Source of the DNA: Deltaproteobacteria bacterium
GTDB taxonomy: Bacteria; Desulfobacterota; Dissulfuribacteria; Dissulfuribacterales; QOAL01
Direction: 5' to 3'
Assembly: GCA_026995935.1 (NCBI GenBank)
Contig: JALWNK010000035.1
Location: forward strand, 1 to 46,338
Length of the DNA stretch: 46,338 bases
The notes beneath the pieces were generated by a model. It searched no databases, was not told the DNA's origin, and saw nothing but the letters and a program-made list of their open reading frames with translations. Positions 1-46,338 of the stretch are shown here, piece by piece. How positions within the stretch are numbered: the first letter of the stretch is position 1; each line of letters starts with the position of its first letter. The position numbers were made by a program, and so were the translations under genes.

Positions 1-48
1 CTCGAATCTCATAAGTTTGATCTCCTCCATTATATGTGCCCGGCTCAT
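1..48 (-). CDS. 5' end of a probable IS transposase (ISNCY-like), partial
   Basis: Only the first 16 codons lie in the window. The reading frame begins at an ATG at 46-48 on the minus strand, preceded by a strong ribosome binding site (AGGAGGT, 53-59) and runs off the left edge. The N-terminus MSRAHIMEEIKLM resembles the start of ISNCY-family transposases, which open with a short charged helix before a helix-turn-helix. The position next to a decapitated coaE gene supports a mobile element. The outer end of the element should lie within about 60-130; GGACAA occurs twice there (80-85 and 104-109), which may belong to the terminal sequence. Family assignment from 16 residues is weak. Confidence 0.45.
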   Translation of the reverse strand, partial: MSRAHIMEEIKLMRFE

Positions 49-117
49 ATGGATACCTCCTAAACTCCCATATAAATCCGGACAAGTTATGTGTTAAAAT
101 GGAGGACAATTTATTTG

Positions 118-249
118 CTCGTAACACCCGTAGAGACAAAGGTTGAAATATCCGACTTTGTAATTGATAATTCCAGGGGACTTAAGGAGATACGGAAACA
201 GGTACAACAGGTATTTGAGGAACTCAAAGAAGGCGAAACCAAAGCATGA
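118..249 (+). pseudogene. coaE: C-terminal remnant of dephospho-CoA kinase, truncated by IS
   Basis: The frame closing at TGA 247-249 encodes about 40 residues containing SDFVIDNSRGLKEIRKQV, which matches the conserved C-terminal end of dephospho-CoA kinase (CoaE), usually written as an ADYVIDNSGS-like stretch followed by an ETRRQV-like helix. The P-loop and nearly all of the enzyme are missing. Upstream of about position 115 the frame turns into non-CoaE sequence and meets a stop at 73-75, just where the divergent transposase promoter region begins. The TGA overlaps the ATG of the following channel gene (ATGA), so the two were once translationally coupled. CoaE is essential in most bacteria, so an intact copy must exist elsewhere or the rest lies beyond the IS. 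Confidence 0.6.
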
Positions 250-1508
250 AACATGGAAACATTTTTGAAGAAAAGGTCCAGAAGATATTGGGCCTTATTT
301 TCAATTCACACCTTAAAGATAGCCCTGTGCTTTACTGGTTGGCCATTTCCACCATAATTCTGGTCTCCTGCCTTGTAAGCTACCTTGTGGTACGCTATCT
401 GATTATTCGTCTCATTCACGCTGCCCTAAAGCGTACCAGGAACAAGTGGGACGATGTCCTTATAAAAAATAAGGTCTTTGTGCCCCTTGCCCTCCTTGTT
501 CCTGCCATAGTCTTCAACTACCTTGGAAGGTCGATTCCCGGCTTTCCAGACCTTCTTCTAAGGCTCGTCTACCCATTTGTGCTCATTGATATGGCCTTCA
601 TCTTTGACAGGAGCCTTTCTGCCGCCCTTGAGATATACAACATGTATCCCATGTCCCACAGGTGGCCCATAAAGGGGTATATCCAGATAATAAAGCTCTT
701 TCTCTACCTTGCAGTCACAATAATCATTGTCTGCTATCTCCTTGGCCAGTCGCCCTGGGCACTTCTAAGCGGCCTTGGGGCCATGACTGCCCTTCTGCTC
801 CTGATCTTCAAGGACACCATCCTCTCATTTGTTGCGGGAATACAGATAGTTGCCAACGACCTCATCAGGGTGGGCGACTGGATAGAGGTCCCGCAGTTCA
901 ATGCAGATGGAGACGTAATAGAGATCGCCCTATACACCGTAAAGGTCCAGAACTGGGACAAGACCATCACGGTGATTCCCACCTACAAGCTCATCTCCGG
1001 AAGCTTCAAGAACTGGCGGGGCATGAGGCTTGCCAGGGCAAGGAGGATAAAGCGGGCCATTCTCATCGACCAGACAAGCGTAAGATTTTGCGACAGCGAG
1101 ATGATTGAAAGGTTTAAGAAGATTCAAATACTTCGTGAATACGTGGAGCAAAAGGAGGAAGAACTTAAAAGGTACAACCAGGAGCACAACATAGACGAAA
1201 ACGTGCTGGTTAACGGAAGGCGCATGACCAACCTTGGAACCTTCAGGGCATACCTTACCAGATACTTAAAGAACAACCCTAAACTAAGAAAGGACATGAC
1301 CCTCATGGTAAGGCAGCTAGCCCCAACACCCGAGGGCATCCCCCTTGAAATCTATGCCTTTTCAAACGACATAAACTGGGTGAACTACGAATCCATACAG
1401 GCAGACATCTTTGACCACGTGCTTGCTTGCGTGCCCGAATTCCATTTAAGGATATTCCAGCGCCCGTCTGGCCATGACATCAAAGACCTCGCCCCAACTA
1501 TAAGCTGA
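246..1508 (+). CDS. MscS-family mechanosensitive channel (YbdG-like)
   Basis: A 420-residue inner-membrane protein predicted to open under membrane tension and release small solutes. Hydrophobic segments lie near residues 28-56, 77-93, 102-120, 148-166 and 170-203. The last is the pore-lining helix and leads into the MscS beta domain, with RVGDWIEVPQ at 208-217 and a VQNWDKT/IPTYKLI stretch at 234-250. The extra N-terminal helices and the charged cytoplasmic segment after residue 260 are typical of the YbdG/MscM branch rather than short MscS. The ATG overlaps the stop of the coaE remnant, so expression now probably depends on a promoter from the inserted element or readthrough from outside it. 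It converges on adk with only 13 bases between the stops. Confidence 0.85.
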   Translation: MKHGNIFEEKVQKILGLIFNSHLKDSPVLYWLAISTIILVSCLVSYLVVRYLIIRLIHAALKRTRNKWDDVLIKNKVFVPLALLVPAIVFNYLGRSIPGFPDLLLRLVYPFVLIDMAFIFDRSLSAALEIYNMYPMSHRWPIKGYIQIIKLFLYLAVTIIIVCYLLGQSPWALLSGLGAMTALLLLIFKDTILSFVAGIQIVANDLIRVGDWIEVPQFNADGDVIEIALYTVKVQNWDKTITVIPTYKLISGSFKNWRGMRLARARRIKRAILIDQTSVRFCDSEMIERFKKIQILREYVEQKEEELKRYNQEHNIDENVLVNGRRMTNLGTFRAYLTRYLKNNPKLRKDMTLMVRQLAPTPEGIPLEIYAFSNDINWVNYESIQADIFDHVLACVPEFHLRIFQRPSGHDIKDLAPTIS

Positions 1509-1521
1509 TTGGCGGCAATAC

Positions 1522-2214
1522 CTAGCCAAAGGGCTTTGTTGGCCCCCTTTCCTGCTCGTTCCAGTTTAGGCCCTCGAGGGCCTTTTCAATTAAAGAGGTC
1601 ACCTCATCCAAAGATCTTGCGCCATCAATCCTTACAAGAAGCCCCTTCTTCTCGTAGTAGTCAATTAGAGGGGCCGTCTCCTTTGTGTAAACCTCAAGCC
1701 TTTTTCGAATGGTCTCTGACTCATCATCGCCTCTTCGCACAAGGTGAGCGCCGCACCTGTCGCAGGTTTCGTTGTTCCTTGGAGGGCTTGTAATCATGTT
1801 ATAGACTGCACCACAACTTGGGCAGACCCTTCTTGCGCTAAGCCTTTTTACGATCTCGTCATCTGGAACATCAAGAAAGACGACTGCATGAAGGAGCCAC
1901 TTCTTTGATTCCAGAATCCTATCAAGGCCCTTTGCCTGGGCAACGGTTCTTGGAAAGCCGTCAAGAATAAACCCCTGCCCCACCCTTTCAAGCTCTTCAC
2001 CAATAATTTCGAGCACCATCTCATCAGGGACAAGCTCACCCTTTTCCATGTATCCAGCCACCTCTTTTCCAAGCCTCGTGCCCTTTTCCACCTCTTTTCT
2101 AAGGATGTCTCCAGGGGTGATCCTTTTAAGTCCAAGTTTTTCCGAAATCCTCTGTGCCTGTGTTCCCTTTCCTGCCCCTGGTGGCCCAAGAAAGACCAGA
2201 TTCAAGGTCTTCAT
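1522..2214 (-). CDS. adk: Adenylate kinase with zinc-type LID
   Basis: A 230-residue cytoplasmic enzyme interconverting ATP+AMP and 2 ADP. The P-loop GPPGAGKGT is at residues 10-18, the AMP-binding DGFPRT at 85-90, and the long-form LID carries four cysteines (C131, C134, C151, C154) that should bind structural zinc, as in Gram-positive and many thermophile enzymes. The usual STGD after the NMP helix reads TPGD here, a small deviation. The C-terminus has an extra Trp/Asn/Gln-rich tail of about 15 residues. The ATG at 2212-2214 follows a purine-rich stretch. The gene stands alone, convergent with the MscS-type channel and divergent from the B12-riboswitch operon. Confidence 0.95.
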   Translation of the reverse strand: MKTLNLVFLGPPGAGKGTQAQRISEKLGLKRITPGDILRKEVEKGTRLGKEVAGYMEKGELVPDEMVLEIIGEELERVGQGFILDGFPRTVAQAKGLDRILESKKWLLHAVVFLDVPDDEIVKRLSARRVCPSCGAVYNMITSPPRNNETCDRCGAHLVRRGDDESETIRKRLEVYTKETAPLIDYYEKKGLLVRIDGARSLDEVTSLIEKALEGLNWNEQERGPTKPFG

Positions 2215-2284
2215 TTTCCGTCTCCTCTTAAATAGATTTCTCAGGGTAGAAAAACAGGGCTGCTTGCTTCAGGCCCTCTGAATT

Positions 2285-2313
2285 TAGGTAGGTATCATAA
2301 TGGGCGTTGTCAA
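2285..2313 (-). promoter_or_regulatory. Candidate sigma70-type promoter for adk
   Basis: On the minus strand a perfect TTGACA (2308-2313) lies 17 bases from a weak TACCTA (2285-2290), about 70 bases upstream of the adk start. The -35 box is convincing and the -10 box is poor, so this is only a candidate. Confidence 0.3.
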
Positions 2314-2410
2314 ATTCCCCCTTGGAGTGTGCCAGATGGTCGCTTACCTTCATTGGCCTTGACAACAACAGGATGTGCCAGTAATCATTTAGCATATAAC
2401 AATATATTGT

Positions 2411-2560
2411 GCCTCAGGTGAACGGGAAGTCCGGTGAGAGTCCGGCGCTGGCCCGCAACCGTAAGCAGGGACGAAAGCTGGAACATGCCACTGTAAACCT
2501 TCAAATTTACGGGAAGGCCCAGCAAGTAGGTTGATCTGCAAGCCGGGAGACCGGCCTGAG
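2411..2560 (+). ncRNA. Cobalamin (B12) riboswitch aptamer
   Basis: The order of conserved blocks fits the AdoCbl/cobalamin family: AGGTGAACGGGAAG near 2416, GAGAGTCCGGCGCTGGCCCG at 2436-2455, GCAACCGTAAGC about 2455-2466, GCCACTG at 2487-2493, GGGAAGG at 2511-2517, and the B12 box AAGCCGGGAGACC at 2540-2552. It lies 105 bases upstream of a pterin-binding methyltransferase-like gene. Families of this kind act on or with corrinoids, so B12 control of that gene makes sense. Confidence 0.95.
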
Positions 2561-2569
2561 GGAGAGCGT

Positions 2570-2596
2570 ATCCGGCTTCGTGGCTTAAAGCCGGAT
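2570..2596 (+). promoter_or_regulatory. Riboswitch expression-platform hairpin
   Basis: ATCCGGCTT (2570-2578) and AAGCCGGAT (2588-2596) form a perfect 9-bp stem with a 9-base loop, directly after the aptamer. The left arm is also complementary to AAGCCGG inside the B12 box (2540-2546), so it could pair with either partner. No T-run follows, which points to control of translation or of folding rather than simple Rho-independent termination. A 12-base palindrome CTTGGCGCCAAG (2640-2651) sits just before the AAAAGGAGG ribosome binding site. Confidence 0.55.
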
Positions 2597-2664
2597 GCAG
2601 GAAGACACCCATTTCCGCACTCTCCCCTTCCCCTTGCCTCTTGGCGCCAAGAAAAGGAGGTTCC

Positions 2665-3486
2665 ATGAAGATCATAGGCCAAAACATCAACATCTTTGAC
2701 CCAAGGGTTTACAAGGCCGTAAACAGAAAGGATGCGGCTTTCATTCGTTTTATTACAAAAGAGCTCATTAAAAACGGAGCAGACGGCCTTGAAATCAACC
2801 TTGGCGGCTGGAGGGCCTCTGACCAGGTGATGCCCTGGATGGTCAAAAAGGTAAGAAAAGAGACGGACTGCCCTCTTTTCCTTAGCCCCATACCCGCCTC
2901 CCTCAAGGAGGCAGTGGAGGCAGACCAAACAGGAAGGATATTCATCAACTGTGTCACTGCGGATAAAGATAGGCTTAAAAGCATGCTGAACGCTGCTCTT
3001 TGTCTTAAAACCAGCCTGGTGGTTCTTCTTACAAGGAAGGGGTGTTGCCCCTCAGGCCTTGATGAGATGCTTCTTCTTGCAGAAGAGGTGATTGAGACAG
3101 CTGAAAGGGCAAACTTTCCCCTTGAAAGACTCGTTTTGGACCCTGTCCTTCGCCCAAGGCTCACCACTGACGCCTCAGGATCCTTGGTGAACAGGCCGGA
3201 TGCCACCTTTTTTGCAGAGGCCATAGTGCTTATGAAGATGCTTAGGACTGAAAGGCCAATAAAGACTGCAGCTGGCATAAACAACCTGACAGTGGGCATG
3301 GACAGAAGGAAAAGGGAAAATTTTGAGCCTGCTGCAATAAGGCTGCTTCAGGGGGCAGGCCTTGACTATCTGATTATGGACTGCTCAAATAGGCAACTTC
3401 TAGAGCGAATAAGGAATGAAGGAGACTACCGTTGTCTTTCGCTTGTAAAATCAGACATGGCAAACAGGCTTGATGTTACCCTTTAG
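2665..3486 (+). CDS. Pterin-binding (DHPS-fold) methyltransferase-like protein
   Basis: A 273-residue cytoplasmic protein of the dihydropteroate-synthase/methyltetrahydrofolate methyltransferase fold. The N-terminus MKIIGQNIN, the GADGLEINLGG strand end at 37-47 and the DPVLRPRL region near 160 are typical of the pterin-binding TIM barrel. It lacks folate-synthesis neighbours and sits under a cobalamin riboswitch. A role as a CH3-H4folate:corrinoid methyltransferase (AcsE or MetH-domain type) is therefore more likely than dihydropteroate synthesis. The start at 2665 is chosen because AAAAGGAGG lies 5 bases upstream; an in-frame alternative at 2641 lacks a ribosome binding site and would extend into the palindrome. 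The exact partner corrinoid protein is not in the window. Confidence 0.75.
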   Translation: MKIIGQNINIFDPRVYKAVNRKDAAFIRFITKELIKNGADGLEINLGGWRASDQVMPWMVKKVRKETDCPLFLSPIPASLKEAVEADQTGRIFINCVTADKDRLKSMLNAALCLKTSLVVLLTRKGCCPSGLDEMLLLAEEVIETAERANFPLERLVLDPVLRPRLTTDASGSLVNRPDATFFAEAIVLMKMLRTERPIKTAAGINNLTVGMDRRKRENFEPAAIRLLQGAGLDYLIMDCSNRQLLERIRNEGDYRCLSLVKSDMANRLDVTL

Positions 3487-3502
3487 CCCATAATTTGGAA
3501 AA

Positions 3503-4957
3503 TTGAACAGGGACATACTCGTTACATTCTGCCTCTATTTCGTTGGCCTATTTAGCATCGGCCTTGTTGCGTGGGCAAGGACCAGGAACATCTCCGACTA
3601 CATACTCGGAGGCAGAAGGCTTGGAAGCGTTGTCTCGGCCTTGAGCGCCGGGGCCTCTGACATGAGCGGCTGGCTCCTTCTTGGTCTTCCGGGTCTTGTC
3701 TATACAAGCGGCCTCCAGGGGCTTTGGCTTGCCGCAGGCCTTCTCCTTGGCACCTACCTGAACTGGACCCTTGTTGCCAAAAGGCTCAGGGTGTTTAGCG
3801 AGGTCTTTGACAATTCCATCACCCTTCCGGAGTACCTTGAAAACCGCTTTTCAGACGAAACAGGCATATTGAGAAGCCTTTCCGCCCTGATGATACTCTT
3901 TTTCTTCACTATCTACACAAGCTCTGGCCTTGTTGCCGGGGGAAAGCTGTTTAATTCCGTCTTTTCCGTTCCCTACCAGACGGCCATGCTCCTTGGGGCC
4001 CTCTCCGTACTGATCTACACCTTCATGGGGGGATTTCTGGCCGTGTCCTGGACCGACGCCTTCCAGGCAACCCTCATGCTTCTTGCCCTCCTGATAGTGC
4101 CCTTCATGGCCTTCATGGAAATGGAGCCTCATCAGCTTGGTAGCGCCACCCACGAACTCCTTGGCACCCTCATGCCGGATGGCGACGGGCTCGCCTCCCT
4201 TACTGCCACCATCTCCCTGTGCGCTTGGGGCCTTGGCTACTTTGGCCAGCCACACATACTTGCAAGGTTCATGGCCATCGACTCTCCAGAAAACATTCCC
4301 AGGGCCAGGGCAATAGGCACATCCTGGGCAGGCGCGGCCATGGCTGGGGCAATCCTTGCTGGCATTGCAGGAAGCCTTTACATGGGAGTTGGGCTCAAGG
4401 ATGCGGAAAAGGTCTTCATATTTCTTGTTCAAAGGCTCATGCATCCTGCAATCTCAGGGGTCTGCCTTGCAGGTATCCTTGCTGCCATAATGTCAACTGC
4501 AGACTCCCAGCTTCTGGTATCTGCCTCTGCCCTTGCAGAGGACTTTTACAGGGCGCGCCTTCGCCCAAATGCTGGCCAGAAAGAGCTCGTATGGGCCGGA
4601 AGGGTCACGGTGCTCCTTGTTTGCGCAGTGGCGGTCTTTTTTGCAAGGGACCCGGAAAGCAAAGTGCTTGAGATGGTCTCCTACGCCTGGGCAGGCTTCG
4701 GAGCATCTTTTGGCCCCACCCTCATCCTCTCGCTTTCATGGAAAGGCATGACAAAGGCCGGAGCAGTGGCAGGAATCCTAACAGGGTGCCTTGCAGTTGT
4801 GATCTGGAAAAATCTTCATGGAGGCATCTTTGATATCTACGAGATGGTTCCAGGGGTGATCTTTTCGACCCTTGCCATAGTGGTTGCAAGCAGGCTCAGC
4901 TCTGGCCCTGGCAGAAGGGAAACAGAGCTTTTTCAAAAATGCCTCTCTAGTCTTTGA
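3503..4957 (+). CDS. putP: Sodium/solute symporter, PutP type
   Basis: A 484-residue polytopic inner-membrane transporter of the SSS family, most like sodium/proline symporters. About 13 hydrophobic helices are seen. DYILGGRRLG (residues 32-41), SAGASDMSGW (48-57) and GLPGLVYTSG follow the PutP N-terminal pattern that contributes to the sodium and substrate sites, and AAIMSTADSQLLVSAS near residue 330 is the family's late signature. The start is TTG at 3503 with only a weak purine tract upstream, 16 bases after the preceding stop, so it may be cotranscribed with the riboswitch-controlled gene. Substrate is inferred; other SSS substrates cannot be excluded. Confidence 0.85.
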   Translation: MNRDILVTFCLYFVGLFSIGLVAWARTRNISDYILGGRRLGSVVSALSAGASDMSGWLLLGLPGLVYTSGLQGLWLAAGLLLGTYLNWTLVAKRLRVFSEVFDNSITLPEYLENRFSDETGILRSLSALMILFFFTIYTSSGLVAGGKLFNSVFSVPYQTAMLLGALSVLIYTFMGGFLAVSWTDAFQATLMLLALLIVPFMAFMEMEPHQLGSATHELLGTLMPDGDGLASLTATISLCAWGLGYFGQPHILARFMAIDSPENIPRARAIGTSWAGAAMAGAILAGIAGSLYMGVGLKDAEKVFIFLVQRLMHPAISGVCLAGILAAIMSTADSQLLVSASALAEDFYRARLRPNAGQKELVWAGRVTVLLVCAVAVFFARDPESKVLEMVSYAWAGFGASFGPTLILSLSWKGMTKAGAVAGILTGCLAVVIWKNLHGGIFDIYEMVPGVIFSTLAIVVASRLSSGPGRRETELFQKCLSSL

Positions 4958-4995
4958 TTAGCCATCTTGACATCATTACGTAAAGTTTGGGTTAG

Positions 4996-5256
4996 ATATT
5001 CTTTTACGGGAGGATTGCCACTTCCATTACAACAACGGGCAACAAGACGGTCATTAGCTTTAACCTCACTGATGGCGGACCTTATGACGAGGATGGCAGC
5101 ATAAACGGGGCCATAAGCAATGAGGGAGGCCCGGGAATTGGTGGGCCTGCCCCAACCACCCTACCCACCATAAGCCAGTGGGGAGCGATAATTCTTACAG
5201 CTCTCATGGGAATTAGTGCGATATTGGCATTTAGAAGAAAAACCTTCAATATTTAA
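4996..5256 (+). pseudogene. C-terminal remnant of an IPTL-CTERM surface protein
   Basis: An open frame of 86 codons with no usable start ends at TAA 5254-5256. It encodes the tail of a secreted repeat protein: a LTDGGPYDEDGSINGAI stretch typical of choice-of-anchor or beta-sandwich domains, a GGPG linker, then LPTISQWGAI followed by a hydrophobic helix and RRK. That three-part end is the IPTL-CTERM sorting signal handled by exosortase H-type enzymes. The frame is closed upstream by TAG at 4993-4995, and the body of the protein is missing. The 436-base gap between putP and livF thus holds only this remnant and an inverted repeat. Confidence 0.7.
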
Positions 5257-5299
5257 GGGTGTTGCTTTTTCTGAAGCTATAATCCTTTTTAGTCAGAAC

Positions 5300-5344
5300 A
5301 TGACAGGAACAGTTTACTTTCTAAAAAAATCAAGTTCCTGCCAT
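5300..5344. repeat. Inverted repeat between gene remnant and livF
   Basis: ATGACAGGAAC (5300-5310) and GTTCCTGCCAT (5334-5344) are an 11-bp inverted pair with one mismatch (wobble in RNA) and a 23-base A/T-rich spacer. It could be a transcription end for the minus-strand liv operon, which stops at 5394, or the scar of a lost element. No clean T-run follows the minus-strand hairpin. Confidence 0.4.
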
Positions 5345-5393
5345 ATACGCTTGTCTCTTGCGGCTGGGTGTGAGGGCACAAATTTACAAAATA

Positions 5394-6095
5394 TTATAGA
5401 TAGAGTTCTTTCATTTGCTTTTCTGAAATATCTAAGGGGTTTAGTTGAAATTTTATGCGCCCAAGCCTCAAACCTATAACAGTATCTGCCAATGGCATTA
5501 CCTGCTCTACCCTATGTTCCACCATTAGAATGGTTACGCCCGCATTTTTAATGGCTACAATCTTTTCCAAAACTTCCTGAACGCCCTTGGGTGCAAGCCC
5601 AAGGGAGGGCTCATCCAACAACAACAACTTTGGCTTATTGGAAAGCGCCCTTGCAAGACCAAGCATTTTCTGCTCACCACCGGAAAGCTGAGAGGCCTTG
5701 TACTTCAATTTATCTTTCAATGCTGGAAACAATGCCAAAATGGATTCTACAGTAGATTTATCTACAGGGTCACCCTTGGCATAAAACGCCATCAAAAGGT
5801 TTTCCTCCACACTCATATTACGAAAAACCACATCTCCTTGAGGGCAGTAGGCAACACCACTGCCTATCACCTTCCATGGAGGCCAGTGAGTCACATCCAT
5901 ACCATGAAATTTTATTTTGCCACTGGTCACATTGGCCAAACCGGTGAGTGCCTTTAAAATTGTTGATTTACCAGCGCCGTTGGGACCTATGAATAAAACG
6001 ATATTGCCACTGGTGACCTTAAAGGAAATCGATTCCAAAACGGGCTTTTTACCATACCCGGCATGAACATCGTTACTCTCCAGTAAGATTCCCAC
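5394..6095 (-). CDS. livF: Branched-chain amino acid ABC transporter ATPase LivF
   Basis: A 233-residue cytoplasmic ATPase of the HAAT transporter family. Walker A GPNGAGKST is at residues 37-45, the signature LSGGEQKML at 137-145, and Walker B LLLLDEPSLGLAP at 157-169, with EHR in the H-loop. The chosen start is a GTG at 6093-6095, about 20 bases after the livG stop; longer frames would run back into livG with residues that do not resemble the family. It is the last gene of the liv operon. Confidence 0.9.
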   Translation of the reverse strand: MGILLESNDVHAGYGKKPVLESISFKVTSGNIVLFIGPNGAGKSTILKALTGLANVTSGKIKFHGMDVTHWPPWKVIGSGVAYCPQGDVVFRNMSVEENLLMAFYAKGDPVDKSTVESILALFPALKDKLKYKASQLSGGEQKMLGLARALSNKPKLLLLDEPSLGLAPKGVQEVLEKIVAIKNAGVTILMVEHRVEQVMPLADTVIGLRLGRIKFQLNPLDISEKQMKELYL

Positions 6096-6115
6096 GTTAT
6101 GTTTACCCGTTTTAT

Positions 6116-6889
6116 TTAGGCCAGCTCCATCTGGCCACCAAGGTATGACCGGAGCACTCCAGGATGTTCTCGCAATTCCTGGAGGTTGCCTTGGTATAGA
6201 ATCTGACCTTGTGCCATGAAAAGGACATAATCGCACATTTGTTCTAAAAAGGAGGTATTATGCTCAATGATAATTATACTGGATCTTTTTCTGACCATTA
6301 TTTTGATTAGATTTATCGCCCTATCCACCATTGAAGAAGACAAACCAGCCAGGGGTTCATCAAGCAACATCAACTTTGCATCAGAAGCTATGCCCAATGC
6401 CAGACTTAGCAGCTTCTGCTGGCCATAAGACAGATCTCTGGCCAACCTGCCTTTTTCACTCTCAAGATTCATCTCCTTTAACAGCTCAAAGGCACGACGC
6501 CTCCATGTGTGTTCCAAAGCCAGCCAATCCCTTATCCTGCATAGGGCACTCATTGGCCTTTCATATGCACGATCCTGAAAAGCCAGCAACAGGTTGTCCA
6601 TTATTGTCATTTGTTCAGCTATCCTAACCCTTTGAAAGGTGCGATATATTCCACTTCGGGCCCTTTTATACGGAGGGTCACTGGTGATATCCCTACCCAA
6701 AAAGTGCACCTTTCCCCTGTCTGGCAAAATAAACCCCGAAATAACATTGAAAAGAGTCGTCTTTCCTGCACCATTTGGCCCCATAAGACCTATGGTTTCA
6801 CCACGCTTCACCTCTATCTGAAGACCCCTTAGAACCTCCGCCCTGCCAAAATTCTTAAAAATTCCAGAGGCAGATAACAATACTTGCAT
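6116..6889 (-). CDS. livG: Branched-chain amino acid ABC transporter ATPase LivG
   Basis: A 257-residue ATPase pairing with LivF beneath the LivHM channel. Walker A GPNGAGKTT is at residues 36-44, signature LSYGQQKLL in the middle, Walker B LMLLDEPLAGLSS, and H-loop EHNTSF. The RTFQRVRIAEQMTIMDN stretch is the typical LivG Q-loop region. It starts one base after the livM stop region, consistent with coupled translation. Confidence 0.92.
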   Translation of the reverse strand: MQVLLSASGIFKNFGRAEVLRGLQIEVKRGETIGLMGPNGAGKTTLFNVISGFILPDRGKVHFLGRDITSDPPYKRARSGIYRTFQRVRIAEQMTIMDNLLLAFQDRAYERPMSALCRIRDWLALEHTWRRRAFELLKEMNLESEKGRLARDLSYGQQKLLSLALGIASDAKLMLLDEPLAGLSSSMVDRAINLIKIMVRKRSSIIIIEHNTSFLEQMCDYVLFMAQGQILYQGNLQELREHPGVLRSYLGGQMELA

Positions 6890-6890
6890 G

Positions 6891-7772
6891 TTACAATCTG
6901 GTATGTTCCCTTATATCAAATGAAAATCCGCCTACTACACCTCCGGGCCGAAACATCAGTATCAGAACCAGAAGCATTCCATAAATAATCTGCCTGACAT
7001 TTGAAGCCACACTGTAGGGAAGCCCCACGAAACGCAGGATCTCTGGCAAACCAATCAGTATCAACGCACCAAACACAGGGCCTGCTGTACTTCCGGAACC
7101 CCCAATTATTACGGCACACAAAATGGCGATGGAATCCATAACGGTAAAGGTTGTAGGGTCAACAAAGCTGACGTATGCGGCATATATGCCACCGGCTGCC
7201 GCAGCCATTACTGCCGAGATCATGAAGGCGGCTATTTTGAATCCCACTGGATTTCGCCCCAGGGCCATCACCAGATCCTCGTCTTCCCTGATGCAGTTGA
7301 GCACCCTGCCAAAAGGAGAACGGGTTAAGACCCACTTTATAAAGGAAAAAAGAAGTGCAAGGGATGAACACACAAGCGCTGCCCTTGCCGTGGTGGACAT
7401 GAACCATGGGGTAGGAATACCCGTGATTCCCAATGTCCCGCCTGTCACGTTTGATACATTATTCATGAAATTAAAGCAAAGTACCTGAAGGGCAAAGGTT
7501 GCAATTACGAAATAATCTCCCCTGAGCCTGAGTGAAGGAAGACCCACCATGAGACCTGCCATACCGGCCAGGACCATCCCTATCAGCCATGCTACAATAA
7601 AGGGATAGTGCATTTGCCCATAAAAAATGGCTACACCATAGGCCCCTATTCCAAAAAGGGCCGAGTGGGCAATGGACATCAAGCCTGTATGGCCAGAAAT
7701 AAGATCGAGAGACTGAGTCAATACTATATATACCCCCCCTAGGACCACGAGGTGGTAAAAATAGGCCTCCAT
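6891..7772 (-). CDS. livM: Branched-chain amino acid ABC permease LivM
   Basis: A 293-residue inner-membrane permease with about eight to nine hydrophobic helices. GHTGLMSIAHSALFGIGAY (residues 27-45) and the late GGSGSTAGPVFGA loop are diagnostic for LivM-type HAAT permeases. The ATG at 7770-7772 follows an AGGAAG ribosome binding site, two bases after the livH stop. The product should form a heterodimer with LivH. Confidence 0.93.
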   Translation of the reverse strand: MEAYFYHLVVLGGVYIVLTQSLDLISGHTGLMSIAHSALFGIGAYGVAIFYGQMHYPFIVAWLIGMVLAGMAGLMVGLPSLRLRGDYFVIATFALQVLCFNFMNNVSNVTGGTLGITGIPTPWFMSTTARAALVCSSLALLFSFIKWVLTRSPFGRVLNCIREDEDLVMALGRNPVGFKIAAFMISAVMAAAAGGIYAAYVSFVDPTTFTVMDSIAILCAVIIGGSGSTAGPVFGALILIGLPEILRFVGLPYSVASNVRQIIYGMLLVLILMFRPGGVVGGFSFDIREHTRL

Positions 7773-7774
7773 AT

Positions 7775-8647
7775 CTATACTTCCTGGGCTGCAGCATCAC
7801 TTGCAAACCCCCAAGGACTCTTGAGCAAGACAACAAGTAACAACGCAAAAACTATGCTATCCTGCCACTGGGAGCCAACAACAAATATACTCAGATGCCG
7901 CACCAGTCCCACCAGCAAGGATGCCAATAAAAGGCCCCTTAGGCTTCCTATTCCTCCAACTATGGCTACCACTACGCCCATCATGAGGGCGTGAAGGCCC
8001 ATTGTCGGGGTCATTCCGACATCAGCCGCCATAAGTATTCCCGCCAATCCTGCGAACGCAGAGCCTATAAAAAAACTAGCATCAACTATTTCGTGGGTTT
8101 TTATACCATAGGCAGTGGCGAGCTCCCTTGATTCGGCAACTGCACGCATTAAGAGGCCATGCCTGCTCCTTGCAAACAGAATGGCGAGAAATACCCAAGA
8201 TACGGCTGCAATGGCCAAGGTAAGGATATGAATCCTAGTAATACAGGCATGCCATTTACAAATAGATGACGGTAGCCCAGGAGAAAAGCCTAGTGTGGAC
8301 GCTCCCCAAATAATGGTAGTAACATTTTCAAAAATCAGGTAAATGCCAAAGGAGGCAAGCATCAAAACCAGGGAACCAGCCCCCTTTCTTAGCAACCTAT
8401 TATATACAACGTGGTTCATAAGAACACCCAGCAAACCACAAAAAAAAACGGAAATAACTGCAGCACCAAGCAGGGGAACCCCTGCCTGGGAATTAATCGA
8501 ATAGGCCAGATAAGCACCCAGGGTGATGACCGCCCCGTGGGCAAAATGAAAAAAACGGGATGTAGTATATATAAGACTGAAACCCAACGCCACCAGCAGG
8601 TATGTGGACGCTGCAATCAAGCCGTTAACTACAGCCTGTGAAAGCAT
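7775..8647 (-). CDS. livH: Branched-chain amino acid ABC permease LivH
   Basis: A 290-residue inner-membrane permease. GLIAASTYLLVALGFSLIY (residues 9-27) and HFAHGAVITLGAYLAY (33-48) follow the LivH pattern, and GGIGSLRGLLLASLLVG near 230 is the ABC-interacting loop. It starts 4 bases after the stop of the binding-protein gene, in the usual binding protein-H-M-G-F order. Confidence 0.93.
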   Translation of the reverse strand: MLSQAVVNGLIAASTYLLVALGFSLIYTTSRFFHFAHGAVITLGAYLAYSINSQAGVPLLGAAVISVFFCGLLGVLMNHVVYNRLLRKGAGSLVLMLASFGIYLIFENVTTIIWGASTLGFSPGLPSSICKWHACITRIHILTLAIAAVSWVFLAILFARSRHGLLMRAVAESRELATAYGIKTHEIVDASFFIGSAFAGLAGILMAADVGMTPTMGLHALMMGVVVAIVGGIGSLRGLLLASLLVGLVRHLSIFVVGSQWQDSIVFALLLVVLLKSPWGFASDAAAQEV

Positions 8648-8651
8648 TAGG

Positions 8652-9809
8652 CTATTCCAATCCCACTATTTCCAACAGCCTTGGCTTACCATTTTCTATA
8701 ATCTTTATGGCCATAGGTTTTATGACATCTCCGTTTGAATCAAAGGAAATTATTCCAGAGACGCCGTGATATGATTTTACAGTATAAAGGTAGTCCCGAA
8801 CCTTTTCTGCCTCAAGCCTACCTCCATTGGCCTCGGCTGCTTTTACCACAAGATGAATAATATCATAGGCTTCGGCTGCGAAAAGCTCCGGTTTTGTACC
8901 ATATCTTTTCTCATAGGCCTGGGCAAAGGCCCTTGCCGCCTCTCCTTCTGCTGGGGCCGGAAGAATGTATATGGCCCCGTTTGCCGCCGCACCTGCCTGT
9001 TTCAGCACACTTGGATCTTCAACCGCCTCAGTTTGATAGAAAAACGGTTTTCCCACCTTCAGTTCAGCAGCCTGCTTCATAATCAGGATGGTATCATCCG
9101 GATATGAAACTGCGATTACACCATCCACGTTGCTATTTTTGATCTTGGTAAGCTGGGCTCTGAGATCCCGGCTCTGTGGTGGATAGGCCTCTTCCAAAAC
9201 CACCTTGCCTCCCAGGGAAGTAAATTCATTTTTAAAGGAATCGCGGTTACCCACACCACCCTCATTATTGATATAGAGTATGGCCACCTTCCTAAGGCCC
9301 TTTTTCTTAAACAGGTATCTGGCAAAAATGCGGCCCCTTAGCGCATCTGAAGGAACAACCCGGAAGATATAATCCCCAGCAGAACTGATCTTTGGGCTAG
9401 TAGAGGCTGGACTGATAAGCACAACCCGTTCCTTTTCAGCAACAGGGGCAATGGCCAGGGTTACACTGCTGCAAACGGCCCCCATCACCACTGGAATCTT
9501 GTACACATCTGCAAGCTGTCTAAATGCAGAGATGCCCCTGGCGGGCTGGCAGGTGGTATCTTGAAAATCAATCTTGATTTTTAAGTTGCCTTTCTGGCTG
9601 ATCTCATCAGCGGCAAGCTGTGCACCTTTTTTAGGAGGTATTCCCCAGGGAGCCGCATCCCCAGTAAGTGGTAAAACTGCGCCAATAAGTAGCTCCTTTA
9701 CCGTGGCCTTGGACCTTTCAGACTTTTTTTGCTCTTGTTGATTGGAGCAACCAGCAATCACCATGATAACAATTAGGAACAGGGCTGGTAGTACTGCGCA
9801 TCTTCTCAT
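8652..9809 (-). CDS. livJ: Branched-chain amino acid ABC substrate-binding lipoprotein
   Basis: A 385-residue periplasmic-binding-fold type I receptor. The chosen start (ATG 9807-9809) has a strong AAGGAGG 5 bases upstream and gives a clean lipoprotein signal: MRRC, a hydrophobic core, and lipobox IAGC. LIGAVLPLTGDAAPWG begins the mature domain, and VVMGAVCSSVTLAIAPVAE is the ligand-cleft strand typical of LivJ/LivK. A frame extension to 9860 exists but would overlap the preceding membrane-protein gene. The ligand cannot be told from sequence: leucine-type amino acids, amides or other small acids are possible. It lies only 25 bases after the RADAR-associated membrane-protein gene. Confidence 0.9.
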   Translation of the reverse strand: MRRCAVLPALFLIVIMVIAGCSNQQEQKKSERSKATVKELLIGAVLPLTGDAAPWGIPPKKGAQLAADEISQKGNLKIKIDFQDTTCQPARGISAFRQLADVYKIPVVMGAVCSSVTLAIAPVAEKERVVLISPASTSPKISSAGDYIFRVVPSDALRGRIFARYLFKKKGLRKVAILYINNEGGVGNRDSFKNEFTSLGGKVVLEEAYPPQSRDLRAQLTKIKNSNVDGVIAVSYPDDTILIMKQAAELKVGKPFFYQTEAVEDPSVLKQAGAAANGAIYILPAPAEGEAARAFAQAYEKRYGTKPELFAAEAYDIIHLVVKAAEANGGRLEAEKVRDYLYTVKSYHGVSGIISFDSNGDVIKPMAIKIIENGKPRLLEIVGLE

Positions 9810-9834
9810 AGGACCTCCTTTCTTCAGAAAGTTA

Positions 9835-10323
9835 CTATTTTTTTGTAACCTTTTTGGCATTTATCTTGAAATCAATACCCAAAAACCACAATATGAAAAC
9901 AAAAACTGCACATAAAACCCATACCCAGCAACCTGACAATTCCCTGCCAAATCTCTTAAAAAGCCCTCCAATCAAAACCGCAGTCCCTATATTGAAACAA
10001 ACAGACGATGTATTCCATAGGTAAAGGGGAATATCCTCATCCTGGGGAAGGTCTTTCAGGCTTGCCATCTTTTTTGTGATTTTATCAGGAAACGACTTTT
10101 TAATAATTCGAAGTAATATTCTTGTTATTCCATGGACAAAAAAACCCAGGATATATGCGCTCAAAGACATCCCAATCAAAAAAATAATGGAATTAAGGGC
10201 GGTATCAGCTGGCTGTGGAACTCCTACAAGTTTTAGGAGCTCATCATGGGCCAGGAGCAGTAAGATAAATCCCGGTACCATAAAGGCAACATCCAATACC
10301 CTGAAAAAATTACCAAAATCCAT
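9835..10323 (-). CDS. Small membrane protein, probable RADAR accessory
   Basis: A 162-residue protein with four hydrophobic stretches, near residues 8-26, 43-68, 105-122 and 131-150, with a charged Lys-rich loop (about 70-95) and a basic C-terminus ending KKVTKK. I do not recognise its family. RADAR loci often carry a third gene encoding a membrane protein (Csx27-like or SLATT), and this gene sits directly after rdrB. With the ATG at 10323 it starts 7 bases after the rdrB stop. A TTG at 10347 would instead overlap rdrB by 17 bases. Position and topology suggest a membrane tether or a pore-type effector for the system; similarity to Csx27 or SLATT is not demonstrated. Confidence 0.65.
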   Translation of the reverse strand: MDFGNFFRVLDVAFMVPGFILLLLAHDELLKLVGVPQPADTALNSIIFLIGMSLSAYILGFFVHGITRILLRIIKKSFPDKITKKMASLKDLPQDEDIPLYLWNTSSVCFNIGTAVLIGGLFKRFGRELSGCWVWVLCAVFVFILWFLGIDFKINAKKVTKK

Positions 10324-10330
10324 GAAGTCT

Positions 10331-13198
10331 CTATAGCGCTCTTTCAAGATCCGAGATATGACTGTTCAACTCACACTGCAGAGGCCTTGGAAGGCGGTCC
10401 AACTCATCAATTATTTTTTTTAGAGCATCAAGCTGCCTTGCCAGATCAACCCGTTCCCTTCTCACAAAACAACTCAACATAGTGTTTTTCCTTACCTGTT
10501 CCAACAGTTCCATTGCCTGCTGCCTAGAGTAGCCCCTGCGAAGGGCGGCATTGAACAACATGGCGTACTCCATCTCCAGCCTGGTGTTGAAAACGGCTGG
10601 ATTATCCGTATTGAGACTTACCACAAGGTTGGGGGATTGTCGGGATTCCTCTTGATTATACCAGGTAAATATAGGGTGCTCCTCTATTCCCCGCATGCCC
10701 AGGATAACCCAGTTTGAGGTAAGATTCGCCTCTAAAACTATACCCCTTTCATCAAGCTTGCGCCTTATATATTCCTGGAGCCTTTGGAGCACCCTCACGT
10801 CATCCTTTGAATAGTTCCGGTGAACACGTTTTCTGCCCCTAAGGAAACTGGCCTTGGAAAAGAAATAACTGGTTAAAACATCCCTTTGTTCTTTTAGGTG
10901 GAGCGGGCAGGGATCGTATGGAGAAGGATTCGGAAAAATATCTGCCTTTGGCAAAAAGGACAAAAGTCCATGAAACATGCAAAATATCTCTGGGCCTACC
11001 CTGTTCTTGATTCGTGAAAGCTCAGTTTCTGCAAGGCTTAAACCCAAGACGCTTCTGATTTCAGGATCGTGCATCAGTAGGAAATGAAATGCCTCGTGCC
11101 GTAGTGATAGCGCCGACCAGATGTTAATCAGTTCCTTGTGATTGTGCGAAAGTTGCGTGTCATCCAGTGGAACAAGCCATTTAGCCACTTCCAAAAAAAG
11201 CCTTGACTTTCTTCTTGTAAAGTCATGAGGCTCCACATGTCCGTCATTAGTCATTTTCCACAACCATAACTGACCAAGGATATCCTCGTCCCTGTTAACT
11301 ACAAATGGGCCGTAACTATCGCACCACCACCCAAGGTTCATGCCAGTAATCAAACCGTGACCAAGCCTGTCGCCAGGCCTGATAATCATGGTGTTCAAAA
11401 GTTCATCAATGGAAAATAGGGCTGCCAAGGGATCATAAAAATATTCTCCCGCGTGGTAGGTGAGACTCATGCTCTGGCGTGCCGGACTTTTTCTGCCACC
11501 TAGCCTCCAGGCCTCTCTAAGTATGGATATGGGGGGGTAAAAACAAAAATTGGGCAAGGATGTTTCTGTATTGGCAACATCGATTCCAACCAGGTACTCT
11601 GCGAGTGCAGGAACCCTCTCAAGCAGGGCATAAATGTTCCATGCCGAATGCAAATAGGGCATAACCTGCCTTTTCAGATAGGAAAATAGGCAATCGTTTG
11701 GATATGGATCTTTTCTATTATCTGGCTTTACAAAGTGGATAATAATCCCTATCTGTAAAGGGTGTTCTTGAGGTGTACTGACATCTAGGTGTTCATGCCT
11801 CTGTTCACTTGCACCAAGGGCGGAACCCAAAATCCTTCCTTGTTCCCTTAATATTTCGATGATCTTTCTCTTGGCTATATAAAAGTCATCCTTGTCTATG
11901 CTTATCCTCACTTCCACCTTGCGCAATAAGTCGTCTGATCTGAGATGTGTCAAGCAAGACGTTTTATCCATACCAAAACGTCTCATACTGACAAACCTTT
12001 CCCGGAACCGGGTAAATCCGTAAGCCCCGTGCTCCTGGACTACAAAGCGAAATAGCCGGTTTTTCATCTGCAAATAGAACAATAGGAGTATTTGAAGGGA
12101 AAGAGGCATATTTTCAAGCAGCCGCAGGGTCTTTGTTAAAAATGCGGTATCGTTTAATAAAGACGAAAAAAATGAACCATTCAAATTTTTTTTCTGCCGT
12201 AAGAACCATAAGTAATGTGATATCCACTCTGTGCATTTCCTTATGGCCTCAATCCGATTGTCCACCGGATAGTCACCGTCCACCCACTGTCTCAAGTGGT
12301 TTAGGAATGTACATGACAGGGGAACATGTGATGGAAGCCCTATGCATTTACATATTTCTTCAATAAAAGGACCTTGTTTTGTTTTTAGAGCCTCCCCATT
12401 TGTAGACTTACGAACAAAGATTTCATCTAATAAAAGGCAGCGAGTGATTAAAAACCCCGCAAGGTAAGCCAGCATTTGGTATTCCTTTTGCCCATAAAGA
12501 TTTCTGATCAACTGGTCTAGATGTCCGTTATGGATATCCAAGAGCTGTCTTACCAACAATCTAAAGGAAAAACCCGCACTGAGATGCAGATGTGTTTCAG
12601 CCAACCCCTTTGAAAGCATTTTTAGTACAATCTGATCGTTTAAGCGGATATCCACCTCGTCTCTTATGGCCTTTTGATTCAGGGGAACCCTTGACTCTGC
12701 AAAAAAGGCCGCAAGCACTGGGGTAGTGTCAATCCTTAGGGAAAGGCTTCGCCAAAGCTCAAGCTTTGATTCGTGATTTATTTGGCTCCACCACATTTCG
12801 GGCCTTCCAGCCAGGTCCTCCTGGGGATTCAACTGCCAAAACTTGAATGCCGGCATTCCATCGAATTCGCTGATAAAAAGCCTAGCCATGTCCTGAAGAA
12901 GCAAAAAAGGCACCAAAATGCCTGAGCAGCTGGAAGCTATGAAGGGATTTAGTCCTAGGCAACAAGACTGTGAGATTTCATCCCTTGGCATGTAGCTCTC
13001 ATAGAGGGCCTTTATCCTTCTCCTGATTACTGCCCTGTCACTACTGACAAAGGGCGGCTCAGAGGCAAGAATCTCCACGGCCTCATCCAGCATTTGTTCG
13101 TAATCTTGAGAACGGTTAACGGACAGGCCACAGATACCTAACGGGATAAATCGGCTGGCACGCCCTTCAAATATGAAGGAGAGAAGCCTTGGAAGCAT
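10331..13198 (-). CDS. rdrB: RADAR adenosine deaminase RdrB-like
   Basis: A 955-residue protein with all metal-dependent adenosine deaminase motifs spread over an unusually long chain: ETHLHLSAG (H203, H205), HAGE at 582-585 (metal His and catalytic Glu), RLGHG at 611-615, EANLTSN at 823-829 and SLNTDNP at 861-867 (metal Asp 865). Housekeeping adenosine deaminases are about 330-350 residues. The long insertions between HxH and HAGE, and between RLGHG and NTDNP, are the mark of RdrB, which assembles into large shells and deaminates adenosine in RNA or nucleotides when the system fires. It follows the RdrA-like ATPase by 59 bases. A GGTAG ribosome binding site precedes the ATG at 13196-13198. 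Confidence 0.9.
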   Translation of the reverse strand: MLPRLLSFIFEGRASRFIPLGICGLSVNRSQDYEQMLDEAVEILASEPPFVSSDRAVIRRRIKALYESYMPRDEISQSCCLGLNPFIASSCSGILVPFLLLQDMARLFISEFDGMPAFKFWQLNPQEDLAGRPEMWWSQINHESKLELWRSLSLRIDTTPVLAAFFAESRVPLNQKAIRDEVDIRLNDQIVLKMLSKGLAETHLHLSAGFSFRLLVRQLLDIHNGHLDQLIRNLYGQKEYQMLAYLAGFLITRCLLLDEIFVRKSTNGEALKTKQGPFIEEICKCIGLPSHVPLSCTFLNHLRQWVDGDYPVDNRIEAIRKCTEWISHYLWFLRQKKNLNGSFFSSLLNDTAFLTKTLRLLENMPLSLQILLLFYLQMKNRLFRFVVQEHGAYGFTRFRERFVSMRRFGMDKTSCLTHLRSDDLLRKVEVRISIDKDDFYIAKRKIIEILREQGRILGSALGASEQRHEHLDVSTPQEHPLQIGIIIHFVKPDNRKDPYPNDCLFSYLKRQVMPYLHSAWNIYALLERVPALAEYLVGIDVANTETSLPNFCFYPPISILREAWRLGGRKSPARQSMSLTYHAGEYFYDPLAALFSIDELLNTMIIRPGDRLGHGLITGMNLGWWCDSYGPFVVNRDEDILGQLWLWKMTNDGHVEPHDFTRRKSRLFLEVAKWLVPLDDTQLSHNHKELINIWSALSLRHEAFHFLLMHDPEIRSVLGLSLAETELSRIKNRVGPEIFCMFHGLLSFLPKADIFPNPSPYDPCPLHLKEQRDVLTSYFFSKASFLRGRKRVHRNYSKDDVRVLQRLQEYIRRKLDERGIVLEANLTSNWVILGMRGIEEHPIFTWYNQEESRQSPNLVVSLNTDNPAVFNTRLEMEYAMLFNAALRRGYSRQQAMELLEQVRKNTMLSCFVRRERVDLARQLDALKKIIDELDRLPRPLQCELNSHISDLERAL

Positions 13199-13257
13199 TA
13201 TCTACCTATTTAATGAAGTCATTATACCTGTTTTTAATATTTGTTTTTTCTTTAATT

Positions 13258-15669
13258 TTATAGACGTTGATACCTCAAGCTCTTTAACTTGACTTCACCT
13301 TCGTTAGTGAGATACCATTTGCCTTTACTGAAACTTATAAACTGCCTCGTATAGGCCCAAATCAACCATTTATCATCAATTTCTCCCCTTTGCATCCCTT
13401 CCAGGAATTCCCGTAATTGGTCATCTTTAGGCTCACCAACGGAAAAAAGATTAATAAGGTCTTTGGCAAGCTCCTTGATCTTGTCTTTAAAGGGCAAAAG
13501 TGGAGAATCCTCCAAGGAAGAAGAGTCTATTTTGTGAAAAAGTTCTATCAGAGAGATCTGCCAATTAGTATCAAAGAATCTTTTCTTAAAAAAGTTTTCT
13601 TTGAAATTCGTTGGAATTTTCAAGTGTTCTGCCTTAACATTGGTGCCAGAAACAAGGTCCAGAGCTGCCAACACCATGGCATAGCGAAGCATTATCTTGG
13701 CCAAAACATCACTTGAAAGTTGGGATGACGATGAATTCAGGTATGAATCAATCCGTTGGATATTTTCTTTTGTAACATCCTTACTTTGTTCAGATCCTTT
13801 GCCCACATTCAGAATAATAGCATCTAGCTTGTCCCTACATAGCTTAACCATCACGGAAATCGTACTCCACGGATAAAACCTTCCATCTCTTTCTACATCT
13901 GAGGGCATGGATGGCATATCCTCCGCATCAAGCCAGCTCCAGAAACGATTAAAAAAGAAAAGGATAATAGAATTTTCAGATTGTGGTGTGGAACGCCTTA
14001 TAATCCTTATCCCCTGACCATTGGAATTAAATGGAGAAAAAGCACCTTCCTTGTCAAGAATGGCAAGAATATCGCTGCTAAAACAGACGCTACGGACCAT
14101 GTAATTCAGATCCTGCAAAACATTATCTCCAGAGCGGTCTCGAGTTATAAGGCGGGAAAGCTCTACCATATCTAGGGTTATTACTTTGTTGACGGAATCT
14201 ATATCAAATGTCTTTTCAAATCGACTTTCAAAGTCAGGATATTCCGAGTTGAATTTTAAAAGTTGAATAAGTTGTTTCAGAATGCCCATTATCTTCTGGG
14301 GCTTAATTTCCGCATCCTCGGCTTCATTCTTTTTCTCTTGATTTTTACTATCATTTTTTTCATAAACAGAACCCAACTCATGAAGCCAGTGATAAAAGGC
14401 CAGTTGGTGTCTTAAGTTACCACGCAACAGATAGACAAAATCTGTAGGCATGTTTATTGGAAAACTCTCTTCCTTCCCATTACTAGCTTCAGAAGATCCC
14501 TTTCTAGTTTCGGATCCAGAAGTTAACGGTCCTTTAGATGAATATATTGGCACATAAAAAAGACGGGATGCCAATTCACTTTGCTGAAAGTCGGAGCTTC
14601 GCACCTGTTCATCGTAGGTATAAAGAGGGAATATGTTTTCTGCCCGCATATATTTTTGAAGGATGTCCTTGGATACTCTGTAAAAATAAGGATCGTCCAA
14701 GGCGCGTTGCCCAACAATATCAGGAACAGTGGACACCAGATCACCATAAATGGCCTTTTTAAATGCGGAAAACGCCCCCAGGAAAAGCAGTACAACCCTG
14801 TCATGGCGAAGATATGTGTTTAACACTTGGAGTAACTTGGCACCCTTTATTCCTGTCAAATCGATATCATCAAAGGGAATGAGGAGCAAAGCAGAGTGAT
14901 TCTCTCTATGTAAAAAATTTTCATCCAAAAAATTAAAAAATTTATTTAAAAAATAGTTAATATAATCTACGAGCCTCAACCCGCTTTGCTGAACCTCCAA
15001 TATATTATTTGAAAAGTCCGTTGAGGTATAAGAAAAATTCTTGACATGCTCCTTGAACCCTCCACCTATAAGGGCCAACGATTTCTTTACCTTGGAAAGG
15101 GCTTCTTCCAACTCAAAAAATAAATCTTTCCCGCGAGAACCGCTATTCCACTCGACCTGGCACGAGACGGCAGGCTCATGAAGAAATGGAAGATACTTTT
15201 TTATTTTTTCTATAACTTCTTCTATTCTCAAAAAGACCCATGCAAGGATAAACTTTTCATCACCATTGAACATCTCTGGATCAATGGGACAAAGGGGAAT
15301 ACAGCTAAATGGAAGGTCTTTTTTCCCCCTATCATTTTGCCCATCTCGGCCTAGGCAAGTGTCAACATATTGTTGCACACCTGGTAAATTATTTTGCCTT
15401 TGCAGGCGCTGCATCAAAGCGTATAGCAGGGTAGTCTTTCCAGAACCCCTTTCGCCTATTATATATAAAAAATTGTCTAGGAATTGCCTTTGATTTCCGG
15501 AATTGTTTCTTTTGTTCGCATTACCCAATCTTTTAAGTCGACGAAGAACATCATTTAAGACCCTTTCCTGGGATTCAGTAAGTTGATCAGGTACATACAT
15601 GGGCAGGCATGGCAGTTTTGTATCATGGTTATTTTGATTCCCTATAGATTCAGATTTTGATTCTGTCAT
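13258..15669 (-). CDS. rdrA: RADAR ATPase RdrA-like
   Basis: An 803-residue P-loop ATPase. Walker A IGERGSGKTT is at residues 71-80 and Walker B LLLIPFDDIDL at 261-271, with the long interval between them seen in AAA+/STAND-like defence ATPases. The N-terminal 30 residues are polar and disordered-looking. A KAP-like arrangement continues to about 330; the C-terminal 450 residues are helical with no recognised domain. Pairing with a giant adenosine deaminase downstream identifies it as RdrA, the partner that recruits or activates RdrB. The gene is visibly richer in A/T than adjoining core genes. The start codon ATG at 15667-15669 has G-rich sequence upstream. Confidence 0.87.
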   Translation of the reverse strand: MTESKSESIGNQNNHDTKLPCLPMYVPDQLTESQERVLNDVLRRLKRLGNANKRNNSGNQRQFLDNFLYIIGERGSGKTTLLYALMQRLQRQNNLPGVQQYVDTCLGRDGQNDRGKKDLPFSCIPLCPIDPEMFNGDEKFILAWVFLRIEEVIEKIKKYLPFLHEPAVSCQVEWNSGSRGKDLFFELEEALSKVKKSLALIGGGFKEHVKNFSYTSTDFSNNILEVQQSGLRLVDYINYFLNKFFNFLDENFLHRENHSALLLIPFDDIDLTGIKGAKLLQVLNTYLRHDRVVLLFLGAFSAFKKAIYGDLVSTVPDIVGQRALDDPYFYRVSKDILQKYMRAENIFPLYTYDEQVRSSDFQQSELASRLFYVPIYSSKGPLTSGSETRKGSSEASNGKEESFPINMPTDFVYLLRGNLRHQLAFYHWLHELGSVYEKNDSKNQEKKNEAEDAEIKPQKIMGILKQLIQLLKFNSEYPDFESRFEKTFDIDSVNKVITLDMVELSRLITRDRSGDNVLQDLNYMVRSVCFSSDILAILDKEGAFSPFNSNGQGIRIIRRSTPQSENSIILFFFNRFWSWLDAEDMPSMPSDVERDGRFYPWSTISVMVKLCRDKLDAIILNVGKGSEQSKDVTKENIQRIDSYLNSSSSQLSSDVLAKIMLRYAMVLAALDLVSGTNVKAEHLKIPTNFKENFFKKRFFDTNWQISLIELFHKIDSSSLEDSPLLPFKDKIKELAKDLINLFSVGEPKDDQLREFLEGMQRGEIDDKWLIWAYTRQFISFSKGKWYLTNEGEVKLKSLRYQRL

Positions 15670-15725
15670 GAATCCCGACCCCCTTGATCTCCTTCTTTTT
15701 TGCCAGCGAGATTACCCCTGGTTCT

Positions 15726-17012
15726 TCAGGCCGTGAGCCTGTCCAGCAGATCTACGTAAAAACTATACAGCACCTCTGAATCAAGACGATTATTATCTAA
15801 CAGAACATATTCGCCATTGTAAAGCCTGTAGTCATGAGAAAGAACCCTTACTCCAAACCTTTCAGGATTGTCTCCAATGGCTGAACCAGGATAAGGAACC
15901 AGTAAGGAAACGGATATCCTTACACCCATGTCATGAAGTCTCAATATGAATTCACCGGTGGCAGTCAAAGAATTATAATCGTCCCAAGGGTGTCCAAGTA
16001 TGAAGCAAGCTACTACGGCCGGAACTCCAGCCCTTTTTAATAGAGAAACCGCCTCCAGGGCCTGTTCTGGAGTTATGCCCTTGGCCTTTTTCATGACCCT
16101 CTTGGAACCGCTTTCCATTCCTACGAAGATGTTTTTGAGCCCGCATTCTGCAAGTGTAGGAATAATTTCCCTGGATCTAAGAAGCTCCACTACAGCCGCC
16201 TGACAGGTCCAGTCAAGTCCATTGGCAGATAGGTAACGGGCTATTTCGACTGCCCGTTCTCCATTGCTTAAAAAGGTATCGTCAAGTACATCTATGGTTT
16301 TAATGCCGTGACTTTGGGAAATTATATCTATCTCTTCAAAGACCCGTTCCAATGGATGAAAACGCTCGAAACCAGATGTTGATATGGAGCAGAAATAACA
16401 CCTCCTCGGGCAACCGCGTTTTGTAAAAATGGTGCCAGGATGGGCATAGGAGAAGAGATCAACCATGTTCCTTGCAGGAAGAGGTATGCTATGGAGACTT
16501 TCGTGAAAAAAAGGCCTGGGAACCCATCCCTCACCCAGAAACACCCCATCAAAAGGCCTTTGTACCTCTCCAGGGAATAGCCAGTACTGAACCAGAGACA
16601 CCAGCGGCCCCTCGCCTTCGCCTGTTATAACTGCATCAAAAAGTCCTGTTTCCCAAACCTCCATTGGACGTGCACTGGCATGAGGGCCACCAATTACCAT
16701 ACGAATTGATGAGTCTTCACTTCGTACAAGGGAAACTGCATCTATAACAGCAGGATAGGCGGCCGTAACAGAGGTAAATGCAACAATCCTGGGCGAAAGA
16801 CTGATTATTTTTCTTGCAAGTTCTTTTGACGAAAGACCCAGTTGAGATGCATCAATAAGCTTGCAGGAAAAACCGGCCTCAAGCAGGGCCGAGGCCAGAT
16901 ATAGAAGACCCATGGGTGGAGTTCCCGCAGGCCGAACCCTCCTTAGACTGAATTGCGGTTCGATACAGGGAGGAGTTACCAGTAAAATTTCTGGAGAACT
17001 ACATCCACCCAA
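15726..17012 (-). CDS. B12-binding-domain radical SAM enzyme
   Basis: A 428-residue class B-type radical SAM protein. Residues 1-145 resemble a cobalamin-binding domain (GLLYLASALLEAGF, GGPHAS at 108-113, TGEGEGPL at 130-137), but the B12 His motif DxHxxG reads DASQLG (54-59), so any cobalamin would bind without the lower His ligand. The radical SAM cluster motif CPRRCYFC (C201, C205, C208) opens the barrel, and VGMESGS and LGHPWDD follow in the usual places. The start is TTG at 17012, 5 bases after the PqqD-like gene, with an AGGGG just upstream. Its PqqD neighbour suggests a peptide or protein substrate, possibly methylation or another C-H modification; no precursor gene is evident. Confidence 0.85.
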   Translation of the reverse strand: MGGCSSPEILLVTPPCIEPQFSLRRVRPAGTPPMGLLYLASALLEAGFSCKLIDASQLGLSSKELARKIISLSPRIVAFTSVTAAYPAVIDAVSLVRSEDSSIRMVIGGPHASARPMEVWETGLFDAVITGEGEGPLVSLVQYWLFPGEVQRPFDGVFLGEGWVPRPFFHESLHSIPLPARNMVDLFSYAHPGTIFTKRGCPRRCYFCSISTSGFERFHPLERVFEEIDIISQSHGIKTIDVLDDTFLSNGERAVEIARYLSANGLDWTCQAAVVELLRSREIIPTLAECGLKNIFVGMESGSKRVMKKAKGITPEQALEAVSLLKRAGVPAVVACFILGHPWDDYNSLTATGEFILRLHDMGVRISVSLLVPYPGSAIGDNPERFGVRVLSHDYRLYNGEYVLLDNNRLDSEVLYSFYVDLLDRLTA

Positions 17013-17017
17013 GACCC

Positions 17018-17383
17018 CTACTCAATATGAACCAAACCGTATTTTAAGAGAAGAAAAACTGCACGGGCAACCTGGTCAAAGGGAATACCTAAACGGTGGG
17101 CAATCTCGGAAACTGTATTGGAGCCATCCATTAGCCTTGAAACCTGCGCAAGTTCACCTGTGAGGTCGAAACGCTCTAAGCCCTGGGGCCCTTTCATAAA
17201 AAAAGAACACCCATTTGGGCTTTCTTTTATAAGATGGGTCAAAATAAAGGGCCTATCTTCAGGGCTTACGCTTTTGTCATCAAGTTCGGGCCCATTAAAG
17301 CCTGGCGAGGAGTCGTCAAGGCTCACACTGCACATAATCAAAAAGGTGTCCTTTGTCTTTTTTATGGAAAGTTGCCCGGTCAT
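17018..17383 (-). CDS. PqqD-like peptide chaperone
   Basis: A 121-residue protein whose C-terminal half (about 66-121) has the PqqD pattern: RFDLTGELAQVSRLMDG, then TVSEIAHRLGI, then a helix ending LLKYGLVHIE. In RiPP pathways this domain binds the leader of a precursor peptide and presents it to a radical SAM enzyme. The first 60 residues are acidic and unassigned. It lies 5 bases after the KAP NTPase gene and 5 bases before the radical SAM gene, so the three are almost certainly one transcript. No good ribosome binding site is visible, which fits translational coupling. Confidence 0.72.
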   Translation of the reverse strand: MTGQLSIKKTKDTFLIMCSVSLDDSSPGFNGPELDDKSVSPEDRPFILTHLIKESPNGCSFFMKGPQGLERFDLTGELAQVSRLMDGSNTVSEIAHRLGIPFDQVARAVFLLLKYGLVHIE

Positions 17384-17388
17384 TAGTG

Positions 17389-18678
17389 TTATTGTTTCAA
17401 AAATTCTATTGCAAATTTAACCATTAAGTCATTTAGCTCTTTGTATTCAAAAACTTTATTAATGGAATAGAATTCCTGCAAATTTTCACTATTTTTTTTA
17501 TCTTTAGCTTCGGCCACAAGTTCCAACAAGGCACTATTGATGATCTCTCTAAATTCCCTGTAAGATCTAATTATACTTCCCTCTGAAAGGGCCTTGGCGG
17601 CCTCATACAGCCCAGCCCCCTCAAGCCTACCTCTCATCTCCTTCAAATCCTTTTCATCTTGTGAAGGAATAAAACCTGCCCTCTCCCTTGAAAAAATCGC
17701 ATCCAGAGTCTTAATAAATTTCAGGGCCAGATCAATATTTTCACTATTGGCAACAAGCTCGTTGTAAACATAGGCCTGATGAAATCTAAGATAAGCCAAA
17801 AGACAACCTATTATCTGCAGCACTAGATCAAGGATCTTTTTATCATAATCATTACCTTTAGATTTCATTATAACTTTATAAGGCTTCACATAAGCATACT
17901 TTGAAAACCAATACACTGTCGTGATGAAACGCCTTGCTGTACGAAGGTTATAGGTGGGGAATTTTTTGCAGAATTTCTTCAGCAACGCTGTTGGGAAACC
18001 ATGTTCAGCATCTTGCTCATCAAACTCAGGCCAAAAGGTTGACAATACATCCCCGCCTGATGCCTTAGGCATGTAATATTCTATGGGGATAATGGATGCC
18101 AAAAAATCTTTAGCATTTTCGAGTCCATAAAAAAGTGGCTCTAGTCTTTTAAGAAGCAACTCCTGATTGGCAGCAACAAAGAAATAGACAATGGGAACCT
18201 GTGAATAAGTAGATGACCTCCTACTTAAATATCTCACACATCCACCAATATCTTTTAGGACGCTATAAATAGTTTCTTCATCATTTTTTTCAATATCGTC
18301 AATTAACAATATTAATTTATTGCTAACATTAGAAGATTGAGATTTCTTATTTTTTACTTCCTCTAAAAATCCGTTAATTTTATTATGGAAGTCTATAGAA
18401 TTATACCGCTCGGAGATTGTTATTCGTCGCAATTGGTAACTAGTTTTGTAATTCTTTTTTTCGTGAAGATAAAAACCTACATCGAAAAGACTTGTCTTAC
18501 CAGAGCCCCAATCTCCATATATGCCTATGCAAAGAGGTGCCTCAAGGGTTTCTATCCAATCCACCAACTGCACCCAGCGCCATTTTTCCCATTTACCAAG
18601 GGCACTCTCAGGCAGAAATATATCGCCTATTTTTAGCTTATTTTGGCTTTTGGTGTCGCTTCGACCTTCAGATATCAT
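17389..18678 (-). CDS. KAP-family P-loop NTPase
   Basis: A 429-residue NTPase. Walker A GIYGDWGSGKTS (52-63) is the classic KAP form and Walker B LILLIDDIEK (122-131) has the expected paired aspartates. FFVAANQELL corresponds to the sensor region. KAP proteins such as PifA are often phage-exclusion or membrane-linked defence factors and usually carry transmembrane helices inserted in the NTPase domain. None is obvious here, and the protein is shorter than typical members. The gene is strikingly A/T-rich compared with cfa upstream, a sign of acquisition. It is the first gene of the six-gene defence block, behind a candidate promoter with an inverted repeat. Confidence 0.82.
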   Translation of the reverse strand: MISEGRSDTKSQNKLKIGDIFLPESALGKWEKWRWVQLVDWIETLEAPLCIGIYGDWGSGKTSLFDVGFYLHEKKNYKTSYQLRRITISERYNSIDFHNKINGFLEEVKNKKSQSSNVSNKLILLIDDIEKNDEETIYSVLKDIGGCVRYLSRRSSTYSQVPIVYFFVAANQELLLKRLEPLFYGLENAKDFLASIIPIEYYMPKASGGDVLSTFWPEFDEQDAEHGFPTALLKKFCKKFPTYNLRTARRFITTVYWFSKYAYVKPYKVIMKSKGNDYDKKILDLVLQIIGCLLAYLRFHQAYVYNELVANSENIDLALKFIKTLDAIFSRERAGFIPSQDEKDLKEMRGRLEGAGLYEAAKALSEGSIIRSYREFREIINSALLELVAEAKDKKNSENLQEFYSINKVFEYKELNDLMVKFAIEFLKQ

Positions 18679-18734
18679 TTATTTTTTCATCGAAAAAAAT
18701 GCACATAAAAATTAATTTTGGAGGTTTAAAGTCT

Positions 18735-18762
18735 ATACTAACAGACGGTGGCCAAATTTCAA
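18735..18762 (-). promoter_or_regulatory. Candidate promoter of the KAP-to-RADAR operon
   Basis: On the minus strand TTGAAA (18757-18762) and TAGTAT (18735-18740) are separated by 16 bases, about 57 bases upstream of the KAP start. A 7-bp inverted repeat, AACAGAC (18740-18746) and GTCTGTT (18787-18793), brackets the -35 region and touches the -10 box, as an operator might. Confidence 0.4.
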
Positions 18763-18831
18763 CGAACATGGACCAATGGCTATATAGTCTGTTTGATTCG
18801 GTTCTGTCTAGCCCAAAAGATTCCCTAAAAG

Positions 18832-20031
18832 CTACACATAAAGCTCTTCCCGCACCAGGGGCAGATCATTTCTTCTTCCCAGGGTAAAAAGAAGCTGAAA
18901 TACAAATAAGGGATTGTACCTGAAGCTCATCTGGCTGCCGTAGAGATAAAAACGCCACATCCTTACGAATTTTTCGTCATAAAGCTGTTTCACCTTATCT
19001 GCATGTTCTTCAAACCTCTTTGCCCAGTTGCCAAGTGTGAGATCGTAGTGGCGTCTCAGGTTTTCAAGGTCCACGAAATCAAAGCCTGTATCCTCAGCTG
19101 TTTCCACAAGCTCTCCAAGGGCTGGAAGGTATGTGCCGGGGAATATATACTTGGTAATCCATGCATCCATCTCCATGGGCTTTGTCCTGCCGATGGTGTG
19201 AAGGAGCATTATCCCCTTATCCTTAAGTAGCCTGGAACATCTTTCAAAAAAGACAGAAATGTTTTCCTTGCCTACGTGCTCAAACATGCCTATGGAGATG
19301 ATCCTGTCAAAACCCTTGTACTCGCTTTCATCCATCTCCCTGTAGTCCTGAAGCCTGATCTCCACTTGATCCTCAAGGCCTTCATCCCTGATGCGCTGAT
19401 TTCCAAGCTCAAACTGGTTCTGGGAAAGGGTAAGCCCAACTGCCTTAACCTTGTATTTCCTTGCTGCCTCCATCACAAGGCTGCCCCATCCGCACCCTAT
19501 GTCCAAAAGCCTCTGGCCGGCCCTTAACCTGAGCTTTTTGAGGCTTCGGTTGATCTTATTGAGCTGGGCCTGCTCAAGGGATTCATCTTCTGAGGTAAAG
19601 AAGGCACAGGAATAGTTCATGCCCTTATCCAGCCACAGTCTGTAGAAATCATTTCCCTTGTCGTAATGGGCCTGCACGTCCTTTTTGGTCTGTTTTATGG
19701 TGGCCCTCTTTTTTAGATGAAGCCAGCAGACCCTGGCCTTTTGAAAGGGGGTCAGTCTCTCTTCTGCTGCATTTTTGTAAAACCACTCCATGGCATCGCC
19801 AAGGTTTCCAATAATTTCTATGTCTCCTTGCATGTAGCCTTCTCCAAGGGCAAGAGAGGGTTCAACCAGAAGCTCTTCAAAGATATGGGGACTTTTGATT
19901 CTTATTTGAAACTGGGGAGGGCCGTCTCCAAATTTGAGCTGTTCTCCGTTCCACAGGGTAATTGTGCAGGATTTTTCAGGACCTTCAGGCAGGATGTTCG
20001 TGAGAATTTTCTTGGCTTGCCCGGGATTCAT
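18832..20031 (-). CDS. cfa: Cyclopropane-fatty-acyl-phospholipid synthase
   Basis: A 399-residue enzyme that adds a methylene from SAM across double bonds of membrane phospholipid acyl chains. The HYDKGNDFYRLWLD block (122-135), MNYSCAFF (138-145), SAM motif LLDIGCGWGSL (175-185) and GMFEHVG are all characteristic. The N-terminal 100 residues form the usual helical lipid-binding domain. A GGGGGAGG ribosome binding site precedes the ATG at 20029-20031. It is a single gene, separate from the defence block that follows on the same strand after 153 bases. Confidence 0.95.
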   Translation of the reverse strand: MNPGQAKKILTNILPEGPEKSCTITLWNGEQLKFGDGPPQFQIRIKSPHIFEELLVEPSLALGEGYMQGDIEIIGNLGDAMEWFYKNAAEERLTPFQKARVCWLHLKKRATIKQTKKDVQAHYDKGNDFYRLWLDKGMNYSCAFFTSEDESLEQAQLNKINRSLKKLRLRAGQRLLDIGCGWGSLVMEAARKYKVKAVGLTLSQNQFELGNQRIRDEGLEDQVEIRLQDYREMDESEYKGFDRIISIGMFEHVGKENISVFFERCSRLLKDKGIMLLHTIGRTKPMEMDAWITKYIFPGTYLPALGELVETAEDTGFDFVDLENLRRHYDLTLGNWAKRFEEHADKVKQLYDEKFVRMWRFYLYGSQMSFRYNPLFVFQLLFTLGRRNDLPLVREELYV

Positions 20032-20094
20032 AATCTTGCCTCCCCCGTGCTTACAACTTAAATGGTTCCTATCAAAAAATAATCCCTTTTAATT

Positions 20095-20123
20095 TTAGTA
20101 TGTACGAAATTGTCTCGTGTCAA
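20095..20123 (-). promoter_or_regulatory. Candidate promoter of cfa
   Basis: On the minus strand a perfect TTGACA (20118-20123) is 17 bases from TACTAA (20095-20100), 64 bases upstream of the cfa start. The -35 overlaps one arm of the inverted repeat at 20111-20190. Confidence 0.4.
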
Positions 20124-20190
20124 GAAAGGCCCAATAGAACCAAGATTCAGGTTTGAATAGGGACCTGAAATTTAGTTGTTACATGAGACA
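20111..20190. repeat. Nested inverted repeats between dprE2 and cfa
   Basis: Outer arms TGTCTCGTGT (20111-20120) and ACATGAGACA (20181-20190) match at 9 of 10 positions. Inside them TTCAGGT (20146-20152) and ACCTGAA (20163-20169) form a perfect 7-bp hairpin. The structure follows the dprE2 stop and may end that transcript or bind a regulator of cfa. Confidence 0.4.
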
Positions 20191-20212
20191 TGCAAAAGGC
20201 TTAAAAGGGGCG

Positions 20213-20953
20213 TTAAAAATTGCAGTAGGCCTTGAAAATTCGCTCAGGGATAAGGCGGATTATACCCATAATTAGTCTCCACCGGCCCTTTACATATATA
20301 ACGTCCTTATCTTTTTTTTGAGCCGTATATATTTGCCTTGCGGCATCTTCCGGAGTTGCAGTTAAGATAGGTGGAAGCTTTATGGCCATTGTCATGCGCG
20401 TTTTGACAAATCCTGGTTTCACCGTCATCACATGCACACCGTGGGGATATAGCCTTGCCCTTAAACCTGATAGATACGCAGAAAGAGCGGCTTTTGAAGC
20501 ACCATAGATGTAATTTTTTTTACGCCCCCTGTCACCTGCAACAGAACTGATCCCTATTATGAAACCCTTGCGTCGCCTCTGGAAATCATTGGCAACCACG
20601 TTCAGAAAACAGGCAACCGCCGTGTAATTTGTGTCTGTTATTCTTTTAAACTCCCGGAAATCTTTTGACGCAGCCGTCTGATCCCCCATGTAGCCTATAA
20701 CGCAAATCACACCCGCAGGCCTTTTGCCCAGGGAAAAATAAAAATCTTCGTGTGCTTCAACGGACAAAATATCCAGACTCCGCAATATCACGTTTCTTTG
20801 GCTCCTGATGCGCAGGTCAGAGGCAAAATCCCTCAAGGCAGTTCCTGCATCTCTTGCAGCAAGAATCAGGTCATAACCGTGACGGGCATACTCCCTGGCA
20901 AGGGCCTTGCCGATGTCACTCTTTGCCCCAAGAATAAGAACGGACTCCATCAT
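20213..20953 (-). CDS. dprE2: DprE2-like short-chain dehydrogenase
   Basis: A 246-residue SDR oxidoreductase. LILGAKSDIGKALAREYA (6-23) is the nucleotide-binding motif, ISSVAGDRGRKKNYIYGASKAA holds the catalytic Ser, Tyr and Lys (Y-x3-K), and VKPGFVKTRMT follows. Sequence and context fit decaprenylphosphoryl-2-keto-ribose reductase (DprE2), the second half-reaction making polyprenyl-phosphoryl-arabinose. It starts at 20953, the last base of the dprE1 stop codon, so the two are coupled. Confidence 0.85.
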   Translation of the reverse strand: MMESVLILGAKSDIGKALAREYARHGYDLILAARDAGTALRDFASDLRIRSQRNVILRSLDILSVEAHEDFYFSLGKRPAGVICVIGYMGDQTAASKDFREFKRITDTNYTAVACFLNVVANDFQRRRKGFIIGISSVAGDRGRKKNYIYGASKAALSAYLSGLRARLYPHGVHVMTVKPGFVKTRMTMAIKLPPILTATPEDAARQIYTAQKKDKDVIYVKGRWRLIMGIIRLIPERIFKAYCNF

Positions 20954-22269
20954 TAAAGCCCCAGCCTTCTGGACTGAAGGGATTGAAACATCTTGTCCAT
21001 GTCATGTGACCTTCTAAATCGCCTGAATTGCCAAACACCAGGATAGCCTTTCTCAACCATCTTCCTGTTCATTCTAGAATCCTTAGTAAGATAGAGCCTT
21101 CCGCCCCTGGCTGCGACTTTGTTATCAAGTCTATCCAGGAGATCAAACAGGCCTTTTTGAATTTTGAAGTCAAGGGCAAGACCATAACCTTCCAAGGGAA
21201 ACGATAACAGGTTCCGGTTTTCCATCCCGTAAAGTTTCAGAACAGCCAGGTAGGGACTGATGCCAGATCTGTCTATTTCCCTCATTATTTCAAGAATACC
21301 ATCAAGGCTTTGCCGTTTGGGCAGAATGAAATGATACTGAACGAAACCCCGTCTGCCATAAAGCCTGTTCCACTGCCCGATCCTGTCAAGCGGATAGAAA
21401 AAAGTGTCAATGTCAACAACCTGCTGATATGAAACCCTTTCTTGTGTGCGATGGTAATAGAGGAAATTGAATCCTGATAGCAGGGCCTTGTTCATAAAAA
21501 AAGTTGGGAAATCCACGGGGATATCCATACTACCGTGAGGCCTGTAGTCAAAATCTCCCCCTTTCATGAAGGATGCAGAGGTAAAAATGCCACGTCCGGT
21601 CTTTGGGCCCTTTGCCGTGCCATCAATCCATGCCACGGAGTACGGCATATTTCGATATTGTTCAAAGGCATCAAAGGTTTCCATGAGGTTATTGGTCCTC
21701 ACAGTGACCTGTTTCAGTAAACAGGAGTCGATTTTCTTCAGATAAAACTTCGCCTCAAGTATCACACCGGTAAGGCCCTGCCCTCCGCAGGTTGCCAGGA
21801 ACAGTTCAGGTTTTTTGCTCCTGGAACAGGAAACCACCTGGCCGCCTGGCAATATAATTGAAATCTCCTTTACCCACCTGCTGAAACAACCATCCAGGTG
21901 GTGATTTTTACCGTGAACGTCACTGGCGATGGCTCCGCCAACCGTTACATGTTTGGTACCAGGAGTTACAGGCAAAAACCAACCCCTGGGCACAAATGTC
22001 TCCAGGATATCTGAAAGCAAAACTCCGGCCTGCGCATGTAAAAGGCCGTTGTCCGGGTCAAAGTCCAACATATAGTTACAGGGTCTGACGTCCAACATGC
22101 GTGCTGCAAGGGCAGAGTCTCCGTAGCTGCGCCTGTTCCCCAAAGGAATAAAAGGATCACCACTTTTGAGTAAGGAAGCCAGCCCCTCTGGAGAAACTCC
22201 GTAGACGAGTTCCCCATGGACCCTGGGATAACGGCCCCATGCTGAAAAATCCCTGACTTTTTGCCTCAT
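20953..22269 (-). CDS. dprE1: DprE1-like FAD oxidoreductase
   Basis: About 438 residues with an FAD-binding-4 domain and an ALO-type C-terminal domain. NRRSYGDSAL and VTVGGAIASDVHGKNHH match the flavin-contact motifs of decaprenylphosphoryl-ribose 2'-oxidase, which works with DprE2 to epimerise lipid-linked ribose to arabinose. In mycobacterial DprE1 the benzothiazinone-reactive Cys387 lies in GWNVCVDF; here the matching segment is GYGLALDF, with Ala at 21175-21177. The ATG at 22267-22269 is chosen for its GGTGA ribosome binding site. A longer start at 22293 would overlap the prenyltransferase stop by a few bases. Confidence 0.88.
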   Translation of the reverse strand: MRQKVRDFSAWGRYPRVHGELVYGVSPEGLASLLKSGDPFIPLGNRRSYGDSALAARMLDVRPCNYMLDFDPDNGLLHAQAGVLLSDILETFVPRGWFLPVTPGTKHVTVGGAIASDVHGKNHHLDGCFSRWVKEISIILPGGQVVSCSRSKKPELFLATCGGQGLTGVILEAKFYLKKIDSCLLKQVTVRTNNLMETFDAFEQYRNMPYSVAWIDGTAKGPKTGRGIFTSASFMKGGDFDYRPHGSMDIPVDFPTFFMNKALLSGFNFLYYHRTQERVSYQQVVDIDTFFYPLDRIGQWNRLYGRRGFVQYHFILPKRQSLDGILEIMREIDRSGISPYLAVLKLYGMENRNLLSFPLEGYGLALDFKIQKGLFDLLDRLDNKVAARGGRLYLTKDSRMNRKMVEKGYPGVWQFRRFRRSHDMDKMFQSLQSRRLGL

Positions 22270-22285
22270 GATCACCGACGCAGAC

Positions 22286-23191
22286 TCACCCATACAGTCC
22301 GAATCCAAAGGTAATAATCCAGCCTGCAAGGGCACACTGGATCATCCTATCCTTAAAAAAAATCCTTACAGGGGACCCGGAATCCCTGTGGACAAATACA
22401 AGATAGAGATAGCGCAATATACCAATGACAACGAAAAGAGCAGTTAGGTATAGATAGGGAGTGCCAACACGCTCCCGTACGTTTTCAGAATTTATATACA
22501 ACAGGTAGACACCAATTATGGATGCGGCCATAATGACAAGAAATATGTTCAAATATGAATTTCCTTGGCTGTAACCACCCACAACCTTTCGTGTCCTGAT
22601 CCGGCTGCTATGATAGATGAGTACATCATCCTTTCGTTTTGCAAGTGCCAAAAATAGCGATAGCAAAAGGGTCATAAGGACAATCCAGCCAGAAAGCTCA
22701 ACGGATGTGGCAAAGGAGCCTACAAACAGCCTGAGAACCAGAAAGGCTGAAACCGCCAACACGTCCAAAACAGGTATTTTTTTTAGGACAAGGGTGTATG
22801 CAGGCCCAAGCATGAGGTAAGTAAGAATTATCAAGGTAGTTTTTGAATTGAGGAATTGGACCGTAAGCACGGCCATAAAAACGCATCCTGCAAGTAAGAA
22901 CAGGGCTGCCTGCCTTGAAACATCACCTGAAGCCATGGGCCTTTGGCTCTTATAGGGATGTCTTGCATCCATTGGGGCATCAAATATGTCGTTAAAAATA
23001 TAAATTGCGCTGGCAGCAAAAGAGATGGCCCAAAATCCAACTGCCGCTTTGTAAAAAACTTCCGGCTCGGCAATCTCCTGAGCAAAGAACGCTGGAGCAA
23101 AGACCAAAAGGTTCTTGCTGTAGTGATGCACACGCAAAAGGCGCAAAACGTGAAAAAGCGAGCCCTTTAAGGCTTTAAAGGATGTTTTCAT
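22286..23191 (-). CDS. Polyprenyl-phosphate phosphoribosyltransferase (UbiA family)
   Basis: A 301-residue membrane protein with about eight to nine helices. NDIFDAPMDARHP (67-79) is the Asp-rich active-site motif in the form used by decaprenyl-phosphate 5-phosphoribosyltransferase (Rv3806c type), and VHHYSKNLLVFAPAFF near the N-terminus is typical of that branch rather than of quinone or heme prenyltransferases. It should transfer phosphoribose from PRPP to a polyprenyl phosphate, supplying the substrate of DprE1/DprE2 after dephosphorylation. Direct linkage to dprE1 (16 bases) supports this. The phosphatase of the pathway is not seen here. Confidence 0.87.
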   Translation of the reverse strand: MKTSFKALKGSLFHVLRLLRVHHYSKNLLVFAPAFFAQEIAEPEVFYKAAVGFWAISFAASAIYIFNDIFDAPMDARHPYKSQRPMASGDVSRQAALFLLAGCVFMAVLTVQFLNSKTTLIILTYLMLGPAYTLVLKKIPVLDVLAVSAFLVLRLFVGSFATSVELSGWIVLMTLLLSLFLALAKRKDDVLIYHSSRIRTRKVVGGYSQGNSYLNIFLVIMAASIIGVYLLYINSENVRERVGTPYLYLTALFVVIGILRYLYLVFVHRDSGSPVRIFFKDRMIQCALAGWIITFGFGLYG

Positions 23192-23703
23192 CTACCCTTA
23201 CGTGCGCCCATCCCGCAGAGAAGTTCCAGATCAGAAATATCCTGACTGGATAAAATCTGTTGCCCGGGCCGTATAAGCGCCCTCTTGACAAGGCCCTTTC
23301 TGAACTCAAGGGCTATCCTTGCAGGCTTATTGCAGGAATAAAGCCGCTTTGACATGGCCTTCATGGTAGTGGTGTAAATCACCTTCCCTTCAGAGGACAG
23401 GAGCACCAGATCAAGAGGCTCAGGGACATCCGCCATGGTAAAAACCATTATTGTCTCCCTTGGATAAAAAAAACACATACCCTTTTCTTTAGAATTTGAA
23501 CTTTCACTAACAATGTTAAGGGTCTTTCCTGAAAGCCCCCTTATTTGCGCCCATTTTGTACATGCAACCAAACATTCAGCATCTATGCCATTTATGGAAA
23601 AACGAAAAACCTGCAAATCACCGTTCCCAGAATTGTTACAGGAGGTTAAGGATAGAATTAATACGGCGCACAAACAAAACCAGTTGATCAAATCTCGACC
23701 CAT
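23188..23703 (-). CDS. DUF192-family lipoprotein
   Basis: A 171-residue exported protein. The first 22 residues form a signal with lipobox SLTSC; the rest follows the DUF192 pattern: RGLSGK, GMCFFYPRE, VFTMADVPEPLDLVLLSSEGKV, and a final ALEFRKGLVKRALIRPGQQI. The role of the family is unknown. Its stop overlaps the start of the prenyltransferase gene, so it heads that operon, though a functional connection is unproven. It diverges from the GT2 gene across 59 bases that must hold both promoters. Confidence 0.75.
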   Translation of the reverse strand: MGRDLINWFCLCAVLILSLTSCNNSGNGDLQVFRFSINGIDAECLVACTKWAQIRGLSGKTLNIVSESSNSKEKGMCFFYPRETIMVFTMADVPEPLDLVLLSSEGKVIYTTTMKAMSKRLYSCNKPARIALEFRKGLVKRALIRPGQQILSSQDISDLELLCGMGARKGR

Positions 23704-23762
23704 GATTACAAAATCAGAAATGTCAAAAAAACATTATTGGAACATTTGAAAAAAGTTCAACC

Positions 23763-24476
23763 GTGGAACAAGACATAACAGCCATACTGCCAGTTTTCAA
23801 TGAGGAACGGCGGATACTATTTACACTGAAACAGCTTGAACAATTCAACAACGGAAGGCCAAATCCAGTAAGGTTCACGGTAGTAGATGATGGCAGTACT
23901 GACAAAACCTTTTTGATAATAAAAGACTTTGCGGATTCCAGGCCTTGGATAAACTGCATGAAACTTCCGGACAACAAGGGAAAAGGCGCCGCCATTAAAG
24001 AGGGAGTAAACAAGGCTGACGGAAAATTCGTTTTTTTTATGGATGCCGATCTTCCAGTACCGCTCCTAACAATTACAGAAGCAATCCCAATTCTTGAAAG
24101 TGGCGTAGATATTGTTTTGGGGTCAAGGACCCACCCTCAAAGCAGGATACTTAACCAGACCCCATTAAGAAAGGTCATTAGTCGGATCGGGAACATTCTC
24201 ATACGCGTATCAACGGGGCTTCCCTTTCGTGACACCCAGTGTGGATTCAAGGGATTTACAAGAGCCGCTTCAAAAGAGCTGTTTTCGAGACTGAAAACAG
24301 ACGGGTACATGTTCGATGTGGAGATACTTCTGGCGGCGTCAAAGGCAGGCTTTAGGATCAGGGAAATACCGGTTGAATGGAGCAACGTTCCTGATGGTTC
24401 CTTCAACCCGCTGACTGATTCCATAAAAATGCTAATAGAACTCTACAGAATAGTAAGTAAAACCAAACAAGTTTGA
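23763..24476 (+). CDS. GT2 glycosyltransferase, dolichyl-phosphate sugar synthase-like
   Basis: A 237-residue GT-A enzyme. ILPVFNEE (8-15), VVDDGSTD (40-47), and the metal motif DADLPVP with an STGLPFRDTQCGFKGF segment are characteristic of the dolichyl-phosphate beta-glucosyltransferase branch, which charges polyprenyl phosphate with a hexose from a nucleotide sugar. No membrane helices are seen. The start is GTG at 23763 without a strong ribosome binding site. It probably supplies a lipid-linked sugar to the membrane glycosyltransferases downstream. Confidence 0.85.
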   Translation: MEQDITAILPVFNEERRILFTLKQLEQFNNGRPNPVRFTVVDDGSTDKTFLIIKDFADSRPWINCMKLPDNKGKGAAIKEGVNKADGKFVFFMDADLPVPLLTITEAIPILESGVDIVLGSRTHPQSRILNQTPLRKVISRIGNILIRVSTGLPFRDTQCGFKGFTRAASKELFSRLKTDGYMFDVEILLAASKAGFRIREIPVEWSNVPDGSFNPLTDSIKMLIELYRIVSKTKQV

Positions 24477-24496
24477 TTTTCTCTAACGAGTTCAAC

Positions 24497-24524
24497 TTGA
24501 CATATTCACACTTGGTGATATACA
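24497..24524 (+). promoter_or_regulatory. Sigma70-type promoter of the Thr/Pro-rich protein gene
   Basis: A perfect TTGACA (24497-24502) and TATACA (24519-24524) with a 16-base spacer lie about 40 bases before the start codon. This suggests separate, probably stronger transcription of the surface protein and the genes behind it. Confidence 0.55.
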
Positions 24525-24563
24525 AATTGTCAAATAAATACTTGGAAAGCAAAAGGGGCCGTC

Positions 24564-24890
24564 ATGATCAAAAAGTCAATGGAGATGCTCAGGCTGTTCA
24601 TCCTCACACTTTTTTTGCTTTTTTCTACTAGTGGACCAGTTTTTTCGCAAACGCCCACTCCGACTCCAACAACTGCTCCTCCAACTCCGACTCCTACAAC
24701 TGCTCCCACTAACACTCCTACCCCAGGGCCAACCTACACTCCCACGCCTGTCACGGGAGCAACTCCAACTCCCACATCAGGCGGGGCAATTCCCGTACCC
24801 TTTGGCAGTGCAGAAGGCTATGCCATTCTCTTTGGGACCACTGCCATACTGGGCATATGGTTTATCCTCAGACATAAAAGGGAAGAATAA
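24564..24890 (+). CDS. Thr/Pro-rich secreted protein with C-terminal anchor
   Basis: A 108-residue protein with three parts: a signal peptide (about 1-29, ending VFSQ), a low-complexity linker of TPTP and TTAP units (30-75), and a C-terminal block with GSAEGYAIL, a hydrophobic helix (about 83-101) and the basic end RHKREE. The last block has the layout of a sorting or membrane-anchor signal, of no type I can name. Such linkers are classic sites of O-glycosylation, and the gene lies amid glycosyltransferases. It has its own promoter and an AAAAGGGG ribosome binding site. Confidence 0.75.
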   Translation: MIKKSMEMLRLFILTLFLLFSTSGPVFSQTPTPTPTTAPPTPTPTTAPTNTPTPGPTYTPTPVTGATPTPTSGGAIPVPFGSAEGYAILFGTTAILGIWFILRHKREE

Positions 24891-24906
24891 ATCAGGGGAC
24901 TGATTT
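24889..24906 (+). promoter_or_regulatory. Intercistronic hairpin after the Thr/Pro-rich gene
   Basis: AAATCAG and CTGATTT form a perfect 7-bp stem closed by GGGA. It begins in the stop codon and ends right before the AAGGA and TTG start of the next gene. It may lower expression of the downstream genes relative to the surface protein or protect the upstream mRNA end. There is no T-run. Confidence 0.5.
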
Positions 24907-24912
24907 AAGGAT

Positions 24913-26247
24913 TTGACCCAGCCCGCTATTGCAATCATAGGTGCAGGGCCAACCGGCCTGGGAGCCGGATACCGTCTTAAGGAACTCAAATACAGCAACT
25001 GGACCGTTTATGAATCACGGCCCTGCTCCGGTGGGCTTTCCGGTTCCTTTATTGATTCCAAAGGCTTTACATGGGACCATGGCGGACACGTGCTGTTTCC
25101 TACATACGACAGGATACGACAACTGCTTCGCCAATTTGGGGATGATTTTTTTCATAAAATAAAAAGAAAGGCCTTTATAAGGCTTGGCCAAAGTCTTGTC
25201 CCCTACCCCATTCAGCTCCACAAGGAATTCATACCGAAAAATTTTTCCGGCCATTTTCATAAGGAAAAAGCGTCACCGAAGCAGAGAGAAAAGTCAACTG
25301 ACAACTTTCGTGACTGGCTCTCCAACTCTTTCGATGCCCATCTGTGTGAGATCTTTTTCTATCCATACAATAATAAGGTATGGGGCTACCCCCTGGAAAA
25401 GATGTCAACATCCTGGGTGAAAAACAGGATAAGCCCTCAAACAACTACACAAGTCCGGGAAGGGTGGGGACCAAACAAAACCTTTCTTTATCCAAGAAAA
25501 GGAGGGATGGGCGCGGTTTTCAATACTCTGGCTTCTTTCTTTGATGAAAATATCGAATTCTCCTCCAGGGTCGTTGCTGTGGATATATCCACCAAGCAGA
25601 TATGGCTTAAAGACGGCACAAAGAGGGCGTTTGACATTCTCATCTCCACTATGCCCTTAAACGAGCTCGTATCCATGATAAGGGGAGAGGTGCCGGAAAC
25701 GGTGCGCAGCATGGCAGACAGGCTTCACTGGAATTCATGTGTTGTGTCCGGGGCAGGTTATGCCCATCAAGTTAAGGACCAAATTTCCTGGGTATATTTT
25801 CCTGAAAAGGAGTATCCCTTCCAGCGCGTTACTGCCCTTTCCAGCTATTCAAAGGATTTGGTGCCCCGCGGAAACACAAAAACCTATTCATCGTTAATGT
25901 GTGAGACTACACTTAAAGGGGATAAATGGCCCAGGCGCAGGTCAATACTGGAGGGCATAGAGAGGTCAAGACTTTTGGAAGATGTTGAAAATACTGACAG
26001 TGTACGAGAACCTGTCTCTTTTACCCAATTTCTTATCCCGTATGCCTATCCCATTCCTACCCTTGAACGGGACAGGATTTTATCCACCATTCACGGATTC
26101 CTGAAGAAACATGACATATACTCCCGTGGTCGTTTTGGGGGCTGGAAATATGAAGCAGGCAACATGGATCACTCCTTGATGCAGGGAATGGAAATCATAG
26201 ACAGGTTGCTTCTTGGAAAAGAGGAAAGGGTTTATAGCGGCTATTGA
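24913..26247 (+). CDS. FAD oxidoreductase, UDP-galactopyranose-mutase/PPO-like
   Basis: A 444-residue flavoprotein. The dinucleotide motif GAGPTGLGAGYRL (10-22) is followed by YESRPCSGGLSGSF and a WDHGGHVLFP segment typical of the amine-oxidase/UGM superfamily. FYPYNNKVWGYP and the WVYFPEKEYPFQR region recall UDP-galactopyranose mutase-like enzymes that act on nucleotide sugars. Context (glycosyltransferases on both sides) favours a sugar role over a protoporphyrinogen oxidase role. The start is TTG at 24913, directly behind AAGGA; an upstream stop in frame excludes a longer form. Substrate is not determinable. Confidence 0.72.
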   Translation: MTQPAIAIIGAGPTGLGAGYRLKELKYSNWTVYESRPCSGGLSGSFIDSKGFTWDHGGHVLFPTYDRIRQLLRQFGDDFFHKIKRKAFIRLGQSLVPYPIQLHKEFIPKNFSGHFHKEKASPKQREKSTDNFRDWLSNSFDAHLCEIFFYPYNNKVWGYPLEKMSTSWVKNRISPQTTTQVREGWGPNKTFLYPRKGGMGAVFNTLASFFDENIEFSSRVVAVDISTKQIWLKDGTKRAFDILISTMPLNELVSMIRGEVPETVRSMADRLHWNSCVVSGAGYAHQVKDQISWVYFPEKEYPFQRVTALSSYSKDLVPRGNTKTYSSLMCETTLKGDKWPRRRSILEGIERSRLLEDVENTDSVREPVSFTQFLIPYAYPIPTLERDRILSTIHGFLKKHDIYSRGRFGGWKYEAGNMDHSLMQGMEIIDRLLLGKEERVYSGY

Positions 26248-26990
26248 AGGGCGGAATAAGTATAGTAATGCCTGCCTACAATGAAGAGGCGGCCATAGAA
26301 AAAACCGTGCTGGACTGCCGGGAAAAGATATTGAAAAGGTTTTCCCAAGGAGAAATCATTGTGGTAGAAGACTGCAGCACTGATGCCACAAGAAAGATCC
26401 TTAAAAAACTGTCAGGCTCTGTGCCTGGGCTGGTGTTACTGCTGAATGACCGGAATATGGGGCATGGTCCCTCGGTGATAAGGGGGCTCAATGCCTCCAA
26501 ACATGAATACATCTTCTGCACAGATAGCGATGGACAGCAGGATCCTGCGGAATTCTGGCGCCTTTTCCCATTGATTCAGGAGGCCCACGTTGTAACTGGA
26601 ATTCGCAAGGAAAGAGAGGATCCGGAGTACAGAAAGATATTGAGCTGGTTTACCAACAGCCTTGCAAGATGGATCTTCAACTGCCCTTACAGGGACTTGA
26701 ATGTCCCCTTCAAGCTCTTTACAAGGCCTGGCCTGGAGGCGATTCTTCCTCATGTACCCTCAGACAGCATAATCCCTTCCATCCTGATAATGTTGACTGC
26801 ATACGAACTTGGCCTAAAGCTCAAACAGGTGGAGGTGACCCACTTTGCCAGGACCACAGGCAAGTGTTCCCTGCCAGGGCCGAAACTTGCCATTTTTTGC
26901 ATAAAGGCGTTGACTGAACTGCTGAAGTTCCGCTTTGAGACATGGCATACCCTCAAAGGCCAAGGCCTCAGTCGAAATAGTAATGGCTGA
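26244..26990 (+). CDS. GT2 glycosyltransferase
   Basis: A 248-residue GT-A enzyme with VMPAYNEE (8-15), VVEDCSTDAT (40-49) and the metal-binding DSDGQQDP, followed by a WFTNSLARWIFNCPYRDLNVPFKLF-like acceptor region cut here into its recognisable halves (NSLARWIFNCPYRDLNV). It resembles polyprenyl-phosphate mannosyl- or glucosyltransferases without the C-terminal membrane domain. The start is TTG at 26244, overlapping the previous stop (TTGA). The next gene starts inside its last codons. Confidence 0.82.
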   Translation: MKGGISIVMPAYNEEAAIEKTVLDCREKILKRFSQGEIIVVEDCSTDATRKILKKLSGSVPGLVLLLNDRNMGHGPSVIRGLNASKHEYIFCTDSDGQQDPAEFWRLFPLIQEAHVVTGIRKEREDPEYRKILSWFTNSLARWIFNCPYRDLNVPFKLFTRPGLEAILPHVPSDSIIPSILIMLTAYELGLKLKQVEVTHFARTTGKCSLPGPKLAIFCIKALTELLKFRFETWHTLKGQGLSRNSNG

Positions 26991-29052
26991 GCTCATAAGG
27001 TTCTATCTCGTTTCCCTGTTTCTTGGCCTTGCCGCCCTGCCCTTTCTTCCCCTAAGGTCCCCAAAAGATGCAGAAGTCCTGTTTGCATTGTCAAGGACAT
27101 TGGGGCCCTACCTGTTTGCCCTGTTTTTGTGCATCATCTGCCTTTCAGGCGTTGGTATCTGGTCCGGCTCGGCCCTTGCCCTCTCTGTATCAGTGGCCAT
27201 ATGCGCTTGGTGTGCGTTTCTTTACTTACACAGGAAAAACCTTGCGGAATACCTCCACTCGTTAAAAAAGGCCTTTATCCGCACAGAGCTTCCAAGCTTT
27301 GTTCTATTCCTGTTTGCATGCGGACTGGTTGCAACCTCACCGGCCATAATAGGAACTGAAAAACCAATGGATTTTGCCATCTTGAACTCTGTTTTTCATT
27401 CCTCAAGGCTTCCTCCGCCTGATCTCTGGTTTTCGGGAAAAGCCCTTAATTATTACTGGTTCGGCCACCTGCAGGCCGCATTGATGTGTCATCTTTCAGG
27501 CATATCTCCTGATACCGGATATAATCTGATGCTTGCCCTGACCTTTTCCCTGATATTCCAGGCCACTTTCAGTCTGTTCAGGATCCTCGGCACAGCCTAC
27601 ACAAAGGCAGTGGCAGGGGCGCTTTTGGTGGTGCTTGCAGGCAATCTGGTTCCCATTTACTTCGTTTTCGGTGCGCATGGTCACTCTCCTTTTGACCTTT
27701 GGGTCCCAAGCAGGATAATACCTGGAACCATAACTGAATTTCCCTTTTTCAGCCTGCTCGTTGGTGACCTGCACGCACATTACGTCATGCTTCCCTCCTT
27801 CATTGCATTTGCATCTCTCCTTTTGAGAACCCGGAATGATGGAGATTCATCACCCCTTCAAGGCGCTATTATGCTGAACGCACTCATTGTGTGCACAGCA
27901 CTGGGAAATCCCTGGAATATTGCTCCAATGTTGATACTCTTTTTTGTTTCGAAAATCCTTGGGATTACAAGACTGCCCTGGTGGGCCCTGGTTCCATCAT
28001 TGGTGTTATGTCCGCTTCTCATTCCAACCGGTGGACATCATCTCGGGATTGGACTTGTCAAACATGGCAGTCCTCTTTCCGCATTTTTGCTGGTCTGGGG
28101 CCTGCCATTAGTCATGATGACCGTTTGGTGGGCATGCTCAAGACCTCTCCCCCTTACCTGGCCCATCCTTTTGGTGGCAGGCGCCCTTTTATGGTTACGT
28201 CCTGTTGTAGGGATGCTTTTCGTTTTTCTTGCCATGCAGGTTTTGCTTTCAAAAAGGGAGGGGATATTGGGAAAAGGTCTTGCCGCCATCTCGGTATCGG
28301 CAATCCTGTGCCTGCTGTTGACAGAAATTTTTTATCTAAAGGATATATATGTTCCTCCCTATGAAAGGATGAATACGGTCTTCAAGCTCTCCTACTGCGC
28401 ATGGCCATTACTCATGACCTCTGGCTTTGTTTCTGTTTTCCGTTCTGTAAAACCCCTTGAAGAAAAAGCAGGCGGTCTTTCCACTGTGGCACTTAGCCTC
28501 CTGGTGGCCCTTGGCCTGGCCTATCCATGTGTTGCAATCGCAAAGAAGATAAAATCACTCAACTATCAAACACTCACCCTGAACGGTTTAAGGCCACTTC
28601 GACAATCCTTTCCAGATGATTTGGCGGCCATAGACTGGTTAAGGACAAGGGCAAGACCTGGTGACGTGTGTCTGGAAGCACCTGGCACTTCATATACGTG
28701 GAGCAGCCGGATATCGACCTTTACCGGATGCGCCACCCTGTGCGGCTGGGGGCAACACGAATTCCTTTGGCGAGGAGATAGCAAGGAGCTTGAGAGAAGA
28801 AAACGTGACATCAACGCCATCTACACGTGTAAAAACAAGAGACGCTGCCTGGAGCTTCTTTCAAGATACGGGGTCAACTGGATTGTCTGCTGCGATCTGG
28901 AAAAAAGACTCTATGGAACTGAGTGGAAGCGCCAGATGCAGGGTATTGTAAAGAAGAGATTCCGCAAGGGAAACTGCACGATCTATTCCGTTGATATTCC
29001 CGGTGATGAAAAGAGGGGCATGGCCAAACCTGCAATCAATGAAAACGGTTAA
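26983..29052 (+). CDS. DUF2298 / Chlor_Arch_YYY membrane protein
   Basis: A 689-residue, strongly hydrophobic protein with more than a dozen predicted helices. MDFAILNSVFHS, LNYYWFGHLQAAL and GDLHAHYVMLPS match the single-copy class of the Chlor_Arch_YYY family (TIGR03662/DUF2298), known mainly from Archaea and Chloroflexi. The C-terminal 150 residues contain a soluble domain with TRARPGDVCLEAPG, similar to GT39-type exported domains. Function is unknown; GT-C-like transfer of lipid-linked sugars is inferred. The ATG at 26983 is chosen because it overlaps the preceding stop by 8 bases; the longer frame at 26935 repeats residues out of family. Confidence 0.8.
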   Translation: MAELIRFYLVSLFLGLAALPFLPLRSPKDAEVLFALSRTLGPYLFALFLCIICLSGVGIWSGSALALSVSVAICAWCAFLYLHRKNLAEYLHSLKKAFIRTELPSFVLFLFACGLVATSPAIIGTEKPMDFAILNSVFHSSRLPPPDLWFSGKALNYYWFGHLQAALMCHLSGISPDTGYNLMLALTFSLIFQATFSLFRILGTAYTKAVAGALLVVLAGNLVPIYFVFGAHGHSPFDLWVPSRIIPGTITEFPFFSLLVGDLHAHYVMLPSFIAFASLLLRTRNDGDSSPLQGAIMLNALIVCTALGNPWNIAPMLILFFVSKILGITRLPWWALVPSLVLCPLLIPTGGHHLGIGLVKHGSPLSAFLLVWGLPLVMMTVWWACSRPLPLTWPILLVAGALLWLRPVVGMLFVFLAMQVLLSKREGILGKGLAAISVSAILCLLLTEIFYLKDIYVPPYERMNTVFKLSYCAWPLLMTSGFVSVFRSVKPLEEKAGGLSTVALSLLVALGLAYPCVAIAKKIKSLNYQTLTLNGLRPLRQSFPDDLAAIDWLRTRARPGDVCLEAPGTSYTWSSRISTFTGCATLCGWGQHEFLWRGDSKELERRKRDINAIYTCKNKRRCLELLSRYGVNWIVCCDLEKRLYGTEWKRQMQGIVKKRFRKGNCTIYSVDIPGDEKRGMAKPAINENG

Positions 29053-32000
29053 TGGTGCAACTAACAACAGATGCGGAAGATTCATATTTGTTGCCGCATT
29101 TTCCCTCATAGCACTTGGGGTAATGCTCCGTTTCACTGGTCTAAACTTTGACAGGGGCTGCCACCTTCACCCGGACGAGCGATTCCTTACAATGGTGGTA
29201 ACATCCATCGAGTGGCCTGAATCGGTTGCGGAATACTTTTCCACAGAGACCTCTCCACTTAATCCTGTGAACAAGGGCCATTCCTTTTACGTTTACGGGG
29301 ACCTGCCCGTCTTTGCGGCAAAGGCCATTGCCCAAATTACTGGCACGGATACCTACGATGGTTTTACAAACACCGGGCGGATACTGTCGGCCCTGGCGGA
29401 TTCCGCAACCATAGCACTGACATTTTTAATTGGCTCTCTTTTGTTCGGCTACGTAACTGGGTTGTGGGCCGCAGTCTTCTACAGTCTCAGTGTTCTGCCC
29501 ATACAACTGTCCCATTTTTTTACTACTGACCCCTTTATGAACCTTTTCATGGCATGGTCATTCTATTTTCTCTTAAGGTTTTCCAAGTCGCAAGGCTTCG
29601 GACACGCCCTCATATCCGGCTTACTTGCAGGAATGGCCCTAGCCTGCAAGATTTCGGCAATATCCCTGTTACCTGTTGCAGCGTTGGCCTGCCTTGTTAC
29701 GGGTCAGAGAATGAGCGCCACAAAACGTGTACTGTTTCTTTTGGTGATTCTTTTCTCATCTTTTCTGACATTCCGGCTACTTAACCCATACGCCTTTGAA
29801 GGCCCCAGTTTTTGGGGCATCCTCCCTGCAAAGTCGTTCATTTCCAACATGAAGGAACTTTCAAGGATCTCCCAGCCGTTTTCAGGATTTCCCCCTTCCC
29901 TCCAGTGGGCCTTAAGAGCCCCGTTGCTTTTCGGACTCAAAAACATGGCGCTCTGGGGCACAGGAGTTACGCTTTTCATATCCGGTGTCACAGGCCTAGT
30001 ATTCGTGTTTGCCAGGCTCTTAAAGGATAAGGAACAGGAACTTGCGCTGCCTCTTGTCTTCATTGCCTCCTTGCTTGCACTCATTGCCTGTCATCCCGTA
30101 CAGACCATGAGGTACTTTCTTCCCCTTTATCCTTTCATTGCTATCTTTGCCGCATATTTTGTGTTCCGCTTCAATACTGAAGTAAAAAAAGTACCACTTG
30201 CGTGGCTTCCCCTTTCGGCAACTGTTTTTTTTACTCTTTTCTGGGCGCTGGCCTTTCATTCCATATACTCAAGGCCTATGACCAGGGTAGAGGCGTCCGT
30301 CTGGATAAAACAAAACGTCCCTTCTGGTAGCACTATTGCCACGGAACTGTGGGACGACTCACTTCCCCTTGGAGGTTACGGCAGACGGCATCTCAAATTC
30401 CAGGCACTGGACATGACCAGTAAGGATTCGCCTGATAAGATAAAGGAGATAGCCTCAAGGCTTGATGAAGCAGACTATCTGGTCATAAGCAGCAACAGGG
30501 CATACGGGCCTATAACAAGGCTTGGAAACGTCTTTCCTGCCACCTCCCGCCTGTATTATCTCCTCTTTGGCAACCTGTCTGGTTTTCATCTGGAAAAGGA
30601 ATTTTTCAGCTATCCCTCCCTTGGCCCTGTCACCTTTCCTGACGATGACGCTGAAGAGGCATTCACGGTCTATGATCACCCAAGGGTATTTGTTTTCAAA
30701 AAGGGAAAAGACTTCTCAATCAAAAGGCTTGAGGAGGAACTTATCCATACACTTGCCTCTTTTGACAAAAGAGGGAACAGCAACCTGCACACTGTGCCCG
30801 CCAGTCAAATAAGGCCTGTAACCCTTTCTGGTATCAAAGAAGAGGAAGGTCAGGAACCGGTTATCCTGATTCGATTCATGTTTTTGATACTCATGGCGGG
30901 TGCTGGGGGCATGCTTTTGAGCAGTTATCTGTTTCCTGGCATTCATCTTCCAGCAAGGGCCGTATTACTCTGCATGGCCGCCTTCTCTTTCTGCTTTCAA
31001 CAAAAATTTTTGCCAGTACCGGGCAAGTATTCTGTCTTTTTCACTCTGGCCATCCTGTACGCAGTGGCGCTGTTTCAGATGACAAAAATACGAAAGGTGC
31101 TTAGAGGGGAAACAGAGCTTGTCTTCTGGCTCGTTTTTGTATTCTTTCTAATTCTCCGGATGCACAATCCGGCCATCTTATGGGGCGAGCGCCCCTTTGA
31201 CTTTGGAATACTAAACAGCGTAACCAGATCAGAAACCTACCCACCTATTGATCCGTGGTTTTCTGGCTCGCCACTTTTTTACCATGCATGGGGGCAGTTT
31301 TTCATGGCCTTTTTGGGCAGGCTTTCCCATGTGCCAACATCGTATCTTTACAATCTCGGGGCGGCCCTTGTGCCAGCCATGGCGGCAGAACTCTTTTACT
31401 GGGGCGCAAAACATCTGACTTCCAGCCGTCTGGCAGGTGTGTTTTCAGTGATATTCATACTGTTTTCAGGAAATCTTTCCGCCTTTTTCCTGAACCCCCT
31501 GGCAAACGGCCTTTGCTTCAAGGACTTTTGGGATACAAGCCGAATAATTCCAGACGCCATCAACGAATTCCCATTCTGGACATCGGTTTTTGCCGATCTT
31601 CATGGCCACTTCATAAATATTGTCTTTACTGCCATCTTTCTGGCAGCCCTTATAATCTGGAGCAGGAACCAGGCACCCCTTAAAAACAGGGCGCCTTTCC
31701 TTGCAGGTCTTGCCCTGGGCGCGATCGCCCTTACAAACCCCTGGGCATTGCCTGTCTACTGCCTGGTATTGATATTTTTTTCAATGACCGGCTCTCTAAA
31801 GGATGCTACACGGCTTTTGGGAGTTGCCTTTGCCACTGCCCTTATAATAGTGCTGCCCTTCTGGTCATCGCCTGCCTCCAGGGCAACGATTACCTTTACA
31901 TCTAAGGGGATGAGCCCCCTGCACCTTTTCATCATATTTGGCCCATTTATGGCCATCTATCTCGTCTGGGCAGCCATGACCCTGAAAATCAAAAAAATAA

Positions 32001-32836
32001 TCCCTGTCACACTGCTGATCTCAGGCCTGCTTCTACTCTTTTTCCTGCCCTATGCCCTTACTGCGTTATGCACGGTTCTCCTTTTTGTTCTTTACATGCT
32101 TCTGGAAAAACCAGGAGGCAGCCTCAATCTCAGGCTTTCCCTCCTCATGGCAGCAGGCCTTTTGGTTCTCATAGGGACGGAAATATTTACATTGAGTGAC
32201 AGGATGAACACCGTATTCAAATTTCACTTTGAGGTATGGATACTATTTGCGCTGGTGGCAGGAGTAATCATGGCTGAAATATCAAAAAAACCTGGATACA
32301 AAAGCATTCCCTTTGCCGTATGCCTCATGTTTGCCGCATCCACCTTGCCTACTTCCATCACAAGTCTCACAGCCTGGTGGAAAGACCCCAAGGTTCCTGG
32401 CCAGTCCCTTTCCATTGACGGCCTGCGATTCCTGGACACGTCTTCCCCGGATATGAGAAAGCTCATTGAAACCCTTAAGGACGTTAAAGGGCAGCCCACA
32501 ATAGCCGAGGCCTCCGGATCAAGTTATGGCCCCTATGCCCGAGTCTCCTCCATGACGGGCTTGCCTGCTGTTATCGGCTGGGAATATCATGTGTATCAGC
32601 ACGGACATGGCTGGGATCAAATAAAAGAGCGGGAAAGGGCAATGGGCGATCTGTACCAAAGCAGAAATCCCCGTCAGATCGCAAGAATCCTGGACAAATA
32701 CCATATCAGGTTCATGATATTGGGAACCCTGGAAAAAAAGACCTATGGTACTGAAAGCGGCCCCTGGCTGAGAGCGGCAGGCCTTATACCGTTTTACCGG
32801 TCTGGAAATGAAGAAATATGGATAAATGATAAATGA
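29039..32836 (+). CDS. GT39-like / DUF2298 fusion membrane protein
   Basis: About 1265 residues. The N-terminal half resembles GT39/PMT-type GT-C enzymes: LNFDRGCHLHPDERF with an acidic HPDE motif in the first external loop, many helices, and an exported segment with ASVWIKQNVPSGS. The second half, from about residue 600, is a full Chlor_Arch_YYY domain (PFDFGILNSVTRS, LFYHAWGQFFMAFL, ADLHGHFIN) with its own exported C-terminal domain. The fusion joins two probable membrane glycosyltransferases. The start is uncertain: TTG 28991, ATG 29006 and ATG 29039 are in frame, and none has a strong ribosome binding site. It overlaps the previous gene by 14 bases. Confidence 0.8.
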   Translation: MKTVNGATNNRCGRFIFVAAFSLIALGVMLRFTGLNFDRGCHLHPDERFLTMVVTSIEWPESVAEYFSTETSPLNPVNKGHSFYVYGDLPVFAAKAIAQITGTDTYDGFTNTGRILSALADSATIALTFLIGSLLFGYVTGLWAAVFYSLSVLPIQLSHFFTTDPFMNLFMAWSFYFLLRFSKSQGFGHALISGLLAGMALACKISAISLLPVAALACLVTGQRMSATKRVLFLLVILFSSFLTFRLLNPYAFEGPSFWGILPAKSFISNMKELSRISQPFSGFPPSLQWALRAPLLFGLKNMALWGTGVTLFISGVTGLVFVFARLLKDKEQELALPLVFIASLLALIACHPVQTMRYFLPLYPFIAIFAAYFVFRFNTEVKKVPLAWLPLSATVFFTLFWALAFHSIYSRPMTRVEASVWIKQNVPSGSTIATELWDDSLPLGGYGRRHLKFQALDMTSKDSPDKIKEIASRLDEADYLVISSNRAYGPITRLGNVFPATSRLYYLLFGNLSGFHLEKEFFSYPSLGPVTFPDDDAEEAFTVYDHPRVFVFKKGKDFSIKRLEEELIHTLASFDKRGNSNLHTVPASQIRPVTLSGIKEEEGQEPVILIRFMFLILMAGAGGMLLSSYLFPGIHLPARAVLLCMAAFSFCFQQKFLPVPGKYSVFFTLAILYAVALFQMTKIRKVLRGETELVFWLVFVFFLILRMHNPAILWGERPFDFGILNSVTRSETYPPIDPWFSGSPLFYHAWGQFFMAFLGRLSHVPTSYLYNLGAALVPAMAAELFYWGAKHLTSSRLAGVFSVIFILFSGNLSAFFLNPLANGLCFKDFWDTSRIIPDAINEFPFWTSVFADLHGHFINIVFTAIFLAALIIWSRNQAPLKNRAPFLAGLALGAIALTNPWALPVYCLVLIFFSMTGSLKDATRLLGVAFATALIIVLPFWSSPASRATITFTSKGMSPLHLFIIFGPFMAIYLVWAAMTLKIKKIIPVTLLISGLLLLFFLPYALTALCTVLLFVLYMLLEKPGGSLNLRLSLLMAAGLLVLIGTEIFTLSDRMNTVFKFHFEVWILFALVAGVIMAEISKKPGYKSIPFAVCLMFAASTLPTSITSLTAWWKDPKVPGQSLSIDGLRFLDTSSPDMRKLIETLKDVKGQPTIAEASGSSYGPYARVSSMTGLPAVIGWEYHVYQHGHGWDQIKERERAMGDLYQSRNPRQIARILDKYHIRFMILGTLEKKTYGTESGPWLRAAGLIPFYRSGNEEIWINDK

Positions 32837-34362
32837 AAAGGAATCCTGATCTGGCAGTACTGGCCATTTTGCTTGTGCTCGCATGCATCTTTCGTCTCTA
32901 TGGCCTTGAGATCAGGCCATATGATCACGACGAGGCAATACATGCATGGTTTTCGTACATAATCACAAAGGGTCTTCCCTACAAGTTTGATCCTGTTTAC
33001 CACGGACCCCTGCTTTACTATTCAAATGCGGCCATTTTTAAGCTTTTCGGGGCAACGGACTTCACGGCCCGCTTTCTTCCAGCCCTCTTTTCTATAGGGC
33101 TGATTCCGCTTTGTTATTCCATGCGAAGACAGCTTGGGAGTTGGGGGTGGGCAGTTAGCGCACTTTTCATCATATTTTCACCCACCCTTGAATATTACGG
33201 CCGCTTTCTGGGCCACGACGATTTTGTTGCATTTTTTACCCTGGCCACCATCGCCCTAACACTCTCATTTATACGAAGGCCAAGGCCTCTACCCATCTAT
33301 CTGCTTTTTGTGGTGCTGGGGCTATTCATTTGCACAAAGGCCTGTTTTTATATTCACGTTGGTCTTTTCATCTCTTTTATTGTCCTTGTGGTGGTATTTG
33401 ACAGCTTCAAGCCGGAGTATCCCAGGGAAGAAGTTGTCAGATTTCTGAAGGAATGGCTGTTACGTTTCCGTATCCATATTCTCGCGGCTTCTTCCATTTT
33501 TATCATTATTTATGTCTTGCTCTACAGTTCTTTTCTTTCGAATTTACACGGTGTGATCAGCGGAATTTCAAGCATGCTGGGCTACTGGTACGGCCAACAG
33601 ATGCATCCAAGGCTCCCTGGCCCGTTTTACTACTATGTTCCCCGCTTGATCTTTCATGAGCCGGTTATATTCCTGGCGCTTCCGGCCCTCCTTTACTACT
33701 CAGCCAAAAAGGGCGGCGCACTGGATGTATTTCTGGCCTTTTACACCCTGGCATCCTTTACGGTCTACAGCTTTGCCCAGGAAAAGGTGCCCTGGCTCCT
33801 GATGCACCCGCTGTTGCCAATGACGCTTCTTGCAGGAAGATTCTTCCAGAAACTCATGGACACAAGACGGCTGAATGAGGGACTTCTCATAGGCGTGCTG
33901 GTGCTCCTGATGGCATGGAGTGCAAGGGAAAGCGCATACCTCTGTTTTGTTTCCCCGCCTTCTTCACCTCATCTGTTGAAATACATGGCCACTGCCGAGG
34001 GGCCAAAGCAGACGGCCAGGTTGCTTGAAAATATGGATGAATCAGAGGGCCAGATATTCATTACCGGAGACGCCACATGGGTACTGACCTGGTACCTCAG
34101 GGACAAGAATGTGACCTATACGCTACCCAAGGGGTGGGAAAAAACCGCTGCTGCCGTGGTTGCTGACAAAGCAGTCAAAGCCAGTGGCACTGAATTTGAG
34201 TGCAAGAAGAGGATACTGCGCACATGGTGGCTTCCAGACTACAAGGGGCTTTTTCTCAAGGATGCCTGGAACTATCTCCTCTTTCATAAGACAGGCCAGG
34301 GAATCGGAAAAACGTGGTACTGCACCTGCCTGAAGAGTAAGCAGCGTGATCCAACCTCGTAG
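32833..34362 (+). CDS. TIGR03663-family GT-C-like membrane protein
   Basis: A 509-residue integral membrane protein with about eleven helices. RPYDHDEAIHAWFSY (28-42) is the acidic catalytic-loop motif of GT39-like enzymes, followed by YHGPLLYYSNAAIFKLFG and RFLGHDDFVAFF, all matching TIGR03663, a family that co-occurs with Chlor_Arch_YYY proteins. Its reaction is unknown; transfer of a polyprenyl-linked sugar to an exported acceptor is likely by fold. The start ATG overlaps the preceding stop (ATGA). Confidence 0.83.
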   Translation: MKRNPDLAVLAILLVLACIFRLYGLEIRPYDHDEAIHAWFSYIITKGLPYKFDPVYHGPLLYYSNAAIFKLFGATDFTARFLPALFSIGLIPLCYSMRRQLGSWGWAVSALFIIFSPTLEYYGRFLGHDDFVAFFTLATIALTLSFIRRPRPLPIYLLFVVLGLFICTKACFYIHVGLFISFIVLVVVFDSFKPEYPREEVVRFLKEWLLRFRIHILAASSIFIIIYVLLYSSFLSNLHGVISGISSMLGYWYGQQMHPRLPGPFYYYVPRLIFHEPVIFLALPALLYYSAKKGGALDVFLAFYTLASFTVYSFAQEKVPWLLMHPLLPMTLLAGRFFQKLMDTRRLNEGLLIGVLVLLMAWSARESAYLCFVSPPSSPHLLKYMATAEGPKQTARLLENMDESEGQIFITGDATWVLTWYLRDKNVTYTLPKGWEKTAAAVVADKAVKASGTEFECKKRILRTWWLPDYKGLFLKDAWNYLLFHKTGQGIGKTWYCTCLKSKQRDPTS

Positions 34363-34407
34363 GGTTTATCTACCCTTTACTAATCCCCTGTTATTTGGCA
34401 CTCTTTC

Positions 34408-35034
34408 ATGAAAACACGAGGCTTAACAGGGATGAATAATTACCAAAGGCTGGAGACAAAAGAAGTGATCAACTACGAACGGGAGCTTCTTTTGGGAGTC
34501 ATAAACCGCTTTATCGGGCGTTTTTCCAGACAGATTCAGAGAAAGACCATGCTTGAAACATCAAGGGAATATCCCTTTGTGGCCATGGATACCAGGCAGG
34601 TCTTTGAGCAGCTTCTATTTGTCGGCAGGTATCTTCGGGAAAAACACGGCTGCCAGGAACTCGATGATTTCAGCTTCGTTGATGTGGGCTGTGGATTTGG
34701 AAACGTTATGCTATTTGCAGAGCAGTTCGGTTTTGACACCTACGGGATAGAAAAGGATGAGGCATCCATAGAGGTTGCCCTGGGTTTTTTTGACGAAAAG
34801 CAGATAATCAGGGCAGACATCATGAATTACAAGGGCTACGGGCGCTTTGACGTGGTCTATTTCTTCTGCCCACTCACTGAGGGTGAGAGAGAGTTCGAGG
34901 AATTTTTAGAAGACGAGATAAGGCCTGGGACCATATTGATTGGAAACTACAAAAGAAGTAAGAAGATTGAAACGGACAAAAGGTTCAGACGGCTTAATGC
35001 GGCCTTGCCCGTTTGGGAAAAGGTCTCGGCCTGA
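34408..35034 (+). CDS. Class I SAM-dependent methyltransferase
   Basis: A 208-residue cytoplasmic protein with the SAM motif FVDVGCGFGNVML (90-102), an acidic turn YGIEKDEAS at the end of strand 2, and DVVYFFCPLTEGEREFEEF near strand 4. The N-terminal 85 residues are helical. It ends the glycosylation run and may methylate a sugar or the acceptor, which is inference from position only. A second start at 34432 is possible. A G/C-rich inverted pair (GGCC) lies after the stop near 35029-35047. Confidence 0.75.
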   Translation: MKTRGLTGMNNYQRLETKEVINYERELLLGVINRFIGRFSRQIQRKTMLETSREYPFVAMDTRQVFEQLLFVGRYLREKHGCQELDDFSFVDVGCGFGNVMLFAEQFGFDTYGIEKDEASIEVALGFFDEKQIIRADIMNYKGYGRFDVVYFFCPLTEGEREFEEFLEDEIRPGTILIGNYKRSKKIETDKRFRRLNAALPVWEKVSA

Positions 35035-35073
35035 TTTCAAAAAGGCCGCCTCTAATTTGGAAAGGAGTGTCAT

Positions 35074-36732
35074 ATGAGAAGTGACAAGATGAAAAAGGGG
35101 ATTGAAAGGGCACCCCACAGGTCCCTCATGAAGGCCATGGGCTACACGGACGAGGAAATAAAAAGGCCCATCATCGGCGTAGCCAACTCGTTCAATGAGA
35201 TCATCCCGGGCCACATTCACCTGCGCCAGGTGGTGGATGCGGTAAAGGCAGGGGTCAGGATGGCAGGGGGTACGCCTGTCGAATTTGGAGGGATAGGAGT
35301 GTGCGACGGCATAGCCATGAACCACCTGGGAATGCGTTATTCTCTTGCAAGCCGCGAGCTCATTGCGGATTCAGTGGAAGTCATGGCACAGGCACATCCC
35401 TTTGATGGCCTTGTGGTGGTTCCAAGCTGCGACAAGATCACCCCGGGTATGATAATGGCCATCCTTCGCCTCAACATCCCTGCCATTGTTATTAGCGGTG
35501 GCCCCATGCTTACGGGAAACTGGCACGGCAAAAAGGTGAACCTCATATCCGTGTTCGAAGGTATAGGAGCGGTGCGTTCAGGCAAGATGACCGAGGAAGA
35601 GCTTTGCAGCCTGGAGGACGAGGCCTGCCCAACATGCGGCTCTTGTGCAGGAATGTTCACAGCCAATTCCATGAACTGCCTCTCTGAGGCCCTAGGACTT
35701 GCGCTTCCGGGAAACGGCACAATACCAGCCATATCCGCAAAGCGTTACCGCCTTGCAAAAAAGACCGGAATGAAGATCATGGAGCTTGTGGAAAAGGACA
35801 TCAAGCCCAGGGACATTGCAACAGATGAGGCCTTTAAAAACGCCATAGCAGTGGATATGGCCCTTGGATGCTCCACAAACACGGTCCTTCACGTTCCAGC
35901 CATAGCCCACGAGGCAAAGGTGGACCTTCCCCTGGACGTCTTTAACGAGATGAGCATGAAAACCCCCCATCTTTGCAACATGATCCCAGGAGGCACCCAC
36001 AGCCTATATGACCTTGATCTTGCAGGCGGCATACAGGCGGTCATGAACGAGCTTGACAAGACAGGCGTCATCAACGGGGACGTAATGACAGTATCTGGAA
36101 AGAGGGCAAAAGAGAACTTTTCAGCCAGCCCGGTAAGGGATCACGAGGTCATAAGGCCTGTTGACAATCCGTATCACAAGGAGGGAGGAATAGCCATCCT
36201 ATACGGCAACCTTGCCCCTGAAGGCTCAGTTGTCAAACAGTCGGCAGTGGCCCAAAAGATGCTCAAGCACAAGGGCCCGGCAAGGGTCTTTGAGTCCGAG
36301 GACGAGGCCTACGAGGCCATACTTGCAGGGCGCATAAACCCTGGGGACGTGGTTGTCATACGCTATGAGGGCCCAAAGGGAGGCCCTGGCATGCCAGAGA
36401 TGCTCTCTCCAACCTCTGCCATAGTTGGCATGGGGCTTGACCGCCAGGTGGCCCTTCTTACAGACGGGCGCTTTAGCGGGGGCACAAAGGGCGCTGCAAT
36501 TGGGCATATCTCACCAGAAGCGGCAGAGGGAGGGCCAATTGGCCTTATCCAGGAGGGGGATATCATCTCCATTGACATCCCTGCAAGAAGGCTTGACCTG
36601 GAAGTCGACGAGGCAGAGCTTGAAAAGAGGCGTGCCGCCTGGAAAGAGCCAGAGCCCAGGATCAAGGAGGGCTACCTTGCCCGTTACGCCAGAATGGTCT
36701 CAAGTGGGGCAAAGGGAGCCATTGTTGAGTAA
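35074..36732 (+). CDS. ilvD: Dihydroxy-acid dehydratase
   Basis: A 552-residue enzyme of valine/isoleucine/leucine synthesis, making 2-oxo acids from 2,3-dihydroxy acids. Iron-sulfur ligands are visible in SCDKITPGM and [17 protein letters not shown], and GRFSGGTKG is the late IlvD/Edd signature. Length is standard. An AAAGGAG ribosome binding site precedes the ATG at 35074. A clear Rho-independent terminator follows. No other ilv gene is adjacent. Confidence 0.97.
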
Positions 36733-36752
36733 AACCAGTTGAGTAATACCTT

Positions 36753-36799
36753 ATGGGGCCTGCCGGGCTTATTCTGCCCATGGCCCCATTTCTTTTTTT
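36753..36799 (+). terminator. Rho-independent terminator after ilvD
   Basis: ATGGGGCC (36753-36760) pairs with GGCCCCAT (36782-36789), with an inner GGGC/GCCC pair (36765-36768, 36776-36779), followed by a T-run of TTCTTTTTTT. Confidence 0.85.
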
Positions 36800-36811
36800 G
36801 GAGACAAAGCC

Positions 36812-37162
36812 ATGTCACAGGAACTCAGACTTCTCATTCATGTGGCCCAGAAGGAAAGATGGGATATTGCCGTAAAAAACGGCCTCAACTTCCTGAAAAC
36901 CAGGAAGGAGGACGAAGAGCTGCACGTGGTTCTCATAGCCAACGGGGATTCCGTGACCAGATGCACCAAATGCGACAGGGCGCTTTTTGACAACCTGAAG
37001 CAGCTGATCCTGGATGGAGGAAAGGTCTATCTCTGTGAAAACTCCCTTAGAAATTTTGACATTTCAAAATCCAGACTCCCAGAAATATTTTCCACGGTAC
37101 CTGCTGCCATACGCGCCCTTGTAGACTATCAGCGTGACGGATGGATATATGTAAGGCCTTGA
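36812..37162 (+). CDS. DsrE/DsrF-like sulfur-relay family protein
   Basis: A 116-residue protein with the alpha/beta DsrE fold: LRLLIHVAQKERWDIAVKNG at the N-terminus, ELHVVLIANGDSVTRC, and GGKVYLCENSLRNFDIS, where the Cys of LCENS (about residue 75) sits at the usual sulfur-carrying place. Members move sulfane sulfur or reduce intracellular hydrogen sulfide-linked intermediates. A GGAG ribosome binding site is 9 bases upstream. Its last 34 bases overlap the 3' end of the convergent gene on the other strand. Confidence 0.8.
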   Translation: MSQELRLLIHVAQKERWDIAVKNGLNFLKTRKEDEELHVVLIANGDSVTRCTKCDRALFDNLKQLILDGGKVYLCENSLRNFDISKSRLPEIFSTVPAAIRALVDYQRDGWIYVRP

Positions 37163-37497
37163 TTTTTCTCCATACGTGGGGTGTCTTCCTGTTCGCTTAG
37201 ATGGGGAAACCAGGTAAGGTGCCAAAACCTGAAAAACTCAGATGCGGTTATATTTGAAGGGTCCACACCCACCTTGTTGCAGAAGCGGGTAAGATTGTCC
37301 TTGTCTCCGCAGATGACGTGATAGGATTGCCTGCGCCTTGAGTGGTAGTTTTCGTGAATGGCGATATTTCCTCTTTCCGCCCATGTTACGGCCTTGGGTA
37401 TATCCTTTAGCTGAAAGACCTGGATATCGAACTCATGGGCAATGGGCTCTATAATGTGGTCTATGGCTGGCAGTTTTTTCTTTTTTCTTCGTGCCAA
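37129..37497 (-). CDS. Conserved hypothetical protein
   Basis: A 122-residue basic protein, not assigned to a named family. It begins with a Lys/Arg run (MARRKKKKL), then DHIIEPIAHEFDIQVF, NIAIHENYHSRRR, and a C-terminal FFRFWHLTWFPHLSEQED. The start is TTG at 37497 with a GGAGAG some way upstream. It overlaps the convergent dsrE-like gene by 34 bases. The histidine-containing segments could bind metal, but nothing shows this. Alternatively translation begins further in. Confidence 0.55.
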   Translation of the reverse strand: MARRKKKKLPAIDHIIEPIAHEFDIQVFQLKDIPKAVTWAERGNIAIHENYHSRRRQSYHVICGDKDNLTRFCNKVGVDPSNITASEFFRFWHLTWFPHLSEQEDTPRMEKNQGLTYIHPSR

Positions 37498-37558
37498 GAT
37501 GTTGTTGCTCTCCGACTCTGCTGTTAATCTTTAAACAAAAATCGCCATTCAAAATATG

Positions 37559-37581
37559 GATCGGCCTTTTGAGTGCCGATC
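37559..37581 (+). promoter_or_regulatory. Leader hairpin before hisB
   Basis: GATCGGC (37559-37565) and GCCGATC (37575-37581) form a perfect 7-bp stem with a 9-base loop, 25 bases before the hisB start. No T-run follows it. Confidence 0.4.
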
Positions 37582-37606
37582 TTAAACCAAAAATGGAGCA
37601 CGGCTC

Positions 37607-38191
37607 ATGAGAAATGCGCAGGTACACCGCACAACCAACGAAACAGATATAGGTATATATCTGGCCATAGAAGGCAAAGGGAAGGCGTCCGTGGAGACAG
37701 GGGTCGGATTTCTGGATCACATGCTCACCTTGTGGGCCGTACACGGGCTCTTTGACCTGGAGATAAAGGCAAAGGGCGATGTGCACGTGGACTACCATCA
37801 CACGGTGGAGGATGTGGGTATTGGCCTTGGAATGGCCATTTCCAGGGCCATGAAGGATCTTGAGGGGATAAATCGCTACGGACTCCAGGTCATCCCCATG
37901 GAAGAGGCCCTTTGCGAGGTGGCCATTGATCTTTGCAACAGGCCCTACCTCGTCTTTAACTGCTCCTTTCCCACGGAAAAGATAGGGGCCTTTGATACGG
38001 AACTGGTTGAGGAGTTTCTAAGGGCCGTGGTTGTTAACAGTGGCATCACCCTTCATGTTAATGTAAGGTACGGAAAAAACAGTCATCATATGGCAGAGGC
38101 CATCTTTAAGGCCTTTGGCAGGGCACTGGACCAGGCAACCACCCTTAATAAGCGCATTAAAGGGGTCCCGTCAAGCAAAGGAATGCTATGA
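37607..38191 (+). CDS. hisB: Imidazoleglycerol-phosphate dehydratase
   Basis: A 194-residue monofunctional enzyme of histidine synthesis. The metal-binding repeats are GFLDHMLTLW and DYHHTVEDVGI in the first half and NSHHMAEAIFKAFGRAL in the second, with DLCNRPYLVF between. GGAG lies 8 bases before the ATG. The stop overlaps a possible ATG of the next gene (ATGA). No phosphatase domain is fused. Confidence 0.97.
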   Translation: MRNAQVHRTTNETDIGIYLAIEGKGKASVETGVGFLDHMLTLWAVHGLFDLEIKAKGDVHVDYHHTVEDVGIGLGMAISRAMKDLEGINRYGLQVIPMEEALCEVAIDLCNRPYLVFNCSFPTEKIGAFDTELVEEFLRAVVVNSGITLHVNVRYGKNSHHMAEAIFKAFGRALDQATTLNKRIKGVPSSKGML

Positions 38192-38232
38192 ACAGTGGTG
38201 GCCGAGTTCCAGGCGTCCAAAAGGAGAAGGCA

Positions 38233-38913
38233 ATGGTACACCCTCAAAAGGGCATAATACTGGCGTGTTTTTGTACGGCAGTCCTCTTTTTGGGAGGCTG
38301 TCTCTGGCAGTCCAAGGGCTCCCAGCCCCAGAAGCTTCCTCCCCTGCAAAAGATCGCAGTTCTTCCCATGGACAGGGCCACCACAAAACCCGCCTCTGAA
38401 CGTCCCACCTGCAACATCGGTGGCAAGTCCCTTTACACAAGCTCATACGTCACTCCAGAAGCGGCACAAAAGGTCACGGATATCCTTTACTCCCTCATTC
38501 TCAAAGATAAGAGATTCAAGCCGGTTACCCAGGGTCAATGCATGGGTCTTTTGAATGCCATCCTCCAAAGGAAGGTGAACCCGTCCGAGCTCAGGATACT
38601 CAGATCCTTTGGAAAACAGCTTGATGCAGACGCCATTTTATATGGGAAGCTCTACCGTTTCAGGGAACGGGTAGGCTCTAAATACGCAGCTAAGAGCCCT
38701 GCCTCAGTTGCCTTCTCCCTGATTCTGGTAAGGGTCTCGGACGGACAGGTGCTGTGGCGCTACAGCTTTGATGAAACCCAGCAGGCCCTTACTGAAAACC
38801 TATTTAACTGGAAATTTTACAAGAGCGAGGGAATGAGGTGGGTCACGGCAGAAGAGCTGGCAGCATACGGGCTCAAAAGGGCAATTGAAGAACTTGAAAA
38901 GGCGCTACCATAA
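38233..38913 (+). CDS. Lipoprotein of unknown function
   Basis: About 226 residues. The start at 38233 has a strong AAGGAG upstream and gives a compact lipoprotein signal with lipobox LGGC. The mature part begins with a Pro-rich stretch, then KIAVLPMDR, AQKVTDILYSLILKD, QLDADAILYGKLYRF and SFSLILVRVSDGQVLWRY-like strands, an arrangement like the CsgG/LpoB/DUF799 alpha-beta fold of outer-membrane lipoproteins. Exact family is not recognised. An ATG at 38188 overlapping the hisB stop also has AAAGGA and would give a longer N-terminus. Confidence 0.7.
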   Translation: MVHPQKGIILACFCTAVLFLGGCLWQSKGSQPQKLPPLQKIAVLPMDRATTKPASERPTCNIGGKSLYTSSYVTPEAAQKVTDILYSLILKDKRFKPVTQGQCMGLLNAILQRKVNPSELRILRSFGKQLDADAILYGKLYRFRERVGSKYAAKSPASVAFSLILVRVSDGQVLWRYSFDETQQALTENLFNWKFYKSEGMRWVTAEELAAYGLKRAIEELEKALP

Positions 38914-38930
38914 TCAAAAAGACAGGCATT

Positions 38931-40934
38931 ATGGAACTAAAAGGGGGGCAAGTAGTAGAGTTTCTTGAAAACCAGAGGTTTATCACATCGGTTGTACTTT
39001 CCAAAAAGGGCAGTCGCTACCACTGCCTGACCCTCCACGGCAAAGAGGTAAACCTTGCTCCAAACAGATTCATTCACGTATCCAGCAATCGCATAGGCAC
39101 AGAAAACAGAAACCAGTTACTCAAACAGCTGAAAAAAATACACGAGGCACGTAATCATCTTGCCTCGCAGATAGACATTCAAGAGCTTTGGGAGCTTACC
39201 CACGAGGAAAAGGAGATATGGCAGCCTGGAGAGCTTGCCGAGCTTGCCTTTTCAGAACCGGTCACCCAGGATCATGAGGCAGCGCTGATCCGGGCGGTAA
39301 TAGACGATCACACCTATTTCAAGTTCAGGGACGGGGCCATTCATGCCATGTCTCCCATTGTGGTGGAAAAGCTCCTTGCCCAGAGGAGACAGGAAGCCGA
39401 ACGCCTGCAAAGGCTCATGGCAGGTGGCAGGTGGCTTGAGAATCTGTGGGGTGAAGAAAAAAGCGCCATACAGGTTTCTGAATCGGAAAAGGACTACTGG
39501 ATAAGGGCAATAAAGGACGTGTGCATCAAGGGGGATGAGTCTCCCTTTTTTCAGGAGGTCAACGTCCTTTTCAGGCAGGCAGGCCTTGCTGGCAAGTTTT
39601 CCCCATTTGATACCATGGTAAAGGCGGGGGTATGGAAGGAAGACGAAAACCTGGAGATTCTTCGCCACGAGATAGAAACGGAATTTTCACCAGAGGTCAT
39701 GGCCCAGGCGCAAGAGCTTGCCAAAGAATCAGAAGAAGACGTATTCGAACCAGGAAGGCAGGACCTTACGGACCTGGAGGTCTTTACCATAGACAGCAGT
39801 GAAAGCCGGGACCTGGATGATGCCATAAGCTTTGAAAAGATACCTACGGGCTTTGAGATAGGAATCCACATTACGGATATAGGCCTTAAGATCAGGCCTG
39901 GCACTCCCCTTTTCAAGGATGCCATAACCAGAGCCACCACCATCTACCTGCCCGAGCAGCAAATTCCCATGCTGCCAGAGGTGCTTTCCCATGAGGCCTG
40001 GAGCCTCCATGAGGGCGAGCTTAGACGGGCCCTTTCCTTTATGGTGACGGTGGACGCCTCTGGCAACATCCAGGCAATCCAGATAATTCCGAGCGTCATA
40101 AGGGTAACCAAGCGCCTGAGTTACCAGGAAGTGGACACCGCCATTGAGCTCAAGGAAAAGTGGTCGGACATGTTCAAGATATGCAAGGCACGCCAGGCCA
40201 TAAGGATATCCCACGGCGCCCTTCCCCTTCCCATACCGGAGCTAAACATCTCTGTTGACGAGGAGGGTAACGTCTCTGTGAACCTTGTCACCCCCGGGCC
40301 TGCAAGATTCCTTGTTGCAGAGGCCATGATCCTTGCCAATCAGGTGGCCGCCCAGTTTCTGAAGGAAAATGAGATACCAGGCCTTTTCAGGAGCCAGCCA
40401 CCGCCGAGGGACAGCATAATCTCCGGCCACGAGACGGCCCTTCTCCCAAACATAAGGCAGAGAAGGCTCATAAGCCGCGGCCTCTTGGACATGGAGCCAG
40501 AGCCCCATGCAGGCCTTGGCCTTCCAATGTACACAACGGTCACCTCGCCGCTTAGGCGTGCCCTGGACCTTATTGTCCAGCAGCAGATATCCTCCTACCT
40601 CCTAATGGGCAAGCCCCTTCACGAAAAAAAAGATATCGAGGAGCTTTTGCCCTGGCTCAAGCAGGGCCTTTCAAGCGCAGCCAGGGTGAACCAGGGCACT
40701 ATCCGTTACTGGCTCATCAAGTATTTTCAGTCCAGGAAATCCGAAGTCCTGAAGGCCTGGGTCATAGAGGTAAGCGGAAGGCGGCTGACCGCTGTTCTTC
40801 AAGATACCCTCACTACCTTTGACCTGCCCATCCCTGCAGGAATGGAGGTGCGCCAGGACCAGGAGATACTGGTAAAGGTCAGGGAGGCCAAACCCCGGGA
40901 GAATATCCTACGCTTTGGCTGGGCTGAACACTGA
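38931..40934 (+). CDS. RNase II/R-family 3'-5' exoribonuclease
   Basis: A 667-residue RNB-domain nuclease. Four catalytic aspartates keep the exact RNase II spacing in IDSSESRDLDDAIS (D288, D294, D296, D297). SFMVTVDASG and TVTSPLRRALDLIVQQQ are late RNB motifs, and the C-terminus has an S1-like beta region. The N-terminal 250 residues carry helical and winged-helix-like sequence rather than two clear cold-shock domains, as in plastid/cyanobacterial-type RNase II/R homologues. It may be cotranscribed with hisB and the lipoprotein gene. Confidence 0.9.
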   Translation: MELKGGQVVEFLENQRFITSVVLSKKGSRYHCLTLHGKEVNLAPNRFIHVSSNRIGTENRNQLLKQLKKIHEARNHLASQIDIQELWELTHEEKEIWQPGELAELAFSEPVTQDHEAALIRAVIDDHTYFKFRDGAIHAMSPIVVEKLLAQRRQEAERLQRLMAGGRWLENLWGEEKSAIQVSESEKDYWIRAIKDVCIKGDESPFFQEVNVLFRQAGLAGKFSPFDTMVKAGVWKEDENLEILRHEIETEFSPEVMAQAQELAKESEEDVFEPGRQDLTDLEVFTIDSSESRDLDDAISFEKIPTGFEIGIHITDIGLKIRPGTPLFKDAITRATTIYLPEQQIPMLPEVLSHEAWSLHEGELRRALSFMVTVDASGNIQAIQIIPSVIRVTKRLSYQEVDTAIELKEKWSDMFKICKARQAIRISHGALPLPIPELNISVDEEGNVSVNLVTPGPARFLVAEAMILANQVAAQFLKENEIPGLFRSQPPPRDSIISGHETALLPNIRQRRLISRGLLDMEPEPHAGLGLPMYTTVTSPLRRALDLIVQQQISSYLLMGKPLHEKKDIEELLPWLKQGLSSAARVNQGTIRYWLIKYFQSRKSEVLKAWVIEVSGRRLTAVLQDTLTTFDLPIPAGMEVRQDQEILVKVREAKPRENILRFGWAEH

Positions 40935-40965
40935 TTCGCATTTTTGATAACCCCCAACTAGGCCC

Positions 40966-41607
40966 TCATCTCACATTAGGCTTTCTTGAATTTTCCAGTA
41001 ATTTCAGGGCCCTTTGGTAGTCCTTGGGGGTATCCATGTCGAAAAAGGCCCACCTGTCTTCAACTAGAACGTCAAGGGGCTTGTGATTGCCGTTTTGGAA
41101 AAGCTCCCTGAGAGTCTTGACCTGGGAAACCTGGGAAATGAAGGACCTGGGAATGAGAACGGGATGACCTCCCCGTTTGCCTGAGTGGGGCCGTATGATC
41201 TTTTCTGGAAACTGCCAGTGCAATTTCACAAGGGCCTTTACGGTTTCTGCGCTTACCAAGGCGCAGTCAACTGGGAGAATCAGACATCCGCTTGCCGTTA
41301 CAGAAAGCCCTTCAAGGCCAACTCTGACGGAATCTATCATTTGAGAATTGGGACAGGGGCTTAGCACGCACCTTACAGGATAGCTCTTAAGCTCTCTTTC
41401 AACCCTCATTCTGAAATGGCCGGTAACCACCACGATTTCACTTATGCCAGCAGACATGAACGCCTCTGCTGCCTGTGCAACCATGGTTTTTCCCCTAATC
41501 CTTAGAAGCTGCTTGGGCCTTCCCATGCGGCTTGAGGCCCCGGCTGCAAGGATCAGGCCTGAAACATGGTGATTGTGATCACGAATTAGGACCATGGGAA
41601 AAGTCAT
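40966..41607 (-). CDS. MobA/MocA-like nucleotidyltransferase
   Basis: About 213 residues. GLILAAGASSRMGRPKQLL is the NTP-binding signature, EIVVVTGHF and LILPVDCALVS follow, and KRGGHPVLIPRSF is typical of molybdenum cofactor cytidylyl- or guanylyltransferases (MocA/MobA). It would transfer a nucleotide to molybdopterin, though no molybdoenzyme genes are in the window. Starts at 41595, 41607 and TTG 41637 are possible; none has a convincing ribosome binding site. Confidence 0.75.
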   Translation of the reverse strand: MTFPMVLIRDHNHHVSGLILAAGASSRMGRPKQLLRIRGKTMVAQAAEAFMSAGISEIVVVTGHFRMRVERELKSYPVRCVLSPCPNSQMIDSVRVGLEGLSVTASGCLILPVDCALVSAETVKALVKLHWQFPEKIIRPHSGKRGGHPVLIPRSFISQVSQVKTLRELFQNGNHKPLDVLVEDRWAFFDMDTPKDYQRALKLLENSRKPNVR

Positions 41608-41788
41608 AACAGTTTGATCGAGCCAAGTCCACGGCAAGGATCAGGACATTACCTTTTCTAATACCTTTATTCTTTGCTCACTTGAATCCGATGCGGATGG
41701 TCTTAGCTTTTCTTAATGAAAGAAGTTAGCCCTCGGGTGCCTTAAGGGAAAGTCAACCAATGCCTGCTAGCCGAAAGGAGAGCTATTG

Positions 41789-43117
41789 ATGCAATACGAC
41801 ATCATCTTTATTGGAGGGGGGCTAAACTACGCCGGAGCCATAATTGCCCAAAAGGCAAGGCTTAAGTGTCTGCTCATAGAAAAAAGCCTTGACCACCTTG
41901 GAGGAACCTGCCTTCACGAAGGCTGCATCCCATCAAAGCACCTCCTGTTCCACGGAAGACTTCTTGTTGATTCCAGGCGCCCGGTATTTCATAACAGTCA
42001 GATTTCCATGGATCTCAACATGCTCCAAGAAGAAAAGGATCAAATTCTTAAACAGACCACCTCTGTCATCCGGAAACAACTTGAAAAGGCAGGGGTGCAT
42101 CTGGCACAGGGCCAAGGCTTTGTGACTGCCCCCAATACGGTAGAGTGCGAAGGAAAACGCTTTACAGGCAGAAACGTGGTACTCGGAACAGGTTCTTCTC
42201 CCTATATCCCGCCAGGAATCGACTTTGATGGCAAAAGGATTATTACCAGCAACGAGGCCCTTAACCTCAGGGAGCTTCCTGAAAGGATAGCAATTATTGG
42301 AGGCGGCCCAGTTGCCCTTGAGTTTGCATCCTTTTTTGCAGCCTGTGGTAAAGGCCCCCACGTCTTTATCAGGAGAGAACAGGTACTTCCTGGGTCCCAC
42401 CCTCTCATATGTGAGAATGTTACAAAACTCCTTTCATCAATAGGCGTAACCTTTCATCCATCTGTAATAATTGCCTCAGCATCCAAAACAGAAGACGGGG
42501 TAAGGCTTGAAACCAACAAGGGGGGTTTCGATTTCGATATTCTTCTTGTTGCAACAGGAAGGAGGCCAAACACGGACGCTGTTGCATGCAATGATATAAA
42601 AGTGGGCAAAGCCATTGATACCAATGAACACTTTGAGACGGCCCTTCCTGGCCACTTTGCCATTGGAGACTGTAACGGAAAGCTGAAACTTGCCCACGCA
42701 GCCAGGGCACAGGCCCTTTACGTGGTGAAAAGGATACTTGGTCACCGTCTTGAGGCGCTAAGGCTTGAAAACATACCAAGGTTCATAGAAACCCTTCCAG
42801 TCCCCTATGCCAGGGTGGGCCTTTCAAGGCGAGAACTTATAGAGTCCAGGGTTGACTTTAGCGAGTCCATATTCAGGCTGTCTGGAATAACCATCTCAAG
42901 GACCTATGGGGCAACAGATGGAGCCATAATCCTCTATGCCGACAAGAAGGGAAATCTTCTTGGAGGAGAACTCCTTTGCCCACATGCCCCTGACATCATA
43001 GGAACAATAGCCCAATGCCTAGAGGCTGGCCTTAAGGCGGCGGCCTTGAAAAGGGTTGTATTCCCTCATCCAACCGTTTCAGAGGCAATAGGGAGGTGTG
43101 CCATGCATTTAGCCTGA
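41789..43117 (+). CDS. Dihydrolipoamide dehydrogenase-like flavoprotein
   Basis: A 442-residue pyridine nucleotide-disulfide oxidoreductase. The redox pair is in GGTCLHEGCIPSK (near 39-51), NAD binding in IAIIGGGPVALEFASFFA, the second FAD motif in HFAIGDCNGKLKLAHAA, and the C-terminal active site HPTVSEAI. The first FAD motif reads GGGLNYAG instead of GxGxxG. No 2-oxoacid dehydrogenase or glycine-cleavage genes adjoin. AAAGGAG precedes the start; the ATG at 41789 is preferred to the adjacent TTG at 41786. Confidence 0.83.
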   Translation: MQYDIIFIGGGLNYAGAIIAQKARLKCLLIEKSLDHLGGTCLHEGCIPSKHLLFHGRLLVDSRRPVFHNSQISMDLNMLQEEKDQILKQTTSVIRKQLEKAGVHLAQGQGFVTAPNTVECEGKRFTGRNVVLGTGSSPYIPPGIDFDGKRIITSNEALNLRELPERIAIIGGGPVALEFASFFAACGKGPHVFIRREQVLPGSHPLICENVTKLLSSIGVTFHPSVIIASASKTEDGVRLETNKGGFDFDILLVATGRRPNTDAVACNDIKVGKAIDTNEHFETALPGHFAIGDCNGKLKLAHAARAQALYVVKRILGHRLEALRLENIPRFIETLPVPYARVGLSRRELIESRVDFSESIFRLSGITISRTYGATDGAIILYADKKGNLLGGELLCPHAPDIIGTIAQCLEAGLKAAALKRVVFPHPTVSEAIGRCAMHLA

Positions 43118-43140
43118 CTTCATCAGTAACGGCAAAATAC

Positions 43141-43235
43141 CTGCCAACCTGGGAAGATGTGCAAAAAAAACTATCTCGAATACCAAAAAGGAAGCTTCGG
43201 TGACCCAGGTAGCAGAAATATCCTGCCAATGTGGG
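43141..43235 (+). ncRNA. Structured leader upstream of gap (candidate)
   Basis: CTGC-CA-ACCTGGG (43141-43153) pairs with CCCAGGT-A-GCAG (43204-43215), 11 bp around a 50-base inner region. GCAG (43212-43215) can pair instead with CTGC (43223-43226), and CCCA (43204-43207) with TGGG (43232-43235). The two folds exclude each other. It lies 85 bases before the gap start in a 203-base gene-free gap. No known riboswitch class was recognised. Confidence 0.35.
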
Positions 43236-43320
43236 TAAAAAAATAAAAAAGGGAATTAGTTCACGTCGTTGGCTTTTATCAGATGGTCCAGGTAACACTG
43301 TTTGTCACTAAGGGACACAA

Positions 43321-44337
43321 ATGGAGAAAAAAAAGATGAAAAAAATCGCCATTAATGGACTTGGCCGCATTGGAAGACTTGTTCTTAGACATTACATGGA
43401 CTCGGAAAAGGACAAGGTTCAAGTGGTTGGTGCAAACGACCTCGTTCCGCCAGAAGACCTTGCCTATCTCATCAAGTACGACTCCGTACATGGCACCGCA
43501 ACCTTTCCAGTTACCTTTGGAGATGACTTTGTACAGCTTGGGGACAGAAAAATACGTATTTTCTCTGAAAAGGAACCCTCAAACCTCCCGTGGGGAGAAT
43601 TGGACGTGGACGTTGTAATCGAATGCACGGGCCATTTTACCCAGAGGGAGCTTGCGGCAAAACACCTTGAGGCGGGTGCCAAGCGGGTAATCATAAGCGC
43701 TCCTTCAAAGGATGCGGACTATATGGTGGTCCTTGGGGTAAATCAGGAGGACTTTGACCCTGAAAAACACCTTGTCATCTCCAACGCCTCGTGCACTACC
43801 AACTCCCTTGCCCCGCCGTTAAAGGTCCTTTGTGACAACTTCGGGGTTGAAAAGGCCCTTGTCACCACCATCCACGCCTACACAGCCACACAGGGCCTTG
43901 TTGACAGGCCGGCCAAAAAGAGAATCAGGGGCAGGGCCGCAGCGGTATCCCTAATTCCCACAACCACTGGGAGTGACATTGCCACCACAAAGGTGCTGCC
44001 GGAGCTTGAAGGAAGGCTCAGGGCCATGGCAGTAAGGGTCCCCATTCCAGACGGAGCCCTGACGGACATAAGCGCTGTCCTGAGGAAAGAAGTTTCAGAA
44101 AAAGAGGTTAACGACGCCCTTAGAGCCGCATCAAGAGGCCCCATGAAGGGCATACTTGGTTATACGGAAGAGGAAGTAGTCTCCATCGACATCATCAATG
44201 ACACCCGCTCAGGAATAGTCCACGGACTTTCAACCAGGGTCATCCAAGGAGACATGGTAAAGCTTCAGGTCTGGTACGACAACGAGTACGGCTATTCCAA
44301 GCGGCTCCTTGACCTGGTGGAGACGCTGCCCATGTAA
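43321..44337 (+). CDS. gap: Glyceraldehyde-3-phosphate dehydrogenase
   Basis: A 338-residue type I GAPDH of glycolysis/gluconeogenesis. NAD binding INGLGRIGRL (11-20), KYDSVHGT, catalytic SNASCTTN (C158) and WYDNEYGYS near the C-terminus are present. The second conserved cysteine of SCTTNC is Ser (S162). An AAGGGA lies 5 bases before the ATG at 43321; an internal ATG at 43336 also has GGAG and would match most family starts. It heads a run with a D-2-hydroxyacid dehydrogenase and an aldolase. Confidence 0.97.
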   Translation: MEKKKMKKIAINGLGRIGRLVLRHYMDSEKDKVQVVGANDLVPPEDLAYLIKYDSVHGTATFPVTFGDDFVQLGDRKIRIFSEKEPSNLPWGELDVDVVIECTGHFTQRELAAKHLEAGAKRVIISAPSKDADYMVVLGVNQEDFDPEKHLVISNASCTTNSLAPPLKVLCDNFGVEKALVTTIHAYTATQGLVDRPAKKRIRGRAAAVSLIPTTTGSDIATTKVLPELEGRLRAMAVRVPIPDGALTDISAVLRKEVSEKEVNDALRAASRGPMKGILGYTEEEVVSIDIINDTRSGIVHGLSTRVIQGDMVKLQVWYDNEYGYSKRLLDLVETLPM

Positions 44338-44428
44338 ACCCTGTACCAAGGATTCAAGGCCCACGGGCATTAAGGCCCTTTAGCGTACACCGCAGTAAGG
44401 GTCTGAAAAACAGGGAGGAACAGGAACC

Positions 44429-45445
44429 ATGAAAATCATAGTCTTTAGTGCCAGGTCCTACGATGAGGAGATCCTGACAAGGGCAAACAGCCAGGGGCTT
44501 TGCGACTTCCACTTTACAGAGGCAACCCTGAAGAAGGACACCTCCATTATGGCAAGCGGCTTCGAAGCGGTCTGCTGCTTTGTAAACGATGACCTAAACG
44601 CAGAGGTCCTCCAGAACCTGGCCACCGAAGGAATCAGGCTAGTGCTCCTAAGGTGCACCGGATTTAACAACGTGGACCTTGAGGCTGCCGAACGCCTTGG
44701 AATCACGGTAATGCGTGTTGCAAGATACTCGCCCTATTCGGTGGCCGAGTTCACTGTGGGACTCATGCTTTCCCTGAACAGAAAGATCCACCGGGCCTAC
44801 AACAGGGTCAGGGAGGAAAATTTCCTCCTTGACGGCCTCATGGGCTTTGACATGAACGGAAAGACCGTAGGCATCCTCGGTACTGGCAAGATAGGCACAA
44901 TAGTTGGCAGGATACTATCTCAGGGCTTTGGCATGAAGGTCCTTGCCTATGATCTCAGGGAAAATCCCGAGGTCAAGGATTACGGCGGCATTTACGTGTC
45001 AATGGATGAACTTCTTAGAGGTTCAGACATTGTAACCCTTCACCTTCCCCTCACCCCTGAGACTCATCACCTCATTAATGCAGAAAGGCTATCCCTCATG
45101 AAAAAGGGTGCAATGCTAATAAACACCAGCAGAGGCGCAATAGTTGATACCAGGGCGCTGATAGAGAGCCTCAAAAAACGGCATCTTGGGGCCGCAGGCC
45201 TGGACGTGTACGAGGAAGAAGGAGACATCTTCTACAAGAACCTTTCTGAGCAAATAATTGATGATGAGGTATTCCTGCTTCTCCTCACCTTTCCAAATGT
45301 CATCGTTACCGGGCACCAGGCATATTTTACCAGAGAGGCCCTTACCCACATAGCCGAAACCACGGTGAAAAACGTTTCCGATTTCCTAAATGGTAGGACC
45401 AATGAAAACGTGTTGGTGGCAAGCGAAGTTATCAGGCAGGCGTAA
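44429..45445 (+). CDS. ldhA: D-lactate-type 2-hydroxyacid dehydrogenase
   Basis: A 338-residue NAD-dependent enzyme. VGILGTGKIGTIVGRIL is the coenzyme motif, and the catalytic Arg, Glu and His lie in NTSRGAIVD, GLDVYEEEG and TGHQAYFTREAL. The sequence GLDVYEEEGDIFYKN is typical of fermentative D-lactate dehydrogenase (LdhA). It would reduce pyruvate with NADH. GGAGG lies upstream of the ATG. Placement between gap and aldolase supports a glycolytic role. Confidence 0.9.
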   Translation: MKIIVFSARSYDEEILTRANSQGLCDFHFTEATLKKDTSIMASGFEAVCCFVNDDLNAEVLQNLATEGIRLVLLRCTGFNNVDLEAAERLGITVMRVARYSPYSVAEFTVGLMLSLNRKIHRAYNRVREENFLLDGLMGFDMNGKTVGILGTGKIGTIVGRILSQGFGMKVLAYDLRENPEVKDYGGIYVSMDELLRGSDIVTLHLPLTPETHHLINAERLSLMKKGAMLINTSRGAIVDTRALIESLKKRHLGAAGLDVYEEEGDIFYKNLSEQIIDDEVFLLLLTFPNVIVTGHQAYFTREALTHIAETTVKNVSDFLNGRTNENVLVASEVIRQA

Positions 45446-45517
45446 GACCAGACTGTGTAATCATGCCCAGTTACCCATATGGGAGTGTGGGTAGAGCCGT
45501 TTACGAAAGGAGCCAAC

Positions 45518-46338
45518 ATGAAGGATACAAAAATTCCCCTTGATGTACCAAAGGAGGCCGAACTCAAATTCAAGGACAATTTCAACACCTTGACCCATGG
45601 AACAGGGCGCTTGATGCTAATGGCTGGAGACCAGAAGATTGAACACATGAACGATGATTTTTATGGCCCAGGTATCGCATTTGAAGACGCTGACCCTGAA
45701 CACATGTTCAAGATAGCAGACCGGGCACAGATAGGCGGTTTTGCCACCCAGCTTGGCCTGATTTCCAGATATGGCATGGATTTCCCCAGGGTACCCTACA
45801 TCATAAAGTTAAATAGCAAGACCAACCTCATTCCCACAAGCCAGAGGGATCCAATAAGCAGGGCGCTATGGGAGCTAAAACAGGTAGAAAGGTTTGCCAC
45901 CGAGTCAGGCCTCAGGATACTTGGAATTGGCTACACAATATATCCTGGAAGCGAATTTGAGCATATCATGTTGGCAGAGGCAGCTCGCGTCATCTTTTCC
46001 GCCCACAGACTGGGGCTTGTTGCCATTATATGGGCCTACCCCAGGGGAAAGGCCGTAAAGAATGAGAAGGATGCACATTTGATTGCAGGGGCTGCAGGAG
46101 TGGCTGCATGCCTTGGTGCAGACTTCGTAAAGGTAAATTACCCGGAACCAGGGGGCGAAAAGGCAGCCGAACTCTTAAAGGAGGCCGTAATGGCAGCCGG
46201 AAGAACCGGAGTAATTTGCGCAGGTGGAAGCCAGGTCGATGCCCAGGAATTCCTCACGCGTATCTACCAGCAGATTCATATATCTGGCGCAGCAGGTAAC
46301 GCAACTGGCAGAAACATCCACCAAAGGCCGTTTGACCA
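45518..46338 (+). CDS. Class I fructose-bisphosphate aldolase, archaeal/DhnA type (partial)
   Basis: The first 273 codons of an aldolase; the 3' end is outside the window. RLMLMAGDQKIEHMNDDF near the N-terminus, IKLNSKTNL, and GADFVKVNYP (Schiff-base Lys region) are typical of the DhnA/FbaB family of class I aldolases common in Archaea and some anaerobic bacteria. It should split or form fructose 1,6-bisphosphate. AAAGGAG is 5 bases before the ATG at 45518. It is separated by 72 bases from ldhA. Confidence 0.88.
   Translation, partial: MKDTKIPLDVPKEAELKFKDNFNTLTHGTGRLMLMAGDQKIEHMNDDFYGPGIAFEDADPEHMFKIADRAQIGGFATQLGLISRYGMDFPRVPYIIKLNSKTNLIPTSQRDPISRALWELKQVERFATESGLRILGIGYTIYPGSEFEHIMLAEAARVIFSAHRLGLVAIIWAYPRGKAVKNEKDAHLIAGAAGVAACLGADFVKVNYPEPGGEKAAELLKEAVMAAGRTGVICAGGSQVDAQEFLTRIYQQIHISGAAGNATGRNIHQRPFD

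Follow-up and report, generated by a model that had tools for sequence, protein, structure and literature searches.

We report here an eleven-gene unit that extends, on the reverse strand, from a KAP-family NTPase to a LivF-type ATPase in a 46,338-nucleotide stretch of DNA from a Deltaproteobacteria bacterium (contig JALWNK010000035.1; the whole of this stretch is called the window below). We consider it, with a probability of about one half, to be a rare mobile variant of the RADAR system that has been inherited together with a radical-SAM modification module and an ABC importer. This reading draws on a ten-gene order found again in a second locus (L021) from a distant lineage, three congruent trees, a precise insertion, and catalytic motifs that are kept. 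Weighing against it are the number of loci, which is only two, the scores of RdrA and RdrB, which fall below the curated cut-offs, flanks that are not of defence type, the taxonomy of L021, which rests on binning, and the inclusion of an importer without a known role in defence.

The RADAR core and its partner genes

In the systems studied so far, RdrA and RdrB build a giant complex by which ATP/dATP are turned into ITP/dITP during infection (PMC9994260), and there are known RADAR subtypes that carry a third gene, which encodes a membrane protein (PMC7699616). The RdrB-type protein of the window (10331..13198, reverse strand as for all genes of the unit, 955 aa) matches the family model NF041744 with an E value of 2e-36, under the curated cut-off of 800, and the RADAR RdrB structures in the PDB with 4e-20; it has the adenosine-deaminase fold with its His/Glu/Asp site, i.e., the metal and catalytic motifs HxH (THLH), HAGE, GHG, and TD are all kept. 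The RdrA-type protein (13258..15669, 803 aa) had no match as a single sequence in Pfam, PADLOC, or NCBIfam, NF041743 included. When it was aligned with the proteins that occupy the place of RdrA at other loci, HHalign gave a probability of 99.5% (E 9e-23) over the ATPase region, and the best solved structures for the joint RdrA-family profile were those of RADAR RdrA (8fnt/8hr7, E 3e-14). The AAA+ P-loop is intact, with the Walker A motif GERGSGKT and also DDID. Both genes adjoin on one strand with a gap of 59 bases. Working RADAR systems share just 22–28% identity in the conserved parts of RdrA and RdrB (PMC9994260), and we place the identities found here for both proteins within that span, so the divergence of the window pair should be no bar to function. 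On these sequence grounds, we firmly assign the pair as a divergent but genuine RADAR core, and by homology the unit is predicted to deaminate ATP and to defend against phage.

A small multi-pass membrane protein (9835..10347, 170 aa), whose gene overlaps rdrB by 17 bp, follows immediately, which is the slot of the accessory membrane proteins in the Csx27- and SLATT-associated forms of RADAR. It belongs to no family in Pfam, NCBIfam, or PADLOC, those of the Csx27 and SLATT accessories included, and agrees with these accessories in position and hydrophobicity only. Thus, the window resembles known RADAR in having an RdrA-type ATPase beside an RdrB-type deaminase with catalytic motifs kept and a small membrane protein after rdrB; it differs in forming a deep separate branch, in a membrane protein outside any listed family, and in the addition of a KAP NTPase, a PqqD-like protein, a B12 radical SAM enzyme, and a five-gene ABC importer.

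The initial annotation had placed the first three of these additions directly upstream of rdrA and on its strand, the genes being 5, 5, and 56 bases apart, and the coordinates in the list of open reading frames agree exactly (KAP to PqqD-like, PqqD-like to radical SAM, and radical SAM to rdrA, respectively). The KAP-family P-loop NTPase (17389..18678, 429 aa), which opens the unit, matches PF07693 with 40 bits (E 4e-10; cut-off 20) and carries the Walker A motif GDWGSGKT; its AlphaFold model is of low confidence (pLDDT 56). The radical SAM enzyme (15726..17012, 428 aa) matches both PF04055 (E 7e-21) and the B12-binding domain PF02310 (E 1e-18) above their cut-offs, and has its CxxxCxxC motif at residue 201, reading CPRRCYFC in both the window and the L021 copies, so that a B12 domain and a SAM core are present as in the B12-domain radical SAM superfamily. 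It scores far below every NCBIfam equivalog cut-off. Between these two genes lies that of a 121-aa protein (17018..17383) which by itself gives a weak match to TIGR03859 (E 0.04), whereas a two-sequence profile built from the window and L021 copies matches the solved PqqD 5sxy with an E value of 3e-4. Its AlphaFold model is also of low confidence (pLDDT 53), and a fold search with that model did not discriminate. We assign it, with moderate confidence, as a PqqD-like protein, probably the partner of the radical SAM enzyme. The three genes had been said to look like a modification cassette; KAP is an NTPase and not itself a modification enzyme.

KAP NTPases are frequent in defence operons, and methylation is the commonest chemistry among B12-dependent radical SAM enzymes. 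HpnR/BchE-type B12 radical SAM enzymes and the PqqD-type partners of RiPP pathways share with the window the domain architecture, the CxxxCxxC motif, and a small, putatively PqqD-like neighbour; the window differs from them in its scores below the equivalog cut-offs and in having no precursor peptide gene. In qatABCD, a KAP NTPase is encoded beside a metabolite-type enzyme that is thought to modify a defence partner protein (PMC13279940), and the window likewise encodes a KAP-family NTPase together with a putative modifying enzyme. In contrast to qatABCD, the window has no QueC-like, QatB, or TatD-like gene, and the match between the window KAP and QatA is confined to 23 residues around the P-loop.

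Beyond the membrane protein the tight same-strand run goes on, from 9860 down to 5394, with a LivK-type substrate-binding lipoprotein (8652..9860; PF13458, E 5e-64), the LivH- and LivM-type permeases (7775..8647 and 6891..7772; both PF02653), and the LivG- and LivF-type ATPases (6116..6889 and 5394..6236; both PF00005), the last of which closes the unit. The span first described, 10331–18678, thus holds five of the genes as claimed and misses the rest. No space between genes of the unit exceeds 59 bases. When the sequence was scanned for promoters and terminators, matches were no more numerous than in shuffled sequence. The full LivKHMGF set, with a lipobox, is that of the branched-chain amino acid (HAAT) ABC importers, and the closest solved relative of the window LivK is 3td9. 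Unlike in those importers, LivK here forms its own clade and at both loci is tied to the RADAR block: its identity to the copy in L021 is 57%, in contrast to 29% for the best match among the rest of the window's order (46 genomes) and ∼30% for the best plasmid LivK, which indicates that the importer arrived with the block. The possibility that the importer is native flank was ruled out, because there is no close LivK elsewhere in the order and the insertion ends at LivF. We know of no role for such importers in any defence system.

A single insertion and a second locus

A 20-kb stretch of the window was searched against the genomes of its family. The genes on either side of the unit, a symporter (3503–4957) and a CFA synthase (18832–20031), are immediate neighbours in G001, G002, G003, G005, G006, and G014, and at the G002 junction 36 bases lie between the matching ends. 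In G007 and G015, the stretch 5014–5344 is native and is the tail of a surface-protein gene. The inserted part is therefore placed at ∼5345–18835; these ∼13.5 kb, exactly KAP to LivF, entered the window genome as one insertion. In G004, the closest relative, transposase-like open reading frames lie next to the CFA synthase at the same site (L200 1–1382; G004:C49), and such remnants indicate that the site is variable. RdrB was found in no other genome of the window's order, and a close KAP in none of the relatives tested. The CFA synthase is ruled out as a member of the unit, since it is native in relatives and absent in L021. The flanks are housekeeping genes and not a defence island.

Two features of the native flank may be recorded here. 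The forward-strand segment 4976–5344 is a truncated surface-protein tail with an IPTL-CTERM-like sorting signal, of which complete tandem copies exist in G007 (L201). A cobalamin riboswitch (2399–2573, forward strand, 106 bits) lies upstream of an open reading frame (2641–3486) and the symporter, at ∼2.8 kb from the insertion; the B12 domain of the inserted radical SAM enzyme makes it of interest.

For recurrence, an RdrB alignment was run against one genome per species, and of the 275 relatives obtained the best 80 were retained. The window proteins and the two-sequence profiles then served as queries against the open reading frames of these loci and of the RADAR loci from plasmids and viruses. 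The cassette was found in one further locus among these, L021, on a contig binned as Planctomycetota. There, on one strand, the order is KAP, PqqD-like, radical SAM, RdrA, RdrB, membrane protein, LivK, LivH, LivM, and the start of LivG, and neighbouring genes overlap or stand a few bases apart; the contig ends within LivG, and the position of the window LivF falls beyond its end. Identities between the two loci are 22% for KAP (E 4e-11), 36% over 47 aa for the PqqD-like protein (E 2e-5), 35% for the radical SAM enzyme (E 7e-78), 23% for RdrA, 35% and 30% for two segments of RdrB, 21% for the membrane protein (E 6e-11), and, besides LivK, 36% for LivH, 50% for LivM, and 40% for LivG. Window and L021 are sisters in all three trees (RdrB 100/100, radical SAM 99/99, LivK 99/99), and in the RdrB tree the pair is the deep sister of the Bacillota-type RADAR branch. 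It had been proposed that the link would fall if the three genes never recurred beside rdrAB; L021, with the same gene order, is such a recurrence.

None of the ∼80 other RADAR loci examined, the best of the 275 RdrB relatives, has the KAP, PqqD-like, radical SAM, or importer partners, the plasmids and viral contigs gave no further copy of the cassette, and no such cassette was seen in the radical SAM neighbourhoods that we looked at. RdrB relatives in ∼1000 more genomes lie in ordinary RADAR loci where examined. The initial annotation was also aware of no RADAR variant for which such partners had been described, and our search of the open literature likewise found none; as far as that search goes, the combination of RADAR, B12 radical SAM enzyme, PqqD-like protein, KAP NTPase, and amino-acid-type importer has not been described before.

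Upstream of the unit in L021 (718–1512), there is a remnant which by eye is like the C terminus of a tyrosine recombinase/integrase and suggests a mobile context. In another locus, on Rhizobium leguminosarum pRLN3 (L014 10115–11716), an adenylosuccinate synthetase is annotated ∼900 bases downstream of a divergent rdrAB on the same strand, a possible link to purine nucleotides.

Competing readings and a possible mechanism

With n = 2 loci, block transfer alone can preserve a gene order, and the partners are missing from the ∼80 other RADAR loci; the unit could then be an old chance fusion of RADAR, a radical SAM cassette, and a transport operon, i.e., neighbours without shared function that have since moved as a block. 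The long divergence between window and L021 (RdrB 35%, radical SAM 35%, KAP 22%), over which genes, order, strand, and tight junctions have nevertheless been kept, argues against this, and we regard it as distinctly unlikely; as the leading reading, chance neighbourhood was set aside on the L021 synteny and the congruent trees. A role in metabolism or signalling seems possible, if somewhat improbable. In this case an amino-acid-like compound would enter through the importer, the deaminase and the radical SAM enzyme would work in one pathway on this compound or else on a nucleotide, and RdrA and KAP would have a regulatory role. Radical SAM enzymes, PqqD proteins, and transport together are typical of small-molecule loci, and the importer genes are in the block at both loci, with a LivK of a distinct clade. 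Yet elsewhere RdrA–RdrB with motifs kept is known to act in defence, and mobility, rarity, and a patchy distribution are traits that the unit shares with defence systems.

We consider it very improbable that the cassette is a radical-SAM RiPP pathway which stands next to RADAR and serves as a further defence module or a toxin. A PqqD-like partner and a B12 radical SAM enzyme are hallmarks of RiPP pathways, but neither the spaces of the window unit nor the overlaps and few-base gaps of L021 leave room for a precursor gene, and an exporter and a peptidase are absent from the unit. Because a separate precursor gene is missing at both loci, the substrate of the radical SAM and PqqD-like pair is more likely a protein of the operon or a small molecule, and the earlier suggestion that the cassette makes a peptide becomes less likely than modification of either of these.

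If the unit is a RADAR variant with a co-inherited modification module and importer, as we favour, its working may be outlined as follows. Upon phage infection, an RdrA ATPase ring would activate an RdrB deaminase cage, which would then turn ATP/dATP into ITP/dITP, with the small membrane protein possibly serving as an accessory of this core. KAP, the PqqD-like protein, and the B12 radical SAM enzyme would most likely modify either one of the unit's own proteins or a small molecule, and the ABC importer may supply an amino-acid-like substrate, a ligand, or a regulator; what we say of the target of the radical SAM enzyme and of the importer's role is a guess. A more specific version, offered tentatively and with no great expectation, is that radical SAM/B12 chemistry, guided by the PqqD-like protein and KAP, arms or modifies RADAR itself while the importer feeds or gates the system from outside; the unit would then be a new type of defence system.

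So far RADAR has been known with two or three genes, and here it is met in a conserved eleven-gene form. Such a form would tie RADAR to radical-SAM/B12 modification and to the import of solutes, two activities that are not known to play a part in it. The unit is a defined gene set, open to cloning and to tests of each gene in turn.

Follow-up and report, generated by a model that had tools for sequence, protein, structure and literature searches.

The window analysed here is the whole 46,338-nt stretch of contig JALWNK010000035.1 (GCA_026995935.1, forward strand) from a Deltaproteobacteria bacterium placed in QOAL01 by GTDB. It carries three overlapping plus-strand genes, which a first-pass annotation had already located correctly: a 689-aa DUF2298/TIGR03662 protein (26983..29052), a PMT_2-DUF2298 fusion of 1265 residues from the ATG at 29039 (29039..32836) and a 509-aa TIGR03663 or Agl23-type protein (32833..34362). 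Along the order GT2b, DUF2298, fusion, TIGR03663 the genes overlap by 8, 14 and 4 nt, and the GT2b gene overlaps the preceding gene for an FAD enzyme, a mutase, by 4 nt. The NCBIfam and Pfam profiles bear out the family names that were given, with Chlor_Arch_YYY (TIGR03662) on the first protein and the C-terminal half of the fusion (376.3 and 332.3 bits; cut-off 300.25) and TIGR03663 on the third (245.4 bits; curated cut-off 126.25). Pfam DUF2298 scores 245.2 bits on the 689-aa protein and 233.1 on the fusion, PMT_2 matches the N-terminal half of the fusion at 46.7 bits (gathering threshold 26.1), and PMT_2/PMT also match the TIGR03663 protein. DUF2298 occurs at exactly two places in the genome, both in the gene pair at 26983-32836, and “single-copy”, as the first protein had been described, holds if taken as one domain per protein.

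The three genes belong to a block of 14.24 kb (20132..34371) that is absent as a unit from two congeners. In G007 the sequence passes from window position 20131 to 34372 with 17 bp between, and in G006 from 20131 to 34495, implying that the 14.24 kb were gained or lost as one unit. Among eight congeners searched, the interior of the block was matched only in the sister genome G004, where two parts of it lie on separate contigs (window 19500-23729 and 28468-33015). The block encodes, in order, a DprE2-like and a DprE1-like protein, a UbiA-family protein, a DUF192 protein with an N-terminal hydrophobic segment (PF02643; 23188..23703, minus strand), the polyprenyl-phosphate-sugar-synthase-like GT2a (23763..24476, plus strand; nearest solved structure dolichol-P-mannose synthase, 1.8e-12), a small Thr/Pro-rich protein, the mutase, GT2b, and the DUF2298, fusion and TIGR03663 proteins. 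The Thr/Pro-rich open reading frame (24564..24890, plus strand), single-copy in the genome, has in translation a signal-like start, a TPTPTP-rich stretch and a hydrophobic C-terminal tail ending RHKREE, as in a secreted or membrane protein. It could, speculatively, be an acceptor; as a conserved acceptor it was rejected, since a scan of 97 sequences found no copy beyond that of the window (the match in L132 is to the window again). Elsewhere in the window, on the minus strand at 10331-15669, a match to RdrB of RADAR defence (PADLOC, 1.1e-29) was obtained for a 955-aa protein that lies beside an 803-aa AAA-type protein; by sequence, the two are a possible divergent RADAR-like defence pair.

The 689-aa DUF2298 protein was modelled from a 61-sequence alignment with a pLDDT of 89.0 and a pTM of 0.93, and on this model a GT-C fold is near certain. 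Both fold lists are topped by GT-C-type enzymes, whose whole-core matches range between Z 20.3 and about 12. Foldseek returned the C-mannosyltransferase DPY19 at E 4.6e-7, and VIA-align matched the model to the yeast oligosaccharyltransferase (OST) subunit STT3 (8agb_A; Z 20.3, 455 residues aligned, 7.0 Å), to ArnT (5f15; Z 17.9, 421 residues, 6.0 Å) and to AftA (Z 14.3, 476 residues, 4.8 Å). Sequence searches of the PDB gave no such signal: the DUF2298 profile found no OST up to E 10 and chance matches alone (triosephosphate isomerase and others, 0.25 or worse), and single-sequence searches returned nothing for the DUF2298 protein or the fusion. Our literature searches retrieved no published function for DUF2298 and no paper on the TIGR03662 or TIGR03663 names.

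Two conserved motifs mark a candidate active site in DUF2298. E126-K-P-M-D130 (27358..27372, plus strand) is a proposed catalytic or metal-binding acid loop, and D262-L-H264-A-H266 (27766..27780, plus strand) is a proposed metal motif. Conservation was counted over 115 rows, that is, the 166 rows aligned to the profile minus 51 without one or both motif columns; of the 114 open reading frames, all but one, the fragment L036, were assessed. E126 and DxHxH are each kept in 114 of the 115 rows, the remaining row in each case being gapped. Position 130 carries D (96 rows) or E (17 rows) in 113/115, the other two rows having an N and a gap. All 29 rows that do not contain the pattern used in the locus scan keep both E126 and DxHxH. 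These counts supersede an earlier 61/61 for E126, D130 and DxHxH, which was biased because its rows had been chosen by those very motifs. E126 is placed in the first extracytoplasmic loop from the range over which the model aligns to ArnT, not residue by residue. The AglB of Archaeoglobus fulgidus binds its metal through D47, D161 and H163, the latter two in a D-H-H motif, according to the part of PMC8342417 cited here. At the level of motifs, D262-x-H264 of DUF2298 equals the D161-x-H163 pattern of AglB, and the DxHxH site may bind a metal as that DxH does.

For the fusion, residues 1-1200 of 1265 were modelled (pLDDT 79.9, pTM 0.70). The GT-C core of the model spans residues 5-559, and its N-terminal half matches AglB (3waj; Z 30.8, 442 residues aligned, 6.5 Å) and Pmt4 (Z 27.6, 379 residues, 3.4 Å), which makes a GT-C fold near certain for this half too in the predicted structure. 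The GT-C fold that had been predicted is upheld by the models for DUF2298 and for the fusion N-terminal half. Of the two such cores to be sought in the fusion, the second has no entry of its own in the fold list, and would be GT-C by homology to the modelled DUF2298 protein, to which the C-terminal half is 26% identical (TIGR03662, 332 bits). The HPDE motif of the N-terminal half (29168..29179, plus strand) is kept in 31/31 ungapped rows of a 32-row fusion alignment, and in the second core the same alignment places E-R-P-F-D (31187..31201, plus strand), the equivalent of E126-D130, and D-L-H-G-H (31595..31609, plus strand; 32/32 rows); the counts for HPDE and D-L-H-G-H are partly biased, as rows were picked in part by a related motif. 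HPDE, together with DHDE in the TIGR03663 protein, had been named earlier as a catalytic acid motif, and both are present; the ExxxD/E and DxHxH sites of DUF2298 itself had been overlooked.

The TIGR03663 protein presents a puzzle of its own. “No known function”, as the first-pass annotation had it, is out of date for this family, whose NCBIfam name is “flippase activity-associated protein Agl23”, and published flipping by a protein of that name had escaped notice. As described in the cited part of PMC11182771, purified Agl23 of Haloarcula hispanica flips M5GN2-PP-dolichol-type lipids in vitro and rescues a yeast rft1 deletion, and the protein is there termed a putative Glc/Gal-P-dolichol flippase, citing Lu 2020. 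A profile of 20 TIGR03663 sequences had ArnT, at 4.2e-9, as its sole PDB match up to E 1, and the protein searched as a single sequence gave spurious matches alone. From this profile match a GT-C fold is likely. The DHDE motif (32923..32934, plus strand) has D33-E34 invariant in 20/20 rows of the alignment, and these loop acids, with the ArnT match, suggest a transferase. No MATE, SMR or GtrA flippase was matched by Pfam among the 11 proteins of the block, which is consistent with TIGR03663 as the flippase, and both roles may hold.

At the other end of the block, divergent from the GT-C genes, lie minus-strand genes for a DprE2-like short-chain reductase (20213..20953; NF053786 170 bits against a cut-off of 250, with PRK07102 better at 321 bits), a DprE1-like oxidase (20953..22335; NF053785 362 bits, full-length, cut-off 500) and a UbiA-family protein resembling polyprenyl-phosphate phosphoribosyltransferases (22286..23191; NF008977 210 bits, cut-off 234), the only UbiA-family gene found in the genome. 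DprE1 and UbiA both fall below the NCBI equivalog cut-offs, hence our “DprE1-like”, and no phosphatase for a phosphoribosyl product was recognised in the block. A genome scan gave 80 DUF2298 loci, to which 11 from the phylum of the window were added, and the resulting 91 were searched with the window proteins. DprE1 and DprE2 were found in 0/91, a count on which we rejected them as general neighbours of DUF2298; many loci are short or at contig edges, and for a given genome the missing genes prove nothing. Within the phylum, a DprE1 search at E 0.001 was swamped by unrelated FAD oxidases, and matches at E 7e-84 or better were counted by hand (26/395 genomes; 20/246 genera). By this count full-length DprE1 is present in 3/7 genomes with DUF2298 against 23/388 others (Fisher 0.0075); two of the three are congeners, and counted by genus the value is 0.054. 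The tie to lipid-linked sugar synthesis that had been proposed from UbiA, DprE1 and DprE2 therefore stands for this block, where these genes were gained or lost with the GT-C genes, whereas DprE1 and DprE2 do not accompany DUF2298 in the loci elsewhere; co-occurrence of the families across genomes of the phylum, the check proposed for it, is weak. The DUF2298-DprE link is good here and weak in general.

Lipid-linked sugar genes had thus been seen in the neighbourhood, and what had been missed was the UDP-galactopyranose mutase and GT2 immediately upstream. The mutase (24913..26247, plus strand) matches PDB 4dsg full-length (residues 3-438; E 3.6e-76, 259.8 bits) and is of eukaryotic type, 4dsg and the next PDB matches being enzymes we take to be eukaryotic. 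GT2b (26244..26990, plus strand) is nearest to ArnC (5.5e-12) and dolichol-P-mannose synthase (1.2e-6); no hydrophobic segment was found in it, so it could act instead on a soluble or lipid-PP acceptor. Five loci have an adjoining mutase-GT2b pair next to DUF2298, namely the window, L051, L082, L112 and L118. L051 (Acidobacteria) and L118 have a mutase of the window’s type, whereas L082 and L112 (Kiritimatiellaeota) have a bacterial GLF-type mutase, assigned in L082 by PF03275 and in L112 by 52% identity to that of L082. A gammaproteobacterial locus (L059) has mutase, UbiA, TIGR03663, DUF2298 and fusion together, with no GT2b match. Control loci were the 18 best-scoring mutase places in genomes without DUF2298, from 40 genomes with a mutase match; GT2b lies beside the mutase in four and is missing from 14, and the pair is therefore not exclusive to DUF2298. 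In one control (L142:633-12761) a GMC oxidoreductase and an epimerase accompany the pair, as do an LPG_synthase_TM protein and a number of membrane proteins; among those that follow it are one PMT_2 protein and two more with several membrane segments. The locus looks like this pathway in a form that lacks DUF2298.

No mutase was seen in the Chloroflexota loci, the majority of the set, or in the other non-Chloroflexota loci (three from Blautia, L060, L066, L069 and L096). A different FAD amine oxidase, not a galactopyranose mutase, occurs in 27/80 scan loci (for example L117:15962-17290) and a flippase-like LPG_synthase_TM protein in 28/80 (for example L109:14066-15106), both mainly in Chloroflexota, where the donor may differ accordingly.

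DUF2298 is widespread in Chloroflexota, with the PMT_2 fusion, and scattered in other bacteria, and two archaea were matched among the control genomes. In the phylum of the window it is above the cut-off in 7/395 genomes, which marks it as sporadic there and probably transferred. The PMT_2 half is present in 51 of the 90 loci with listed hits, in the same frame as DUF2298 in all 51, and TIGR03663 in 40; with the fusion architecture this common, the gene set is not a wholly new kind. These counts include redundancy, L120 being L082 and L029, L035 and L037 lying on that same contig (G364:C410). Two further apparent fusions, of FAD mutase to DUF2298 (L051) and of DUF2298 to TIGR03663 (L096), were dismissed as artefacts of long open frames, their parts lying in different frames. 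In a tree of 73 of the 115 extracted rows, from which most Chloroflexota rows had been thinned out, single and fused DUF2298 are split by one branch (SH-aLRT 90; one label change against 24.7 in shuffles); the rows of the window are long-branched and their exact placement is unsure. In Blautia (L044, L047, L050) DUF2298 stands alone, after a conserved gene pair for a sigma-70-region-2 protein and an unassigned 390-aa protein.

Taken together, the families, predicted folds, motif conservation, operon layout and presence or absence of the block as a unit form the basis of the pathway we favour, at a probability of roughly 0.5: the GT-C proteins would complete, on the extracytoplasmic side, a pathway based on furanoses linked to polyprenyl phosphate, galactofuranose and/or arabinofuranose. 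That they use polyprenyl-linked donors is likely; that the sugar is a furanose is best supported, by gene linkage, and stands at about even odds. The mutase would make UDP-galactofuranose, which GT2b, perhaps with GT2a, would load onto polyprenyl phosphate, and in parallel UbiA, DprE1 and DprE2 would make polyprenyl-phosphate ribose or arabinofuranose. The TIGR03663 protein, possibly a GT-C glycosyltransferase or a GT-C-fold flippase, would carry the lipid-linked sugar across the membrane and/or transfer it, and the PMT_2 domain, through its HPDE acid, and the two DUF2298 cores, through ExxxD/E and DxHxH, would pass sugars on to an extracytoplasmic acceptor.

A serious if doubtful alternative is that the donors are ordinary polyprenyl-phosphate hexoses (galactose, glucose or mannose) made by GT2a and GT2b, the mutase and Dpr genes serving other, cytoplasmic transferases. 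It would explain why GT2a is nearest to dolichol-P-mannose synthase, and it agrees with the tie of archaeal Agl23 to Glc/Gal-P-dolichol in the cited part of PMC11182771, with the lack of a mutase in most DUF2298 loci and with the mutase standing without GT2b in most controls. It fits poorly, however, with mutase and GT2b genes that overlap the GT-C genes and with a pair that recurs beside DUF2298 with two types of mutase. The sugar apart, DUF2298 might resemble oligosaccharyltransferases and use a metal at DxHxH to transfer, in one piece, a glycan already assembled on its lipid. STT3 subunits are its best structural matches and its DxH has the AglB pattern, but we regard this as unlikely: ArnT scores nearly as high, the DUF2298 profile finds no OST sequence in the PDB, the WWDYG motif is absent from the translations inspected by eye, and several transferase cores in one operon would fit stepwise addition better than a single en bloc transfer.

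It is similarly improbable, in our estimate, that TIGR03663, and perhaps DUF2298, are flippases or scramblases that have kept a GT-C fold, leaving the PMT_2 half as the sole transferase. The activity reported for the purified Haloarcula protein and its rescue of yeast speak for this, as does a block without any other recognised flippase; yet D33-E34 of TIGR03663 and E126 and DxHxH of DUF2298 are near invariant, as in catalytic rather than transport proteins, and the TIGR03663 profile matches ArnT.

Comparison with known systems places the furanose pathway that we prefer among several precedents. The ArnT/PMT family shares the fold and the loop acids, with the profile match of TIGR03663 to ArnT and the 3.4 Å match of the fusion N-terminal half to Pmt4, although in the fusion a single chain joins the PMT_2 core to a second, putative GT-C core. 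The STT3/AglB enzymes are the top structural matches of both DUF2298 and the fusion N-terminal half and the pattern of the AglB DxH motif recurs in DUF2298, which differs in showing neither profile-level similarity to them in the PDB search nor WWDYG. The three-component pentofuranose systems, in the cited part of Kelly et al. 2024 (PMC11127046), likewise bring GT-C enzymes together at a single locus with epimerases of DprE1/DprE2 type and a UbiA polyprenyl-phosphoribose synthase-like protein; by contrast, the present block has no recognised MATE (or SMR) flippase among its 11 proteins, adds the pair of UDP-galactopyranose mutase and GT2, and has a GT-C set of DUF2298, PMT_2 and TIGR03663. With the Agl23 of H. 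hispanica the window protein shares the TIGR03663 family name above the curated cut-off and a tie to lipid-linked sugars, a comparison made by family name; unlike it, the bacterial member adjoins mutase and DprE genes.

A bolder reading, one that we would hold at long odds, sees in DUF2298 a family of GT-C transferases that has so far gone unrecognised and whose metal site resembles that of AglB. The block would then be a complete pathway, spread by horizontal transfer, in which galactofuranose and arabinofuranose are transferred from polyprenyl phosphate on the outer side of the membrane, and Agl23-type proteins would serve as transporters or transferases. With its fold, its candidate site (E126, D262, H264, H266) and its linkage to the mutase and GT2, DUF2298 can be tested as an enzyme for which a donor is proposed. 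TIGR03663 is of particular interest as a reported flippase whose profile nevertheless matches ArnT and whose loop acids are invariant, and the block of putative furanose genes around DUF2298 hints at the role of membrane proteins that have long been unexplained.
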